A stretch of 44,383 bases of DNA from contig NZBM01000014.1 in the NCBI GenBank assembly GCA_002687905.1, positions 1 to 44,383 on the forward strand, in the 5' to 3' direction. The position numbers were made by a program, and so were the translations under genes. Below the pieces are notes generated by a model. It was not told where the DNA came from. It saw only the letters and a program-made list of their open reading frames with translations, and made no database searches. This document shows, piece after piece, positions 1 through 44,383 of this stretch. Every line of letters begins with the position of its first letter. Positions within the stretch are counted from its first letter, which is position 1. Origin of the DNA: a bacterium. GTDB lineage: Bacteria; Patescibacteriota; Minisyncoccia; Phycocordibacterales; JABMNX01.

Positions 1-54
1 CCGCAAATGTTGAAACTATTAAACGGTTAATTAATGCCGTGCTAATATTTATTT

Positions 55-462
55 ATGAATCGTGGATTTACACTTATGGAGCTTTTGGTCGCGGTTGCTA
101 TTATTGGGATTCTTTCAAGCGTTGCTACCGCAATGATTAGTAGCTCACAGTTAAAGGCTCGTGACTCCGAGAGAATTACACAAGTTAGGCAATTACAAAA
201 AGCTCTTTCCCTTTATCAAATAGAGACAAATCTATTTCCAATTCACACAACAGCAATTACTATAACCGGAAGTGACGCATTCTCTCTAGCTCTTGAAGAA
301 AGAGACGTAATGCCCGAGGTACCAGCAGATCCAAATCACCCCAATACCGTCTACACCTATCAATCAAATGCCGCGGGGAATGACTATACAATTACATTTT
401 GTTTGGACACATCCACGATAAGCGGCTACAGCCAAGGATGTGGCAACACAATAACCCCATAA
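55..462 (+). CDS. type IV pilin-like (pseudopilin) protein
   Basis: The 135-residue product begins with a short basic leader followed by GFTLMELLV and a hydrophobic helix (about residues 4-26). This is the class III signal of type IV prepilins: a prepilin peptidase would cut after Gly4, N-methylate Phe5, and Glu at +5 would be retained. The rest is a small globular domain with two C-terminal cysteines (residues near 117 and 128) that could form the usual pilin disulfide loop. The stop is followed one base later by the next gene, so the two are probably co-transcribed. A PilB-type ATPase is at 31633-33378. Major versus minor pilin cannot be decided. Confidence 0.9.
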   Translation: MNRGFTLMELLVAVAIIGILSSVATAMISSSQLKARDSERITQVRQLQKALSLYQIETNLFPIHTTAITITGSDAFSLALEERDVMPEVPADPNHPNTVYTYQSNAAGNDYTITFCLDTSTISGYSQGCGNTITP

Positions 463-463
463 T

Positions 464-922
464 ATGGAACCAATTAAGTGGCAAGCATATGAATATGAAT
501 TTAGCGAGAAAAGCTCGGACTGGTTTTGGGCGCTAGGAATAATTGCTGTATCAAGTTCCATTACAGCTATAATTTTTGAAAATCTTTTATTTGCCCTCCT
601 TATATTGATTGGAGCAGCTAGTGTTGCGCTTTTCGCAGCAAGACGACCTCATCTAACAAATTTTGAAGTAAATGAAAAAGGAGTTTTGGTAGACAAGATC
701 CTTTATCCATACAGAAATCTTGAGGCATTTTGGATAGAACAAGAAGAAGGAGAGGAGCCAAAAGTGATAATAAGTTCTCAAAGATTTCTTATGCCGTACA
801 TAGTTGTTCCAATTCACAGAGATGATGTAGAGAAACTACAAAAAGTACTTGAAGAGAATCTAAAAGAAGAGGAGATGGAAGAACCCGTCTCTCATAAAAT
901 ATTAGAATTTTTTGGATTTTGA
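464..922 (+). CDS. two-TM membrane protein of unknown function
   Basis: The 152-residue protein has an aromatic N-terminal segment (WQAYEYEF), two closely spaced hydrophobic helices (about 22-58), then a cytosolic beta-rich segment ending in an acidic tail. The arrangement resembles small bacterial PH-like/two-TM proteins, but I do not recognise a characterised family. It starts one base after the pilin stop, which suggests one operon. A perfect 42-bp palindrome after the stop serves as terminator. Its role is unknown; a function in pilus or envelope assembly is only suggested by position. Confidence 0.8.
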   Translation: MEPIKWQAYEYEFSEKSSDWFWALGIIAVSSSITAIIFENLLFALLILIGAASVALFAARRPHLTNFEVNEKGVLVDKILYPYRNLEAFWIEQEEGEEPKVIISSQRFLMPYIVVPIHRDDVEKLQKVLEENLKEEEMEEPVSHKILEFFGF

Positions 923-948
923 AAATACTAAAGTATCGCACTAAATAT

Positions 949-990
949 AAAACCAAAAACCTTACGATATATCGTAAGGTTTTTGGTTTT
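949..990. terminator. bidirectional terminator, perfect 42-bp palindrome
   Basis: A perfect inverted repeat centred at 969.5, with A-rich 5' and T-rich 3' arms, so it can act as an intrinsic terminator in both directions. It lies between converging genes ending at 922 (+) and 1012 (-). Its centre, TACGATATATCGTA, recurs at the centre of another palindrome at 26491-26520. Confidence 0.85.
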
Positions 991-1011
991 CTGTCTTTAG
1001 GTTGAATTAAA

Positions 1012-1917
1012 TTAGAACTCCTCAAAACTTGGAGCAATACGAACCGTTACAGACTGATTCTTGCTTCCACCTTGGTTAGTGCAAACAAGAGTATAGAGAC
1101 TTTCTTCATTTATCGGAGCTGTTTGCTGCGAACCACTAAGACCACTTGCGCTAAAGTTTGGTCCCGTAACGCTACAAGAATCTACGTTTTGGCCTGACCA
1201 GGTAATTTGCGATGTGGAGCCAGGCTGCAATATGTCTGGATTTGCAGAGATTGATAGTTCAGGATCAAGAACAGTAATAGTTATCTGTGACTGACCTTCA
1301 ACAGGACAATTAATTATGTATTGAGTTGTTTCCGTTGGATTTACAGTAACACTTCCTGAAGGCGCTCCCCCTGTTGAGAAATTAACCCCCGAACTTGCGC
1401 TTGATAGCGGACAAGACCAGGTAATAGTTGTAGGACTTCCTGCATTAATAGTCCCAGAAGATGGCGTAAGTGTAGGCGGTGGAGTTGGAGTGTAAGCGCC
1501 CTGCGAGTAATACCCACCCTGGCTATACGATGGCCCATAGGAGCCTTGTGAATAGTGTGCTCCTTGGCTATAACCTCCTACATCACCCGGATCTCCTCCG
1601 TCAACTCCTCCAGAATCACCACCATCAGCGTCAGCGTCAGCCCTAGGCGCTCCTTCTGCGTCACTGTCAGCAACACCAGCAGCGGCAACCCCCGCTTCTC
1701 CCCCACTATTTGCCCCCATATTCCCGCAGCCCGGAGCAGCACTTGCGCCTGTTCCTGTACCTGTACCTGTGCCTGTGCCACCCCCACCTCCGTCCCCTCC
1801 ACCGTCGCCTCCAGCAAAAACATTCGTTGAAAGAGCTACGAAGACAAAAAGAAAAAAGATTGTGAGCAAAGAATATAAAATTGATTTATTTTGGAGAGTC
1901 ATAAATTTCATAATCAT
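1012..1917 (-). CDS. secreted Gly-rich / YSQ-repeat / Ig-like protein
   Basis: A signal peptide (hydrophobic LLTIFFLFVFVALS, likely cut at NVFA) precedes a Gly/Asp stretch, a TG-dipeptide run and an Ala/Gly/Asp-rich section. Then come four YSQ motifs in a Tyr/Gly/Ser segment, a Pro/Thr linker, and two Ig-like beta domains each with a WSC/ITWS type core. The C-terminus is PSFEEF. I chose the ATG at 1917 because it overlaps the upstream TolB-like stop (ATGA); an in-frame TTG at 1923 is the alternative. It is the last gene of operon 1. The Ig part is clearly paralogous to 5314-5985, and the YSQ part to 12417-13406. Likely a surface or extracellular protein; function unknown. Confidence 0.85.
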   Translation of the reverse strand: MIMKFMTLQNKSILYSLLTIFFLFVFVALSTNVFAGGDGGGDGGGGGTGTGTGTGTGASAAPGCGNMGANSGGEAGVAAAGVADSDAEGAPRADADADGGDSGGVDGGDPGDVGGYSQGAHYSQGSYGPSYSQGGYYSQGAYTPTPPPTLTPSSGTINAGSPTTITWSCPLSSASSGVNFSTGGAPSGSVTVNPTETTQYIINCPVEGQSQITITVLDPELSISANPDILQPGSTSQITWSGQNVDSCSVTGPNFSASGLSGSQQTAPINEESLYTLVCTNQGGSKNQSVTVRIAPSFEEF

Positions 1918-2876
1918 TTCCAATCATCAACCCACAAAGACTCCTGATAATAATCAGTTAAATCAAGTACTGTATCCTTTGTTCCATCAGATAATTTGTA
2001 AATGACAAGACGCGGATCTCGTATAGTCTCAGAATCCACTTCCTGAAATGCTAGATATTCTCCACTAGGAGAAAACCGCGGCCAGAAGCCCGTTACCTCA
2101 TAACGATCTTTGACTCTCGCTTCAAAAGGCTCCCAGGATTCTATATCTAGTATCATCAAATCATTTACATTTGCTGAAGACCACGCTAATAATCTCTTAT
2201 CATCTGAAACATCTAACTTCATACCTAGATAAGTAAGGCCACCCACCATATTCCAAACTCTCTCAACCTGACCACTCTCTAAATTAGCAAGATAAAGCCC
2301 GCTGTTTTTTAAAAGAATCACTGAATCTCCATCCGGGGAGAAGTGAGGTTGTGTTCCTTGTGTAATAAATCTTTCATTACCCTCTAAATCAGTCACAAAT
2401 ATGCCTGACTGCTCTACTCGCCTGCCAACTAAGTCAGATTCGCGCTCACCATTTAATGTTGCTTCAAAGGCAATGAGGGTTCCATCAGGAGACCAAACAG
2501 GATTTTTCTTGTCTGAATTACTTTTGGTTACCGGTCTTCGGTTTTCTCCATTTGAATCCGATACAAAGAGTTGGGAATAGTGCTCCTTGATTCCATCTCG
2601 ATCAAAAACACCGAGAGAGAAAACTGCCTTCCTTCCATCTGAAGAAAGAGAATAGTTAATTAAGTGTGATGGAGTTTTGTTATCAATTAGAATTCTCTTT
2701 AAGGATCTAAATTTAGGATCAAATGAGTAAATAGCTTCCGGTTCACTAAAATTATTGGGGATCAAAGATAAATAAATTGTTCCACCAGGACGAAAAAATT
2801 GTGGAGCAAACCAATAGAGGGCCGCCCCAACTCCAATAACTAATAGTAGTATTAAAATTAACTTTGCTACTTTCAT
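1914..2876 (-). CDS. membrane-anchored TolB/WD40-like beta-propeller
   Basis: The 320-residue protein has one N-terminal TM helix (about 4-22) and repeated propeller blades typical of TolB C-terminal repeats: PVWSPDGTLIAF, PHFSPDGDSVIL and PRFSPSGEYLAF. Such propellers usually bind proteins or ligands outside the membrane; no catalytic residue is expected. It overlaps the next gene by 4 bp, so translation is coupled. A GC-rich single-gene cassette (2925-3772) separates it from the rest of operon 1, and that cassette ends in a strong terminator, so this gene probably needs its own promoter in 2877-2924. A partial homologue is at the right end of the window (44090-44383). Confidence 0.85.
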   Translation of the reverse strand: MKVAKLILILLLVIGVGAALYWFAPQFFRPGGTIYLSLIPNNFSEPEAIYSFDPKFRSLKRILIDNKTPSHLINYSLSSDGRKAVFSLGVFDRDGIKEHYSQLFVSDSNGENRRPVTKSNSDKKNPVWSPDGTLIAFEATLNGERESDLVGRRVEQSGIFVTDLEGNERFITQGTQPHFSPDGDSVILLKNSGLYLANLESGQVERVWNMVGGLTYLGMKLDVSDDKRLLAWSSANVNDLMILDIESWEPFEARVKDRYEVTGFWPRFSPSGEYLAFQEVDSETIRDPRLVIYKLSDGTKDTVLDLTDYYQESLWVDDWK

Positions 2877-2924
2877 TTGATTACTAACATGCTCGCATGA
2901 TTAAAATACTCTCGCAAGTAAAAA

Positions 2925-2966
2925 TCTAAAAAAGAAAGGGCGGCAGCTCTGGGTTGAGCTGCCGCC
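2925..2966 (-). terminator. intrinsic terminator of the 2988-3683 gene
   Basis: On the minus strand, an 11-bp stem GGCGGCAGCTC/GAGCTGCCGCC (2939-2949 with 2956-2966) has a 6-nt loop and is followed by CTTTCTTTTTTAG. It is far more GC-rich than terminators of the AT-rich neighbours. Confidence 0.95.
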
Positions 2967-2987
2967 GTCGCCTTGCGACACGAAAGA

Positions 2988-3683
2988 TCAGTTGCTGCGG
3001 TCCTTGGCAGGACCGTGATCTGCGACTTGCTCCTGGGAACCTTCTCCCGGGGCCACACGCTCCGGCCGGCCGAGCTCGGCAATGGAGCCATTCACGTGAA
3101 GCTGGCGAAGGGCTGCCTCGGCCGCTTGGTCGTTTCCGACATATACGCCTTGGCTCCCGAGCCAGACGAGGACCAAGATGTCCTCGCCTTCCTTGGGGAT
3201 TCGCATGGTCGCGATGTGAACGGTGCGCTTGTGCCCATTGATGGTGGGTTCAATGCGCCAGACCGAGAGCTGGTGCTCCGAGCCAAGTACCATCGTTCGA
3301 TGTTCGCCGATGTCGAACCAGCTCTCGTCGTTACCCGGCTTCTTCCCGTAGCGGCACTGGCCTCCACAGGCGTAGTCGAACATCACGTCGCTAGCTGCGC
3401 CGGTTGCCCACTTTCGCCACCACGAATCGTCGGCATCGGCCCTTTTCACCACCAGCCTCACGATCGCGCGCCCCCGACGATCGATGAACAAGTGCAGGCT
3501 TCCGCCGGAGTAGCGGCCGGATGCCTTCGCGTTGAAGCGTTTGGAGCAGACGAAGTTTATACCACTGCCGTGGTCCCCCGCAATTGAAACCGTCTCGTTA
3601 CACGGGGTCGTCCCGGCAAGAGCCGGCGCGCCCATACCGACCATCGCCACGAGGGCGATGAAGAAAGTTGCGATCGTCCTCAT
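2988..3683 (-). CDS. GC-rich cassette: secreted protein of unknown function
   Basis: The 231-residue protein starts with a classical Sec signal (MRTIATFFIALVAMVGMGAPALAG, cut after ALA). The mature part has four early cysteines (in PCNET, FVCSK and a YACGGQCRYG pair-like motif) and a beta-rich domain with LHLFIDRRGRAIVRLVV, FDIGEHRTMVLGSEHQ and HIATMRIP. I do not recognise it. The start is set by a strong Shine-Dalgarno (GGAGGT, 6 nt before ATG). Codons are strongly GC-rich, unlike flanking genes, pointing to separate origin. It has its own promoter and terminator, and sits inside operon 1 between Lnt and the TolB-like gene in the same orientation. Confidence 0.8.
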   Translation of the reverse strand: MRTIATFFIALVAMVGMGAPALAGTTPCNETVSIAGDHGSGINFVCSKRFNAKASGRYSGGSLHLFIDRRGRAIVRLVVKRADADDSWWRKWATGAASDVMFDYACGGQCRYGKKPGNDESWFDIGEHRTMVLGSEHQLSVWRIEPTINGHKRTVHIATMRIPKEGEDILVLVWLGSQGVYVGNDQAAEAALRQLHVNGSIAELGRPERVAPGEGSQEQVADHGPAKDRSN

Positions 3684-3743
3684 GACGATACCTCCAATTT
3701 CAGGTTTGCAGAATGCTGCAGAAGCAGCGTTTAATCCACAACA

Positions 3744-3772
3744 ATCCTGGCATGGATTGCAGATTTTGTCAA
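3744..3772 (-). promoter_or_regulatory. promoter of the 2988-3683 cassette gene
   Basis: On the minus strand, CTTGACA (-35 at 3767-3772) and a 17-nt spacer ending TGC precede CAGGAT (3744-3749), a weak -10 hexamer rescued by an extended -10. Spacing and the CTTGACA-A start match promoters at 8405, 20407, 20490, 21265 and 31547. Confidence 0.6.
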
Positions 3773-3814
3773 GTGAAGGGCCGTGGTTAAGCCATTATTT
3801 GGGGTTTTTGTCTA

Positions 3815-5311
3815 TCAAAATTTGGAAATGAAGGTATTGTAGAAACTCTGCTTTTCTAGGAGATTCACCTCGAAAGTAAGCACAGACTTTTCTTCACTCT
3901 CTGTTGAAACTACTAACTCACCTTTGTTACTAACCACAAAAGAAGGAGCGAAATTGGCAGCGTAGATCAGAAAACGATTGTTTTCTGCGGCACGAACCTG
4001 TGCAATATTCTCAATCTGGTGGCGCAAAATTTTTGAGTCGTGGAACCACGACTGCGATGCAACATTTACTAAAAGATTCGCTTCATTTTCTACAAAACGA
4101 TTGTAAAGAGTTGGACTCAACAGCTCCGAGCAAAAGAGTGCGCCGACTTTTGCATCATTGTGAAATGCCGGCAGCTCATTTAGAGTTCCTGAGGTGTATG
4201 AGCGGTGCCTAAGCGCGCGATCAATTGTATCGCCCTTGCCAAGCAATCCTCCAATCAGTCCGTAGAGTGCCGGAGTGTACTCGCCTTGTGACACTAGTAG
4301 TTTTTTATCTGATTTCGTTTCCTCTCCAGTAGAAGAATTAAAATAGGTAATGCGAGAAGATACTTTTCCAAAATCCTCTTCGCGATGTGAATCTACTATG
4401 AGCGTGTCCCCAGCAATACCTCTTAATTTATTTAGTATATTTTTCTCTTTTGCCACTTTTATAAGAGAAGCTTGTTCCGGAAAAACAATAACGTCAGGAT
4501 TTTCCCTTGCGGCTTCTTGAAGAAGATTCATATGAAGCTCAAATCTTCTCTCTCTTTCCTTATCATCCGGGAAAAGACGGGCTTTGTGATTTGTATGAAT
4601 TGCTGAAACTGTCACTTCGCCACCACTCTCCCCCCTAGCTATCACACCAGACGAGATGCCAAAAAGAATAAGGAGTGAAGCAACTGCTAAAACAGAAAAG
4701 GATTTGTTTTCTGAGATTAAAATCTTAAAGATAAGCGTATTTGAAAGTACTGCCAGAAAGCTAAGTAAAAATACTCCTCCGAAAAAAGCATAATCAAGAA
4801 GGAAATTATTGTTTGCGAGAGCATAACCAAGAAATCCAGTTGAGAAGTAGGGTAGGAGGGAAGCTCCGTCGCCAAAAACAAAAAGTGAAAACGCCGTCAT
4901 TCTGAAGAATTCAAGCAGAGCCCAGATCAAAGGGAAAAGAAGTATTGTTGAGAACCAGTTGAAGCGGAGTATCCAAACCAAAAACGCAAAAACTGAAAAG
5001 AATAATGAGAACACTAATGATGTGAGAGACCAGTTTAGAAATACTGTAAATACTCCGAAGAAACCAGACTCTATGCCAAGTCCATCAAGTGGAAGTGCGT
5101 GCCAAAACCAAAATAAAAATGTACCTGAAAACGCAAAGCCAAATAAAAACCCGTCTATAAGGGCGTCCTTTTTATTGCTGTGTTCCTTTATAGAATAGAA
5201 AAGCGGTACTATTGCGACAAGAGATAGCCACCAAAAGAAAAAGTGGTTTAAGCTAAGACCAAGAAGAACTCCGCTTACGATGAGTATCGTAAGTCGAGAT
5301 ACTGTATTCAT
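3815..5311 (-). CDS. lnt: apolipoprotein N-acyltransferase (Lnt), apparently intact
   Basis: The 498-residue protein has about seven N-terminal TM helices (1-225) followed by a periplasmic-side nitrilase-type domain. Lnt transfers a third acyl chain to the N-terminal cysteine of lipoproteins through a Glu-Lys-Cys triad. All three are visible: Glu in VIVFPEQAS, Lys in KKLLVSQGEYTP (matching the KxxLVPFGEY context) and Cys in GALFCSELLS. The length is normal. It starts 2 bases after the Ig-gene stop, so it is in operon 1 after the TPR and Ig genes. Two lipobox proteins encoded at 30754-31511 are plausible substrates. A second, degenerate paralogue is at 9313-10776. Confidence 0.88.
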   Translation of the reverse strand: MNTVSRLTILIVSGVLLGLSLNHFFFWWLSLVAIVPLFYSIKEHSNKKDALIDGFLFGFAFSGTFLFWFWHALPLDGLGIESGFFGVFTVFLNWSLTSLVFSLFFSVFAFLVWILRFNWFSTILLFPLIWALLEFFRMTAFSLFVFGDGASLLPYFSTGFLGYALANNNFLLDYAFFGGVFLLSFLAVLSNTLIFKILISENKSFSVLAVASLLILFGISSGVIARGESGGEVTVSAIHTNHKARLFPDDKERERRFELHMNLLQEAARENPDVIVFPEQASLIKVAKEKNILNKLRGIAGDTLIVDSHREEDFGKVSSRITYFNSSTGEETKSDKKLLVSQGEYTPALYGLIGGLLGKGDTIDRALRHRSYTSGTLNELPAFHNDAKVGALFCSELLSPTLYNRFVENEANLLVNVASQSWFHDSKILRHQIENIAQVRAAENNRFLIYAANFAPSFVVSNKGELVVSTESEEKSVLTFEVNLLEKQSFYNTFISKF

Positions 5312-5313
5312 AA

Positions 5314-5985
5314 TTAAAACTCTTCAAATGTTGGAACGACATTCACAACTACACTCTCTGAAATAGGACCACCAGCAGTTGAGCATGCCAGAACGTATGT
5401 ACTCTGTTGAGTAATAGGAGCCGTGTCTTCTGTTCCACTTTCTCCTGTCTCACTAAAGCTCGGCCCAGTAACAGTACATGAACCGGGAGTTACATTCTCT
5501 GCTACCCATTCAATTTCTGATGTGAAGCCGGGCTGGACCAAGGTTGGATCAGCTGTAATAGTAATTTCTGGATTTAGAACTGTCACAGTCTGTTGAGCCT
5601 GCCCACCGTTTGAACAAACAACTGTGAACTGTGTTGTTGATGTAGGAAATACTGCTACAGCTCCTGAGGTAGCTCCGCCTGTAGAGAAATTTACGCCCGA
5701 GCTTGAGGTGGAATCAAAACAGGTCCACTGAAGTGTACAAGAACCCCCGCTGTTTATTGTCCCTCCACAATCATTTGAAAAAGTTGGAGGAGTACACAAA
5801 TCACCTGAATGCGGTGTGCCGCACGAAGCTGGAATTACCGCACCAATTCCACCTGGAGATAGAGCTGAAAAACCAACCTCAACCGAGCTAACAGGATTAT
5901 TGTGAAAAGAAATACCAACAATAGAAAAAACAGAAATAAATACTACTAAAATAAATAGTGCCGGTAGATATCTTTCTTTAATCAT
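5314..5985 (-). CDS. secreted Ig-like two-domain protein
   Basis: The 223-residue protein has an N-terminal hydrophobic segment (about 8-27, signal or anchor) and a Cys-rich Pro/Gly linker. Two Ig-like domains follow, the first with SSGVNFSTGGATSGAVAV and the second with a typical E-I-E-W core. The Ig block is nearly colinear with the Ig block of 1012-1917, including the SSGVNFSTGGA motif and the identical C-terminal logic (PTFEEF here, PSFEEF there). There is no YSQ segment here. It lies between the TPR and Lnt genes and is very likely co-transcribed. Probably an exported structural or adhesive protein; function unknown. Confidence 0.82.
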   Translation of the reverse strand: MIKERYLPALFILVVFISVFSIVGISFHNNPVSSVEVGFSALSPGGIGAVIPASCGTPHSGDLCTPPTFSNDCGGTINSGGSCTLQWTCFDSTSSSGVNFSTGGATSGAVAVFPTSTTQFTVVCSNGGQAQQTVTVLNPEITITADPTLVQPGFTSEIEWVAENVTPGSCTVTGPSFSETGESGTEDTAPITQQSTYVLACSTAGGPISESVVVNVVPTFEEF

Positions 5986-6006
5986 TGGATAAATTATAAC
6001 AAAGAG

Positions 6007-6729
6007 CTAGAAAGTTTCCGACCGAACAAGTGCAAGGTTATCCTTTATAATCAAAATCATATTCTCAATCGCTCTACCCGCTATTCCTGAGTCATTCCCG
6101 GGATTTGCCCTAGACCACTCCTCTTCAGTCAGGCTCTTCGCCTCTGAAAGAGCCTCTTCAAAGAACCTCTTTGCCCTCTCTTTAAGATTGAGGTTCATTA
6201 AAGCGCTTCCAAGAGTCGTCAAAAGCCATGGGTTTTGGGGCGCAATTGCCAATCCCAACCTTGCGTATTCTTCTGACTTATTAAAATCTCCCTTGCTGAA
6301 ATAGACCCACGCTAAATCATTATATGCTGCCCAATTTCTGTCTTTAACAGAAAGATAATGTAGGAAACTCTCTTCTGCTTTGTCAAAATTCCCAGCATAG
6401 CCGTTTATAAGACCATGAACATAAAAAGAAGATATTACATTGTCGCCATGACGCTCCACCTGCTCATCTATTAATCTGATTGCCTCGTCAAAATCCCCTT
6501 CTAAAAAATAAATGCGAGCGAGTTGGTGCTTTGCATATAAATGATCTTCGCCTTCTTCGAGAGCTCTTTTGAAATATTCTCTGGCAATATCTAAATTATA
6601 TTTATTTCCATATCCGAAATATAGATTTCCTCTCTCAAAGTAGTCAACTTTCATTACCTTTGGAGAAAAGCTAATTATTGCCGAAACAATTAGTATTAAA
6701 AGGACAATTTTTATGCCTCTTTTATCCAT
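6007..6729 (-). CDS. membrane-anchored TPR protein
   Basis: The 240-residue protein has an N-terminal TM helix (about 6-22) and roughly four tetratricopeptide repeats with the W/G/A/Y/P spacing visible: HQLARIYFLEGDFDEAIRL, YVHGLINGYAGNFDKAEES, YNDLAWVYFSKGDFNKSEE and LTTLGSALMNLNLKERAKR. It is likely an extracytoplasmic scaffold. It is the first gene of operon 1 (TPR, Ig, Lnt), 21 bp before the Ig gene, and is divergent from 6791-8431 with a 61-bp shared promoter region. A second helical-repeat membrane protein beside the second Lnt-like gene (10764-11933) gives operon 2 the same parts list. Confidence 0.85.
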   Translation of the reverse strand: MDKRGIKIVLLILIVSAIISFSPKVMKVDYFERGNLYFGYGNKYNLDIAREYFKRALEEGEDHLYAKHQLARIYFLEGDFDEAIRLIDEQVERHGDNVISSFYVHGLINGYAGNFDKAEESFLHYLSVKDRNWAAYNDLAWVYFSKGDFNKSEEYARLGLAIAPQNPWLLTTLGSALMNLNLKERAKRFFEEALSEAKSLTEEEWSRANPGNDSGIAGRAIENMILIIKDNLALVRSETF

Positions 6730-6790
6730 AAATTTCTAGGATTATCATTTTGTACAAAGACATATTATCATACGCCTAAATCCAAATACT

Positions 6791-8431
6791 ATGTATACAG
6801 ACATTGAGGAGAAAACAAAGAGTTTAAAGGAAAAAATAGCAAAAGAAGTATTTGTTTCTGGAGATAATGAGAAAATAATCGGCCCAAACGGAGAGAAGCA
6901 AAAATGGTTATTTGACTTCAGAAAAATATTATTTGACCCAGAGTCTTTAAATACTATTGCAGAGCTTTTTTGGGATATATACAAAGATCAATACCCTTTC
7001 CAAATTGGAGGACTTGAAACTGCTTCAATTCCAATATTCTCTGCAATAGTTACAAGAAGTAAAGATTTCGGGAAGCCCATAAATGGCTTTTTTATAAGAA
7101 AGGAGCGCAAAAGCACAGGTCTCCAGAAAATAATTGAGGGTAAGCTAAATAGTTACCCTGTTATTTTAATTGATGACTTAATTAATACGGGAGGATCAAT
7201 CAAAAGACAGCTCAGCCTTATGGAAAATGAGGGTGTTGAAGTAAGGAGCGCTTTCTCAATACTCTGTTTTAGGGACAAAGAATTTTATCCTTTTGATATA
7301 TCTTCGCTTTTTTCCTTAAAAGACTTCAACATACCGCTCTCCGAGAAAAAGGAAAAAAAGAAAGAGCTTCAATTTGAAGTTTTGTGGCACTTTAAAAATG
7401 AAAATCCTAATTACTTTTATACAAATCCAAAATCTCGTCCTGCCTATGCTTTTTCAGGAGTATGTTTTGGAACTGATGACAAAAAATTTGTAGCACTTAA
7501 TAGCTCGAGTGGAAAAATGAAGTGGGAATATAAAGTTGGACGTACCTCAAAAGGTAAAAGTATATTCTCTTCCCCCTCAATACATAAAAACATAGTTTAC
7601 TTTGGAGCATATGATGGAAATGTTTATGCTCTCAATACAGAAAATGGAGAGAGAATTTGGAAATTTACAGAAGCAGATTGGGTTGGTTCTTCTCCGTATG
7701 TGTCGCCAGATTTAAATTCTCTTTTTGTAGGGCTTGAGTTTGGACTGCTTAAACAAAGAGGCGGAATTGTCTCCCTTGATTTAGAAAGTGGAAAGAAAAA
7801 ATGGCAATACACCTTCAAAGGACTTGCTCATTCAAGTCCTGCTTACAGTAAAAAATATAATGCAGTAGCAATTGGCTCTAATGATTTTAATGTTTATCTT
7901 CTGGATGCTAAAAACGGAAAGCTTAAATGGAGTTTTAAAACTGGCGGAGAAGTGAAAGCTTCTTTTAGCATTGATGAGGATAGAGGAAGAATAGTTTTTG
8001 GTTCTCACGATGGAGGCTTTTATGTGCTTAATATAGAAGACGGCGCTCTTATCTTTAAATATCAGACTGACGATATAATTTATTCAACACCGCTGATGTA
8101 TGACGGTGAGGTAATATTCGGCTCTTACGATAAATATATTTACAGCCTAAATTTAAACTCATTTAAATTGTCTTGGAAATTTGATGCTGGAAGCAAAGTG
8201 TCGGCTGACCCTATTGTGGTTGACGGCAGATTCTACGTTGGCGCTCATAATGGAATTTTTTATGTGCTTAATAGAGGAGGAGAAAATATAGGTGAATTTT
8301 TTGCAGGAGAGAGAATAGTAAATGCGGCTAGATATGACGAATATAAAAAACGGCTATATTTACCCACTTTTGCGGGAGAAATCTACTGTTTAAAGGAGAA
8401 TGACTTGACAAAACCTCCAAAAAGTGCTTAA
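6791..8431 (+). CDS. orotate-type phosphoribosyltransferase fused to PQQ-like beta-propeller
   Basis: Residues 1-200 form a type I PRTase fold: GGLETASIPI (73-82), the OPRT-like FIRKERKSTG loop (101-110) and the PRPP-binding motif VILIDDLINTGGS (124-136). Residues about 205-540 are seven or so PQQ-type propeller blades with recurring phrases such as YFGAYDGNVYALNTENGERIWKF cut into GxxDGxxYALN...G...W units. No signal peptide or TM is seen, so the propeller is probably cytosolic. Free OPRTs act in pyrimidine synthesis; here the propeller may be a regulatory or interaction platform. The C-terminal codons overlap the promoter of the next cassette (8405-8433). The combination is unusual. Confidence 0.85.
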   Translation: MYTDIEEKTKSLKEKIAKEVFVSGDNEKIIGPNGEKQKWLFDFRKILFDPESLNTIAELFWDIYKDQYPFQIGGLETASIPIFSAIVTRSKDFGKPINGFFIRKERKSTGLQKIIEGKLNSYPVILIDDLINTGGSIKRQLSLMENEGVEVRSAFSILCFRDKEFYPFDISSLFSLKDFNIPLSEKKEKKKELQFEVLWHFKNENPNYFYTNPKSRPAYAFSGVCFGTDDKKFVALNSSSGKMKWEYKVGRTSKGKSIFSSPSIHKNIVYFGAYDGNVYALNTENGERIWKFTEADWVGSSPYVSPDLNSLFVGLEFGLLKQRGGIVSLDLESGKKKWQYTFKGLAHSSPAYSKKYNAVAIGSNDFNVYLLDAKNGKLKWSFKTGGEVKASFSIDEDRGRIVFGSHDGGFYVLNIEDGALIFKYQTDDIIYSTPLMYDGEVIFGSYDKYIYSLNLNSFKLSWKFDAGSKVSADPIVVDGRFYVGAHNGIFYVLNRGGENIGEFFAGERIVNAARYDEYKKRLYLPTFAGEIYCLKENDLTKPPKSA

Positions 8432-8433
8432 CT
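8405..8433 (+). promoter_or_regulatory. promoter of the 8469-9224 cassette gene
   Basis: TTGACA (8405-8410), a 17-nt spacer ending TGC, and TTAACT (8428-8433). The whole -35 and spacer are inside the last codons of the upstream fusion gene, and the -10 covers its stop codon. Confidence 0.75.
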
Positions 8434-8468
8434 GTGGCCACGTTAACACAGACACGGAAAGGTAAGCT

Positions 8469-9224
8469 ATGTGTTCTTTAAAAAAGGTGGCCACCACCAT
8501 CTTGGCAGTGGCAGCAACTTTGTTCGTGGTATTTGGCGCGCACGCCTCGACCACTGACGTACTTGGTCGAGACGGGTGCACACCCTACCAACTCAAGATC
8601 GGTGACCGCATACACACAACCAACCGAAATGGCACCATGGAGCTCGTCTTTGCGGGCGTGGAAACGGAAGGTTCGCACGCCGGCGAGGCTCGGTTCAACG
8701 CCACATGGAAGGGTGACAACAGATGGATCCGGTACCAGAAGTCTGACAGCCTCAACATCACAGCTGTCTACCGTCCGGACAGTGGCAGACTAGTCGCGGC
8801 TTCCAGGCGCACACCAGCTATAGAATTCTGGCCGGCACACCTAGTCACCGGACAGGTTCTACAGCCAATGGTGGAGTACGTCTATAGCTGGAACTACGGC
8901 TTCTTCACAAGGGGTTCGACCACCCGCACCCTCGAGAAAGTAGAAGTTCTGAACTGCGAACTTATCGAGATCGGGAGCGGGCAAAAAGTGCACGCCCACC
9001 ACATCAGAATAACTGACAGAAGACATATGGCGGATGGCAGAAAGGCCAACCGCCCACGCGTTGAGTCATGGTGGGTTGTGGAAGGTGTTGGGAAAGTTAA
9101 GGGGGTAAACAAAGAGTTTCCTCAGAATAACTTTCACATCAGCTTTGTGCAACCAGTCCAGGGTCGCGATAACCAAGGAGAAGGGGCCCAGACCCGAAGC
9201 CCCCAAGAAGACAGGGGTCAGTAA
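8469..9224 (+). CDS. GC-rich cassette: secreted protein of unknown function
   Basis: The 251-residue protein has a Sec signal (MCSLKKVATTILAVAATLFVVFGAHAS, cut near AHA). A mature beta-rich domain follows, with a repeated tryptophan pattern (NATWKGDNRWIRY, YSWNYGFFTRG, RVESWWVVEGVGKVKGV) and a low-complexity Gln/Gly/Asp tail. The layout is reminiscent of periplasmic beta-barrel-like domains that end in a GxGxVxxV strand, but I cannot name a family. A GGAAAGG Shine-Dalgarno precedes the ATG. Codon use is GC-rich, unlike both neighbours. It lies between two converging AT-rich genes with its own promoter and terminator. Confidence 0.8.
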   Translation: MCSLKKVATTILAVAATLFVVFGAHASTTDVLGRDGCTPYQLKIGDRIHTTNRNGTMELVFAGVETEGSHAGEARFNATWKGDNRWIRYQKSDSLNITAVYRPDSGRLVAASRRTPAIEFWPAHLVTGQVLQPMVEYVYSWNYGFFTRGSTTRTLEKVEVLNCELIEIGSGQKVHAHHIRITDRRHMADGRKANRPRVESWWVVEGVGKVKGVNKEFPQNNFHISFVQPVQGRDNQGEGAQTRSPQEDRGQ

Positions 9225-9253
9225 CGACGACGACGGCTCGTCGCCCTAAACAA

Positions 9254-9316
9254 GGCTGGCTAGCCCAGCCGCCAACACAACCGGCGCACTCACGATGCGC
9301 CGGTTCTTCTTTTTAT
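9254..9316 (+). terminator. terminator region of the 8469-9224 gene
   Basis: Two hairpins in series: GGCTGG/CCAGCC at 9254-9270, then AACCGGCGCA/TGCGCCGGTT (9279-9288 with 9296-9305) followed by CTTCTTTTT. The second is a strong intrinsic terminator. It also separates the cassette from the converging gene whose stop is at 9313. Confidence 0.9.
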
Positions 9317-10776
9317 AAAATCAAATTATAAAAAATTACCCCTTCTTTATCTCGACTAACTTTCTCCAAAATTTTACCACTCGGACTTATTACCGCAGAA
9401 GGACCAGTCTTCATAGAGTGGAGAACATAAGAATTATTTGAAATAGCTCTAAGTTGTGAGGCTCGAAGATGAGCTTTTCTCGCTAAATAACTACCAAAAT
9501 CGCCAGTATTCCCAGAGACTATTATTATCCTCGATGATCTCTCTTCTTTTAAGAGAGATCGAACAATAAAGGGATGAAATCCCTCACTACATGAGAGTGC
9601 TGGTATATTAACCCCCCCTGCTTCAGTATTAATAGTTAAGAGAGCTGACTCTCCTCTTTCGTAGCGCTTTGAAAAATTCTCGAGCTTAGGAAAAATAGCG
9701 TCAATAAATTTTGGAATTGAGTCAGAAAATGGAAATAGACTTTCCTTTTCAGAAATTGATATACTTCCATCTTCATTAAAAGACGCCGTAACTAAATACC
9801 TTTTACTATCTCTATCCAAGGTCAAACTGCTAACTATAGATCTTGATTGAAATGGTGCAAGCAGTGATAATTCTACATACTTTTTATTTAATTCACTTGT
9901 TTCTACGTTTCCAAAATATTGCCCAGGGAGCAGGAGCAAATCTACATCTTTATCGGGATAGAGGCTTAGTACAGAAATTGTTTTTTTGTGTAGCCCATCA
10001 AAGTATTGCTGCCCAGGACTACTAATAAAATTTGGCTGAACAATAGCTATATTAATACTTCCGATACTTATTTTTCCATTTTTAAGACCGTCAATTATAG
10101 AACCAGTGATAAAAAGCATCATCAAGATTAGTGCAGGCGCTAATATTAGGAGGATTCTTTTTTTGCTACTTAATTTATAGAAATGAGATCTGTGCTTGAA
10201 TATTAATAAAACAAGAATATTAAAAGAAACCACAATAAATGTAAGTAGAAATACATCTCCTATAAATGCAAATTGTCTTAGAGATTCTTGTGGAAGTAAC
10301 GCTTCGCCAATGTGTCCCCAAAATAAACTGAAGCTAAGAAAGCCAAGTAGCAACTCATGTATAACAAATACAAAAGGAAGGTAGAGTAGCCGGGCTAAAG
10401 TATTTTTTGTGCACAAATACACAACTGTAAGTGATATTCCAATTACTAAGGCACGAAGCAGTATATAAATTAGAATTGAAAACTTTATTGAATTTATAAC
10501 TGTCGTGTCCAAAAGAGCATTTATTGATTCTATTGAAAGCAGTGGAAAACTAAATGTGAGAGTGTATAAAAAACTAAACACAAATATTACGGTGACTAAT
10601 TCTTTTTGTTTTTTGATAGATTCCAACAATAAAAAAATTGGTACAAGAGAGATAAAAGACAAAAACCAAAGAACATCAATCCAATGAGAAATTCCAATTA
10701 AAACCACTGAAGACAGTATTAGAAATTCGGCATTAAGTTTTTGAAATATCTTGGATGGGTTTTTTATATTTTCCAT
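9313..10776 (-). CDS. Lnt-like protein lacking the catalytic Glu
   Basis: The 487-residue protein has Lnt architecture: six to seven N-terminal TM helices and a C-terminal nitrilase-fold domain. Of the expected Glu-Lys-Cys triad, Lys (SEKESLFPFSDS) and Cys (PALSCSEGF) can be placed. The Glu position, normally PE in the motif after DVDLLLLP, reads LLLLPGQYFG, so the acidic residue is missing. The GE of the Lys motif is also changed to SD. It may be inactive, non-acyltransferase, or a specialised partner. Its start overlaps the stop of 10764-11933 by 13 bp, so it is the last gene of operon 2. The intact paralogue is at 3815-5311. Confidence 0.75.
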   Translation of the reverse strand: MENIKNPSKIFQKLNAEFLILSSVVLIGISHWIDVLWFLSFISLVPIFLLLESIKKQKELVTVIFVFSFLYTLTFSFPLLSIESINALLDTTVINSIKFSILIYILLRALVIGISLTVVYLCTKNTLARLLYLPFVFVIHELLLGFLSFSLFWGHIGEALLPQESLRQFAFIGDVFLLTFIVVSFNILVLLIFKHRSHFYKLSSKKRILLILAPALILMMLFITGSIIDGLKNGKISIGSINIAIVQPNFISSPGQQYFDGLHKKTISVLSLYPDKDVDLLLLPGQYFGNVETSELNKKYVELSLLAPFQSRSIVSSLTLDRDSKRYLVTASFNEDGSISISEKESLFPFSDSIPKFIDAIFPKLENFSKRYERGESALLTINTEAGGVNIPALSCSEGFHPFIVRSLLKEERSSRIIIVSGNTGDFGSYLARKAHLRASQLRAISNNSYVLHSMKTGPSAVISPSGKILEKVSRDKEGVIFYNLIL

Positions 10777-11933
10777 CCGATTTCGCGAAGTAAATCACCC
10801 ATTCGATCGTCCACCCTTACCATGTTAAGTGTTGATCTTTGTAGAGTATTAGTTTCATCTTCACCAAGTAATCTTAGGAAATTAAAAAATGATAAACTAC
10901 GATCTTCATTTTCAAAAAGCACATCCAACAAACTTTTAACATCTTCGGCGCGATCTTCATGACCTAATGTTGTTAAATTTGACAAGAAAAGACCATAAAA
11001 ATATCTAGTATAAAGATCTGGATTTCTTCCCTCTACAGATCCTGACAACTCGCTAAACTCCTTCATGGCACTTTGGTAAGAATCCTCAGCAATAATCTTG
11101 TTTTCTTCCTTTCCCTCAACAACAAAAAGGCCGGCATATATATTGCCTTTTAATCTGAATGTAGAAATCCTTGTCTGCGGAGATAAACCACCTCTAGCTA
11201 CGCTCAAATCTTCTTGGGAAATTGTATTTTCGAAAGACTTATTTGCCTCAGTAAGATACACTTTGAGTTGGTCCAAATATATAGACCTCTTCTCCTGGCC
11301 TAGTTTTTTATCTGGCCCACCAAACCTATCTTCAAGAAGTCTGTTTCCGTACCAAAAAGCAACCCTATACAAACCTTCTATTGTTGGAAATAATTCATTT
11401 GCAAAATCATAAGCTCTTTTGAGTCCTTGTTCTATACCCTCTCCTTCTTTAAGAAAAGAGCCCCAAATATTGTCCCCCGAAAATATCTCTCTTCTGGCGA
11501 ATTCCTCATTATAAGTACCAGAGTATACATCTAAAGCATATATTATCGATCCAGCTCGATAACGGCTTGGATATTCTTCTTGAATTGATACTTCTTTGAG
11601 GACCTGAACTCCTTGTAGTGTTTTATCAGTAGAAATATGCGCTACTCCTAAATTTATTTTCGCCAAAGCTTCTTCGGCTGGATTATCTGACTTTCTCACC
11701 GCTTCTTCAAAAAGTGCCACCGAAGATGAGTCGCGCTTTAAAAATAAGTCCCTACCTTCGTCAAAAGAAGAAGCAAATTCACTTATCTCTTTCTTATCCT
11801 TACTAAAAGGCCCCTTTATGAAAAAATATATCCCTCCTAATATAACTAAAACCAAAGCAAATATTATTGCAACAATTAAATACATCTTTACAATTCCTTG
11901 AGTCTCTAAATCTCGTTCTGGTAATTCGTCCAT
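10764..11933 (-). CDS. membrane-anchored helical-repeat protein (TPR-like)
   Basis: The 389-residue protein has a short cytosolic N-terminus, one TM helix (about 18-40) and a long extracytoplasmic helical region with weak TPR-like pairs (for example EEALAKINLGVAHISTDK and TRISTFRLKGNIYAGLFVVEG). No enzyme motif is visible. It lies 8 bp after the rhodanese gene and overlaps the Lnt-like gene, so it is firmly in operon 2. Its position beside an Lnt-type gene mirrors the TPR gene of operon 1, although the two TPR-like proteins are not obviously similar in sequence. Confidence 0.75.
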   Translation of the reverse strand: MDELPERDLETQGIVKMYLIVAIIFALVLVILGGIYFFIKGPFSKDKKEISEFASSFDEGRDLFLKRDSSSVALFEEAVRKSDNPAEEALAKINLGVAHISTDKTLQGVQVLKEVSIQEEYPSRYRAGSIIYALDVYSGTYNEEFARREIFSGDNIWGSFLKEGEGIEQGLKRAYDFANELFPTIEGLYRVAFWYGNRLLEDRFGGPDKKLGQEKRSIYLDQLKVYLTEANKSFENTISQEDLSVARGGLSPQTRISTFRLKGNIYAGLFVVEGKEENKIIAEDSYQSAMKEFSELSGSVEGRNPDLYTRYFYGLFLSNLTTLGHEDRAEDVKSLLDVLFENEDRSLSFFNFLRLLGEDETNTLQRSTLNMVRVDDRMGDLLREIGWKI

Positions 11934-11941
11934 AATTTTAA

Positions 11942-12427
11942 TTAATTAAAGCTATACCAGCTATCTTCAACTAGAGGCAGGCCAGCGTCTCCCCATCCAC
12001 GTATTCCATTTGCGCTCCTTTTTATATTAGAAAACCCATGATGTTCTAGATAGTGGTAGGCAACACCAGCAAGAGCCCCTCCTGTACAAATTAATACTAT
12101 TTCCTTCCCTTTTCTTGGAAGTCTATCTTTTTCAACCGAAAGAAGGTGGATTGGTATGTTTATTGAGCCTTCGGCGTGCGCTTTAAAGTATTCATTAGGA
12201 GACCTTACATCTATAAATATGTAGTCGTCGCTATTTTCTTTGAAATCTTCATAAAATATCGTAGGATCAACGTCATTTATAGAAGGAGATACTAGAGCAA
12301 TGTTTTTTAGTGGAGTAAGGTAAATAATCGTACTTGAAATAAGAACCCCTAAAACAAATATAGAAAGGAAGAGCGGATATAGCTTAGGATTATTAAACTT
12401 TTTGCTCGCCTTCATACTACTTTCCAT
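11942..12427 (-). CDS. membrane-anchored rhodanese-domain protein
   Basis: The 161-residue protein has one TM helix (about 18-38) and a single rhodanese domain: YIFIDVRSPNEYFKAHAEGSINIP (CH2A-type motif, shown in part) and the active loop LICTGGALAG with the catalytic cysteine. Rhodaneses carry sulfur as a persulfide or take part in thiol exchange. The domain would face outward given the N-terminal anchor. The start overlaps the stop of the Hint-domain gene by 11 bp; an ATG at 12415 is an alternative. Together with the TlpA-like protein it gives operon 2 two thiol-active extracytoplasmic proteins. Confidence 0.85.
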   Translation of the reverse strand: MESSMKASKKFNNPKLYPLFLSIFVLGVLISSTIIYLTPLKNIALVSPSINDVDPTIFYEDFKENSDDYIFIDVRSPNEYFKAHAEGSINIPIHLLSVEKDRLPRKGKEIVLICTGGALAGVAYHYLEHHGFSNIKRSANGIRGWGDAGLPLVEDSWYSFN

Positions 12428-13406
12428 TTAACACCAAGAAGAAATTGTCTCCATCCTCTGAAACCAAAAAATTTTCAGACTCTGTTTTAGGATGAAATAC
12501 CTCTGATTCCTCCCGATATGAAGAGATGTTATGAGAAAAAGACTCTTTTTTAACTACTGCTCTATTTTCAAATGCACCAACCTCTTTTGTAAGGACAAAT
12601 AAAGGAGTGCCTTTTCTAAGGGTTCTCGCACGAACTCCCTCATAATTGTCCCCAATCACAAACCTGTGTGTATCAACTGCTTCTACTTGAGCGCCTCCTG
12701 AAGACATTATCTTTGCAAACATTCTTAAACCTCTCTTAAATGCATACATTCCGGTGACTTCAACTTCTCTCACTTTTGGCTCCCTTCTAAATCCATTGTA
12801 TTCAAAATCAACTCCAAGAATCTTTTCCCCCACCTTAAGATCCTTGAGCTCTTTGTGAAGTATTTCTCCACTTGCTCCAAATCCTACTGCAACTTTTACC
12901 GATCCTTTAAAACAGCAACCACCACCACCGTCATCGGAATCACCCCCAACTCCATCACAACCCCCTCCGCCTCCACTGCCTCCGCCGTCGCCTCCGCCGT
13001 CGCCGTCGCCGTACCCTCCTTGGCTATAGTATGAACCCTGTGAATAATAGCTTCCTTGTGAATAGTAGGAGCTTTGTGAATAGTAGGAGCTTTGTGAATA
13101 GTAAGAGCTTTGGCTGTAATAAGAGCCCTGTGAATAGTACGAGCCTTGTGAATAATATGAACTTTGTGAGTAATATGAGCTTTGGCTATAAGGAACATCG
13201 GCATGAGCAACAGAAAAAAAGAAAGAATCTTCAATTATCTCGCCATCTCCATTTTCTCTTTCGTCGCCATCTGATGATGAGTTCGCGATATCTCTCAATT
13301 TCTCTTCAGCAGAAAGACCTAACACAGTTGCACCAAGACCCAAAAGGCCGAGTGACAACATTCTTCTTGTTTTTGCTACTTTTCCTAAAAGCATATTTAA
13401 ATACAT
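12417..13406 (-). CDS. exported YSQ-repeat, Gly-rich protein with C-terminal Hint domain
   Basis: Visible parts of the 329 residues are a long N-terminal leader with hydrophobic segment MLSLGLLGLGATVLG and a possible cleavage site SVAHA before Asp70. Ten YSQ motifs in near-perfect YYSQSS/YYSQGS hexads follow (about 73-130), then a Gly/Asp tract with Cys150 (132-163), then Cys164-Cys165. Residues 164-329 look like a Hint domain (hedgehog/intein fold): CCFKGSVKV, LKDLKVGEKILGVDF, VTGMYAFKRG, VDTHRFVIGD, LRKGTPLFVL and a closing NFFLV. Hint domains rearrange a peptide bond at the first Cys, releasing or transferring the upstream segment. The usual terminal His-Asn is absent and block B is atypical (VDTH), so splicing is unlikely and cleavage only possible. 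Confidence 0.78.
   Translation of the reverse strand: MYLNMLLGKVAKTRRMLSLGLLGLGATVLGLSAEEKLRDIANSSSDGDERENGDGEIIEDSFFFSVAHADVPYSQSSYYSQSSYYSQGSYYSQGSYYSQSSYYSQSSYYSQSSYYSQGSYYSQGSYYSQGGYGDGDGGGDGGGSGGGGGCDGVGGDSDDGGGGCCFKGSVKVAVGFGASGEILHKELKDLKVGEKILGVDFEYNGFRREPKVREVEVTGMYAFKRGLRMFAKIMSSGGAQVEAVDTHRFVIGDNYEGVRARTLRKGTPLFVLTKEVGAFENRAVVKKESFSHNISSYREESEVFHPKTESENFLVSEDGDNFFLVLNGK
13036..13200 (-). repeat. tandem 18-bp coding repeats (YYSQ[S/G]S)
   Basis: Nine to ten imperfect 18-bp units encode the Tyr-Tyr-Ser-Gln-Ser/Gly-Ser hexads of the Hint protein. Units such as TTTGTGAATAGTAGGAGC (plus strand) recur almost unchanged next to each other, so copy number could vary by slippage in steps of six residues. 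Confidence 0.9.
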
Positions 13407-13433
13407 TATATATTCCCAATGCTTTACAACAAA

Positions 13434-14888
13434 CTATCTTAATATTGGATGTGGGATAGTGTTTGGAAATTTAGACTTTTCAGAAACCCCCATCAAACGA
13501 CTAGCGCCTAAAGTTATATTCTTCTCTTTTAAGTAAAGCGGTACCAAAGCTGGAACAATCGTCTTAAGCACGACATAATTCACGCCTTTTAAGAACTTTT
13601 CTGAAGCAAAATATACATATATTTCATATTCATTTCCCATATCCCTCAAGCGCTTTTTTATTGTTTTCAACTCTTCAATAGGACTCTCAATTGAGCTCTT
13701 GGAGCTTTCTAATTCCTTGATATCCTTCTCTTCTCCTTTAAGAAACCAATCTATTTTATTTAAATCGTCTAAATTGCTCCAGAAAAGAATCCTCTCCGTT
13801 TCGTCAAAATTTTCTTTATCTAATTTTCCCGGAGAAAAGATATTAGGCTCAAATATATAGTGGGAAGAGAGACTTTTCATCAAAGAGTACCTTATAGCCT
13901 TAATAGCAGAGCCTGCACATCCCAAACCAACGCTTACAAAGTTACTAACTCCATTGTTTTTGATTATCACACTTGCATAAACAGGTATCCCAACATCCTC
14001 CGTTGAGATATCGAGTATTGAGACTTTGAGAGATTGTTTCTTTAAGTTTGAGATAATTTCTCTGATAAAAACATCTTCTATTGAACCGATCTTGACTCTT
14101 TGAGGAGTTAAAAAATTTAGCCAGTGTATCAAAAATGCATCATTTACAATTGCCTTTCTTAGTGAACGGAGAAGAGCGGAGTCGTAATCAAACATACCTG
14201 AAGCAGTGTAAGAATTTGACTCCCTTAGAAATGGATCTATCTCATCATTTTCTAAATGTATGTCGTAATTGCTAAAAATTAATTGTGACGGAATAAAAGA
14301 CGTTGTGTTTGTGGATATATTTTCTCCAAGCGTCCAAGAAATTGGAGCTCTGTCTCCATGGTGAAGATCCATTCTCTTTTCAATTTGTTCCTTTGAAAAA
14401 CCTGCTAATTTATTAGGGTTTAAAAAATCCTTACCTTTATCTTTAAGAGCCTCTATTGAGGCTCTTAAATCCTCCTTTTTTACTTTAAGAGCTTCGTGCT
14501 CTAAAAAAGAGCCGATTGATTTTGATATTGCCTCATTCGAGCTAAAAGATACCGAGGGTTTGTACAAGAAGTCACCGCAGGAAACATTGGCTATTATGGG
14601 AGAGTTCTGTTCTCCCCTTCTCCCAAATATATTTACTTCTAAGTTCTCAATATGGAGATTTTTCTCAAGATACCTGAGTAAGTTTGGCCAATCATCAGCC
14701 TTTAATACCTCAAGTTTGCCGGAAAGAGCCCTAACTAAATTGGCTAGGTAATTAAGTATTTTCTCACTGTGATTTTCCCTTATTTTAAAACCCCTATCCG
14801 CCTTTTGTTTTTTAAGAGTGTCTTTGGAAGTTATTTTGGAAACTAATACTGGTGTGACTACTCTGTCTATTTTTTCATCCTTGTTCAT
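13434..14888 (-). CDS. YcaO-family protein (divergent)
   Basis: The 484-residue protein matches the YcaO domain in order. It has a middle segment SYTASGMFDYDSALLRSLRK followed by AIVNDAFLIHW (family: ExIERDAF.xxW). Next come VSILDISTEDVGIPVYAS, then VSVGLGCAGSAIKAIRYSLM, and a C-terminal VVLKTIVPALVPLYL ending NTIPHPILR, the proline-rich tail seen in azoline-forming members. YcaO enzymes use ATP to modify peptide backbone amides (azoline, thioamide, amidine). Several ATP-site acidic or Arg residues are altered (ERDA reads VNDA), so activity is uncertain. The first 60 or so residues are not recognised. It lies 27 bp before the YSQ/Hint gene and 8 bp after the TlpA-like gene; the Cys/Ser/Gly-rich Hint protein is the obvious candidate substrate. 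Confidence 0.72.
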   Translation of the reverse strand: MNKDEKIDRVVTPVLVSKITSKDTLKKQKADRGFKIRENHSEKILNYLANLVRALSGKLEVLKADDWPNLLRYLEKNLHIENLEVNIFGRRGEQNSPIIANVSCGDFLYKPSVSFSSNEAISKSIGSFLEHEALKVKKEDLRASIEALKDKGKDFLNPNKLAGFSKEQIEKRMDLHHGDRAPISWTLGENISTNTTSFIPSQLIFSNYDIHLENDEIDPFLRESNSYTASGMFDYDSALLRSLRKAIVNDAFLIHWLNFLTPQRVKIGSIEDVFIREIISNLKKQSLKVSILDISTEDVGIPVYASVIIKNNGVSNFVSVGLGCAGSAIKAIRYSLMKSLSSHYIFEPNIFSPGKLDKENFDETERILFWSNLDDLNKIDWFLKGEEKDIKELESSKSSIESPIEELKTIKKRLRDMGNEYEIYVYFASEKFLKGVNYVVLKTIVPALVPLYLKEKNITLGASRLMGVSEKSKFPNTIPHPILR

Positions 14889-14896
14889 TATATAAA

Positions 14897-15451
14897 CTAC
14901 TCAACCACGTCTATCATCTCCTCTATTTTCTCAATGAAATATTCCTCTGTTCTCCATCCAAATTCAATAGAATGAACATCGCCGTTTTTCGTAATTAAAA
15001 CTGACGAAGGCGTGATATCTGCTCCGAGTGTAAAGAAGTTATAAATTTCTTCTTCATCACCTCCTAAAAACACAGGGTAATTCACATCAATCTCTTCTAT
15101 AAATTCTCTGCCGGCTTCTACTGATTCTCTGTGTGGTCTATGAATACCAATTATCTCTAAATCTTTATCATAGAAGTCGCGTTTCAACCTTTCTAAAACG
15201 AGTGTCTCTTCTTTACAAAAAGAACACCAAGCAGCCCAGAAGTTTATTATCAAATGTTTTTTCCCCAGAAACTCTGACATTGAGTGCTTCTCTCCAGAGA
15301 AAGTTACGAGTTCAAAGTCAGGTATTGTTGCAAATCTATACGGCTCGCTTCTAAAATTGCCGTAATAGGAAATTGCAAATACCAAAACTAGTAATAGAGC
15401 TGAAGCCAGAAGCGTGTACTTTATATTTTCCTTATACTTCTCTATATACAT
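14897..15451 (-). CDS. membrane-anchored TlpA-like thioredoxin
   Basis: The ATG start at 15451 gives a 184-residue protein with one N-terminal TM helix (about 12-32) and a thioredoxin fold of the TlpA/AhpC-TSA-related type. It has NFWAAWCSFCKEE with the redox CxxC (WCSFC) and the cis-Pro segment DITPSSVLI. An in-frame GTG at 15469 is a less likely start. These proteins reduce or oxidise disulfides outside the membrane. It is the first gene of operon 2, upstream of the YcaO and Hint genes, whose product has adjacent cysteines. That fits a role in keeping a cysteine nucleophile in a given redox state, which is inference. Confidence 0.88.
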   Translation of the reverse strand: MYIEKYKENIKYTLLASALLLVLVFAISYYGNFRSEPYRFATIPDFELVTFSGEKHSMSEFLGKKHLIINFWAAWCSFCKEETLVLERLKRDFYDKDLEIIGIHRPHRESVEAGREFIEEIDVNYPVFLGGDEEEIYNFFTLGADITPSSVLITKNGDVHSIEFGWRTEEYFIEKIEEMIDVVE

Positions 15452-15499
15452 TATTTTGAATTCTATCACGCAAAGCTTATTGACCTCTTAATATTTGCA

Positions 15500-15527
15500 T
15501 TGCTCCAGTCTAATTATCTGGTACAGT
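15500..15527 (+). promoter_or_regulatory. probable promoter of tRNA-Arg
   Basis: TTGCTC (15500-15505), a 16-nt spacer ending TGG, and TACAGT (15522-15527), 20 bp before the tRNA. It overlaps the 3' end of the antisense recombinase reading frame. Confidence 0.5.
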
Positions 15528-17153
15528 TTTTCTGTACACAAATACACGCCCCCGTAGTTCAAGGGATAGAATACAAGTTTGCGGAACTTGCGATCCAGGT
15601 TCGAGTCCTGGCGAGGGCACCAGAATTTGACTTGTCGGCATTTGACCGACGGACGAGTGGGCAGCCCGCAGGACTGCCCATTGGTTTTGCCCCACAACAA
15701 CGCCGTTTTTTGGCGTGCCGCCTGTGGCGGCACGCAGGTTTTTCTCGCCGAGGCGGAGGTTCGAGCCAAAGATTTCTTTGGCGCAGACCTTTTTCGCAAA
15801 AAGGTCTGAATCAGAAGCGATTTCGTTAAGACGCTGAGCGGTTTTTAGCCAATCTTGGAAAGGTTCGAGCCAATCATTCTGCTTGCGTGAAAGAGAAGTG
15901 ATTTTTTCTTCAAGCGACTTCTTTTGCGAGAGTAGTTTTGCTTTTTCCGTGCGATACACACTACGCTCAATATCCTGCTCCAAATATCCGTCAAGAAGTC
16001 GCTGGAGTTTTGTTTGTATAGTTGCGATTTTCTCCTCTTCCTCTTTCACGCAAGCAGTCAAAGACTGGGCGGAATTTTTGTAGTCTTGCGAAGCAAGTCG
16101 ATTAAGTTCGTCCGCCCAGTCTTTGGGCAAAGAAACTTTTTGAATGAGGCATGATAGTTGCTTGTCTAATTCTTCCTTACGAATACAGGGTTCGGGACAT
16201 TTGATTGATTTGTGTTTCTTCGTGCAGTGATAATACACATACTCATGCACATTACCGTTCTTTTGTTTCTTGACTCTGTATTCGCCCGTGATCATCATGC
16301 CGCATGAAGCGCAGGAGATAAGTCCGCAAAAAGGTTGCGGTTCATTTTTGGGTTTGCGCTCTGGCTGACCACGTTGCTTGAGCATTGCCTGCGCTTCATC
16401 AAAAAGTTTCTTTGTAATGATTGGCTCGTGCTTTCCTTCGTGTATTTCACCACCGTATTTGAACAGACCAACATAAAACGGATTGGAAAGGATAAAAGCC
16501 GCTCGCGTCTTGGAGATTCTCTTTCCGGAACGCGTGGTGATATTGTGCTTCGCCAAAAAGTCTGCAACATCTTCCAGCCGCATATCACCTTGTGTGTATT
16601 TTTCAAAAGCCAAGCGGATAACTTTTGCTGATTTCTTCTCCACAACGATTGTTTTGATGCGTGGGTCATTCAAGTATCCAACAGGCGCTTGGCTTGGAAA
16701 GATACCCATGCGAACTTTTTGGCGAAGGCCTCTTTTCGTGTTCTCGGAAAGAGAATCGACGTAGTATTTGCTTTGGACAAATGCCATCGACAATGTGAAC
16801 TTGCCTTGCGGTGTATTTTCAAACCAGTGGCTCGGAAATTTGAGGCTCGCAAGAGTATCGATGTCCAGAAAGTACACAATCTGTCCGCCGTCCACGGAAT
16901 TACGCGCGAGGCGATCTGGGTGCCAACTGATGATGCCGTTTGCTTCACCACTTTCTATGCGCCGCACCATTTCGCCAAAAATGGGACGCCCTGGAACTTT
17001 CGCGGTTTGCTTTTCTACAAACTCATCAACAATATGCAAACTTTCATTTTTGGCGAAAGCGCGCAATTCCGTGAGCTGCGATTCAATACTCATCACTTGT
17101 TTGTCCTCAACATCGGTACTCTTGCGAGCGTACAAAAAGTATTTTTGATTCAT
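15510..17153 (-). CDS. large serine recombinase
   Basis: Read from ATG 17153, the protein has the resolvase catalytic domain (YARKSTDVEDKQ with nucleophile Ser; SWHPDRLARN), a recombinase domain (APVGYLNDPR, RAAFILSNPFYVGLFKYGG) and a zinc ribbon (CGLISCASCGMM ... YYHCTKK ... IKCPEP). A coiled coil (about 400-450) and a tail follow. Such enzymes join or invert DNA between short att sites. The frame has no stop before it crosses the tRNA-Arg gene, so its last 30 or so residues are the antisense of the tRNA and its promoter. No obvious Shine-Dalgarno precedes the ATG, and the 5' leader is highly structured. A 148-bp inverted repeat includes the tail-coding part. Confidence 0.9.
   Translation of the reverse strand: MNQKYFLYARKSTDVEDKQVMSIESQLTELRAFAKNESLHIVDEFVEKQTAKVPGRPIFGEMVRRIESGEANGIISWHPDRLARNSVDGGQIVYFLDIDTLASLKFPSHWFENTPQGKFTLSMAFVQSKYYVDSLSENTKRGLRQKVRMGIFPSQAPVGYLNDPRIKTIVVEKKSAKVIRLAFEKYTQGDMRLEDVADFLAKHNITTRSGKRISKTRAAFILSNPFYVGLFKYGGEIHEGKHEPIITKKLFDEAQAMLKQRGQPERKPKNEPQPFCGLISCASCGMMITGEYRVKKQKNGNVHEYVYYHCTKKHKSIKCPEPCIRKEELDKQLSCLIQKVSLPKDWADELNRLASQDYKNSAQSLTACVKEEEEKIATIQTKLQRLLDGYLEQDIERSVYRTEKAKLLSQKKSLEEKITSLSRKQNDWLEPFQDWLKTAQRLNEIASDSDLFAKKVCAKEIFGSNLRLGEKNLRAATGGTPKNGVVVGQNQWAVLRAAHSSVGQMPTSQILVPSPGLEPGSQVPQTCILSLELRGRVFVYRKTVPDN
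15548..15622 (+). tRNA. tRNA-Arg (anticodon GCG)
   Basis: A full cloverleaf can be drawn: acceptor GCCCCCG with CGAGGGC (one C-A mismatch at the fifth pair), D stem GTTC/GAAT, anticodon stem CAAGT/ACTTG around TTGCGGA (anticodon 15581-15583), 4-nt variable loop, and T arm CCAGG-TTCGAGT-CCTGG. The discriminator is A15619 and CCA is encoded (15620-15622). A GCG anticodon reads CGC/CGU. The last 6 nt are part of the 148-bp inverted repeat, and the serine recombinase frame runs antisense through it, as expected of an integration site. Confidence 0.85.
15617..15764 (+). repeat. 148-bp inverted repeat, left copy
   Basis: It starts with the GCACCA of the tRNA-Arg 3' end and runs into the recombinase tail codons. 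It matches 17351-17498 in inverted orientation with no length change and roughly ten substitutions by eye. Confidence 0.92.
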
Positions 17154-17166
17154 AATATTTTGTAAA

Positions 17167-17262
17167 AGCAGAAAGGACCACTCCAGTGTTGTAACCTTAA
17201 CGTTAGTCAAGATATCTGGAATAGCCCTTTCTGCTGACTAACTAATAATTGGTTACAACACT
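17167..17262 (-). promoter_or_regulatory. structured recombinase leader with nested and interleaved inverted repeats
   Basis: Three inverted-repeat pairs occupy the recombinase 5' leader. AGTGTTGTAACC (17185-17196) pairs with 17251-17262. GTTAGTCA (17202-17209) pairs with 17235-17242, inside the first pair. AGCAGAAAGG (17167-17176) pairs with 17226-17235, which lies in the loop of the second pair, giving a pseudoknot topology 14 bp before the start codon. It could control translation or be a recombinase binding site. Confidence 0.65.
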
Positions 17263-17265
17263 TTC

Positions 17266-17271
17266 ATTATA
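17266..17271 (-). promoter_or_regulatory. -10 of the recombinase promoter
   Basis: The minus strand reads TGC-TATAAT, a perfect extended -10; a -35 is weak. Transcription would start within the outer arm of the leader structure (17251-17262). Confidence 0.6.
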
Positions 17272-17350
17272 GCAAAACTTTGCATTTCTCAAAAATCAAA
17301 AATTCTTTTTGTATCCAAAGCAAATACTACAAACAAAATTGCTTCTGATG

Positions 17351-17498
17351 TCGAACCTCCGCCTCGGCGAGAAAAACCTGCGCGCCGCCGCAGGCGACGC
17401 GCCGCAAAACGGCGTTGTTGTGGGGCAAAACCAATGGGCAGTCCTGCGGGCTGCCCATGCGTCCGTCGGTCAAATGCCGACAAGTCAAATTCTGGTGC
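17351..17498 (-). repeat. 148-bp inverted repeat, right copy
   Basis: Inverted copy of 15617-15764. It begins TCGAACCTCCGCCTCGGCGA on the plus strand and ends TTCTGGTGC. Its last bases overlap the left inverted end of the adjacent 3.7-kb element. Confidence 0.92.
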
Positions 17499-17509
17499 GT
17501 CTATTTTAC
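17495..17509 (+). repeat. 15-bp terminal inverted repeat, left
   Basis: GTGCGTCTATTTTAC; exact inverted copy at 21149-21163. It overlaps the end of the 148-bp inverted repeat by four bases. Confidence 0.8.
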
Positions 17510-17710
17510 CAAGCTCGAAACCATTTTCAAAACAAAAGGTGATTCACGCGCCGAGCGCGTGCCAATTCCAAATCACATCGTACGCTCCGATTGCGTGGTA
17601 ATACGAACAAAGAAAGCGGAGCTCGCAAGCTCGCACAGTATCTCGTCCACCTGCGGGCGGACGAACAACGACGAACACAGGGCGCGCCATCGCCCTCGTA
17701 ACCTCGGGCG

Positions 17711-17823
17711 ACCGTCCGACCAAAACCGTTTCCTTTCATTTTTGTGCGGCTCCCCCCTCAAACCCCCCGCCGCGAAGCGGAAAAAAGAAAGGTAAGGAAA
17801 CGGTTTTGTCGGTCGGGTTCGCT
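17711..17823 (+). repeat. 113-bp internal inverted repeat, left
   Basis: It contains ACCAAAACCGTTTCCTTTC and, after a GC-rich centre (CCGCCGCGAAGCGG), GAAAGGTAAGGAAACGG. The repeat unit is therefore itself an imperfect palindrome. Nearly identical to 20902-21013 inverted. Confidence 0.9.
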
Positions 17824-18114
17824 ACCAATTTTTTAATACACAAAACCCCCGCACAATGGTGGGCTCGGGGATGTTTCCGCCAGAGGCGGATAAATAGTAA
17901 GAAATTCAATATCCAAACTCCGAGGAGGGAGATTTTTGCGCGAAGCGCAAAAGTTGGATCTCAAATTTCATTCCCACAAGCTCACCATTGTACGGGGGTT
18001 CATTTTCCTTTGCGATACTCCCTCCTCGCGAGTTCGCTACATGTTGCACATATTTGTTTGTTACTCTTATATCTGTTTGAAAATTCCAACAAATTTTGAA
18101 ATTCTCAAAAGATA
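17824..18114 (-). other. non-coding tail of the 485-aa transcription unit
   Basis: No gene is seen. On the minus strand a 22-bp stem with G-U pairs (17979-18000 with 17844-17865) encloses about 113 nt and is followed by TTTTGTG, a terminator-like end. Inside and beside it are an inverted pair of the 10-mer: CTCCCTCCTC at 18018-18027 and GAGGAGGGAG at 17922-17931 (plus strand). A small GCGCGAAGCGC hairpin lies at 17938-17948. Confidence 0.55.
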
Positions 18115-18143
18115 GGACGAGTTGAGTTCCACTCAACTCGTCC
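18104..18143 (-). terminator. terminator of the 485-aa gene
   Basis: A 13-bp perfect stem GGACGAGTTGAGT/ACTCAACTCGTCC (18115-18127 with 18131-18143) with a 3-nt loop is followed on the minus strand by TATCTTTT. Confidence 0.88.
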
Positions 18144-18190
18144 AAGTAAACCAGTGGAGACATCCGTGTCTCCAAACCTCCTACCGCTTA

Positions 18191-19648
18191 TTAGCTCACC
18201 ATTGCTACTCGTTCCGCCTCGGACAAGTGCTTGCACACCTGACCGCCACCGTTGTAGCTGTACCAGCTGCTATTGGTTGCTCCGTTGCCGGTGCGACCAC
18301 GGTCGCGGAAGAACAACTCGCCGCCAGGTCCACGGTACCAGTAATCAATGATACCGGCACCGAATGCCTTTGAGGTGATCTCCACCTCCGGCTCGTCGTT
18401 GGACTCCTTGCGGAATCCGAGAGCCTCCATGGTCTGCTCCGTCGGACCGAGAAGCTCGATGACTTCCGACCCGGACGGCAGCGACGCACCATCGCCAGCC
18501 GACTTCTCGATGAGTTTGAACAACTCACGAGCATCGGCATCGTAGATGCCGTCACCGTCGGCAGTGGTCACATTGTGCGATTCGCGGTTGTGAGCGTAAT
18601 GCTCACTAACCGAGAACCGACCCGAGCGACCACCCAGCTCAAGGCGTACCTCGTAGCGGTAATGGTAATACTGTCCGTCGTACGGATGGTTGTCCGCAAG
18701 GCGGATGGAAGTCACGACGACCTCCTCCGATTCCTTGCGGGTTCCCCACTCGTCGATGGCGGCTTTCAGTACATCCTGTACTTTTTGCCACTTCTCGGCG
18801 ACGAACATCTTATCGCCCTTGCGAGCGACCCAGACCAGCGAACGGCTGCCGAAGCGACCGATCGCGAGTCCGGCGAAGACCTTGATTCCGTTCTCTGCAA
18901 GTTCGGACTCCACCGCGTGGTGGATACTGTCACTTGCCTCGTTTGGGAACAAGGCTATGCGGCGCTCGGCGAGCCAATCTCTTGCCTGCTGGTACGACGG
19001 GCGCACCAGCTTGTTTTTGTCGTAGTCCCACTCGCCTCGGATTTCCATTCCGAGGGTTGCGGCGGAAGTGATAACCGCAGTCTTGCCGACGGAGCGAGTC
19101 CGCAGCAGAGCGTTGATCACATCCCGCCATGCGGGGGCGAAGTCGCCCTCGTACGCGGCCAGAATGGCCTCGGAGCGACGGCGTACCTTCCAGAGGAGCC
19201 GTTCCAGATTCCCCGGGCTGGGGAAACGGGAGACGACCTCCCAGAGATCGCAGTAGGTGTAATCGGAGTTGATGCCCCGACTACTCTGCGTTCTCTCGAT
19301 CATCTTCCGGACTGCCGGAAGAGTGGTTGCCGCCTTGAGCCAGCCGCCAAAGCGAGCATGGCTCTCGATCTCCTTGTCTGCCTCTTCCAGAGGCAGACGA
19401 CGCCCGTAGGCGCCGACCGTTCCGACGCTACCGGACATCTGCGACCGCACGATGTTGTGCGGCAGATAATGCCCAGTCGCCTCCTGAAAGGCATAAACGC
19501 CTTCCTCGGCGAGGAGCGCGAGCCCCTCGGCGGAGACGTAGCGGGTGCCGGCGTTGTCGATGTTGCGCTGTTCGGCGCGGACATCCGCCAGTACCGCATT
19601 CATGTTGGTCAAGTCGTAGTCGTGATGATTGTTGCGTTGGTTGCTCAT
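18191..19648 (-). CDS. GC-rich 485-aa protein of unknown function inside the inverted-repeat element
   Basis: No family is recognised. The protein is soluble, with no signal or TM. It has a His/Asn-rich start, a helical first half (LEEADKEIESHARFGGWLKAA; RLLWKVRRRSEAILAAYEGDF), SVGKTAVITSAATLG in the middle, and a beta-rich second half (YYHYRYEVRLELGGRSGRFSV; IDYWYRGPGGELFFRDRGR) with repeated Tyr. The SVGKTAV run is not a convincing P-loop. The start is supported by GGAG 8 nt upstream and by promoters at 20407-20518; a terminator follows the stop. The opposite strand has a 387-codon open frame, which I regard as a GC-rich shadow. Its very long leader suggests heavy post-transcriptional control. 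Confidence 0.75.
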   Translation of the reverse strand: MSNQRNNHHDYDLTNMNAVLADVRAEQRNIDNAGTRYVSAEGLALLAEEGVYAFQEATGHYLPHNIVRSQMSGSVGTVGAYGRRLPLEEADKEIESHARFGGWLKAATTLPAVRKMIERTQSSRGINSDYTYCDLWEVVSRFPSPGNLERLLWKVRRRSEAILAAYEGDFAPAWRDVINALLRTRSVGKTAVITSAATLGMEIRGEWDYDKNKLVRPSYQQARDWLAERRIALFPNEASDSIHHAVESELAENGIKVFAGLAIGRFGSRSLVWVARKGDKMFVAEKWQKVQDVLKAAIDEWGTRKESEEVVVTSIRLADNHPYDGQYYHYRYEVRLELGGRSGRFSVSEHYAHNRESHNVTTADGDGIYDADARELFKLIEKSAGDGASLPSGSEVIELLGPTEQTMEALGFRKESNDEPEVEITSKAFGAGIIDYWYRGPGGELFFRDRGRTGNGATNSSWYSYNGGGQVCKHLSEAERVAMVS

Positions 19649-19709
19649 GGCAATCTCCAGGTCAGTAGTTTCAGAAAAATTTGCTTGCTTGGGAGAGCAA
19701 ATGAGCCAT

Positions 19710-19760
19710 TTTCACAGCTCTCTTTATTCCCTTTATAAAGAAACAAAGAGAGCTGTGAAA
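19710..19760 (-). promoter_or_regulatory. 16-bp leader hairpin before the 485-aa gene
   Basis: Perfect stem TTTCACAGCTCTCTTT (19710-19725) with AAAGAGAGCTGTGAAA (19745-19760) and a 19-nt loop, about 60 nt upstream of the start codon. No T-run follows, so it is more likely a regulatory structure than a terminator. Confidence 0.65.
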
Positions 19761-19885
19761 TTCGCGGTAGGTTTTCAAAGAACAATTCTCCTTTTAAGGA
19801 GATTCCTGAAAGAAAAAGATGGTTTAAGTCTCTTGCTTTCAGCCGATCTCCTTACAAGAACGGTCGGTAAACATTTTTCATCCCG

Positions 19886-19984
19886 TTAGATATAGCTTTC
19901 TGGGTTGGGGGCGAGTTTGCGGTCGCGCCATACCCGAAGCGTGTTTACCTTGGCAAACAAGATGGTCATTGTATTGTGTCTCAC
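19886..19984 (-). CDS. possible 32-aa leader ORF
   Basis: A GTG start lies 4 nt after a GAGGAGGGAG 10-mer (19989-19998), an ideal Shine-Dalgarno distance. The frame encodes 32 residues ending LRVWRDRKLAPNPESYI. It lies in the leader of the 485-aa gene, 240 bp upstream. It might be a leader peptide, or chance; only one of the four leader 10-mers has such a good start near it. Confidence 0.35.
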   Translation of the reverse strand: MRHNTMTILFAKVNTLRVWRDRKLAPNPESYI

Positions 19985-19988
19985 CGCA

Positions 19989-20361
19989 CTCCCTCCTCTT
20001 TCCAGACTTACCGGCTCTGGTACCGCCAAGCACTTTGTTAAGTACTCAGTCAGGGGTGCGGAACAATGCAATACCCATCTCCTTGTAAAGAACTGATTTC
20101 GGTTGAGCACTTGCTCGACCTATCTCCCTCCTCATATTGTTGAGAGAATGATGGGGATGAGTTGTTTATGAAGTGTATGGCCTAAAAATATATTACTTTG
20201 TGCCTCGCTTCACTATCTCTCCCTCCTCTCCATCATTCCTTCAACAAAAAACGGTCGCAAACTTTCTTCCAATTCCTGAAAGGGAGCTTGCGACCGGTTT
20301 CTGGTCTCACAAACAGATACAGGGTATAATTGTCTTGTATCTGATCTGTGACTCCCTCCTC
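19989..20361 (-). repeat. four copies of 10-mer GAGGAGGGAG in one leader
   Basis: Minus-strand GAGGAGGGAG occurs at 20352-20361, 20219-20228, 20124-20133 and 19989-19998, at steps of 133, 95 and 135 nt. All are in non-coding leader sequence between the tandem promoters and the 485-aa gene. Two more copies lie beyond the gene (18018-18027 minus; 17922-17931 plus). Each is a near-perfect anti-Shine-Dalgarno match, so they could seat ribosomes, but most lack a good start codon. Confidence 0.85.
20246..20296 (-). terminator. terminator-like hairpin inside the leader (possible attenuator)
   Basis: On the minus strand CGGTCGCAAGCT (20285-20296) pairs with AGTTTGCGACCG (20252-20263), followed by TTTTTTGTTG. 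It is preceded by a CAGATACA/TGTATCTG hairpin (about 20313-20344). It lies roughly 110-150 nt after the predicted start site, so transcription could stop here before reaching the gene unless antitermination occurs. Confidence 0.65.
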
Positions 20362-20406
20362 AAGGATTCACTATGTTGTTTTCAAAACTTCATCGTAACT
20401 GCCAAC

Positions 20407-20435
20407 AGTATAGCATAGTACGTTCAGTTTGTCAA
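20407..20435 (-). promoter_or_regulatory. promoter P2 of the 485-aa unit
   Basis: TTGACA (20430-20435), 17-nt spacer ending TGC, TATACT (20407-20412), read on the minus strand. Near-consensus with extended -10. Confidence 0.85.
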
Positions 20436-20489
20436 GCGTTTGTTCAACTCCGCATTTCTTCCGTTCCGTATTTCTCATCATCCACATAC

Positions 20490-20518
20490 ATCATAGCATA
20501 TTTGATATTACTTGTCAA
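20490..20518 (-). promoter_or_regulatory. promoter P1 of the 485-aa unit
   Basis: TTGACA (20513-20518), 17-nt spacer ending TGC, TATGAT (20490-20495) on the minus strand, 83 bp upstream of P2. The tandem pair shares its layout. Confidence 0.85.
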
Positions 20519-20628
20519 GCCCTGAAAAGTGGCGTAAATAAAGTGTTTTTGGGAGGCCTGTTTTTCTTTTATGTCCGAAAACAGGCATTTGCGCGCAGAT
20601 TGGGAGGGTGGGCAAGCGCATATATTCT

Positions 20629-20670
20629 GCTTGTGTTGTTTGTAAAAACAACACAAGCCGCTTTTCTTTT
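20629..20670 (+). terminator. intrinsic terminator, plus strand
   Basis: A 12-bp stem GCTTGTGTTGTT/AACAACACAAGC (20629-20640 with 20647-20658) followed by CGCTTTTCTTTT. No plus-strand gene is recognised just upstream, so what it ends is unclear. Confidence 0.7.
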
Positions 20671-20901
20671 CGCACAATTACCACAAAACTCTCAACGAAG
20701 CCGAAGAGCGAGCCACGAGAACGCTCACGAGGCATACGAGCGATAGCGAGTGCCAGTCGGAAGCGTTTCTCGTGAGCGAGCGAACTTTCAAGTTACCACG
20801 GGCGTCCGCTATGTAGCGCCAAGTTCGCAAAGGAACGGAAAAACGGCGAGTGTTATTTCGTAAGAAATGCATTTATGAACGAGCCGTTTTGGAGTGACTG
20901 A
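20671..20901. other. non-coding spacer in the element
   Basis: Rich in short inverted words such as CGAGAACGCTCACGAGG / CTCGTGAGCGAGCG around 20718-20785. No credible gene, RBS or promoter is seen on either strand. Confidence 0.4.
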
Positions 20902-21013
20902 AGCGAACCCGACCGACAAAACCGTTTCCTTACCTTTCTTTTTTCCGCTTCGCGGCGGGGTGTGGGGGGAGCCGCAAAAAATTGAAAGGAAACGGTTTTG
21001 GTCGGGCGGACGG
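20902..21013 (-). repeat. 113-bp internal inverted repeat, right
   Basis: Inverted copy of 17711-17823, with a few differences in the poly-C/G centre and a 4-bp difference at the outer end. Confidence 0.9.
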
Positions 21014-21148
21014 CGGAACGAAGTGGAGCCGTTGGCGCGGCTGAGCGTGTCGTACTGAATTACCACCTTATCGGAGCGTACGCTTCGCGTCCGTATCACT
21101 GCGCGCTCCGCGTGTAAGTCAGTTATCTTGGAAAAAGGTACGAGCAGT

Positions 21149-21163
21149 GTAAAATAGACGCAC
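21149..21163 (-). repeat. 15-bp terminal inverted repeat, right
   Basis: GTAAAATAGACGCAC on the plus strand, the exact complement of 17495-17509. Confidence 0.8.
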
Positions 21164-21171
21164 AAAGCGTA

Positions 21172-21245
21172 AAAGAAAAATCGACTCAACCCGCCTTGAC
21201 GACGAGGCAGGTCGAATGAGTCGCGAATTTTGGCTTAAAACAAAG
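21172..21245 (-). terminator. orphan terminator sharing sequence with the end of holA
   Basis: On the minus strand, a stem built from CGACTCA and GACCTGCC/GGCGGG arms (about 21180-21226) is followed by GATTTTTCTTTT. The flank AAGCCAAAATTCGCGACTCA matches AAGCCAAAATTTGCGACCCA at the 3' end of the delta-subunit gene (26897-26916). No minus-strand gene ends here, so it looks like a relic or a mobile terminator. Confidence 0.55.
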
Positions 21246-21264
21246 GTTTTTCAATACATCTAAC

Positions 21265-21293
21265 TTGACAAAACAGCTAAAATGCGCTAGCAT
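21265..21293 (+). promoter_or_regulatory. promoter of the nucleoside hydrolase cassette
   Basis: TTGACA (21265-21270), 17-nt spacer, TAGCAT (21288-21293). The ACTTGACAAAAC start is shared with the promoter at 8405-8433. Confidence 0.8.
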
Positions 21294-21350
21294 TCTGGCA
21301 AGTAAGTTCTTTTCCATTTTTCCATTTCGAACCAAGAAAGGAGGTTCGCT

Positions 21351-22259
21351 ATGTGGCGCATTCTTTTTGCGACGCTTTTTGCGGTCCTCCTCTCGTGGAC
21401 CGCAGAAGCAAAAAAGCAGGTCTGGATCGACGCCGATCCAGCCTGCGGAGAGATGCTCCAGACGTCAGACCCTGACGACTGCGTTGCCATCCTGATGGCT
21501 ATCCGCTCAGGTAGCTTTGAGATCGCAGGTATCAGTACTGTCGGGGGAAATGCCAGACTTCCAGATACGTGGCAGGTCGCACTTCGGCTTGTCGATGGCT
21601 CACACCCCATCTACCGAGGCAGCTTCTCTTGTAAATCAAGGGATGTATTTGCATTTGCTCAAGCTGCAGAGCGTGGTGGACTGACCGTGCTTGCGCTCGG
21701 TCCGCTCACCAACATCGCACGCTACCTAAAGTGCCGCCCAGATCTTGCAGAGAAGATCAAGCAGATCGTCTTCGTGGGATCACGTCGTCATGACGAAGAG
21801 TTCGTCATAAACGACAGCTGGCTGACTGGGTTCTCTTTGCGAGACCTCAACGTAGAGCATGACCCACAAGCAGTCGAAGACGTTCTCTCGACTGGTGTTG
21901 CGATTCGCTACGTTCCATTTGCGGCTGGAAACGCAGTGCACATTGCCTACGGGGAGTTCGCTGGGTCACACCCAAACCTTCCCGAGTGGCTGATGGAACG
22001 TATTCGCGACTGGGGTGCAACCCAGTGGCTTTTCCTCGGAGCAGACGGTCGCGTTCCGTTTGACGAAATGGCAGTTGCGCTACTTCTTGACGAGAACGAG
22101 CAACTCTTCAGCTGCGAGCCAGTCCAAGGGCAAATGGTCGCAGGAAACCTCATCGTTGAGCTTGCACAAGGTGCAAGCGGAAACGAAGAAGTCTGCCTGC
22201 CCACAGACAAAGAAGGAGTTCGAAAACTAATCCTTTCGGCAGTTGCCGGAGGAACCTAA
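21351..22259 (+). CDS. GC-rich cassette: secreted inosine/uridine-type nucleoside hydrolase
   Basis: The 302-residue protein has a signal peptide (about 1-20, cut near AEA). It has the family's N-terminal Asp cluster in altered form (VWIDADPACGEM...SDPDDCVAIL, normally DxDPGxDDxxAI) and the typical LTVLALGPLTNIARYL segment, then a late conserved region around NVEHDPQAVEDVL. These enzymes hydrolyse N-ribosides at a calcium held by the Asp cluster. An insertion of about nine residues splits the Asp motif, so activity and substrate are uncertain. A GGAGGT Shine-Dalgarno, its own promoter and a terminator overlapping the stop mark it as a self-contained unit. An exported enzyme could salvage bases from host or environmental nucleosides. 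Confidence 0.82.
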   Translation: MWRILFATLFAVLLSWTAEAKKQVWIDADPACGEMLQTSDPDDCVAILMAIRSGSFEIAGISTVGGNARLPDTWQVALRLVDGSHPIYRGSFSCKSRDVFAFAQAAERGGLTVLALGPLTNIARYLKCRPDLAEKIKQIVFVGSRRHDEEFVINDSWLTGFSLRDLNVEHDPQAVEDVLSTGVAIRYVPFAAGNAVHIAYGEFAGSHPNLPEWLMERIRDWGATQWLFLGADGRVPFDEMAVALLLDENEQLFSCEPVQGQMVAGNLIVELAQGASGNEEVCLPTDKEGVRKLILSAVAGGT

Positions 22260-22286
22260 AAGGGACGCCGTGCGCGTCCCTTTCTG
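22257..22286. terminator. bidirectional terminator overlapping a stop codon
   Basis: AAAGGGACGC/GCGTCCCTTT hairpin starting in the TAA of the nucleoside hydrolase gene, with T-runs on both sides. It also serves the converging rpsT gene. Confidence 0.85.
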
Positions 22287-22290
22287 ATTT

Positions 22291-22554
22291 TTATGAAATC
22301 TTTTTTATTGCAGAAACAAGTCGGCTCTTTTTTCTTGAGGCTGTATTCTTTTTTATAACACCTCTTTTGGCCGCTTTATCAAGCGCCTTGTAAGCTTCTG
22401 GTAATGCCTTCTCTGCCTCACCCCTATTTCCAGAAGAAATTAATTTTCTTATATCCTTAAGAGACTCGGTCATTGTTCGAGTCCGTCTAATATTAAAAAC
22501 TCGCTTTCTTAGCGATGCTCTGTGCGCTTTTTTTGCCCCTTTTGTTATTGCCAT
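22291..22554 (-). CDS. rpsT: 30S ribosomal protein S20
   Basis: An 87-residue, Lys/Arg-rich helical protein. The start AITKGAKKAHRASLRKRVFN, the central KDIRKLISSG and the end GVIKKNTASRKKSRLVSAI are diagnostic of S20, which binds 16S rRNA early in 30S assembly. It is divergent from ruvA with a 75-bp intergenic region and shares a terminator with the converging cassette. Confidence 0.95.
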   Translation of the reverse strand: MAITKGAKKAHRASLRKRVFNIRRTRTMTESLKDIRKLISSGNRGEAEKALPEAYKALDKAAKRGVIKKNTASRKKSRLVSAIKKIS

Positions 22555-22629
22555 AACCCCGACACTATAGCAAAACCGACTCTTTTAGCAAGGTTTGCGG
22601 GCGGTAGTGAGAACTGTATGATTTAGAGA

Positions 22630-23202
22630 ATGATAGCAAAGTTAACTGGTGAAATAGTAGAGACTAATGCCACGTCTGTGGTAGTTGATGTCTCTGGGGT
22701 TGGATACAGAGTCTTTGTCACATCTGACGCTTTAAATTCGCTTAAAAAAGAAAGCGGCGCCGCAACCCTACACACACATTTGGCGGTTCGCGAAAACTCG
22801 CAGGACATATATGGCTTTACCAACAAGGATGAGCTTGTCTTTTTTGAACTGCTTTTATCAGTTTCTGGAATAGGACCAAAATCAGCTCTTGCTATACTTT
22901 CGCTCTCAAGTGTTGAGGCTATACGCTCTGCTGTACTTAAAGGCGACACTTCTTACTTAACTAAAGTCTCCGGCATTGGAAAGAAAAATGCAGAGAAAAT
23001 AGTGCTTGAACTTTCGGACAAACTTGGAGCAATAGAAGGAGTCTCTAGTGAGTCTTTCCAAGGTGATGTTGATGCACTTGAAGCGCTCACCACACTCGGC
23101 TACTCACAAAACGAAGCAAGAGATGCTCTTAAGAATGTCCCCAAAGAGTTTGAAAGCACAAATGACAGACTAAAAGAAGCTCTTAAATCTCTCGGAAAAT
23201 AA
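22630..23202 (+). CDS. ruvA: Holliday junction protein RuvA
   Basis: The 190-residue protein has the OB-fold start MIAKLTGEIVETNATSVVVD and VSGVGYRVF. Two helix-hairpin-helix motifs (VSGIGPKSALAIL and VSGIGKKNAEKIV) and a C-terminal RuvB-binding domain (DALEALTTLGYSQNEARDAL) follow. RuvA binds four-way junctions and loads RuvB. Unlike many genomes it is separated from ruvB and ruvC (33.5-35.6 kb) and lies one base before a Mur ligase gene. Confidence 0.97.
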   Translation: MIAKLTGEIVETNATSVVVDVSGVGYRVFVTSDALNSLKKESGAATLHTHLAVRENSQDIYGFTNKDELVFFELLLSVSGIGPKSALAILSLSSVEAIRSAVLKGDTSYLTKVSGIGKKNAEKIVLELSDKLGAIEGVSSESFQGDVDALEALTTLGYSQNEARDALKNVPKEFESTNDRLKEALKSLGK

Positions 23203-23203
23203 T

Positions 23204-24460
23204 ATGCTTACACTCATAAAAAGGCTCATACCGCGGCCTGTATTTTTACTCATACAACCAATTTATCACTATACTCTTTCTCTTTTGGGGGCTCTTATAT
23301 ATAGATTCCCCTCAAATAGTCTTTATGTAATAGGTGTTACTGGCACAAAAGGAAAATCAAGTACTGTTCAAATTATCTCAAGCATTCTTGAAGCTAGTGG
23401 CGAAAAGGTGGCAACCGCAAGTACAATTTCTTTTTCAATAAATGACGAGAGTGTTCCGAATAAATTCAAAATGACTATGCCCGGACGCTTCTTTCTTCAA
23501 TACTTTCTTCGTGGCGCAGTAAGGAAGGGTTCAAAGTATGCGGTTATAGAGATGACTTCAGAAGGTGTTAAGCAATTTAGACACAAATGGATAGCTCTTG
23601 ACGCTTTAGTCTTTACAAACCTTAGGCCAGAGCACATTGAAGCCCATGGCTCATTTGAAAATTACAGAGACGCAAAGCTAAAGCTTCGCGACTCTATATC
23701 TAAATCAAATAAAAAAGAAAGAGTAATCGTCTCAAATATAGACGACGAACACGGCAGTCTCTTTCTTGATACAGAGGTTGAGAAGAAACTACCTTACTCG
23801 CTTACAAATACAAAACACGGAGTGAACGAAAAAGGAGTAACAATAAGTCTTGATGAAAATACATTTACATCAACCCTGCGTGGAAAGTTCAATGGTCATA
23901 ACATATTGGCTGCAATTACTCTCTCAAAACATTTGGGTATTGATGATAATTCAATTCAGAGAGGTTTAGACAATGTACTAATACCCGGAAGGGTTGAGTT
24001 TATAAACGAAGGACAAGACTTTGATGTGGTAGTAGACTACGCGCACACTACAGACTCTCTACTTGCTCTTTATGATGCATTCCCCGGAAGAAAAAAGATT
24101 TGTGTGCTCGGGAGCACTGGCGGTGGAAGAGATAAATGGAAAAGACCAAAAATTGGCGAGATAGTCGAAGCAAATTGTGAGAAAGTAATACTGACTGATG
24201 AAGACCCATACGATGAAAATCCGAAGGAGATAGTTGAAGATGTTATCTCCGGAATGAAAGAAAAGCCCCAGGTAATAATGGACAGAAGAGAAGCGATAAA
24301 GAAAGGTATTGAAATTGCAGAAAAGGGTGGCATTGTACTAATAACAGGGAAAGGTACAGACCCTTATATTATGGGTCCGCGTGGAGAAAAAACTCCTTGG
24401 AGTGATGCGGAAGTAGCAAGAGAAATACTTCACGATTTGGGTAAAACTGACGTATTATAG
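23204..24460 (+). CDS. Mur ligase family protein (MurE-like, lacking the usual N-terminal domain)
   Basis: The 418-residue protein has an N-terminal hydrophobic segment (about 9-32), the ATP loop GVTGTKGKSSTVQII, EMTSEGVKQFRHK and NLRPEHIEAHGSFENYRDAKLKL of the central domain. A C-terminal ligase domain follows (VDYAHTTDSL, LGSTGGGRDKWKRP, TDEDPYDENPKEI, TGKGTDPYI). These match MurE, but the UDP-MurNAc-binding N-terminal domain is replaced by a short membrane-like stretch, and the DNPR selectivity motif is not evident. A role in cell-wall precursor or poly-amino-acid ligation is likely; the exact substrate is unknown. Co-transcribed with ruvA. Confidence 0.82.
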   Translation: MLTLIKRLIPRPVFLLIQPIYHYTLSLLGALIYRFPSNSLYVIGVTGTKGKSSTVQIISSILEASGEKVATASTISFSINDESVPNKFKMTMPGRFFLQYFLRGAVRKGSKYAVIEMTSEGVKQFRHKWIALDALVFTNLRPEHIEAHGSFENYRDAKLKLRDSISKSNKKERVIVSNIDDEHGSLFLDTEVEKKLPYSLTNTKHGVNEKGVTISLDENTFTSTLRGKFNGHNILAAITLSKHLGIDDNSIQRGLDNVLIPGRVEFINEGQDFDVVVDYAHTTDSLLALYDAFPGRKKICVLGSTGGGRDKWKRPKIGEIVEANCEKVILTDEDPYDENPKEIVEDVISGMKEKPQVIMDRREAIKKGIEIAEKGGIVLITGKGTDPYIMGPRGEKTPWSDAEVAREILHDLGKTDVL

Positions 24461-24464
24461 GGTT

Positions 24465-25388
24465 ATGAACTCAAGAGGATTTGGAAATGTTGGAATAGTA
24501 ATAGGCGCGTTTGTAATATTGATTATTGCTTGGGTCTCTTCTGGAGGACCTTCCAAAGCCCTTCTTCATGGCCCTCTTCTTCGTCCGATTGATATACCGA
24601 TAGTACCTGGGGCAACTCCTGATGGAGGCTCCTTTGATACCACGTCTTCAGAGGACATTTCTTCCGGAGACTCTTCTGTTACAAGCGACACGCAAATATC
24701 TTCTGGTAACTCACCTTTCAAAGGAAGAGTTGAGATAGTTCATTCATCATTTGCAGCAAAAGAAACTGACGCAAACAAAGAATATATAAGATTAAGAGTA
24801 AGTAGAAGTGCCAGTGAGGCAATATCACTTAGTGGTTGGACCTTAAAAAGCATAGTCTCTTCTGCTCGCTATGAAATACCGAAAGCTACAAGAGTATCTA
24901 GCTCTGGACTGACCGCGGTTGATACAAAAGTTCTTGTTGAGCCAGGTGGCGAGGTGGTCGTGGTTACGGGTCGCTCCCCAAACGGAGTATCTTTCCTTGT
25001 TAATAAATGTAGTGGTTACTGGGAGCAGTTTCAGGACTTTACCCCAAGTATAAGTAGGCAGTGCCCTAGCCCTGAAGAAGAATTTCTTGTTACCGGACAA
25101 TCTTTTATAGGTTTTGGTAATGACTGCGTAGACTTTATTGAGAGAATGCCGAGATGTAAGATCCACACCGGCGAACTTCCCGTTGAGTTTCCACTTTCGT
25201 GTCGCTCATTTATTACCTCAGAGATAAACTATCCTAAGTGTGTTGAGCGTCATGTTAATGACAGTGATTTTTATAAAAACGAGTGGAGAGTGTACCTAAA
25301 CAGAAGCCAGGAAGTGTGGAGAGAAAAGCGCGAGCTCATTACGCTTTACGATAGAAATGGCTTGATTGTTGATACATTTAGCTACTAG
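24465..25388 (+). CDS. membrane-anchored lamin-tail-like domain protein
   Basis: The 307-residue protein has a TM helix near the start (about 8-25), a Ser/Thr/Asp-rich linker, then a beta-rich domain resembling the LTD fold (EYIRLRVS...ISLSGWTLKS...YEIPKATRV). A Cys-rich segment follows (six or more cysteines, LVNKCSGYW to YPKCVERH), closing with LITLYDRNGLIVDTFSY, which is typical of LTD ends. It is an extracytoplasmic protein of unknown function. It follows the Mur ligase by 4 bp and overlaps the 3' end of the converging methyltransferase gene by 11 bp. Confidence 0.72.
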   Translation: MNSRGFGNVGIVIGAFVILIIAWVSSGGPSKALLHGPLLRPIDIPIVPGATPDGGSFDTTSSEDISSGDSSVTSDTQISSGNSPFKGRVEIVHSSFAAKETDANKEYIRLRVSRSASEAISLSGWTLKSIVSSARYEIPKATRVSSSGLTAVDTKVLVEPGGEVVVVTGRSPNGVSFLVNKCSGYWEQFQDFTPSISRQCPSPEEEFLVTGQSFIGFGNDCVDFIERMPRCKIHTGELPVEFPLSCRSFITSEINYPKCVERHVNDSDFYKNEWRVYLNRSQEVWREKRELITLYDRNGLIVDTFSY

Positions 25389-25839
25389 ATAAAATAATCC
25401 CAGCAGATACCGCTACGTTTAAGGACTCTTTTTTACCTTTCATTGGTATCTCTATTGCTGTGTCACTTTTATCCAAAATCTCTGAAGACAGCCCTTCAAC
25501 TTCATTTCCAAATATAAAGGCAGCTTTGTCTGTATTTTTAAAATCTTTGTGGTCTATTGAATTTTCACTTTGTTCAACAGATACAATTGAAACACCTTTA
25601 TCTTTAAGCTCCTCTATTAAAGAAACGGGGTCTTCTCTTTTTTCCCAAGACACGGACTGCTCTGCGCCAAGTGAGGCTTTTGTAATCTTTCCAACCTCTC
25701 TTCCAAATCTGTCTAAAGGTGCTGGGGTGTAGCCAGTTAAATATATTTTATTCACTCCAAAGGCATCGGCACTTCTAAATATTGAGCCTACATTCTCCTC
25801 ACTTCTTATATTTTCAAGTATCAGATAAACTTCTTTCAT
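25378..25839 (-). CDS. TrmH/SpoU-family RNA 2'-O-methyltransferase
   Basis: The 153-residue protein has the three SPOUT motifs: NIRSEENVGSIFRSADAFG, IFGNEVEGLSSEIL and IEIPMKGKKESLNVAVSAGI. These form the trefoil-knot SAM site. It is short, with no extra substrate-binding domain, like TrmL or minimal SpoU enzymes. The target (tRNA or rRNA) cannot be told. It converges with the lamin-tail gene and is divergent from the DoxX-like gene with a 19-bp gap. Confidence 0.92.
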   Translation of the reverse strand: MKEVYLILENIRSEENVGSIFRSADAFGVNKIYLTGYTPAPLDRFGREVGKITKASLGAEQSVSWEKREDPVSLIEELKDKGVSIVSVEQSENSIDHKDFKNTDKAAFIFGNEVEGLSSEILDKSDTAIEIPMKGKKESLNVAVSAGIILSSS

Positions 25840-25858
25840 AGTGATATACTAAAGCATC

Positions 25859-26263
25859 ATGCTAACAGTTTTTCCATCTTTATTGTTTCTGTCGCTTCTA
25901 GCCCCGTTTATTCTTCGGGTTGTGGTGGGAATAATTCTACTTTCAGACGGATACAGCTATTTTACAAAAAATAAAAGTAGAATTGCTGATGATATGAGTA
26001 AATCTTTTGGCAATTTTGGAAGATATGCATATCTATACGTTGGAGGTGCAGAGATAATAATCGGTTTGGCTCTAATTGGAGGATACTTTACACAAGTTGC
26101 AGCACTTCTTGGAATAATTTTGATACTTAAAATATTTTATATGAAGAAAAAAGCTCCTTCGCTTTCTCTTCACGAAAATATGAGCTACATATTGATGCTC
26201 GCGGTACTGGCTTCTCTTCTTGTGACAGGCGCTGGAGCGTTTGCAATAGACCTACCTCTCTAA
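25859..26263 (+). CDS. DoxX-like membrane protein
   Basis: The 134-residue, four-helix membrane protein has the DoxX pattern: RVVVGIILLSDGYSYF, then YVGGAEIIIGLALIGGYFTQVAALLGIILI and a last helix LMLAVLASLLVTGAGAFAID. Members are linked to quinone or thiol-related membrane redox reactions, but the molecular function is mostly undefined. The tRNA-Lys promoter follows its stop. Confidence 0.8.
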   Translation: MLTVFPSLLFLSLLAPFILRVVVGIILLSDGYSYFTKNKSRIADDMSKSFGNFGRYAYLYVGGAEIIIGLALIGGYFTQVAALLGIILILKIFYMKKKAPSLSLHENMSYILMLAVLASLLVTGAGAFAIDLPL

Positions 26264-26265
26264 CA

Positions 26266-26293
26266 TCGACAAGAGGCTATTTTGTGCTATAGT
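26266..26293 (+). promoter_or_regulatory. promoter of tRNA-Lys
   Basis: TCGACA (26266-26271), 16-nt spacer ending TGC, TATAGT (26288-26293), 17 bp before the tRNA. Confidence 0.7.
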
Positions 26294-26310
26294 TTTTCTG
26301 TCTTTGAGCA

Positions 26311-26383
26311 CCGCCTATAGCTCAGTTGGTAGAGCAACTGCCTTTTAAGCAGTGGGTCCTAGGTTCGAGTCCTAGTGGGCGGA
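26311..26383 (+). tRNA. tRNA-Lys (anticodon TTT)
   Basis: Complete cloverleaf: acceptor CCGCCTA/TGGGCGG, D arm GCTC-AGTTGGTA-GAGC, anticodon arm ACTGC-CTTTTAA-GCAGT, T arm CTAGG-TTCGAGT-CCTAG, discriminator A26383. CCA is not encoded (next bases CAA), in contrast to tRNA-Arg at 15548. Confidence 0.97.
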
Positions 26384-26391
26384 CAAGAGTA

Positions 26392-26420
26392 AAAATAATC
26401 AGGTTTGTCCTGGTTATTTT
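26392..26420 (+). terminator. terminator after tRNA-Lys
   Basis: AAAATAA-T-CAGG / CCTG-G-TTATTTT hairpin with a short loop, ending in a T-rich arm, 9 bp after the tRNA. Confidence 0.8.
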
Positions 26421-26436
26421 AGTCTTATCGCTAGGA

Positions 26437-26470
26437 CTCCCCAGCACCTAACGCGTTAGGTGCTGGGGAG
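26437..26470. repeat. 34-bp perfect palindrome
   Basis: The arms are CTCCCCAGCACCTAACG and its complement with no spacer (centre CGCG at 26452-26455). It has no T-run and no adjacent gene end left to terminate. It could extrude as a cruciform or be a protein-binding site. Confidence 0.95.
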
Positions 26471-26480
26471 CCCAGGCAGG

Positions 26481-26531
26481 AGTCACTTATCCATTTCATA
26501 CGATATATCGTATGAAATGGACTTAGTGACT
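26481..26531. repeat. 51-bp near-perfect palindrome
   Basis: A perfect 30-bp palindrome (26491-26520) with arms CCATTTCATACGATA is extended by AGTCACT (26481-26487) with AGTGACT (26525-26531). The centre TACGATATATCGTA is identical to the centre of the 949-990 palindrome. Confidence 0.95.
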
Positions 26532-26577
26532 AGTGGTGACAAATCATAAATAGAGATACACAAAAATATTTATAAAT

Positions 26578-26606
26578 TTGACTTTACAATTTGATATTGG
26601 CATACT
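26578..26606 (+). promoter_or_regulatory. promoter of the ncRNA candidate
   Basis: TTGACT (26578-26583), a 17-nt spacer ending TGG, CATACT (26601-26606). Predicted start about 26612. Confidence 0.6.
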
Positions 26607-26611
26607 ACACG

Positions 26612-26854
26612 TTGCCGAAAAAGGATATTCTAAAAAGACCCTTTTAAGCAACATCGATTAACTCGTTGCTCTGCGTTAGTCGGGGGCATGACCTAAGGCA
26701 CTAGGTAGAGCCTGCGGACCATTGCCTTAATGTTGTTTGTGAGCTACATTAAGGGTCACGCTTTGGACCAATGGCGACCGATGTGTCTACCCGTCTCAAC
26801 ATACCCCAACTCAATGGAAACTACGACTTAAGGAACTGGGTTGGGGTATTTTTG
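26612..26854 (+). ncRNA. structured RNA of about 240 nt, unidentified
   Basis: A promoter, strong internal pairing and a terminator bound this gene-free stretch. Pairings visible are: GTTGC...GCAAC with AAAAGG/CCTTTT inside (26611-26655); CCTTAATGT/ACATTAAGG, a 9-bp hairpin (about 26725-26754), itself enclosed by CCATTG/CAATGG; an outer GTCGG/CCGA-type closing helix; and a terminator ATACCCCAAC/GTTGGGGTAT (26811-26820 with 26840-26849) followed by TTTTTG. The length and isolated position after a tRNA would suit a 6S-type or other housekeeping RNA. I do not find tmRNA ends, the RNase P core or an SRP tetraloop motif. Confidence 0.6.
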
Positions 26855-26863
26855 ATTGCCAGA

Positions 26864-26896
26864 ATCTCAAAAAATAATCAACTCAACCGGTTGGGT
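26864..26896 (-). terminator. terminator of the delta-subunit gene
   Basis: The minus strand reads ACCCAACCGGTTGAGT, self-complementary with one G-T pair, then TGATTATTTTTTGAG. It overlaps the stop codon of the gene it ends. Related sequence at 21172-21245. Confidence 0.75.
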
Positions 26897-27618
26897 CGCA
26901 AATTTTGGCTTAAAATAAGGCTTTCTAGGGCTGCCTCAAAATTATATTTTCCTCTTCTTGAGTTGTGAGAGACCGCCACTAGTGCGTCCGAGAGATTTCT
27001 TAGCTCCTCTTTTGAATAATTTTTAAGAAAATCCTGCGCTTTTCTAAATACAAATGGATTGAGCCCTGATTTAGCAGCCGAAGTAGAGCCTGCCGCGACA
27101 ATAAGACTTTTAACTTGCCAGAAAAGTATTCCGTGAATTTCTTCAACAGAGAATCCTTTGTAAAGTGCCTCTCTGTATTTGCTCCACAATTTTTCCCTAT
27201 CTCTCCTTCCAAGAGCGTCAGCTATTGAGAATACCGAGAACTCATCTTTTTTCTTATTTTCCTTAAGATTAAACTCCTGTGTCTTTTCAGAATGTTTTTC
27301 AAACTTGTTTATTGTTTTCTTATCAAGAGCTCCTTCAAGAAATATGAAGATATTGTCTGACTCACCAAACTCTTTAAGAGCACGAACCACATCTTCTCCA
27401 ACGTCTTTTGCCTTTACTACATGATCAAGTGCGACTATCAACTTCCTTTCAAAGAGTCCCTGCCCTCCTATGAGCTCTTCTATCTTAACTTTATCGAGTG
27501 TATCCTCATCAAACTGCGTAAAAGAAGCGTCTGGCTTCTTTTTTCTTAAACTATCAACAAGCGAGTGCAATTTCTCACGTCCTTTATCACCGTCCTCTCC
27601 GTAAAGTAAATAGATCAT
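26878..27618 (-). CDS. holA: DNA polymerase III delta subunit-like
   Basis: Read from ATG 27618 (MIYLLYGEDGDKGREKL), the 246-residue protein fits HolA. It has an AAA-like N-terminal domain (LIGGQGLFERKLIVALDHV; IFIFLEGALDKKTINKF) and the C-terminal collar helices with GILFWQVKSLIVA and a final LILSQNLRP. The family's usual length is about 320-340, so it is short. Delta opens the DnaN clamp within the clamp loader. The last codons lie in a repeated terminator sequence also seen at 21172-21245. A TATACT box is about 9 bp upstream of the start. Confidence 0.75.
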   Translation of the reverse strand: MIYLLYGEDGDKGREKLHSLVDSLRKKKPDASFTQFDEDTLDKVKIEELIGGQGLFERKLIVALDHVVKAKDVGEDVVRALKEFGESDNIFIFLEGALDKKTINKFEKHSEKTQEFNLKENKKKDEFSVFSIADALGRRDREKLWSKYREALYKGFSVEEIHGILFWQVKSLIVAAGSTSAAKSGLNPFVFRKAQDFLKNYSKEELRNLSDALVAVSHNSRRGKYNFEAALESLILSQNLRPNRLS

Positions 27619-27642
27619 CCATACTAGTATACAAAACATCAA

Positions 27643-27666
27643 ACGGGCGGCTATGTAGCCGCCCGT
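27643..27666 (-). terminator. hairpin overlapping the stop of the 72-aa ORF
   Basis: ACGGGCGGCT-ATGT-AGCCGCCCGT. On the minus strand it is followed by TTGATGTTTTG, on the plus strand by TCGTTCTTTT. The stop TAG is at 27651-27653 inside the stem, the same layout as at 22257 and 30730. Confidence 0.75.
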
Positions 27667-27869
27667 TCGTTCTTTTCCTGGGGTTTTCGCGCCAACTGGG
27701 AAGAAATCTTTCCAGGCTCTTCTAGGCCTTGCCTTATCTCAAGGACCCATTTCCAAAGCCGAGCTACCCAACTGCAAAACTCAGTTACCCAACAAAAAAC
27801 AAGAACTGTGACCGCAAGCACGAACCCAATATGAGATCCTGCATAATCGCGATTTTCATCTTTCCTGAT
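27651..27869 (-). CDS. small single-TM protein with a non-standard start (ATC)
   Basis: A 72-codon frame follows a perfect AAGGAGGT Shine-Dalgarno. At the right distance (5 nt after AGGAGG) the codon is ATC, not ATG/GTG/TTG, and no standard start exists in frame. The predicted product (IRKDENRDYAGSHIGFVLAV...) has one TM helix (about 13-30), a Trp-rich amphipathic part (SWVARLWKWVLEIRQG) and a charged tail. The stop lies in a GC-rich hairpin. The out-of-frame ATG 11 nt later would give only 24 residues. Either ATC is used, as rarely known (infC uses ATT-type starts), or the gene is broken at its start. It resembles the other GC-rich cassettes. Confidence 0.5.
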   Translation of the reverse strand: MRKDENRDYAGSHIGFVLAVTVLVFCWVTEFCSWVARLWKWVLEIRQGLEEPGKISSQLARKPQEKNERAAT

Positions 27870-27900
27870 AAAAACCTCCTTATTTCAATATACCTACTAT

Positions 27901-30288
27901 TTACAAGTTATCCAGAGACTCCATCTCACCCCAATTTTTCCCATAAAGCACGTCCGTTACAAAAGATATGCCTTTAGTTTCTTCTTGAGGCAAAACCGAT
28001 TCCATTATTTTCTTTATCTCTTTTGAAGCCTTTTCAACCTTTTCACTTTTTATTTCGTAAACCAACTCATCGTGAACCTGAAGAAGAAGTCTTGCGTCTT
28101 CTTTTAAATTATTTTTACTAAGATATTCATCAATTCTAGACATAGCAATCTTAATAATGTCAGCTTGTGTGCCTTGAATTGGCGCATTTATTGCCATCCT
28201 CTCGGCCGACGCCCTTATAAAAGGAATTGATGAATTTATGCCCTCAAAATAGCGTCTTCTTCCAAAATGAGTCTCTGTATAGCCTAGTCTTGCGGCACCC
28301 GCCTTTACCCTGTCTAAATAATGTGAGAGACCACTGAAGTTTTTAAAGTACTCGTTATAGAATTTCTGCGCATCCGCTCTTGTTGTCTCTCCGCCTAAAT
28401 TCTGGCGGAGTGCATTTACCCCCATTCCATAAATAATCCCGAAGTTAATCACTTTCGCTTGCCTTCTCATTTCACTGTCTACCATTTCAGGTGGCACATT
28501 AAAAACTTCTGAGGCCACTGCGTTGTGAACGTCGCCTCCTTTTATAAACACATCAAGTAGCTTTTCATCTCCTGAAAGAAATGCTGCAACACGAAGTTCA
28601 ATCTGGGAGTAATCAAATGCCACAAGATCATATCCGTCGCTTGCTACAAATGCATTTCGTATATTTCTTCCTAGCTCCGTCTTTATCGGAATATTTTGAA
28701 GGTTAGGGTTTTGAGACGCCATCCTTCCGGTTGTGGTTCCTGACTGCAAGAAGTCGGCGTGAAGCCTTCCGTCGTGTGAAATCATTTGAGGAATGTTATC
28801 AATGTAGGTTGAAAGTAGTTTTTGAAGTTCTCGATAAGAGAGAATTGCCTCAATTATTTCGTGCTCGCCACGAAGTTTCTCAAGCTCTGATTCTTTTGTT
28901 GATTTCTGGCCGGTGCTTGTCTTTTTTTGATTTTTTGGAACAAGTCCAAGTTTTTCATAAAGAATTTCAGAGAGTTGTTTTGGGGAGTTTATATTAAATT
29001 CCTCTCCCGCCTCTTTATAAATTTTACTTTCGAGTTTTGAAAGCTCTTTATGGTAATTCTTTGAAAGCTTTTCAAGGTATTTCTGGTCAATGAGAATCCC
29101 TACCTTTTTCATCTCGGCAACGATTTTAATAATTGGTTTTTCTACATCTTTAAAAACACTGTTTAACTTCTCTTTTTCAATTTCATTAAATATTTTCTCC
29201 TTAGCCTCTTTAAATGAATCAGTTTCAGTAAACTGAAGTATCTCCTCTAGCGTTGGATTAGTCATGTCTGAACGAAGAAGCCAGAGCGCTACAGACGTTT
29301 CGGATAATTCTTCATCATTTATTTCCTCTTTTGGTTTTTTTTCTTCGCCCTGATTTTCTACATCAAAAAATTTCTTTACTCTCTCCGAGAGAGTCCTGAA
29401 AGAAAGCTCGTCAAATAGTTTAAATATTTTATTTACATCAATTCCATCTCGCCAAGATGTTTTTGGAAGACTAAATTTAATAGGAACATCACGCCTTATG
29501 GTCGCGAGCTCTTTTGAAAAAAGCGCTTCTTCCTCACCTTCTGTAAGAAGATTTACAATTCTAGGTTTTGTTCCTGCGCTTTCAAATTTATCCGGACTTT
29601 TCTTAAGCGTCTTATACATCTCTTCAATTGAGCCAAAACTGTCTATTAAAGTTGTTGCGGTTTTTTCTCCTATCCCCGCTATACCAATAATGTTGTCAGA
29701 AGGATCGCCACGAAGACCTTTAAAATCTGGAAGTAGCTCCGGACCAAAACCAAAACGTTCATTAACCGCTTTTTCGTCATACATTACTGTGTCTGTAATT
29801 CCTTTACGCAGTGTGTAGACTTGAACGCGCCTTCCCTCAACCAACTGAAGTGTGTCCATATCGCCAGAAGCAATGACAACCTCAAGGTTCTTGTTCTTTT
29901 TAGTTTGTTCCGCTATTGCACCAAGCACATCATCAGCTTCAAATCCGGCTTTTTCATAAATTGGAATATGAAATGCCTCAAAGACGTCGCGCGAACGTTC
30001 AATTTGAGATATCAACTCATCGTCTGCCTTTTTACGCCCTGCTTTGTATCCGTCGTAAGCAACGTGCCTATAAGTTGGCTCTGGAAGATCATAGCAGGCA
30101 ACAATATAGTCGGGCTTCAGTTCAGAAACTATTTTAAGAAGCATTGAAACAAGGCCGTAAAGCCCACCTGTAGGTTCTCCTCCTCTCGACGAAAAATCAG
30201 GGAGAGCATGGTATGCACGATGCAAAATTGCGTGCGCATCAAGTAGTACTAATCTTTTCTTTTCGTTTTTTTTATCGGCCTTAGGCAT
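27901..30288 (-). CDS. polA: DNA polymerase I, 5' nuclease plus polymerase
   Basis: The 795-residue protein has an N-terminal 5'-3' nuclease (LLDAHAILHRAYHAL; GFEADDVLGAIA; GDPSDNIIGIAGIGEKTA). The polymerase motifs are A (VAFDYSQIELRVAAFLSGDE), B (RRQAKVINFGIIYGMG) and C (QVHDELVYEI). The region where a 3'-5' exonuclease would lie (about 310-400) is short and lacks the DxE/YxxxD motifs, so proofreading is probably absent, as in several bacterial lineages. The start overlaps the tsaE stop by 8 bp. Confidence 0.96.
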   Translation of the reverse strand: MPKADKKNEKKRLVLLDAHAILHRAYHALPDFSSRGGEPTGGLYGLVSMLLKIVSELKPDYIVACYDLPEPTYRHVAYDGYKAGRKKADDELISQIERSRDVFEAFHIPIYEKAGFEADDVLGAIAEQTKKNKNLEVVIASGDMDTLQLVEGRRVQVYTLRKGITDTVMYDEKAVNERFGFGPELLPDFKGLRGDPSDNIIGIAGIGEKTATTLIDSFGSIEEMYKTLKKSPDKFESAGTKPRIVNLLTEGEEEALFSKELATIRRDVPIKFSLPKTSWRDGIDVNKIFKLFDELSFRTLSERVKKFFDVENQGEEKKPKEEINDEELSETSVALWLLRSDMTNPTLEEILQFTETDSFKEAKEKIFNEIEKEKLNSVFKDVEKPIIKIVAEMKKVGILIDQKYLEKLSKNYHKELSKLESKIYKEAGEEFNINSPKQLSEILYEKLGLVPKNQKKTSTGQKSTKESELEKLRGEHEIIEAILSYRELQKLLSTYIDNIPQMISHDGRLHADFLQSGTTTGRMASQNPNLQNIPIKTELGRNIRNAFVASDGYDLVAFDYSQIELRVAAFLSGDEKLLDVFIKGGDVHNAVASEVFNVPPEMVDSEMRRQAKVINFGIIYGMGVNALRQNLGGETTRADAQKFYNEYFKNFSGLSHYLDRVKAGAARLGYTETHFGRRRYFEGINSSIPFIRASAERMAINAPIQGTQADIIKIAMSRIDEYLSKNNLKEDARLLLQVHDELVYEIKSEKVEKASKEIKKIMESVLPQEETKGISFVTDVLYGKNWGEMESLDNL

Positions 30289-30712
30289 AGGTTATTTTTC
30301 TGGTATTTTCATCCACTGTCTCTAAAGTAATTTTTTTTGCGCTCTTAGGAATAACACCTTCAATTCTATCCGCCCACTCGACGAATATAAGATTTTTTGG
30401 ATTGTTAACGAAATCTGCCCAACCAAGAGAGCGTAGCTCTTCTGTTGAATCCAGTCTATATGCATCAATGTGAATTAAGTGTTCATAAGAGCGTCCATCA
30501 AGTTTATATATTTTAAGAAGCACAAAAGTAGGACTTGTTACCGTCTGGTTAACACCCAGCACTTCGGCACAGGCCTTAACAAAAGTGGTTTTACCAGAAC
30601 CAAGATCCCCACAGAGAGCTACTACGGTGGAGTTTCCCTCGGGAGTAAGTGAATTAACAAAACCTCTCGCCTCTTTGATGGTCTCCTCTAGCCCTTTTAG
30701 TTTTTTCTCCAT
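30281..30712 (-). CDS. tsaE: tRNA threonylcarbamoyladenosine biosynthesis ATPase TsaE
   Basis: From ATG 30712 it has 143 residues with Walker A (ALCGDLGSGKTTFVKACAEVLG), TSPTFVLLKIY, HIDAYRLDSTEELRSLGW and IFVEWADRI, all hallmarks of TsaE, the ATPase that works with TsaB/TsaD to make t6A37 in tRNA. A GTG at 30718 is an alternative start. It precedes and overlaps polA, so the two are co-transcribed. Confidence 0.94.
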   Translation of the reverse strand: MEKKLKGLEETIKEARGFVNSLTPEGNSTVVALCGDLGSGKTTFVKACAEVLGVNQTVTSPTFVLLKIYKLDGRSYEHLIHIDAYRLDSTEELRSLGWADFVNNPKNLIFVEWADRIEGVIPKSAKKITLETVDENTRKITYA

Positions 30713-30722
30713 ATACACATTC

Positions 30723-30753
30723 TAACAAAACGGGCGCGAGTAGCTCGCGCCCG
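30723..30753 (-). terminator. terminator of the small lipoprotein gene
   Basis: ACGGGCGCGAG/CTCGCGCCCGT stem, then TTTTGTTAG on the minus strand. It abuts the stop codon at 30754. Confidence 0.88.
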
Positions 30754-30945
30754 TCATTGTACTTGTCTTGAGTTCATAAACCGTGCTGCAAGGCACCCTG
30801 CTCTTGCGCCAAGTTGTGGGTCCCTTCCTTGTTTCTCTGCAATCTTTGCACCAAACCAGGTGCTAAGAAAGCTGTTCGGGAAAGGACACGGATTTGCACA
30901 TCCTCCAAGAAGGAGGGTAAATGAGAGTATTAAAGCTGTCCTCAT
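30754..30945 (-). CDS. GC-rich cassette: small lipoprotein
   Basis: The 63-residue protein has a lipoprotein signal: basic start, hydrophobic LILSFTLLLGGC with Cys16 in a lipobox (LGGC). The mature peptide is about 48 residues (CANPCPFPNSFLSTW..., one further pair of Cys) and would be anchored by diacylglycerol. The function is unknown. An AAGGAGG Shine-Dalgarno lies 8 nt before the ATG. It follows the terminator of the next lipoprotein gene upstream, in the same orientation, so it needs its own promoter or read-through. The stop lies against a GC-rich terminator. Confidence 0.75.
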   Translation of the reverse strand: MRTALILSFTLLLGGCANPCPFPNSFLSTWFGAKIAEKQGRDPQLGARAGCLAARFMNSRQVQ

Positions 30946-30985
30946 TTTGGCCTCCTTCCTTTCTTCAAGAGTACGCAGAAATCAA

Positions 30986-31036
30986 AAACGCACAACTTTC
31001 GTTGTGCGTTTCCAGGCGGCGCCGGATTGCGCCGCC
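30986..31036 (-). terminator. double terminator of the 31050-31511 gene
   Basis: First GGCGGCG/CGCCGCC (31015-31036), then AAACGCACAAC/GTTGTGCGTTT (30986-31011) with a T-run (GTTTTTGATTTC) on the minus strand. Confidence 0.85.
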
Positions 31037-31049
31037 TGAATCTCCGGTT

Positions 31050-31511
31050 CTAGCTTCCGAAGAAAAGAACTTTTATGTCCAGATCCACTTCGTGATACGG
31101 CCAACTGCCGTAGCGGAAAGCCCGATGAGCCCTCCTGTACTGCTTAGCGACCGCTGCCACATTTGCGACGCATCTACGGTAACTGCGTAGATTGTTGTAC
31201 CTTTCTCTGAAAAGGCTGATCTGCCTCGGGCCCAGGCTTGAGAACGAATTTGCCTGCCCCTTGACATAAAGATCGGCGAGACACTCCAGAGTCTGGCCGC
31301 CGTAGTTGAAGGGACTTGAGCTTGACCTCATGGAAATCCCGCAGAGGCCATCCATGGAATTTACAACGCCGAGCCATTCGTCTGTGATCTCGAGCGTCTT
31401 CCACTCGTCGTAACAGGGGCCGTCTGTGGAAGAGACCTTCGGCGGTATAGTGCACGCACCGACTATTGCCGGTAGCACAATGCACAACGCTATTTTTAGA
31501 ATTATGCGCAT
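31050..31511 (-). CDS. GC-rich cassette: lipoprotein of unknown function
   Basis: The 153-residue protein has a lipoprotein signal MRIILKIALCIVLPAIVGAC with the lipobox VGAC. The mature part contains further Cys (GPCYDEW, DGLCGIS, LECLADLY, RRCVANV), probably two disulfides, and a helical Arg/Tyr-rich C-terminal half (RERYNNLRSYRRCVANVAAVAKQYRRAHRAF). I recognise no family. GGAGGT lies 4 nt before the start. A near-consensus promoter (31547-31575) and a double terminator frame it. Both it and the following gene would be substrates for lipoprotein-processing enzymes, consistent with the Lnt gene at 3815. Confidence 0.8.
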   Translation of the reverse strand: MRIILKIALCIVLPAIVGACTIPPKVSSTDGPCYDEWKTLEITDEWLGVVNSMDGLCGISMRSSSSPFNYGGQTLECLADLYVKGQANSFSSLGPRQISLFRERYNNLRSYRRCVANVAAVAKQYRRAHRAFRYGSWPYHEVDLDIKVLFFGS

Positions 31512-31546
31512 AGCTACCTCCTTCGGTTGCGCTTTATCCTAAGGCG

Positions 31547-31575
31547 ATACTATCACAAAAAAAGCCCTGTGTCAA
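31547..31575 (-). promoter_or_regulatory. promoter of the 31050-31511 lipoprotein gene
   Basis: CTTGACA (-35 at 31570-31575), 17-nt spacer ending TGA, TAGTAT (31547-31552), minus strand. Confidence 0.85.
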
Positions 31576-31632
31576 GGCATATTTTCTCATACAGAAAGCC
31601 AAAAATAGCCAAAATAGAGTACAATTTATGAA

Positions 31633-33378
31633 ATGCCTACATTTGATGAAAGTAACCAGCAAACTCGCTTAAACGAGCTACGTGAGCGCGAGGAGGAAGA
31701 CCTGGCACGTATTCTCTCTCAGAAATATGGGGTCGGATACGCCGACCTTACAGGTCTTTCTATAAACAATAATGCTCTTAAAATAATCCCTGAAAAAGAC
31801 GCCAGAACTCTTGAGGTTGCCGGCTTTAATAAAGTTGGAAAAATTCTATCTCTTGCAGTCCGAGCACCTCAAAAACCAGAAGTAAGGCAGCTCGTAGAAG
31901 AGCTAACAGAGCGAGGTATGAAGGTTGAAGTATATATGGTTTCAACAAAAAGCCTTGAAAGAGCATGGGAAAGATACAAAGAAATTTCAAGAGCGACTCG
32001 TTCAGAGGCAGGAATGCTTGATATATCAAGTAAAGAAATTGAAAGCACTCTTACAAAACTTGCATCTCTTGAAGATGTTCGAGCTCTTATGGACGGGATG
32101 CTTAAAGAAAAAGGCTCGCACAGAATTTCTAAAATTGTTGAAGTGGTTGTTGCAGGAGCTATGTCTTCACGCGCTTCAGACATTCACATTGAGCCTGCAG
32201 AAACTGACGTAAGACTTAGATACAGGATTGATGGAGTACTTACCGACATACTTTCTTTTGACCAAAAAACTTATTCACTCCTTCTTTCAAGAATAAAACT
32301 TCTATCCGGACTAAAGCTAAACATTAAAAACATGGCGCAAGACGGAAGATTTAGTATTTCAGTTGCAGGGAAAGATATAGAAACACGTACTTCAATACTT
32401 CCGGGCTCATATGGTGAGTCAATTGTGCTTCGTCTTCTTGACCCATCCGCTATATCCGTTGAGATAAGTGCGCTTGGAATTGAGCCGAAGCTTTTAAAGC
32501 TTCTTATGCGCGAAATATCAAAACCGAATGGAATGCTCCTAAACACAGGTCCAACAGGGTCAGGAAAAACTACCACTCTATACGCCTTTTTAAAGAAGGT
32601 TCATAATCCGGAAATTAAAATAATCACAATAGAAGACCCTGTTGAGTACCACTTGGGTGGAATCGTGCAAACCCAAGTTGATAAGAAAAACTACACCTTC
32701 GCAAGTGGTCTTCGCTCAGCACTAAGACAGGACCCTGATGTGATAATGGTTGGTGAAATTCGAGATGAAGAAGTTGCGTCAACTGCAATAAACGCGGCGC
32801 TCACAGGACATCTTGTATTCTCAACCCTCCACACAAACAATGCCGCCGGAACATTCCCACGACTTATTGATCTTGGAATAGATCCAAAAGTTATTAGCTC
32901 CGCAGTTAATGTAACAATGGCACAACGTCTTGTTAGAAAATTACACCAGGAAAAAAGACGCGAGGTAAAACTTGAAGGAAATGCCCTTGAGGAAGTAAAA
33001 AGAATTCTTGATTCTATACAGGACAAAAGCCTTATACCTAAAAACACGAGTGTTATATGGGAGCCGGCTGATGAAACAGACTCTGGGGTTCATTCATACT
33101 ACGGGCGAATAGGAATATTTGAAGCGATAATAGTTGATGAAGAGATTGAAGGGCTTATAAAGACGAATCCTAGTGAACGGGAAATTCAAAAAGCTGCCTT
33201 AAAGCAAGGCAACTTGACTCTTCTTCAAGACGGGATAGTAAAAGTACTAAACGGAGTTACTTCTCTTTCAGAGCTTCAAAGGATGATTGATTTAGGAGGA
33301 GATGATGATATGGTGGAGGAAGCAAAAAATCCAGTGCTTAAACCTCTAAACAATACTTTCAGTGGGAACCAAAAGTAA
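31633..33378 (+). CDS. pilB: type IV pilus assembly ATPase PilB (GspE family)
   Basis: The 581-residue protein has an N-terminal MshEN-like domain (about 15-110) and a GspE/PilB motor: SSRASDIHIEPAETDVRLRYRIDG, Walker A TGPTGSGKTTTLYAFL, Asp box EDPVEYHLGG, Walker B PDVIMVGEIRD, His box GHLVFSTLHTNNAA. The four-Cys zinc site found in many PilB proteins is absent in its usual place. It powers pilus extension with the pilin-like protein at 55-462. It stands alone here; the gap to ruvB holds a weak hairpin and a possible small RNA. Confidence 0.94.
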   Translation: MPTFDESNQQTRLNELREREEEDLARILSQKYGVGYADLTGLSINNNALKIIPEKDARTLEVAGFNKVGKILSLAVRAPQKPEVRQLVEELTERGMKVEVYMVSTKSLERAWERYKEISRATRSEAGMLDISSKEIESTLTKLASLEDVRALMDGMLKEKGSHRISKIVEVVVAGAMSSRASDIHIEPAETDVRLRYRIDGVLTDILSFDQKTYSLLLSRIKLLSGLKLNIKNMAQDGRFSISVAGKDIETRTSILPGSYGESIVLRLLDPSAISVEISALGIEPKLLKLLMREISKPNGMLLNTGPTGSGKTTTLYAFLKKVHNPEIKIITIEDPVEYHLGGIVQTQVDKKNYTFASGLRSALRQDPDVIMVGEIRDEEVASTAINAALTGHLVFSTLHTNNAAGTFPRLIDLGIDPKVISSAVNVTMAQRLVRKLHQEKRREVKLEGNALEEVKRILDSIQDKSLIPKNTSVIWEPADETDSGVHSYYGRIGIFEAIIVDEEIEGLIKTNPSEREIQKAALKQGNLTLLQDGIVKVLNGVTSLSELQRMIDLGGDDDMVEEAKNPVLKPLNNTFSGNQK

Positions 33379-33552
33379 AGGCGTCACATCTAAGGATAGA
33401 CGCAGCTTAAGTATAAAATACAGGGCCGCATCGTCCTTGAATAGCTACCTGAGTGAACTCATTGCTTAGAGGTTCAAGAACTGGATTCAATATAAAAACC
33501 CGCAAATAACAGAAGAGGCGGGCTTTGATGATATTAGCATGGAAACAAATGT
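33379..33552 (+). other. pilB-ruvB intergenic region with a weak terminator and possible small RNA
   Basis: A TATAAA box at about 33411-33416 is followed by a stretch with CTTGAA/TTCAAG enclosing TGAGT/ACTCA (about 33437-33477). It ends in CCCGC/GCGGG (33499-33503 with 33518-33522) and CTTT. The -35 is poor and the T-run short, so a transcript of about 105 nt is only possible. Confidence 0.3.
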
Positions 33553-34572
33553 ATGTCAAGTAAGGATAAAAACGTTGAGACCCCTAAAGACGAGAGCTTT
33601 TTGGACCAAACTCTCCGCCCAGATGTGTGGGATGAGTATATAGGGCAAGGAAAAATAAAGAAAAACCTAAAGATTCTTCTTACGGCCGCAAGCGAGCGCT
33701 CCCACCCACCGGAGCATATTCTTTTTTATGGTCCTCCTGGGCTTGGGAAAACAACACTCGCGCATCTTATAGCAAGGGAGATTGATTCGCAGCTAAAAGT
33801 TACTTCCGGTCCTGCGATAGAGAGAATAGGTGACCTTGCCTCTGTCCTTACAAACCTCACAAAAGGTGAAGTGCTTTTTATTGACGAGATTCATAGACTA
33901 AACAAGACAATAGAAGAGGTGCTCTACCCTGCAATGGAGTCGGGGGTACTTGATATTATTGTTGGAAAAGGTCCTTCGGCAAGAACAATACAGCTTGAGC
34001 TTCCTCCTTTCACTCTTGTGGCAGCAACAACCAGAGTGTCTCTTCTATCGTCTCCTTTAAGGTCTCGTTTTTCCGGAGGAACATTTAGATTAAATTATTA
34101 TGATGAGAAAGAAATAGAGTCCATACTTAAGCGCTCTTCAAAAATTCTAGGTGTAGATGTGGATGATAAGGCAATTGAGGAAATTGCTAAAAGAAGCAGG
34201 TTTACTCCAAGAACCGCAAATTATCTTCTTAAAAGATGTCGCGATTTTGCTCAGGTTAATAAGGGTAATCTATCAAAAGAGAATGTTAATAAGGCGCTAG
34301 AGCTTCTTGAGATTGACGAGTTAGGACTCAATCAGGGCGACAGAGTACTACTTGAGACAATAATTAATAAATTTAGCGGAGGCCCAGTCGGATTAAATAC
34401 ATTATCAGCCGCAACGAGTGAGGAGTCTGGAACTATAGAAGAGGTTCATGAGCCATATTTGATACAAATGGGACTCCTTGAAAGAACTCCCAGAGGAAGA
34501 TCCGCCACAATAAGGGCATATGAACATTTAGGGATTGAGCCACCGGATAATATACAAGATAAACTTCTTTAA
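33553..34572 (+). CDS. ruvB: Holliday junction helicase RuvB
   Basis: The 339-residue AAA+ protein has LRPDVWDEYIGQGKIKKNL at the start, Walker A YGPPGLGKTTLAHLIA, Walker B VLFIDEIHRLN, and sensor/Arg-finger region TTRVSLLSSPLRSRF. The C-terminal winged helix GGPVGLNTLSAATSEESGTIEEV is slightly diverged from the usual GLDTLA. It drives branch migration with RuvA (22630). It is followed one base later by yebC, then ruvC. Confidence 0.97.
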   Translation: MSSKDKNVETPKDESFLDQTLRPDVWDEYIGQGKIKKNLKILLTAASERSHPPEHILFYGPPGLGKTTLAHLIAREIDSQLKVTSGPAIERIGDLASVLTNLTKGEVLFIDEIHRLNKTIEEVLYPAMESGVLDIIVGKGPSARTIQLELPPFTLVAATTRVSLLSSPLRSRFSGGTFRLNYYDEKEIESILKRSSKILGVDVDDKAIEEIAKRSRFTPRTANYLLKRCRDFAQVNKGNLSKENVNKALELLEIDELGLNQGDRVLLETIINKFSGGPVGLNTLSAATSEESGTIEEVHEPYLIQMGLLERTPRGRSATIRAYEHLGIEPPDNIQDKLL

Positions 34573-34573
34573 T

Positions 34574-35104
34574 ATGGCAGGGCATAACAAGTGGTCAAAA
34601 ATTAAACACAAAAAAGCGGCGTCTGATGCCGAGAAGAGCAAGATTTTTGGAAAACTAGCTAGATTAATAACCATTGAGTCAAAAAAGGCTAATGGCGACA
34701 CAAATTCCCCAGGCCTTAGAGCTGTAATTGAAAAAGCAAAAGCCTCAAATATGCCCAAAGACAACATTGAAAGGGCTGTTAAAAAAGGGGTCAGTGCTGA
34801 TGCGGCCTCTCTTGAAGAGGTAGTATACGAGGTATATGGCCCGGGAGGAAGCGCTGTCATAATCTCAGGTCTTACCGACAATAAAAACAGAACAGCTGCA
34901 GAGGTAAAACACCTTCTTTCAAAAAACAATCTATCTCTTGCAGAACCAGGATCAGCACTTTGGGCTTTCAAAAAAGAAGGTGGTGAATATATTCCTACAT
35001 CGGAGCTCCCTATTTCGGATGAGGACGGTGAGAAGCTCTCAAAGCTAATGGAAGATCTTGAGGAACTGGAAGATACTCAAGAAATATACACTAACGCTTC
35101 TTAG
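34574..35104 (+). CDS. yebC: YebC/PmpR family protein
   Basis: From ATG 34574 the protein starts AGHNKWSKIKHKKAASDAEKSK, the family signature, followed by GLRAVIEKAKASNMPKDNIERAVKKG and YEVYGPGGSAVIISGLTDNKNRTA. The usual length is about 240; this one is 176, so the third domain is cut short. Members act as regulators and, more recently, in relieving ribosome stalling. The ruvB-yebC-ruvC linkage is common in bacteria. Confidence 0.93.
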   Translation: MAGHNKWSKIKHKKAASDAEKSKIFGKLARLITIESKKANGDTNSPGLRAVIEKAKASNMPKDNIERAVKKGVSADAASLEEVVYEVYGPGGSAVIISGLTDNKNRTAAEVKHLLSKNNLSLAEPGSALWAFKKEGGEYIPTSELPISDEDGEKLSKLMEDLEELEDTQEIYTNAS

Positions 35105-35106
35105 AT

Positions 35107-35592
35107 ATGAGGGTTTTAGCGATTGACCCAGGATACGACAGGCTTGGTATAGCTATTTTAGATAAAGATGAGAAGGGTTTGGAGACCCTTTTATTTTCAG
35201 CATGCGTTACAACCGACTCCAAAAGTGAATTCCCGGATAGATTAAATAAAGTTGTCCTTGAGACAAAAAAAGCAATGGAAGAGTTTTCTCCAGACGCACT
35301 TTCTATAGAAAAACTTTATATAACAAAAAATCAAAAAACGGCTATGCGGGTGGCAGAGGTTAGAGGAGCTATTATTCAGTCTGCTAGAGAAAATGGACTT
35401 GAGGTTTTCGAATACACTCCACTTCAAATAAAGATTGCTGTTGGTGGTCACGGAAAAAGCGATAAGAAGCAGATTATTTCTATGGTCCCAAGACTAATTG
35501 ATCTTAAAGAGAAAAAAATAAAGTATGACGATGAGTATGATGCAATAGCAATAGGCTTAACCTGCCTTGCTATAGAGAAGAGACTTCAATAA
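35107..35592 (+). CDS. ruvC: Holliday junction resolvase RuvC
   Basis: The 161-residue protein has the RNase H-like acidic residues: Asp in LAIDPGYDRLGIAIL, Glu in SIEKLYITKNQKTA, and the C-terminal DDEYDAIAIGLTCL pair. RuvC cuts junctions held by RuvAB. It starts 2 bp after yebC. Its 3' end overlaps the converging tyrS by 23 bp. Confidence 0.95.
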   Translation: MRVLAIDPGYDRLGIAILDKDEKGLETLLFSACVTTDSKSEFPDRLNKVVLETKKAMEEFSPDALSIEKLYITKNQKTAMRVAEVRGAIIQSARENGLEVFEYTPLQIKIAVGGHGKSDKKQIISMVPRLIDLKEKKIKYDDEYDAIAIGLTCLAIEKRLQ

Positions 35593-36772
35593 ATTTCTTT
35601 TTCCCTACTTTAAATATTCCCCCGCCACCAACAACTGCTTTTATGTCGTCAATCTTTTCATTGTTTGCCATATTTTTAATAGCACCACTCTTAATTAGCC
35701 TTGAAAACTCATTTTTTGAAGAAACCACCTCATGTTTAAGAAAAACTTCAGATAATAAATTATCTTTTTTTGCTCCAACTTTTCTTACATCATCCGGAAC
35801 TCCTCCTTCGCTAAAGGTATTTACAAAACTTTTTTCTGCGCTATCTGCCGCACCCTCACCCCAATACATTTTAACTATCTCATAGGAAAGAGCACTTTTT
35901 GCTTCCCTTGGCCCTTTTTCTATATGTTCTTTAATTTCAGAAGAAGAAATACGAGTTGTGTGAATAAAATATTTTTCAATTAAAGAGTCGTCTATTTTCA
36001 TAATCTTTCCATACATATCATTTGGCTCGTCATTTAGGTTTATAGTATTCCCCCAACTTGAACTCATTTTTCTTCCGTCTATTCCCTCTATCAAGTTAGT
36101 GGTGAGAATGTTTTGGGGCTCTTGTTTGTAATAGTTTTGCATTGTTCTTCCAGACAGAAGATTAAACCTTTGGTCTGTACCACCTATTTCAACATCAGCT
36201 CTAACAGCTACCGAATCATATCCCTGCATTAGAGGATAAAGAACCTCTCTTAAAGAAACTCTTTTGCCAGAATCAAGTCTTTTTTTTATATTTTCTCTTG
36301 CAATAAACTCGGCTAGTGAAAACTGGTTTGCCTGTTCGCCAATTTCTGAATAAGAGAGGTTGTTTAACCACTCGGAATTATGTTTTTTCTCTACCTCATT
36401 TAAATCAAGTATTTTTCCTGCCTGCTCAAAGTAAGTCTTTGCATTATTTTCTACATCTTCCTCTGTTAACATTGGCCTCTCACTTTCTTTGTCTGATGTA
36501 TCTCCTATAACGCCAGTGGCATCTCCAACTATGAAAACTATTTTGTGTCCCAACTCTTGAAAATCTCTAAGTTTAAGAAGGGGTACAGAGCGACCTAGAT
36601 GAAGATTTGGACTTGTTGGATCAATTCCCAACTTAATCCTCAACACATCTCCACTAAGAAGCCTCTTTTTAAGAGAATCTTTCTCTATTACCTCTGAAAC
36701 ACCCCTCGTTAGGAGCTCGTCAATCTTTCCTTCGTCTGTTGTTGCCTTTTTAGATTTTCCAAAACCAAACAT
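35570..36772 (-). CDS. tyrS: tyrosyl-tRNA synthetase
   Basis: The 400-residue class I synthetase has the HIGH-equivalent PNLHLGRSVPLLKL, the GDATGVIGDTSDK segment, the Tyr-specific region YDSVAVRADVEIGGTDQRFN, and the KMSKS-equivalent GRKMSSSWGN. A C-terminal S4-like RNA-binding domain (about 335-400: LSRLIKSGAIK-type) follows. It charges tRNA-Tyr. It has a short N-terminal extension. Divergent from the PBP gene with a 60-bp promoter region. Confidence 0.94.
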   Translation of the reverse strand: MFGFGKSKKATTDEGKIDELLTRGVSEVIEKDSLKKRLLSGDVLRIKLGIDPTSPNLHLGRSVPLLKLRDFQELGHKIVFIVGDATGVIGDTSDKESERPMLTEEDVENNAKTYFEQAGKILDLNEVEKKHNSEWLNNLSYSEIGEQANQFSLAEFIARENIKKRLDSGKRVSLREVLYPLMQGYDSVAVRADVEIGGTDQRFNLLSGRTMQNYYKQEPQNILTTNLIEGIDGRKMSSSWGNTINLNDEPNDMYGKIMKIDDSLIEKYFIHTTRISSSEIKEHIEKGPREAKSALSYEIVKMYWGEGAADSAEKSFVNTFSEGGVPDDVRKVGAKKDNLLSEVFLKHEVVSSKNEFSRLIKSGAIKNMANNEKIDDIKAVVGGGGIFKVGKKKFIEVSSL

Positions 36773-36832
36773 AATGCTTACTTTAGCATACTTTGTAAAT
36801 CCTATATTTATGGTATATATCCCTGTGATACT

Positions 36833-39337
36833 ATGACTAACACTATGGAAAGCCGCGGATTTACACGTATATTTCTTACCTTTTCCCTAGCCCTAGGGCT
36901 CTCTATTGCTGGGTTAATTGTTATTTGGGCTGCAACGCTCCAAATTCCTGATCTTCAGAGTTTTGAGAAAAGGAAGGTAGCTCAGTCAACAAAAATATAT
37001 GACCGAACGGGAGAAATTCTTTTATATGACCTACACGAAAATGTGCAAAGAACTGTAATTCCATATGAAGAAATATCGCGAAATGTAAAAAACGCAACCG
37101 TTGCAATTGAGGACGCAGAGTTTTATGGCCACAAAGGTATAAAACCAAAAGCAATCGCTCGTGCAATCCTTGTTAACCTAACCAGCCTTGGTTTTAGCCA
37201 AGGAGGTTCAACAATAACCCAACAGGTTGTTAAAAACTCTATTCTTACACCTCAAAAACTTATTTCAAGAAAACTTAAAGAATGGGTTCTGGCTCTTAAG
37301 CTTGAGAAAGTACTAAGTAAGGAAGATATTTTAGCTCTCTATTTAAATGAAACCCCTTACGGAGGAAGTATGTATGGTATTGAGGAGGCAAGTCAGGCTT
37401 TCTTTTCCAAATCAGCCGCAGAAATAACAATTGCCGAATCTGCGTATTTGGCAGCGCTTCCACAGGCGCCAACTTACTATTCTCCTTACGGAAACAATAG
37501 AGAAAAACTTGAGGATAGAAAGAATTTAGTTCTTGAAAAGATGTTTGAGAATAAATTTATAAGCGAAGGAGAATATGAAGAAGCTTTTTCAGAAGAAGTT
37601 GAATTTGAGACACAGCAAGATCTTGGTATAAAGGCTCCTCATTTTGTTTTTTATGTAATACAACAACTTGAAGCAAAATACGGGAAGCGCGCACTTGAGG
37701 AGCAGGGTTTTCGGGTAATAACAAGCCTTGATTGGGAGCTGCAAAGGAAAGCGGAAGAAATAGTAAATAGATTTGCGCTTGAGAACGTAGATAAATTTAA
37801 TGCAGAAAACGCTGGGTTGGTTGCGGTTGACCCTAAAACAGGACACATACTTGTAATGGTTGGTTCAAGGAATTACTTTGACGAGGAAATAGACGGAAAC
37901 TTTAATATAACAATCGCAAACAGGCAGCCTGGCTCAGCATTTAAGCCTTTTGTATATGCTACCGCCTTTAAGAAAGGATATACCCCGGAAACCGTTGTTT
38001 TTGACCTTAAGACACAGTTTCAATCAGATTGTGAGCCAGACGATTTAACAAGCGAAGACGGTTGTTATTCTCCAACAAATTACGATGACACGTTTAGGGG
38101 GCCGGTAAGTTTAAGAGATGCTTTAGCCCAGTCAATAAACATTCCTGCTGTTAAAACTCTCTACCTTTCTGGGCTTGGAGATTCATTAAGAACAGCAAAA
38201 GATCTAGGAATATCAACCCTCACAGACATCAACCGCTACGGATTAACACTTGTACTTGGAGGCGGTGAAGTAACTCTTCTTGATATAACAAGCTCTTATG
38301 GAGTGTTTGCAAACGACGGAGTTAGAAATGGACACGCCGCGGTACTTAGGGTTGAAGACGTAAACGGTGTTGTGGTTGAAGAATTTAGAGCTCGCCCGCA
38401 AGAAGTTCTTGACCCGCAAGTCGCAAGACAGATATCTGATGTACTTTCAGATAATGACGCGCGCGCTCCCGCTTTTGGTGAGTTTTCTTATCTCTATTTT
38501 AAAGACATAGACGTAGCTGCTAAAACTGGTACTACAAACGATTTTAGAGACGCTTGGATAGTCGGCTACACACCAAATGTAACTGTTGGAGCGTGGGCAG
38601 GAAACAACGACAACACTCCTATGGATAAAAAGGTGGCTGGCTTTATAATTGCTCCTTTGTGGAATGCTTTTATGAGAGAGGTTCTTTCTCAAACCACAAA
38701 CGAGTCTTTTAAAGTGCCTCTATCTAAAATTGATGAGAATACAAAACCCGTACTTAGAGGAGAGTGGAAGGGTGGAGAACAATTTATAATTGACTCAATA
38801 AGTGGGAAGCTTGCCACTGAATACACACCAATAGAACTTAGGGAGGAAAGAGTTGTAACTGATGTTCATTCGATACTAAATTGGGTTGATAAGAAAGACC
38901 CTACAAACAAGACTCCTAAAAACCCAGAAAATGATTCTCAATTTGAGCTATGGGAATATCCAATACTTGAGTGGGCAAAAGAAAACGGTATACAAACTCA
39001 AGATATTGAGTCTGTTATACCAAAGGAAATAGATGATATTCATGGACCAAGTCTTTCGCCTTCTGTGGAGCTCATTTCTCCTCAACAAAGTGCTTCTTAT
39101 AGTTCAAGCTCTGTAATTCAAGCTCGTATAAGCAAAACATTAAAATTCCCTATATCTAGAGCTGATTATTTTGTAAACAATGTATTTGTGGGTTCTTCCA
39201 CTAAGTCCCCATACTCCCTCAATATAAACCTATCTAGTGTTTCTTCTTTAGGGAAAACAAACATTTTGAAAGTTGTTGTTTATGACTCTGTATTAAATAA
39301 AGGAGTAGATGAGGTGTTTTTCTCTACTTCTATTTAG
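36833..39337 (+). CDS. class A penicillin-binding protein (transglycosylase plus transpeptidase)
   Basis: The 834-residue protein has a TM anchor (about 14-36) and a GT51 domain (NATVAIEDAEFYGHKGI with catalytic Glu; GGSTITQQVVKN). The transpeptidase has SxxK in RQPGSAFKPFVYA, SxN in SQSINIPAVKT and KTG in VAAKTGTTNDFRDAW. The last 100 or so residues are an Ig-like domain (SPSVELISPQQSASYSSSS ... VFVGSSTKSPYSLNINL). It makes peptidoglycan. An ATG at 36845 is an alternative start. The last 4 bp overlap the converging small gene. Confidence 0.95.
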   Translation: MTNTMESRGFTRIFLTFSLALGLSIAGLIVIWAATLQIPDLQSFEKRKVAQSTKIYDRTGEILLYDLHENVQRTVIPYEEISRNVKNATVAIEDAEFYGHKGIKPKAIARAILVNLTSLGFSQGGSTITQQVVKNSILTPQKLISRKLKEWVLALKLEKVLSKEDILALYLNETPYGGSMYGIEEASQAFFSKSAAEITIAESAYLAALPQAPTYYSPYGNNREKLEDRKNLVLEKMFENKFISEGEYEEAFSEEVEFETQQDLGIKAPHFVFYVIQQLEAKYGKRALEEQGFRVITSLDWELQRKAEEIVNRFALENVDKFNAENAGLVAVDPKTGHILVMVGSRNYFDEEIDGNFNITIANRQPGSAFKPFVYATAFKKGYTPETVVFDLKTQFQSDCEPDDLTSEDGCYSPTNYDDTFRGPVSLRDALAQSINIPAVKTLYLSGLGDSLRTAKDLGISTLTDINRYGLTLVLGGGEVTLLDITSSYGVFANDGVRNGHAAVLRVEDVNGVVVEEFRARPQEVLDPQVARQISDVLSDNDARAPAFGEFSYLYFKDIDVAAKTGTTNDFRDAWIVGYTPNVTVGAWAGNNDNTPMDKKVAGFIIAPLWNAFMREVLSQTTNESFKVPLSKIDENTKPVLRGEWKGGEQFIIDSISGKLATEYTPIELREERVVTDVHSILNWVDKKDPTNKTPKNPENDSQFELWEYPILEWAKENGIQTQDIESVIPKEIDDIHGPSLSPSVELISPQQSASYSSSSVIQARISKTLKFPISRADYFVNNVFVGSSTKSPYSLNINLSSVSSLGKTNILKVVVYDSVLNKGVDEVFFSTSI

Positions 39338-39594
39338 AGGATGTCTGAAACAGTGAGTTTCGAGTTTTTTAGTTTGTTGTTTAATTCTTCTAATACTTTT
39401 TTCTTTTTTATAGCTATTTCGTTTTTAATAATAGAGCTTCCTGAAATATAAACCAATCCGTTTTTATACTTAATTTCTATAGACTTACTTGGTATAGATA
39501 GACTTAAAAGTGTTTCGTTAAGTTTTTCTTTAACAATTTTCCTTTTTGGAGCGAGTAAGGAAAATTTTTTAAGATATAAAGAAAGATTCTTCAT
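39334..39594 (-). CDS. short DciA/DUF721-like protein
   Basis: The 86-residue protein has a basic helical start and the core strand pattern SIEIKYKNGLVYISGSSIIKNEIAIKKKKVLEELNNKL. This resembles the KH-like DUF721 domain of DciA, the bacterial helicase loader usually found near dnaA. The full N-terminal part is missing or short. It overlaps the dnaN stop by one base (TAATG), so the two are co-translated. Position near dnaN/dnaA supports the call; sequence alone is weak. Confidence 0.55.
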   Translation of the reverse strand: MKNLSLYLKKFSLLAPKRKIVKEKLNETLLSLSIPSKSIEIKYKNGLVYISGSSIIKNEIAIKKKKVLEELNNKLKNSKLTVSDIL

Positions 39595-40697
39595 TAACGA
39601 TTCATTGGCATAACTAAATAAAGAAAAGACTCATCAGAAACTCCTTTTATAATTAAAGGTTTACCCAAACCACTAAAAGATAAAGACATGCTGTCGGAAT
39701 TTATAGACGAAAAAACATCACTTACATATCTGTTGTTGAAATTAATATCCAAATCTTCCCCAGTTATTGATGCGTCTATATCGTCAAATGTCTCCCCAAC
39801 TTCGTCTGACCTAGCACTCACTGTGAACGTCTTCTTTTTTGGATAAATATGAAAACTGGCCTGATTAAATCTGTCTGAAAATATATTTACTTTTTTAAGC
39901 GCGGTTAACAAGTCCTGTTTTAAAGAAACAACCTCTGTTGTTGAAGTTTTAGGTATTATTTGTTTGTAATCAGGAAAAGTTCCGTTTATAAGCCTTGATG
40001 TTATAATTACGTTTTCTATAGAGAAAATTGCTTGTGCTTCGTTTAATAAAACAGAAATATTATCTTCTTTTGAATTTGATATAATTCTCACCACCTCTGT
40101 TGCGTTTTTGTATGGAATTATAGTCGGATCAATAACAGATCCTTCTGTTTTGTTTGGTATCTTTTTTTCTGCAAGCCTGAATGAGTCTGTTGAAACAAAA
40201 ATTAAGTTGTTTTGGTTTTGATATATATAAACACTAGCTAGCTCTGGTTTTATTGTGGTATTTGAGGCGCTATAAACAACAGAGTTTACACCGTTTATTA
40301 GTTGATTTTTATCTAAATTTAAAGTTTTTTTAGAGTTTTGTTTTGTTGGTATTGGGAAGTCGTCTACAGGTAGTGTTTTTATTGTTGTTTTCCCTTCTTT
40401 TGTACTTAAAAGTAGGTTATTTTCTTTAATCTCAAGAGTTATTGGATTATTTGTGTTTGTATTTTGTACAGTTGTGTAAAGTAATGTAGCTGGAACAGCT
40501 GCACTACCTTCTCCTGAAATATCACCTGGGACAGAGACCTCAACAGCTAAATCAAGATTTGTTGAGTATATTTTAAAACTTTTATTAATTTTAAGTAAAA
40601 CACAATTAAGTATTGGTAGAGTTGGATTTGTTCCGGCAATTCTTTCTGTGTAATTCAGAGCTATCAACAGGTCTTCTTTTAAGCAACTAACTTTCAT
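39594..40697 (-). CDS. dnaN: DNA polymerase III sliding clamp (beta)
   Basis: The 367-residue protein has three repeats of the clamp fold: MKVSCLKEDLLIALNYTERIAG at the start, SVYIYQNQNNLIFVSTDSFRLAEKKI in the middle (family: TDSHRLA), and the end SFLYLVMPMNR matching the canonical Y(L/V)xMPMR(L/I). The clamp tethers polymerase to DNA. It lies downstream of dnaA in the same direction with a 210-bp AT-rich gap containing DnaA-box-like sites. Confidence 0.96.
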   Translation of the reverse strand: MKVSCLKEDLLIALNYTERIAGTNPTLPILNCVLLKINKSFKIYSTNLDLAVEVSVPGDISGEGSAAVPATLLYTTVQNTNTNNPITLEIKENNLLLSTKEGKTTIKTLPVDDFPIPTKQNSKKTLNLDKNQLINGVNSVVYSASNTTIKPELASVYIYQNQNNLIFVSTDSFRLAEKKIPNKTEGSVIDPTIIPYKNATEVVRIISNSKEDNISVLLNEAQAIFSIENVIITSRLINGTFPDYKQIIPKTSTTEVVSLKQDLLTALKKVNIFSDRFNQASFHIYPKKKTFTVSARSDEVGETFDDIDASITGEDLDINFNNRYVSDVFSSINSDSMSLSFSGLGKPLIIKGVSDESFLYLVMPMNR

Positions 40698-40907
40698 AAG
40701 TATTTATATATAAAAACTACTTTTACTATTAACACTGTTAATATGTGGATTACTTAAAACAACCTTAAGTAAAGCTATAAAAACATATTCGGTTTTATAT
40801 AACCTGTTTATTATTCCTATAAAACTTTGTGTATAAATTAACTTCATTTTATTTATCTACTACATATCCCTACTTATCTCACAAATAAACAACAACTTAT
40901 TAACAAC
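40698..40907. other. AT-rich dnaA-dnaN gap, candidate origin
   Basis: A strongly AT-rich 210-bp stretch with DnaA-box-like 9-mers on the minus strand: TTATACACA at 40828-40836 (fits TTWTNCACA) and TAATCCACA at 40744-40752 (one mismatch). Further weak TTAT-rich words lie beside them. A position between dnaA and dnaN is a known oriC location. No strand-bias calculation was made. Confidence 0.5.
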
Positions 40908-42251
40908 TTAATGAAGTAACGATCTTATCTGATCCACCTCTTGAATAAGAGAATTACTTGCTTTAAGTTCTTTCTTAATTTTCTCACAAGAGTGAATTAC
41001 TGTTGTATGATCCCTTCCTCCTAATCTTTCTCCAATACTTGGGTAAGAAATACCAAAATCTTCTCTTAATATATACATAATAAGTTGTCTTGGTTTTACA
41101 ACTTCTTTTTTTCTTGTTTTTTCATAAATACTTTCTTTATTTATTTCATAAAAATCTGAAATTTTTTGTACAACTTCTTTTGTAGAAATTGCTTTTTTAA
41201 GTTTGGTACTATTTTTAATAACAGAATGAACCTCGTTTTGGCTAAGTATTTTTCCTTTAAGTTGTGATTGACATATTAGAGAGTTAAGAGCGCCCTCAAG
41301 TTCTCTAATATTTCCTTGAACCTCACTAGCAACATATTCAATCACCTCATCAGATATAACAAAGTTATTTTGAGCCGCTTTTGCTTTAAGTATTGCAATT
41401 CGTGACTCTGAATCAGGAGCGGGTATGTCAGCTATCATACCAGCGTTAAACCTTGATTTAAGCCTTTCTTCAAGACCTGGAATAAAATTAGGGTGTTTGT
41501 CTGAAGAAAAAATAATCTGCTTATTATTGTCATAAAGAGCGTTAAAAAGATGAAATAATTCCTCTTGAGTCTTTTCTTTTTCTGAAAGAAATTGAATATC
41601 GTCCATTATCAAAACATCATATTGACGATATTTTTCTTTAAAAGTGTTCGCCTTTCCGTCTTGTACAGAAGTTGTGTAATCAACAACAAAACGTTCTGAG
41701 GTAGCATAGTAAACTTTTTTACTTTGACTAACTTTTTTTACGTAGTTCCCTACAGCTTGTATCAAATGAGTCTTTCCATGCCCAGTACTACCATAAATAA
41801 ATAACGGGTTATAAACTATTCCAAGTTTTTGTGTGACAACTTGGGCTGCTGCGTGAGCAAGTTGGTTGAAGTCTCCAACAATAAAAGTCTCAAAAGTATA
41901 TTTAGGATTTAAATTATCGTTTTTGTTTATGTAAAGATTTTCAAGAGGAAGTTCGTTTACACTCTGAACCACATCTTTTCTTTCTCTGTCTCTTTTTCTC
42001 TCCTCTTTTACAATTGAGTACTCTACACCTCTAACATCTTCTGAAAGACCTCTAAGCGTCTTAAGAAGAAATTTATTGTATTTAGTTAGGAGCCAGTCTT
42101 TAACGAACTGATTCGGTACTCCTATAACAACCTTTCCGTCGTCAATTCTCACAATGTGAGTATTTTTAAACCAAGTACTAAAATTAGCTTTAGAAATATT
42201 TAACTCAACCTCAACAAGTGTGTTTTCCCAAAGTTCTTTAGTATCTGTCAT
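40908..42251 (-). CDS. dnaA: chromosomal replication initiator DnaA
   Basis: Read from ATG 42251 (MTDTKELWENTLVEVELNIS), 447 residues. Domain I is about 1-80, then a short linker. The AAA+ domain has YNPLFIYGSTGHGKTHLIQAVG (Walker A) and VLIMDDIQFLSEKEKTQEELFH (Walker B). The C-terminal helix-turn-helix has the signature GGRDHTTVIHSCEKI. The upstream in-frame codons to 42314 do not resemble the family, so that extension was rejected. It unwinds the origin. Divergent from rpmH. Confidence 0.97.
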   Translation of the reverse strand: MTDTKELWENTLVEVELNISKANFSTWFKNTHIVRIDDGKVVIGVPNQFVKDWLLTKYNKFLLKTLRGLSEDVRGVEYSIVKEERKRDRERKDVVQSVNELPLENLYINKNDNLNPKYTFETFIVGDFNQLAHAAAQVVTQKLGIVYNPLFIYGSTGHGKTHLIQAVGNYVKKVSQSKKVYYATSERFVVDYTTSVQDGKANTFKEKYRQYDVLIMDDIQFLSEKEKTQEELFHLFNALYDNNKQIIFSSDKHPNFIPGLEERLKSRFNAGMIADIPAPDSESRIAILKAKAAQNNFVISDEVIEYVASEVQGNIRELEGALNSLICQSQLKGKILSQNEVHSVIKNSTKLKKAISTKEVVQKISDFYEINKESIYEKTRKKEVVKPRQLIMYILREDFGISYPSIGERLGGRDHTTVIHSCEKIKKELKASNSLIQEVDQIRSLLH

Positions 42252-42399
42252 ATAAAAAGAGATAATAACAAGAACATTATATCCGTATACAAGAAATGTA
42301 AAACTTGCGCGCACGGCTCAGTTATGTTAATAAACTGTTTACAAGTTGTTTATATAAATTACTCTAAACAAGAGTACGTAAATCAGCTAAAGTAAAGAT
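42252..42399. promoter_or_regulatory. divergent dnaA/rpmH promoter region
   Basis: A 148-bp AT-rich region between dnaA and rpmH. It contains TTTACA/TTGTTTAT-type words and an ACTCTAAACAAGAGT hairpin (42361-42375). No clear full DnaA box is seen. It must carry promoters for both directions. Confidence 0.5.
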
Positions 42400-42534
42400 A
42401 TGTCAAAAACATACCAACCTAAAAAAAGAAAGAGGAATAAAACCCACGGATTTTTAGTGCGCAGCAAAACCCCCGGAGGAGCTAAAACCATCCAGAGAAG
42501 GAGAAGAAAAGGACGCTCAAAGCTCTCAGTTTAG
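42400..42534 (+). CDS. rpmH: 50S ribosomal protein L34
   Basis: The 44-residue protein reads [18 protein letters not shown] then [26 protein letters not shown], the whole length of L34. It is an early 23S rRNA binder. It lies 4 bp before rnpA, as in most bacteria. Confidence 0.97.
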
Positions 42535-42538
42535 CCAT

Positions 42539-42874
42539 ATGCTGTCTTTAAGACATCGTCTACTTAGAAGCGAAATAGAGGATGTTATGAAGCACGGAAA
42601 GGCCCTAAAAGGGTCTCTTTTAAGTCTTAAATATAAAGAAGGGTCTGGTAAGAAGCCAAAATTTGCAGTCGTGGTCTCAAAAAAGGTCTCAAATAGCGCA
42701 GTAAAAAGAAATAAAGTAAAGAGAAGAGTAAGGGAGGTAGTAAGGGTTTTGGTAAAAGACGGGAGAGTGAAGGGTCTTTCTTGTGTTGTTATAACAAATA
42801 GAGATATATTGGATAAATCAGTTGATGAGATATTGGAGGACTTGAGTGCAGTCTTGAACCGAGTAGTTGCCTAG
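42539..42874 (+). CDS. rnpA: ribonuclease P protein component
   Basis: The 111-residue protein has the RnpA order: LRHRLLRSEIEDVMKHGK at the N-terminus, FAVVVSKKVSNSAVKRNKVKRRVREVVR (RNR motif NxxVKRNxxKRRxR), and a C-terminal CVVITNRDI. It binds the RNase P RNA and aids tRNA 5' processing. Followed by yidC after 14 bp. Confidence 0.95.
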   Translation: MLSLRHRLLRSEIEDVMKHGKALKGSLLSLKYKEGSGKKPKFAVVVSKKVSNSAVKRNKVKRRVREVVRVLVKDGRVKGLSCVVITNRDILDKSVDEILEDLSAVLNRVVA

Positions 42875-42888
42875 GCTAGAATAGGCCA

Positions 42889-43620
42889 ATGATAGTAGAC
42901 GTTTTTAGCACATTCATAACCGACCCGCTTTATAACGGGCTTATTTTTTTGATATCCACAGTCCCCTTCGCAGATGTTGGTGTGGCAGTAATTATTTTGA
43001 CGACAGTTGTAAAGATTATTCTTCTTCCACTTGCTCATAAGTCAATAAAAACTCAAGCAATAGTTAGAAAAATTGATCCGGAGATGAAAGAGATAAGAGA
43101 GAAATACAAAAAAGACAGACAAGAACAAGCAAGACAGACTATGGATCTTTATAAAAAGTATGGAATAAATCCCCTGTCGGGACTTCTTTTAATAATTATA
43201 CAAATACCAATAATTTTAGGATTGTACCTAGTTTTTCTAAAAGGAGGACTTCCTGAAATAAACCCTGAAAGACTTTACTCTTTTATAACAAGTCCCGAAA
43301 TAGTAAACATGAACTTCCTTAGCCTAATTGATATGGGAGGAAGAAGTTTAATACTCGCATTAATCGCTGGAGTTGCTCAGTTTGTGCAAGTAAGGCTTTC
43401 TCTACCGAAAGTAACAAGAACAGAAAACCCGACTCTAAAGGAAGATTTAATGCATAGTTTTAATATACAAATGCGCTACGTTCTCCCTGTAATAGTGGCC
43501 TTAATAGCTTATTTTATCTCTGCCGCAGTTGCTCTTTATTGGGCTACAAGTAATTTGTTTGCTATTGGCCAGGAAATCTTTGTAAGAAGAAAAATTATTG
43601 AAAAAATGGATATCAATTGA
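42889..43620 (+). CDS. yidC: membrane protein insertase YidC (Oxa1 type)
   Basis: The 243-residue protein is the short Gram-positive-like form without the large periplasmic domain. TM segments are at about 15-45, 95-118 and 150-240. The conserved hydrophilic-groove region is QEQARQTMDLYKKYGINPLSGLLLIIIQIPIILGLY in part, with the cytosolic hairpin DPEMKEIREKYKKD. There is no lipobox. It inserts membrane proteins with or without SecYEG. Standard rpmH-rnpA-yidC-khpB cluster. Confidence 0.95.
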   Translation: MIVDVFSTFITDPLYNGLIFLISTVPFADVGVAVIILTTVVKIILLPLAHKSIKTQAIVRKIDPEMKEIREKYKKDRQEQARQTMDLYKKYGINPLSGLLLIIIQIPIILGLYLVFLKGGLPEINPERLYSFITSPEIVNMNFLSLIDMGGRSLILALIAGVAQFVQVRLSLPKVTRTENPTLKEDLMHSFNIQMRYVLPVIVALIAYFISAAVALYWATSNLFAIGQEIFVRRKIIEKMDIN

Positions 43621-43622
43621 GT

Positions 43623-44093
43623 ATGAGCAATCAAAAGATACAGTCTACAATAGATGAATTACTAAAATCGCTGTGTGTAAATGTAGACGGTATAGACATT
43701 GAGGAGTCAGAGCTTCACCCAATTTTTCTTGTTAGATCTCCCGACTCAAAAATACTAATTGGTTCTGGGGGAGAGAATTTAAGAGCACTTAATTATCTTG
43801 TTAAAAAGATAGTAGAGAAGAATATTGAGGGAGACCATAAGTTTCTGATTGATGTAAATGGATATCACGGGAAAAAGTTAGAAGAGCTTAAACAGCAGGC
43901 GCGAATTTTAGCAGAGCGAGCAAGAACTTTTAGACACGATGTCGAGCTAAGTCCGATGAATGCTTATGAAAGAATGGTAATACACTCTCTTATTGGTGAA
44001 GATCCCGATCTTTCCACTGAATCTGAAGGAGAGGGTAAGTTTAGAAGGGTTGTGATTAGATATAACGCAAAGGATTTAAACGAGTCCGATTAA
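43623..44093 (+). CDS. khpB: KhpB/Jag-type RNA-binding protein (KH-R3H)
   Basis: The start ATG 43623 lies 2 bp after yidC; a TTG at 43617 overlapping yidC is possible. The 156-residue protein has a KH-like domain (HPIFLVRSPDSKILIGSGGENLRALNYLVKKIV) and an R3H domain (ELSPMNAYERMVIHSLIGED). The N-terminal Jag domain is absent. The family binds RNA and affects division and cell-wall synthesis. Confidence 0.9.
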   Translation: MSNQKIQSTIDELLKSLCVNVDGIDIEESELHPIFLVRSPDSKILIGSGGENLRALNYLVKKIVEKNIEGDHKFLIDVNGYHGKKLEELKQQARILAERARTFRHDVELSPMNAYERMVIHSLIGEDPDLSTESEGEGKFRRVVIRYNAKDLNESD

Positions 44094-44383
44094 TTAGACT
44101 CTTCAGAACCGCCTTCCTTTGTCTCCGGTGTAGTTGTTGAAAAAATTGTTACAGGTTCTTTTATTCTCAAACTCCAAAACCTCAAATCTTTCTTATTTGT
44201 GAAGAACAAATGAGTTTCTTCTTCGTCAAGGAACATATTTACTATATCTAGTTCCAAGCCCTCTGCTTCAAGATCAAAAAATATCTCACCTACCCCACTT
44301 TCTACATTATAAGTCCATATATCGTCTCCAAAAGAAGCTGTACCATTGTACCAGTCATCAGGATACTTTGCCTGAACACCAGA
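44090..44383 (-). CDS. C-terminal part of a propeller-like protein (partial)
   Basis: An open frame of 97 codons enters from the right edge and stops at 44090-44092, overlapping the khpB stop by 3 bp. The translation has YPDDWYNGTASFGDDIWTYNV, then LDIVNMFLDEEETHLFFTNKKDLRFWSLRI and an acidic tail, like the last blades of the TolB-like/WD40 proteins such as 1914-2876. The start and function are outside the window. Confidence 0.7.
   Translation of the reverse strand, partial: SGVQAKYPDDWYNGTASFGDDIWTYNVESGVGEIFFDLEAEGLELDIVNMFLDEEETHLFFTNKKDLRFWSLRIKEPVTIFSTTTPETKEGGSEESN

Follow-up and report, generated by a model that had tools for sequence, protein, structure and literature searches.

The YcaO protein encoded in a six-gene operon of a Patescibacteria genome has, by alignment, lost residues of its ATP site. 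The operon is probably a variant of an exported-peptide locus of CPR bacteria (the ultra-small Patescibacteria) in which YcaO is a pseudoenzyme: azoles are not expected to be formed, and YcaO would be kept as a non-catalytic binder or chaperone. Three features tie the operon to loci in other genomes: a family of one-transmembrane helical-repeat proteins (the TM partner), a membrane-anchored rhodanese, and a VAHA-DVP junction in a putative exported protein, the YSQ/Gly protein.

The window is the whole stretch of DNA that we analyzed, 44,383 nucleotides from a genome of 0.59 Mb that is 99.7% complete. An earlier note on this DNA had described six overlapping or near-touching genes, and this layout is borne out (Table 1). 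All six open reading frames are present, and all are on the minus strand: the thioredoxin comes first, followed by YcaO, the YSQ/Gly protein, the rhodanese, the TM partner, and the Lnt-like protein. The intergenic gaps run from -13 to +27 nucleotides, which makes this a single tight operon. (The thioredoxin frame starts at 15469, with a GTG codon.) Pfam and NCBIfam agree with the note on the thioredoxin, YcaO, rhodanese, and Lnt families, but the match to Hint is weak (see below).

Table 1. Features of the operon and its surroundings, in positions of the window.
Feature	Position	Strand	Match or basis
"SPGG...VIPASC" Ig-like exported protein	5314..5985	-	repeat neighbor of such loci
TPR protein	6007..6729	-	recurrent neighbor, 16 loci
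PRTase-PQQ propeller protein	6791..8431	+	repeat neighbor of such loci
Lnt-like membrane protein, apparently without the catalytic Glu (LLLLPGQYFG)	9313..10776	-	TIGR00546 135.6 bits
TM partner: one-TM helical-repeat protein (389 aa)	10764..11933	-	no Pfam family
Membrane-anchored rhodanese with intact active Cys; its domain is predicted to lie outside	11942..12427	-	PF00581 1.7e-13
Precursor-slot (YSQ/Gly) protein: N-terminal TM segment, VAHA-DVP junction, YSQ repeats, Gly/Cys tract, Hint-like domain	12417..13406	-	
Hint-like domain: begins at Cys164/165; block B has its His but no Thr; C-terminal LN in place of HN	12420..12917	-	
Gly/Asp-rich tract, single Cys	12918..13019	-	sequence
Nine SSYYSQ/GSYYSQ repeats after initial YSQ	13020..13190	-	
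Conserved junction VAHA-DVP, residues 66-72, common to small precursors	13191..13211	-	
YcaO-family protein, predicted pseudoenzyme	13434..14888	-	PF02624 7.8e-23
Eroded ATP/Mg motif 2: KAIVND; ExxERD in relatives and LynD/TruD/MusD	14139..14156	-	YcaO alignment
Eroded ATP/Mg motif 1: IGSFLEH; xGExxER in relatives	14496..14516	-	YcaO alignment
Membrane-anchored thioredoxin-like protein of TlpA/ResA type with intact CxxC	14897..15469	-	PF00578 6.5e-16, WAAWCSFC

Two motifs of the YcaO protein are eroded. We take these to be ATP/Mg motifs from general knowledge and from the alignment to LynD, TruD, and MusD, which is ungapped at both of them. (These three proteins also have glutamate or arginine at the positions in question.) Where nearly all of the other 27 YcaO proteins have Glu127, Arg131, Glu245, Glu248, and Arg249, the operon's YcaO has Ser, His, Lys, Val, and Asn, and it is the only one of the 28 aligned proteins to have lost all five. 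GE..ER has become GSFLEH and E..ERD has become K..VND; three of the four glutamates in the two motifs are lost and Glu130 is kept. More broadly, of 19 columns that reach 90% conservation or more among 23 core sequences, the operon's YcaO keeps 11, the fewest of any. (The lost ones include Glu127, Arg131, Glu245, and Arg249.) It matches the SagD model, TIGR03604, with E = 1.1e-31, but its 110 bits fall under the 219-bit cut-off.

Other parts of the protein are kept. The reading frame of 484 codons is intact, and so is the C-terminal PHP (NTIPHPILR; relatives have PHPFP), the proline motif of azoline-forming YcaO proteins, whose residues Pro479, His480, and Pro481 are invariant across the YcaO alignment. 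In the YcaO tree, this protein is a long branch of uncertain placement. (The YcaO proteins of L057 and L063, two loci without SagB, cluster in this tree, at a place where long branches meet.) Searches of the sampled genomes (59 others, and 397 of the order) found no close relative of it, and a contig scan gave 41 pattern matches, none of which was confirmed.

SagB, an FMN-dependent dehydrogenase, is also missing. It has no match at E ≤ 0.1 in the operon's own genome (99.7% complete), and it is likewise missing from four other genomes (G010, G130, G385, and G090). Among the scanned proteins at 6791-19648 there is no match to TfuA, the partner in TfuA-YcaO thioamidation, and a Pfam and NCBIfam scan of the neighbors found no leader-binding partner (E1-like or ocin-ThiF, RRE). 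Because SagB is gone and the ATP/Mg site of YcaO seems to be lost, azole formation is not expected in this genome.

To describe the related loci, we read the neighborhoods of 26 YcaO loci, from sets of genomes that are samples of the order. A YcaO search matched 6 of 59 other genomes, and a search with the YcaO alignment matched 36 of 397 genomes of the order (the operon's own included), in 27 of 179 genera. In most true clusters, YcaO is paired with a SagB-family peptide dehydrogenase. (In L012, SagB scores 147.8 bits against TIGR03605, with a cut-off of 78.4; the relatives' YcaO scores 217.9 bits against TIGR03604, with a cut-off of 219.25.) YcaO loci of the same order often also have a membrane-anchored protein of about 390 amino acids and a membrane rhodanese. 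Their small precursors, of about 65-133 amino acids, have an N-terminal hydrophobic segment, the junction A-x-A-D-[VTAFYI]-P, and a tail rich in Gly, Cys, Ser, and Asp; an example from L009 is DVPGGDGCGDGGDGCGGSDGCASGG. The form A-x-A-D-x-P is present in about 21 of 23 precursors, which were picked by composition and motif, a choice that favors the pattern found. The strict motif occurs in 8 of 519 open reading frames, and 7 of these are precursors or precursor-like. Between the hydrophobic segment and the junction there are 9-38 residues, mostly a long distance for signal peptidase I, and export is predicted from hydropathy only. Precursors at loci with SagB have 10, 1, 4, 3, 4, 2, 2, 9, 8, 7, 7, and 5 cysteines, versus 1, 2, and 0 at loci without it (p = 0.015, with small numbers). 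From YcaO, SagB, and these Cys-rich precursors we infer that the relatives make azoles, although none of these genomes has a known product.

The TM partner and the rhodanese belong to these loci as well. The earlier note had called the TM partner a scaffold; it has no Pfam family, but it does belong to a recurring one-TM family, which we found at 11 loci (10 beyond the operon), usually adjoining a precursor. A model built without the operon's copy still matched it with E = 7e-24. The rhodanese is 44-49% identical to those of L049, L054, and L057, and its active-site loop (LICTGG) has the invariant Cys114. At L054, a precursor, the TM partner, a DsbA-like protein, and the rhodanese lie on one strand, adjoining YcaO and SagB. 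The TM partner is present in every one of the six genomes that have a strong rhodanese match (E < 1e-50) among about 215 sampled (hypergeometric p = 3.6e-9). YcaO is found in 7 of the 11 genomes with a strong TM-partner match versus 36 of 397 overall (p = 7e-6); these tests are uncorrected for shared ancestry.

We also opened four genomes that have the TM partner but no match to YcaO. G012 has a precursor (with AHADVP), the TM partner, the rhodanese, and a DsbA-like protein. G127 has two precursors, the TM partner, the rhodanese, and a PRTase-PQQ gene, and G192 has a Cys-free precursor and the TM partner. In G183, we saw a thioredoxin, the TM partner, and three rhodaneses, but no precursor. 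(The operon's thioredoxin is 32% identical to this one.) Since the core of precursor, TM partner, and rhodanese is found in genomes without YcaO, it is separable from the azole chemistry, and the locus seems to include azole formation as an optional module.

The YSQ/Gly protein takes the place of the precursor, as the earlier note's substrate assignment implied. It lies in the precursor slot, and its VAHA-DVP junction is at the same position as in the relatives' small precursors. We consider it a probable counterpart of the precursors from its position, junction, and composition rather than from alignable homology. The Ser/Tyr/Gln repeats that the note described are real (eight overlapping in-frame matches to the YSQ pattern, which only one other genome of 247 has), and hydropathy agrees with its prediction that the protein is exported, beside extracytoplasmic thiol and sulfur proteins. 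The protein would then be cut near the A-D junction. Its Gly tract has one Cys, with a Cys-Cys pair at the start of the Hint-like domain, and the Ser residues sit in the YSQ repeats. We considered whether these repeats are a YcaO-specific substrate. We rejected this, since large surface proteins that are not small precursors of such loci (L077 in G245, and L085 from Yanofskybacteria) have YSQ arrays too.

The C-terminal part of the YSQ/Gly protein resembles a Hint domain. Block A reads CFKGSVKV, which has one residue fewer than CFxxGT; it is followed by a motif of the VGD/VGE type, LKVGEKILGVDF. Blocks A and B can be aligned to genuine Hint domains from CPR bacteria, with CF, VGEKILGVDF, and the block-B His in common. 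In block B, where TxxH is expected, AVDTH has the His but not the Thr, and the C-terminal HN of splicing or C-cleavage is absent: the protein ends in FLVLNGK, versus LVHN in relatives, so the penultimate His is lost. The Pfam match covers about 40 residues with E = 0.038-0.12, below the cut-off. With a profile of CPR Hint domains, this domain scores higher than 4,000 shuffles and 518 other open reading frames, yet at 11 bits and E = 0.08. A low-confidence AlphaFold model (pLDDT 48) has Hint, BIL, or intein structures as its top five Foldseek matches, with E of at least 0.06. This says little about the fold, because the input alignment contained true Hint domains; from the single sequence, pLDDT is 33. 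(SSB-like matches to the Hint query, L067 and L069, were set aside as chance: they have no block A Cys region and read as single-strand binding proteins.) The note's suggestion that the Hint domain cleaves or attaches the protein does not fit these losses, even though the Cys is kept.

The set of genes that the note described recurs in part. The precursor slot, TM partner, and rhodanese do recur as a neighborhood; the pairing of YcaO with Hint does not, in the 397 sampled genomes. None of the other YcaO loci that we read has a Hint domain, and the 397 genomes contain no close match to the operon's Hint gene. Elsewhere, none of the genomes in which we found exported CPR Hint proteins has a match to YcaO.

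The Lnt-like protein appears, from its alignment, to lack the catalytic Glu. It scores just above the TIGR00546 cut-off of 132.9 bits, and its glutamate is replaced by Gly in an ungapped alignment with an intact copy at 3815-5311 (VIVFPEQASL) and with PDB 5n6m, although a 7-residue gap would supply another Glu. The Lys and Cys are kept. This protein recurs only in L008, so we do not consider it a core part of the locus.

In the related loci, we envision that YcaO and SagB convert Cys and Ser of a small, membrane-segment precursor to azoles in the cytoplasm. The modified precursor would be exported and cut at or near A-x-A-D-x-P, and the one-TM repeat protein, the membrane rhodanese, and a thioredoxin or DsbA-like protein would handle it outside. 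In the operon's genome, SagB is absent, and the ATP/Mg site of YcaO seems to be lost. The precursor may have become a larger surface protein, with a YSQ stalk, a Gly tract, and a Hint-like tail that is partly eroded. The extracytoplasmic thiol and sulfur enzymes retain their active cysteines. YcaO itself most likely persists as a non-catalytic protein that binds the precursor or acts as an export chaperone. This role is suggested by the intact frame, the kept C-terminus, and the tight operon placement.

Alternatively, the operon could be the relic of an azole cluster that lost SagB, with the YcaO, Lnt-like, and Hint-like parts drifting to loss and no present function. We found no close relative of YcaO by which to gauge selection, and such decay is possible. 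It would account for three parts that appear to have lost catalytic residues, for the absence of SagB, for the low number of conserved columns in YcaO, and for the absence of YcaO from the other genome examined from the same genus and from two of the four others examined from the family. But none of the six frames is broken, neighboring frames overlap or touch, the rhodanese Cys and thioredoxin CxxC are kept, and YcaO has kept its PHP while losing its ATP motifs. We consider plain decay rather unlikely.

In the earlier note's proposal, YcaO is active and introduces azolines or thioamides into the YSQ/Gly protein, and after export a Hint thioester serves to cleave or attach this protein. The family match and C-terminal PHP of YcaO fit this proposal, as does a block A Cys directly after the Gly tract. 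However, YcaO has lost glutamates and arginines of its ATP/Mg motifs, the genome has no SagB, the tract has a single Cys, the Hint-like domain lacks the block-B Thr and the penultimate His, and YcaO with Hint is not a recurrent pair. The proposal is therefore improbable. A switch in chemistry, such as insertion of sulfur supplied by the rhodanese with another cofactor or the remaining Glu, would suit an operon with both proteins and the recurrence of the rhodanese at such loci, but it is very improbable, as the rhodanese domain is predicted to lie outside the membrane and YcaO inside, the same rhodanese is found at loci without YcaO, and to our knowledge all YcaO reactions characterized to date use ATP.

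A YcaO pseudoenzyme at an exported-peptide locus can be compared with several known systems. Sharrar et al. (2020) described 110 clusters for linear azol(in)e-containing peptides (LAPs) in 93 CPR genomes, with YcaO beside a small precursor in Parcubacteria and Microgenomates and, in most of them, a nitroreductase (PMC7298704). Given these clusters, the earlier note's statement that no system with this set has been described is too strong. The operon shares with them a YcaO next to a precursor-slot gene, but SagB is missing, its YcaO has lost residues of the ATP/Mg site, and the precursor-slot protein has a Hint-like tail as well as YSQ repeats. Microcin B17 (McbA/B/C/D) and streptolysin-type TOMMs resemble the relatives in their McbD/SagD-group YcaO (TIGR03604; McbD, 4.8e-7) and their Gly/Cys/Ser-rich precursors. 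Unlike those systems, the precursors here have an N-terminal membrane segment and the A-x-A-D-x-P junction, and the loci encode an extracytoplasmic rhodanese and the TM partner. Bufferin-type RiPPs are discussed with signal peptides and Sec, but their enzymes are MNIO iron enzymes, not YcaO (PMC12452194). Exported Hint proteins in the CPR genome G159 (L089, L105, and L115) have a signal segment, a Gly or Gly/Cys tract, and a CFxxGT Hint domain (directly after the tract in L089 and L105); they differ in that G159 has no match to YcaO and that block B and the LVHN end are canonical there. E. coli YcaO, a helper of RimO (PMC9953058), is a precedent for YcaO as a scaffold instead of a maturase, but it has another target and is not itself part of a precursor locus. 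The suggestion that CPR YcaO proteins serve MCR thioamidation (PMC12153355) does not fit, because the loci here have SagB and precursors.

The base kind of locus, the CPR LAP cluster, is already published. What is new is the core of precursor, membrane partner, and rhodanese that also occurs without YcaO; in the open-licence papers that we searched, neither the junction nor the rhodanese nor the TM partner is described. We tentatively propose that Patescibacteria have an undescribed exported-peptide system, made up of a membrane-leader precursor with the junction, a dedicated one-TM repeat protein, a membrane rhodanese, and a thioredoxin-like protein, to which YcaO/SagB chemistry is an add-on that may have been lost or turned into a pseudoenzyme in some lineages. 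CPR bacteria live on other cells, and their surface-bound exports are poorly known. A recurring locus, with or without azole chemistry, in which a small membrane-leader precursor accompanies extracytoplasmic sulfur and thiol proteins offers testable candidates for their surface or antagonistic peptides. A YcaO that seems to have lost its ATP site but remains in the operon would be a natural test of a non-catalytic role for YcaO.

At three loci in other genomes that encode YcaO and the peptide dehydrogenase SagB (L008, L012, and L013), we found exported proteins in which a Gly or Gly/Cys tract is followed by a conserved domain, STPFxxTWNGKxFxxENDFLFGKP. (The L012 copy of this domain has no match in Pfam.) Transmembrane (TM) proteins with TPRs adjoin the precursors at L009, L012, and L013. 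By eye, a region of these proteins looks like a C39 peptidase; its sole Pfam match is a weak one, to Peptidase_C70. In another genome of the order (G240, contig C4, locus L051), two YcaO-SagB pairs lie about 3 kb apart.

Tyr-Ser-Gln (YSQ) repeats are also found in other surface proteins. A second exported protein of the window (1012-1923, minus strand), with a Gly tract, YSQ-like repeats, and an Ig-like part, is encoded at the far end of the neighbor genes that recur beside YcaO loci. In G245, which also has a YcaO-SagB locus, a surface protein (L077, 913-3030, plus strand) has a Gly/Asp/Ser tract, CC, a long YSQ array, and a PKD-like part, and ends with an LPxTG-like IPYTG motif and a TM segment.

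Locations of the features discussed
Feature	Location	Strand	Basis
Exported Gly(/Cys)-tract protein, YcaO-SagB locus	L008 7203-8822
Same	L012 7132-8031
Same	L013 12233-13216
TM protein adjoining precursor, C39-peptidase-like-looking region and TPRs	L009 5583-6791	+
Same	L012 5428-7074	-
Same	L013 13255-14925	+
Serine recombinase ORF	window 15510-17210	-
tRNA-Arg	window 15548-15622	+
Inverted repeats (148 nt) bounding the recombinase ORF	window 15617-15764 and 17351-17498
GC-rich single gene	window 2988-3683	-	GC content
Same	window 8469-9224	+	GC content
Same	window 18191-19648	-	GC content
Same	window 21351-22259	+	GC content
Same	window 31050-31511	-	GC content

Beside the operon, the 3' end of the serine recombinase ORF overlaps the tRNA-Arg gene, and the inverted repeats show 95% complementarity. 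The recombinase and repeats are possibly a mobile or invertible element.

Five single genes of the window have a GC content of 53-62%, versus 41% for the contig. Most of them encode a signal peptide, and several combine a TTGACA/TATAAT-like promoter with a hairpin terminator directly after the stop codon. Similar genes lie within many YcaO neighborhoods elsewhere (L008, L011, L012, L013, L049, L119, L120, L121, and L122). The GC-rich genes of the window look like cassettes, each acquired independently.

Follow-up and report, generated by a model that had tools for sequence, protein, structure and literature searches.

A YYSQ-hexad array and a Hint-like C-terminus in an exported Patescibacteria protein encoded next to a YcaO-family gene

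The analysed window, a stretch of 44,383 nucleotides, carries an apparent operon on its minus strand, in which the genes are separated by 8-27 bp or overlap by short distances. It starts with a TlpA/ResA-like thiol-disulfide oxidoreductase (14897..15469), followed after 8 bp by a YcaO-family gene of the SagD/TOMM type (13434..14888; Pfam YcaO, TIGR03604), by the gene of a 329-aa exported-type protein, P0001 (12417..13406), and by a membrane-anchored rhodanese (11942..12427), which overlaps P0001 by 11 bp. A 389-aa protein that has a membrane segment at its N-terminus and recurs at loci of this kind (10764..11933), and an apolipoprotein N-acyltransferase-like (Lnt) gene (9313..10776; TIGR00546, 2.4e-39) complete the operon. 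The gene at 3815-5311 resembles an apolipoprotein N-acyltransferase too and is the second such-looking gene of the window. Also encoded here are a protein combining a phosphoribosyltransferase with a PQQ beta-propeller (6791..8431, plus strand) and, on the minus strand, a TPR protein (6007..6729), an exported protein with the C-terminal sequence PTFEEF and weak Ig-like matches, none of them over the Pfam cut-off (5314..5985), and P0002 (1012..1923), an exported Gly-rich protein with four YSQ motifs, a weak Ig-like match and a C-terminal PSFEEF.

A serine recombinase gene (15510-17210; Resolvase/Recombinase) adjoins the operon. Together with two inverted repeats, one of 148 bp (15617-15764 and 17351-17498, 94.6%) and one of 115 bp (17709-17823 and 20902-21012, 92%), it suggests a mobile region. 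Long, near-perfect hairpins are located between genes at 19710-19760, 26434-26473 and 26481-26531.

P0001 consists of five parts, all read from the minus strand. A hydrophobic N-terminal membrane or signal segment (residues 17-31, 13314..13358; 15-residue mean hydropathy of 2.0) is followed in the translation by a 35-residue linker with many acidic residues and by the motif AHADVP (residues 67-72, 13191..13208), which is also present in precursor-like proteins of related YcaO loci. Next comes the YSQ array (residues 72-131, 13014..13193), composed of the partial unit PYSQSS and nine YYSQ[SG][SG] hexads, and behind it a Gly/Asp-rich tract with few Cys and Ser (residues 132-164, 12915..13013), whose position matches that of the Cys/Ser-rich core in the relatives. 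The remainder is a Hint-like C-terminal domain (residues 165-329, 12420..12914), which starts with Cys165 in the sequence CFKGS. A preliminary description of this DNA, made from its letters, had called the protein exported, and with its hydrophobic segment P0001 indeed looks exported or membrane-anchored. In 20 proteins of this kind, the hydrophobic stretch is 7-35 residues away from the AD motif; for L101 the gap is listed too short, because the script took an AD upstream of the real AHADVP. In most of the 20, such a distance exceeds what is usual for a signal-peptidase site, but the proteins may still have an ordinary signal peptide.

The array was described as ten YSQ motifs in YYSQSS or YYSQGS hexads, and this count was confirmed: P0001 contains ten YSQ at an exact spacing of six residues, nine of them as YYSQ, a number that was reached by none of 100,000 shuffles of its residues (shuffle maximum: 3). 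The 18-bp DNA units are less uniform than the "near-identical" of the earlier wording implies, as eight of the nine full units differ at the DNA level, whereas they encode only three protein versions (YYSQSS, YYSQGS and YYSQGG). Pairwise comparison of the codons of the full units resulted in 98 synonymous versus 28 non-synonymous differences; the YYSQ residues are invariant in all nine, with either TCA or AGC as the Ser codon. Because the DNA varies synonymously around an invariant YYSQ and even switches between TCA and AGC, the repeat is held at the protein level and does not reflect recent slippage. A neutral low-complexity spacer that arose by replication slippage and has no specific function would explain the tandem 18-bp periodicity and the different unit numbers between species, but we disfavour this explanation as very unlikely: it does not account for the constancy of YYSQ despite the codon changes, nor for the recurrence of the motif across the phylum and its absence from 36 contigs of other phyla (see below). 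That the unit number may change had been suggested, and between relatives from the same family it does, from 2 YSQ in G005 and PYNQ plus four YYSQ in G003 to the ten YSQ of P0001.

A shorter version with four YSQ, announced for a second protein, was found in P0002, with a looser pattern than in the P0001 array. Gly-rich tracts accompany both, after the array in P0001 and before it in P0002. The resemblance that had been noted to the [G/S]Y[G/S]Q repeats of FUS-type domains is loose, since the strict motif occurs not once in P0001 and twice in P0002. The prion-like low-complexity domains of the FET family (FUS, EWS) consist of Tyr/Ser/Gly/Gln-rich repeats, and the array of P0001 resembles them in its composition (Tyr 32%, Ser 40%, Gln 17%), but differs in its Tyr doublets, its regular hexads and its location in an exported bacterial protein. 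We therefore rejected homology of P0001 to FUS: with no strict motif and a different context, the likeness is an analogy only. By this analogy, self-association of the YYSQ array is plausible.

To describe how far such arrays are distributed, we refer to three scans. A pattern of two YYxQ hexads matched in 11 of 397 genomes of the same order. Four of them (G059, G096, G151 and G226) had one isolated match each and were dropped; the match in G151 (YYSQPTYYTQ) might be genuine. The seven genomes retained are G000, G003, G004, G071, G081, G143 and G245. With a three-hexad pattern, 2 of 239 genomes of a phylum sample were found, the window's genome among them, and a scan of genome_contigs (84,980 prokaryote species) yielded 64 contigs, which were sorted into phyla by hand. 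An ORF with at least three YY[SGATN]Q units and small spacers was present in 20 of the 24 contigs from Patescibacteria and in all four without a phylum label, and in none of the 36 from other phyla. Seventeen of the 20 Patescibacteria proteins have a strongly hydrophobic stretch within their first 90 residues. Within this analysis, we define the YYxQ hexad module as a family of exported ORFs in which YY[SGATN]Q occurs at least three times, with small spacers between the units; having nine full hexads and a hydrophobic N-terminus, P0001 belongs to it. The preliminary description had named two ways in which it could fail, a lack of YSQ-type repeats in related genomes and an artefact of assembly. 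Arrays are present in related genomes, and finding them repeatedly in independent genomes speaks against an artefact.

The proteins that carry the arrays vary: in some, the array is placed right behind the signal sequence, in others beside Gly/Cys tracts or longer domains. Because the carriers differ, we regard the YYxQ array as a module common to different exported proteins of Patescibacteria. In L164, L207, L216, L219 and L004, it lies between a signal-like sequence and a common domain, KGSG[ST]FVIDHPL[DN]P...LLYHSFVE. Across the phylum, arrays are found on exported proteins whose architectures are unrelated, and the P0001 array is rich in Tyr, Ser and Gln; both would agree with a FUS-like, self-assembling extracellular matrix or fibre that is functionally unlinked to linear-azole-peptide (LAP) clusters and has YcaO as an incidental neighbour. 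We rate this as possible but rather doubtful. Apart from the missing strict motif, YcaO is enriched in the array genomes (4/7 versus 36/397; hypergeometric 0.0017, uncorrected for kinship), and the arrays are located directly after AHADVP in G000, G003 and G005 and after AYADQPGGG in L203.

These positions point to the precursor slot of LAP-type loci. YcaO relatives were detected in 10 of 95 genomes by a single-sequence search and in 36 of 397 by a profile search (E <= 1e-10). The loci were split into 24 of LAP-type and seven "other" YcaO loci after their architecture had been seen; L118, with an E-value no better than that of some "others", was kept as LAP-type for its single-domain YcaO and its precursor. 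In comparison to 98 control loci, the LAP-type loci contain a SagB-like nitroreductase (19/24 versus 0/98), a TPR protein (16/24 versus 7/98), the phosphoribosyltransferase-PQQ protein (10/24 versus 0/98), a 389-aa-type protein (6/24 versus 1/98) and a rhodanese (4/24 versus 1/98); Ig was found at 5 of the 98 control loci.

A small ORF was counted as precursor-like if it combined a membrane segment at the N-terminus with an xxAD motif (mostly AxAD[VTAFIYQ]P) and a tail rich in Gly, Ser and Cys; we fixed these criteria when the first examples were already known. Such an ORF is present at 17 of the 24 LAP-type loci, at none of the seven other YcaO loci and at 3 of 117 control loci; with L118 moved to the other loci, the first two counts become 16/23 and 1/8. 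The three ORFs from control loci (L040, L175 and L050) all bear YSQ and come from the same family, and L175 is the contig of L040 with an identical protein. LAP-type loci lacking a qualifying precursor are L061, L063, L065, L102, L103, L110 and L113, with near misses in L063 and L065, which carry variants, and in L061, where a fused protein contains SADTPPP. The criteria also flagged P0002 (1012-1923), whose AD motif looks like chance. Classic precursors with a Cys/Ser/Gly core are encoded in L062, L067, L068 and L101. Measured against what is expected of a LAP precursor, P0001 has the leader motif and the Gly tract, but only three Cys downstream of the leader motif, of which two lie at the Hint junction, and an inserted Tyr/Ser/Gln array. 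Its position, its leader motif and its Gly tract all fit the precursor family, a context that the preliminary description had missed, as it had the Hint-like domain.

The orthologues show the array in different surroundings. In G005, from the same family, the protein reads AHADVPYSQSSYYSQ, continues with a Gly/Asp/Cys tail and ends at 109 aa. A rhodanese (52% identity) and a 389-aa-type protein follow downstream in the order of the window, and both Hint and YcaO are absent. The protein of G003 has AHADVPYNQ, four YYSQ hexads and a Gly/Asp tail, and its gene lies beside TPR and Ig genes, again without YcaO. In L203, AYADQPGGGYSQ... is encoded with a YcaO immediately upstream that has kept its ATP motifs. 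Because this array adjoins an intact-looking YcaO, arrays do not require the loss of YcaO. G002 and G004, likewise of the same family, possess a precursor without YSQ, together with YcaO and SagB.

The window YcaO matches PF02624 with 7.8e-23 and TIGR03604 with 1.1e-31, the latter under the trusted cut-off, and LynD, TruD and MusD, which we take to be cyanobactin-type heterocyclases, are among its best matches in solved structures (PDB). According to an excerpt of PMC8120280, YcaO proteins have three ATP-binding motifs. Among 29 aligned members, the window protein is alone in lacking the leading Glu of both motif 1 (SFLEH, not ExxER) and motif 2 (KAIVN(D), not Exx[EQ]R(D)); motif 3 is variable in several of the 29. 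Its C-terminus reads PHPILR, where most of the 29 end with PHPFP or similar. The Glu residues of motifs 1 and 2 presumably act as ATP/Mg ligands. A search of the window's own genome (99.7% complete), with one SagB relative as the query and no positive control in the same run, returned no SagB match. From the missing ATP-motif glutamates and the SagB that was not found we infer a loss of azole chemistry; on this sequence evidence, heterocyclisation appears to have been lost in the window lineage.

An active LAP/RiPP pathway would be the alternative, in which the window YcaO heterocyclises Ser and Cys of P0001, perhaps including the Ser of the array, and an azoline peptide is exported. The conserved position in the operon, the membership of the window gene in the YcaO family, the YSQ precursor beside the intact-looking YcaO of L203 and the LAP clusters that PMC7298704, in the part that covers them, reports for the phylum are all in line with it. 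Nevertheless, we consider it quite unlikely, as the window YcaO has lost the two leading glutamates kept in the other 28 of the 29 proteins and carries PHPILR instead of the common PHPFP, while the genome gave no SagB match with the one query and few Cys follow the leader motif. Separate from the LAP-type loci is a second YcaO type of about 730-750 aa in the same order (L114, L069, L115, L119 and L120), at which, of the LAP-type neighbours, only the nitroreductase matches.

For the C-terminus of P0001, Pfam gave Hint as the sole match, with E=0.09-0.12 and 12.4-12.8 bits against a cut-off of 29.7. We compared the domain with Hint domains from exported proteins of the order (L143, L146, L148, L155 and L162; alignment A2) and with L190. 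Using hhalign, alignment A2 was matched with E=0.0007, a probability of 26% and a score of 27.85, which none of 200 shuffles reached; one unrelated segment among 343 controls scored 26.9. After adding L190, the score was 27.06 (0/150 shuffles). In local BLASTP against L190 alone no match was obtained (best E 0.10). Global alignments resulted in z values of 3.8-7.3 against the six Hint domains, versus 3.8 and 2.5 against two proteins that look like single-strand DNA-binding proteins (SSB) and come from the weak matches described below.

At the level of single residues, Cys165 aligns with Cys1 in all six compared domains. Like Hint (PF01079/PF07591), the P0001 domain starts with CF, contains a D-x-K-V-G-[DE]-K block and the His of block B, and ends with N-F-F...L-V-x-N, retaining the final Asn. 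In addition to the Pfam score below the cut-off, it differs in block B, where TxxH reads VDTH (Thr to Val), in the terminal HN, which reads LN (penultimate His to Leu), and in extra residues in the middle of the domain. Two AlphaFold models (pLDDT 36 and 37) were uninformative on the fold, and no direct relatives of the domain were found in genome_contigs or viral_contigs. Weak matches of the domain in 297 genomes of the order, by eye mostly SSB-like proteins of about 157 aa, were taken as chance. Overall, the C-terminal domain of P0001 probably adopts a true Hint fold, as far as these alignments tell.

Hint domains are found beside Gly tracts in the exported proteins L143 and L162 of the same order. 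L190 (2839-5724), a patescibacterial protein of 961 aa, has a YSQ/YAQ array followed directly by a full and Hint-looking domain, CFSPDTL...LVHN. Such arrangements would suit a conflict-type surface protein, in which contact would make Hint release a cargo, with the YSQ/Gly part serving only as a stalk. For P0001 we regard this as highly unlikely: the protein ends with the Hint-like region, so that there is no cargo behind it, and the Hint assignment itself is weak.

The explanation we prefer, and to which we give about an even chance, is that P0001 descends from a Patescibacteria family of exported, membrane-anchored LAP-type precursors and now serves as an exported structural polypeptide, having lost the chemistry and gained the YYSQ array and the Hint-like tail. 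Most of the relatives would use a YcaO cyclodehydratase together with a SagB-like dehydrogenase to turn Cys and Ser of the Gly-rich core into azol(in)es. For P0001, export and anchoring by the N-terminal hydrophobic segment, a step supported by the sequence, would come first, and the protein might then be cut at the AxA-D-x-P motif. In the weakest step of this model, cleavage of the chain before Cys165 by the Hint-like domain may release the YYSQ-Gly segment or attach it to another molecule. By analogy, the Tyr/Gln/Ser array could finally act as a spacer at the cell surface that associates with itself or with partners via its Tyr and Gln side chains. A more far-reaching version, which we put forward tentatively and believe to be unlikely, would see a RiPP pathway turning into a surface-polymer system: the azole core replaced by the Tyr/Gln array typical of the phylum, Hint releasing the product or coupling it covalently to the cell surface, and YcaO kept as a non-catalytic leader-binder.

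The current view is that Patescibacteria live on other cells; their surface coat is little known. LAP clusters have been described in CPR including Parcubacteria, mostly with a nitroreductase (Sharrar et al. 2020, PMC7298704). The window resembles these LAP/TOMM clusters, as they appear there, in a YcaO that adjoins a short precursor, usually together with a SagB-like nitroreductase, but differs in the YYSQ array and Hint-like tail of the precursor, in the YcaO without ATP-site glutamates and in the SagB that was not found. PMC12153355 likewise mentions RiPP clusters with YcaO from CPR, while PMC11613949 states none for its Patescibacteria genomes. A gracilibacterium encodes a hypervariable surface protein with PTD repeats, variable in the DNA and conserved in the amino acids (Sieber et al. 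2019, PMC6851277, in excerpt). Like this protein, P0001 is an exported CPR repeat protein with an N-terminal TM segment and a repeat conserved at the protein level; the gracilibacterium protein differs in repeating PTD and not YYSQ, and the excerpt describes no YcaO context for it. For Patescibacteria, our search of the open-access literature (PMC) yielded no paper that deals with YSQ-type repeats or with Hint domains. New are the taxonomic restriction of the array, as seen in these scans, and its place at the start of the precursor core, and further the Hint-like C-terminus, which is suggestive only, the YcaO without two ATP-motif glutamates and the SagB that was not found. As a repeat that Patescibacteria carry and that none of 36 contigs from other phyla contains, the module offers a concrete candidate for adhesion or matrix formation that can be expressed. 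If a precursor of the peptide-antibiotic type was indeed recruited, this would be a rare traceable route from a modified peptide to a structural protein.

Many exported proteins at these loci, several of them with weak Ig-like matches, share a C-terminal sequence of about P-x-F-[EQK]-E-[FI]. In the window it occurs at 1012-1923 and 5314-5985, elsewhere in L040 (6641-7426), L050 (3645-4463), L062 (1975-2700), L065 (1292-2059), L066 (14924-15643), L101 (1382-3376), L106 (2777-4285) and L048 (1-3459). It is possibly a sorting signal, or merely a conserved last strand.

Four further stretches of the window, at 2988-3683, 8469-9224, 21351-22259 and 31050-31511, are single exported-protein genes with a G+C content of 0.49-0.58 by stretch and a proteobacterial look by eye. 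No common flanking repeat was found around these high-G+C genes. The one at 21351-22259 encodes a nucleoside hydrolase (PF01156), and L050 and L068 have genes resembling those of this group close to their YcaO or precursor loci.
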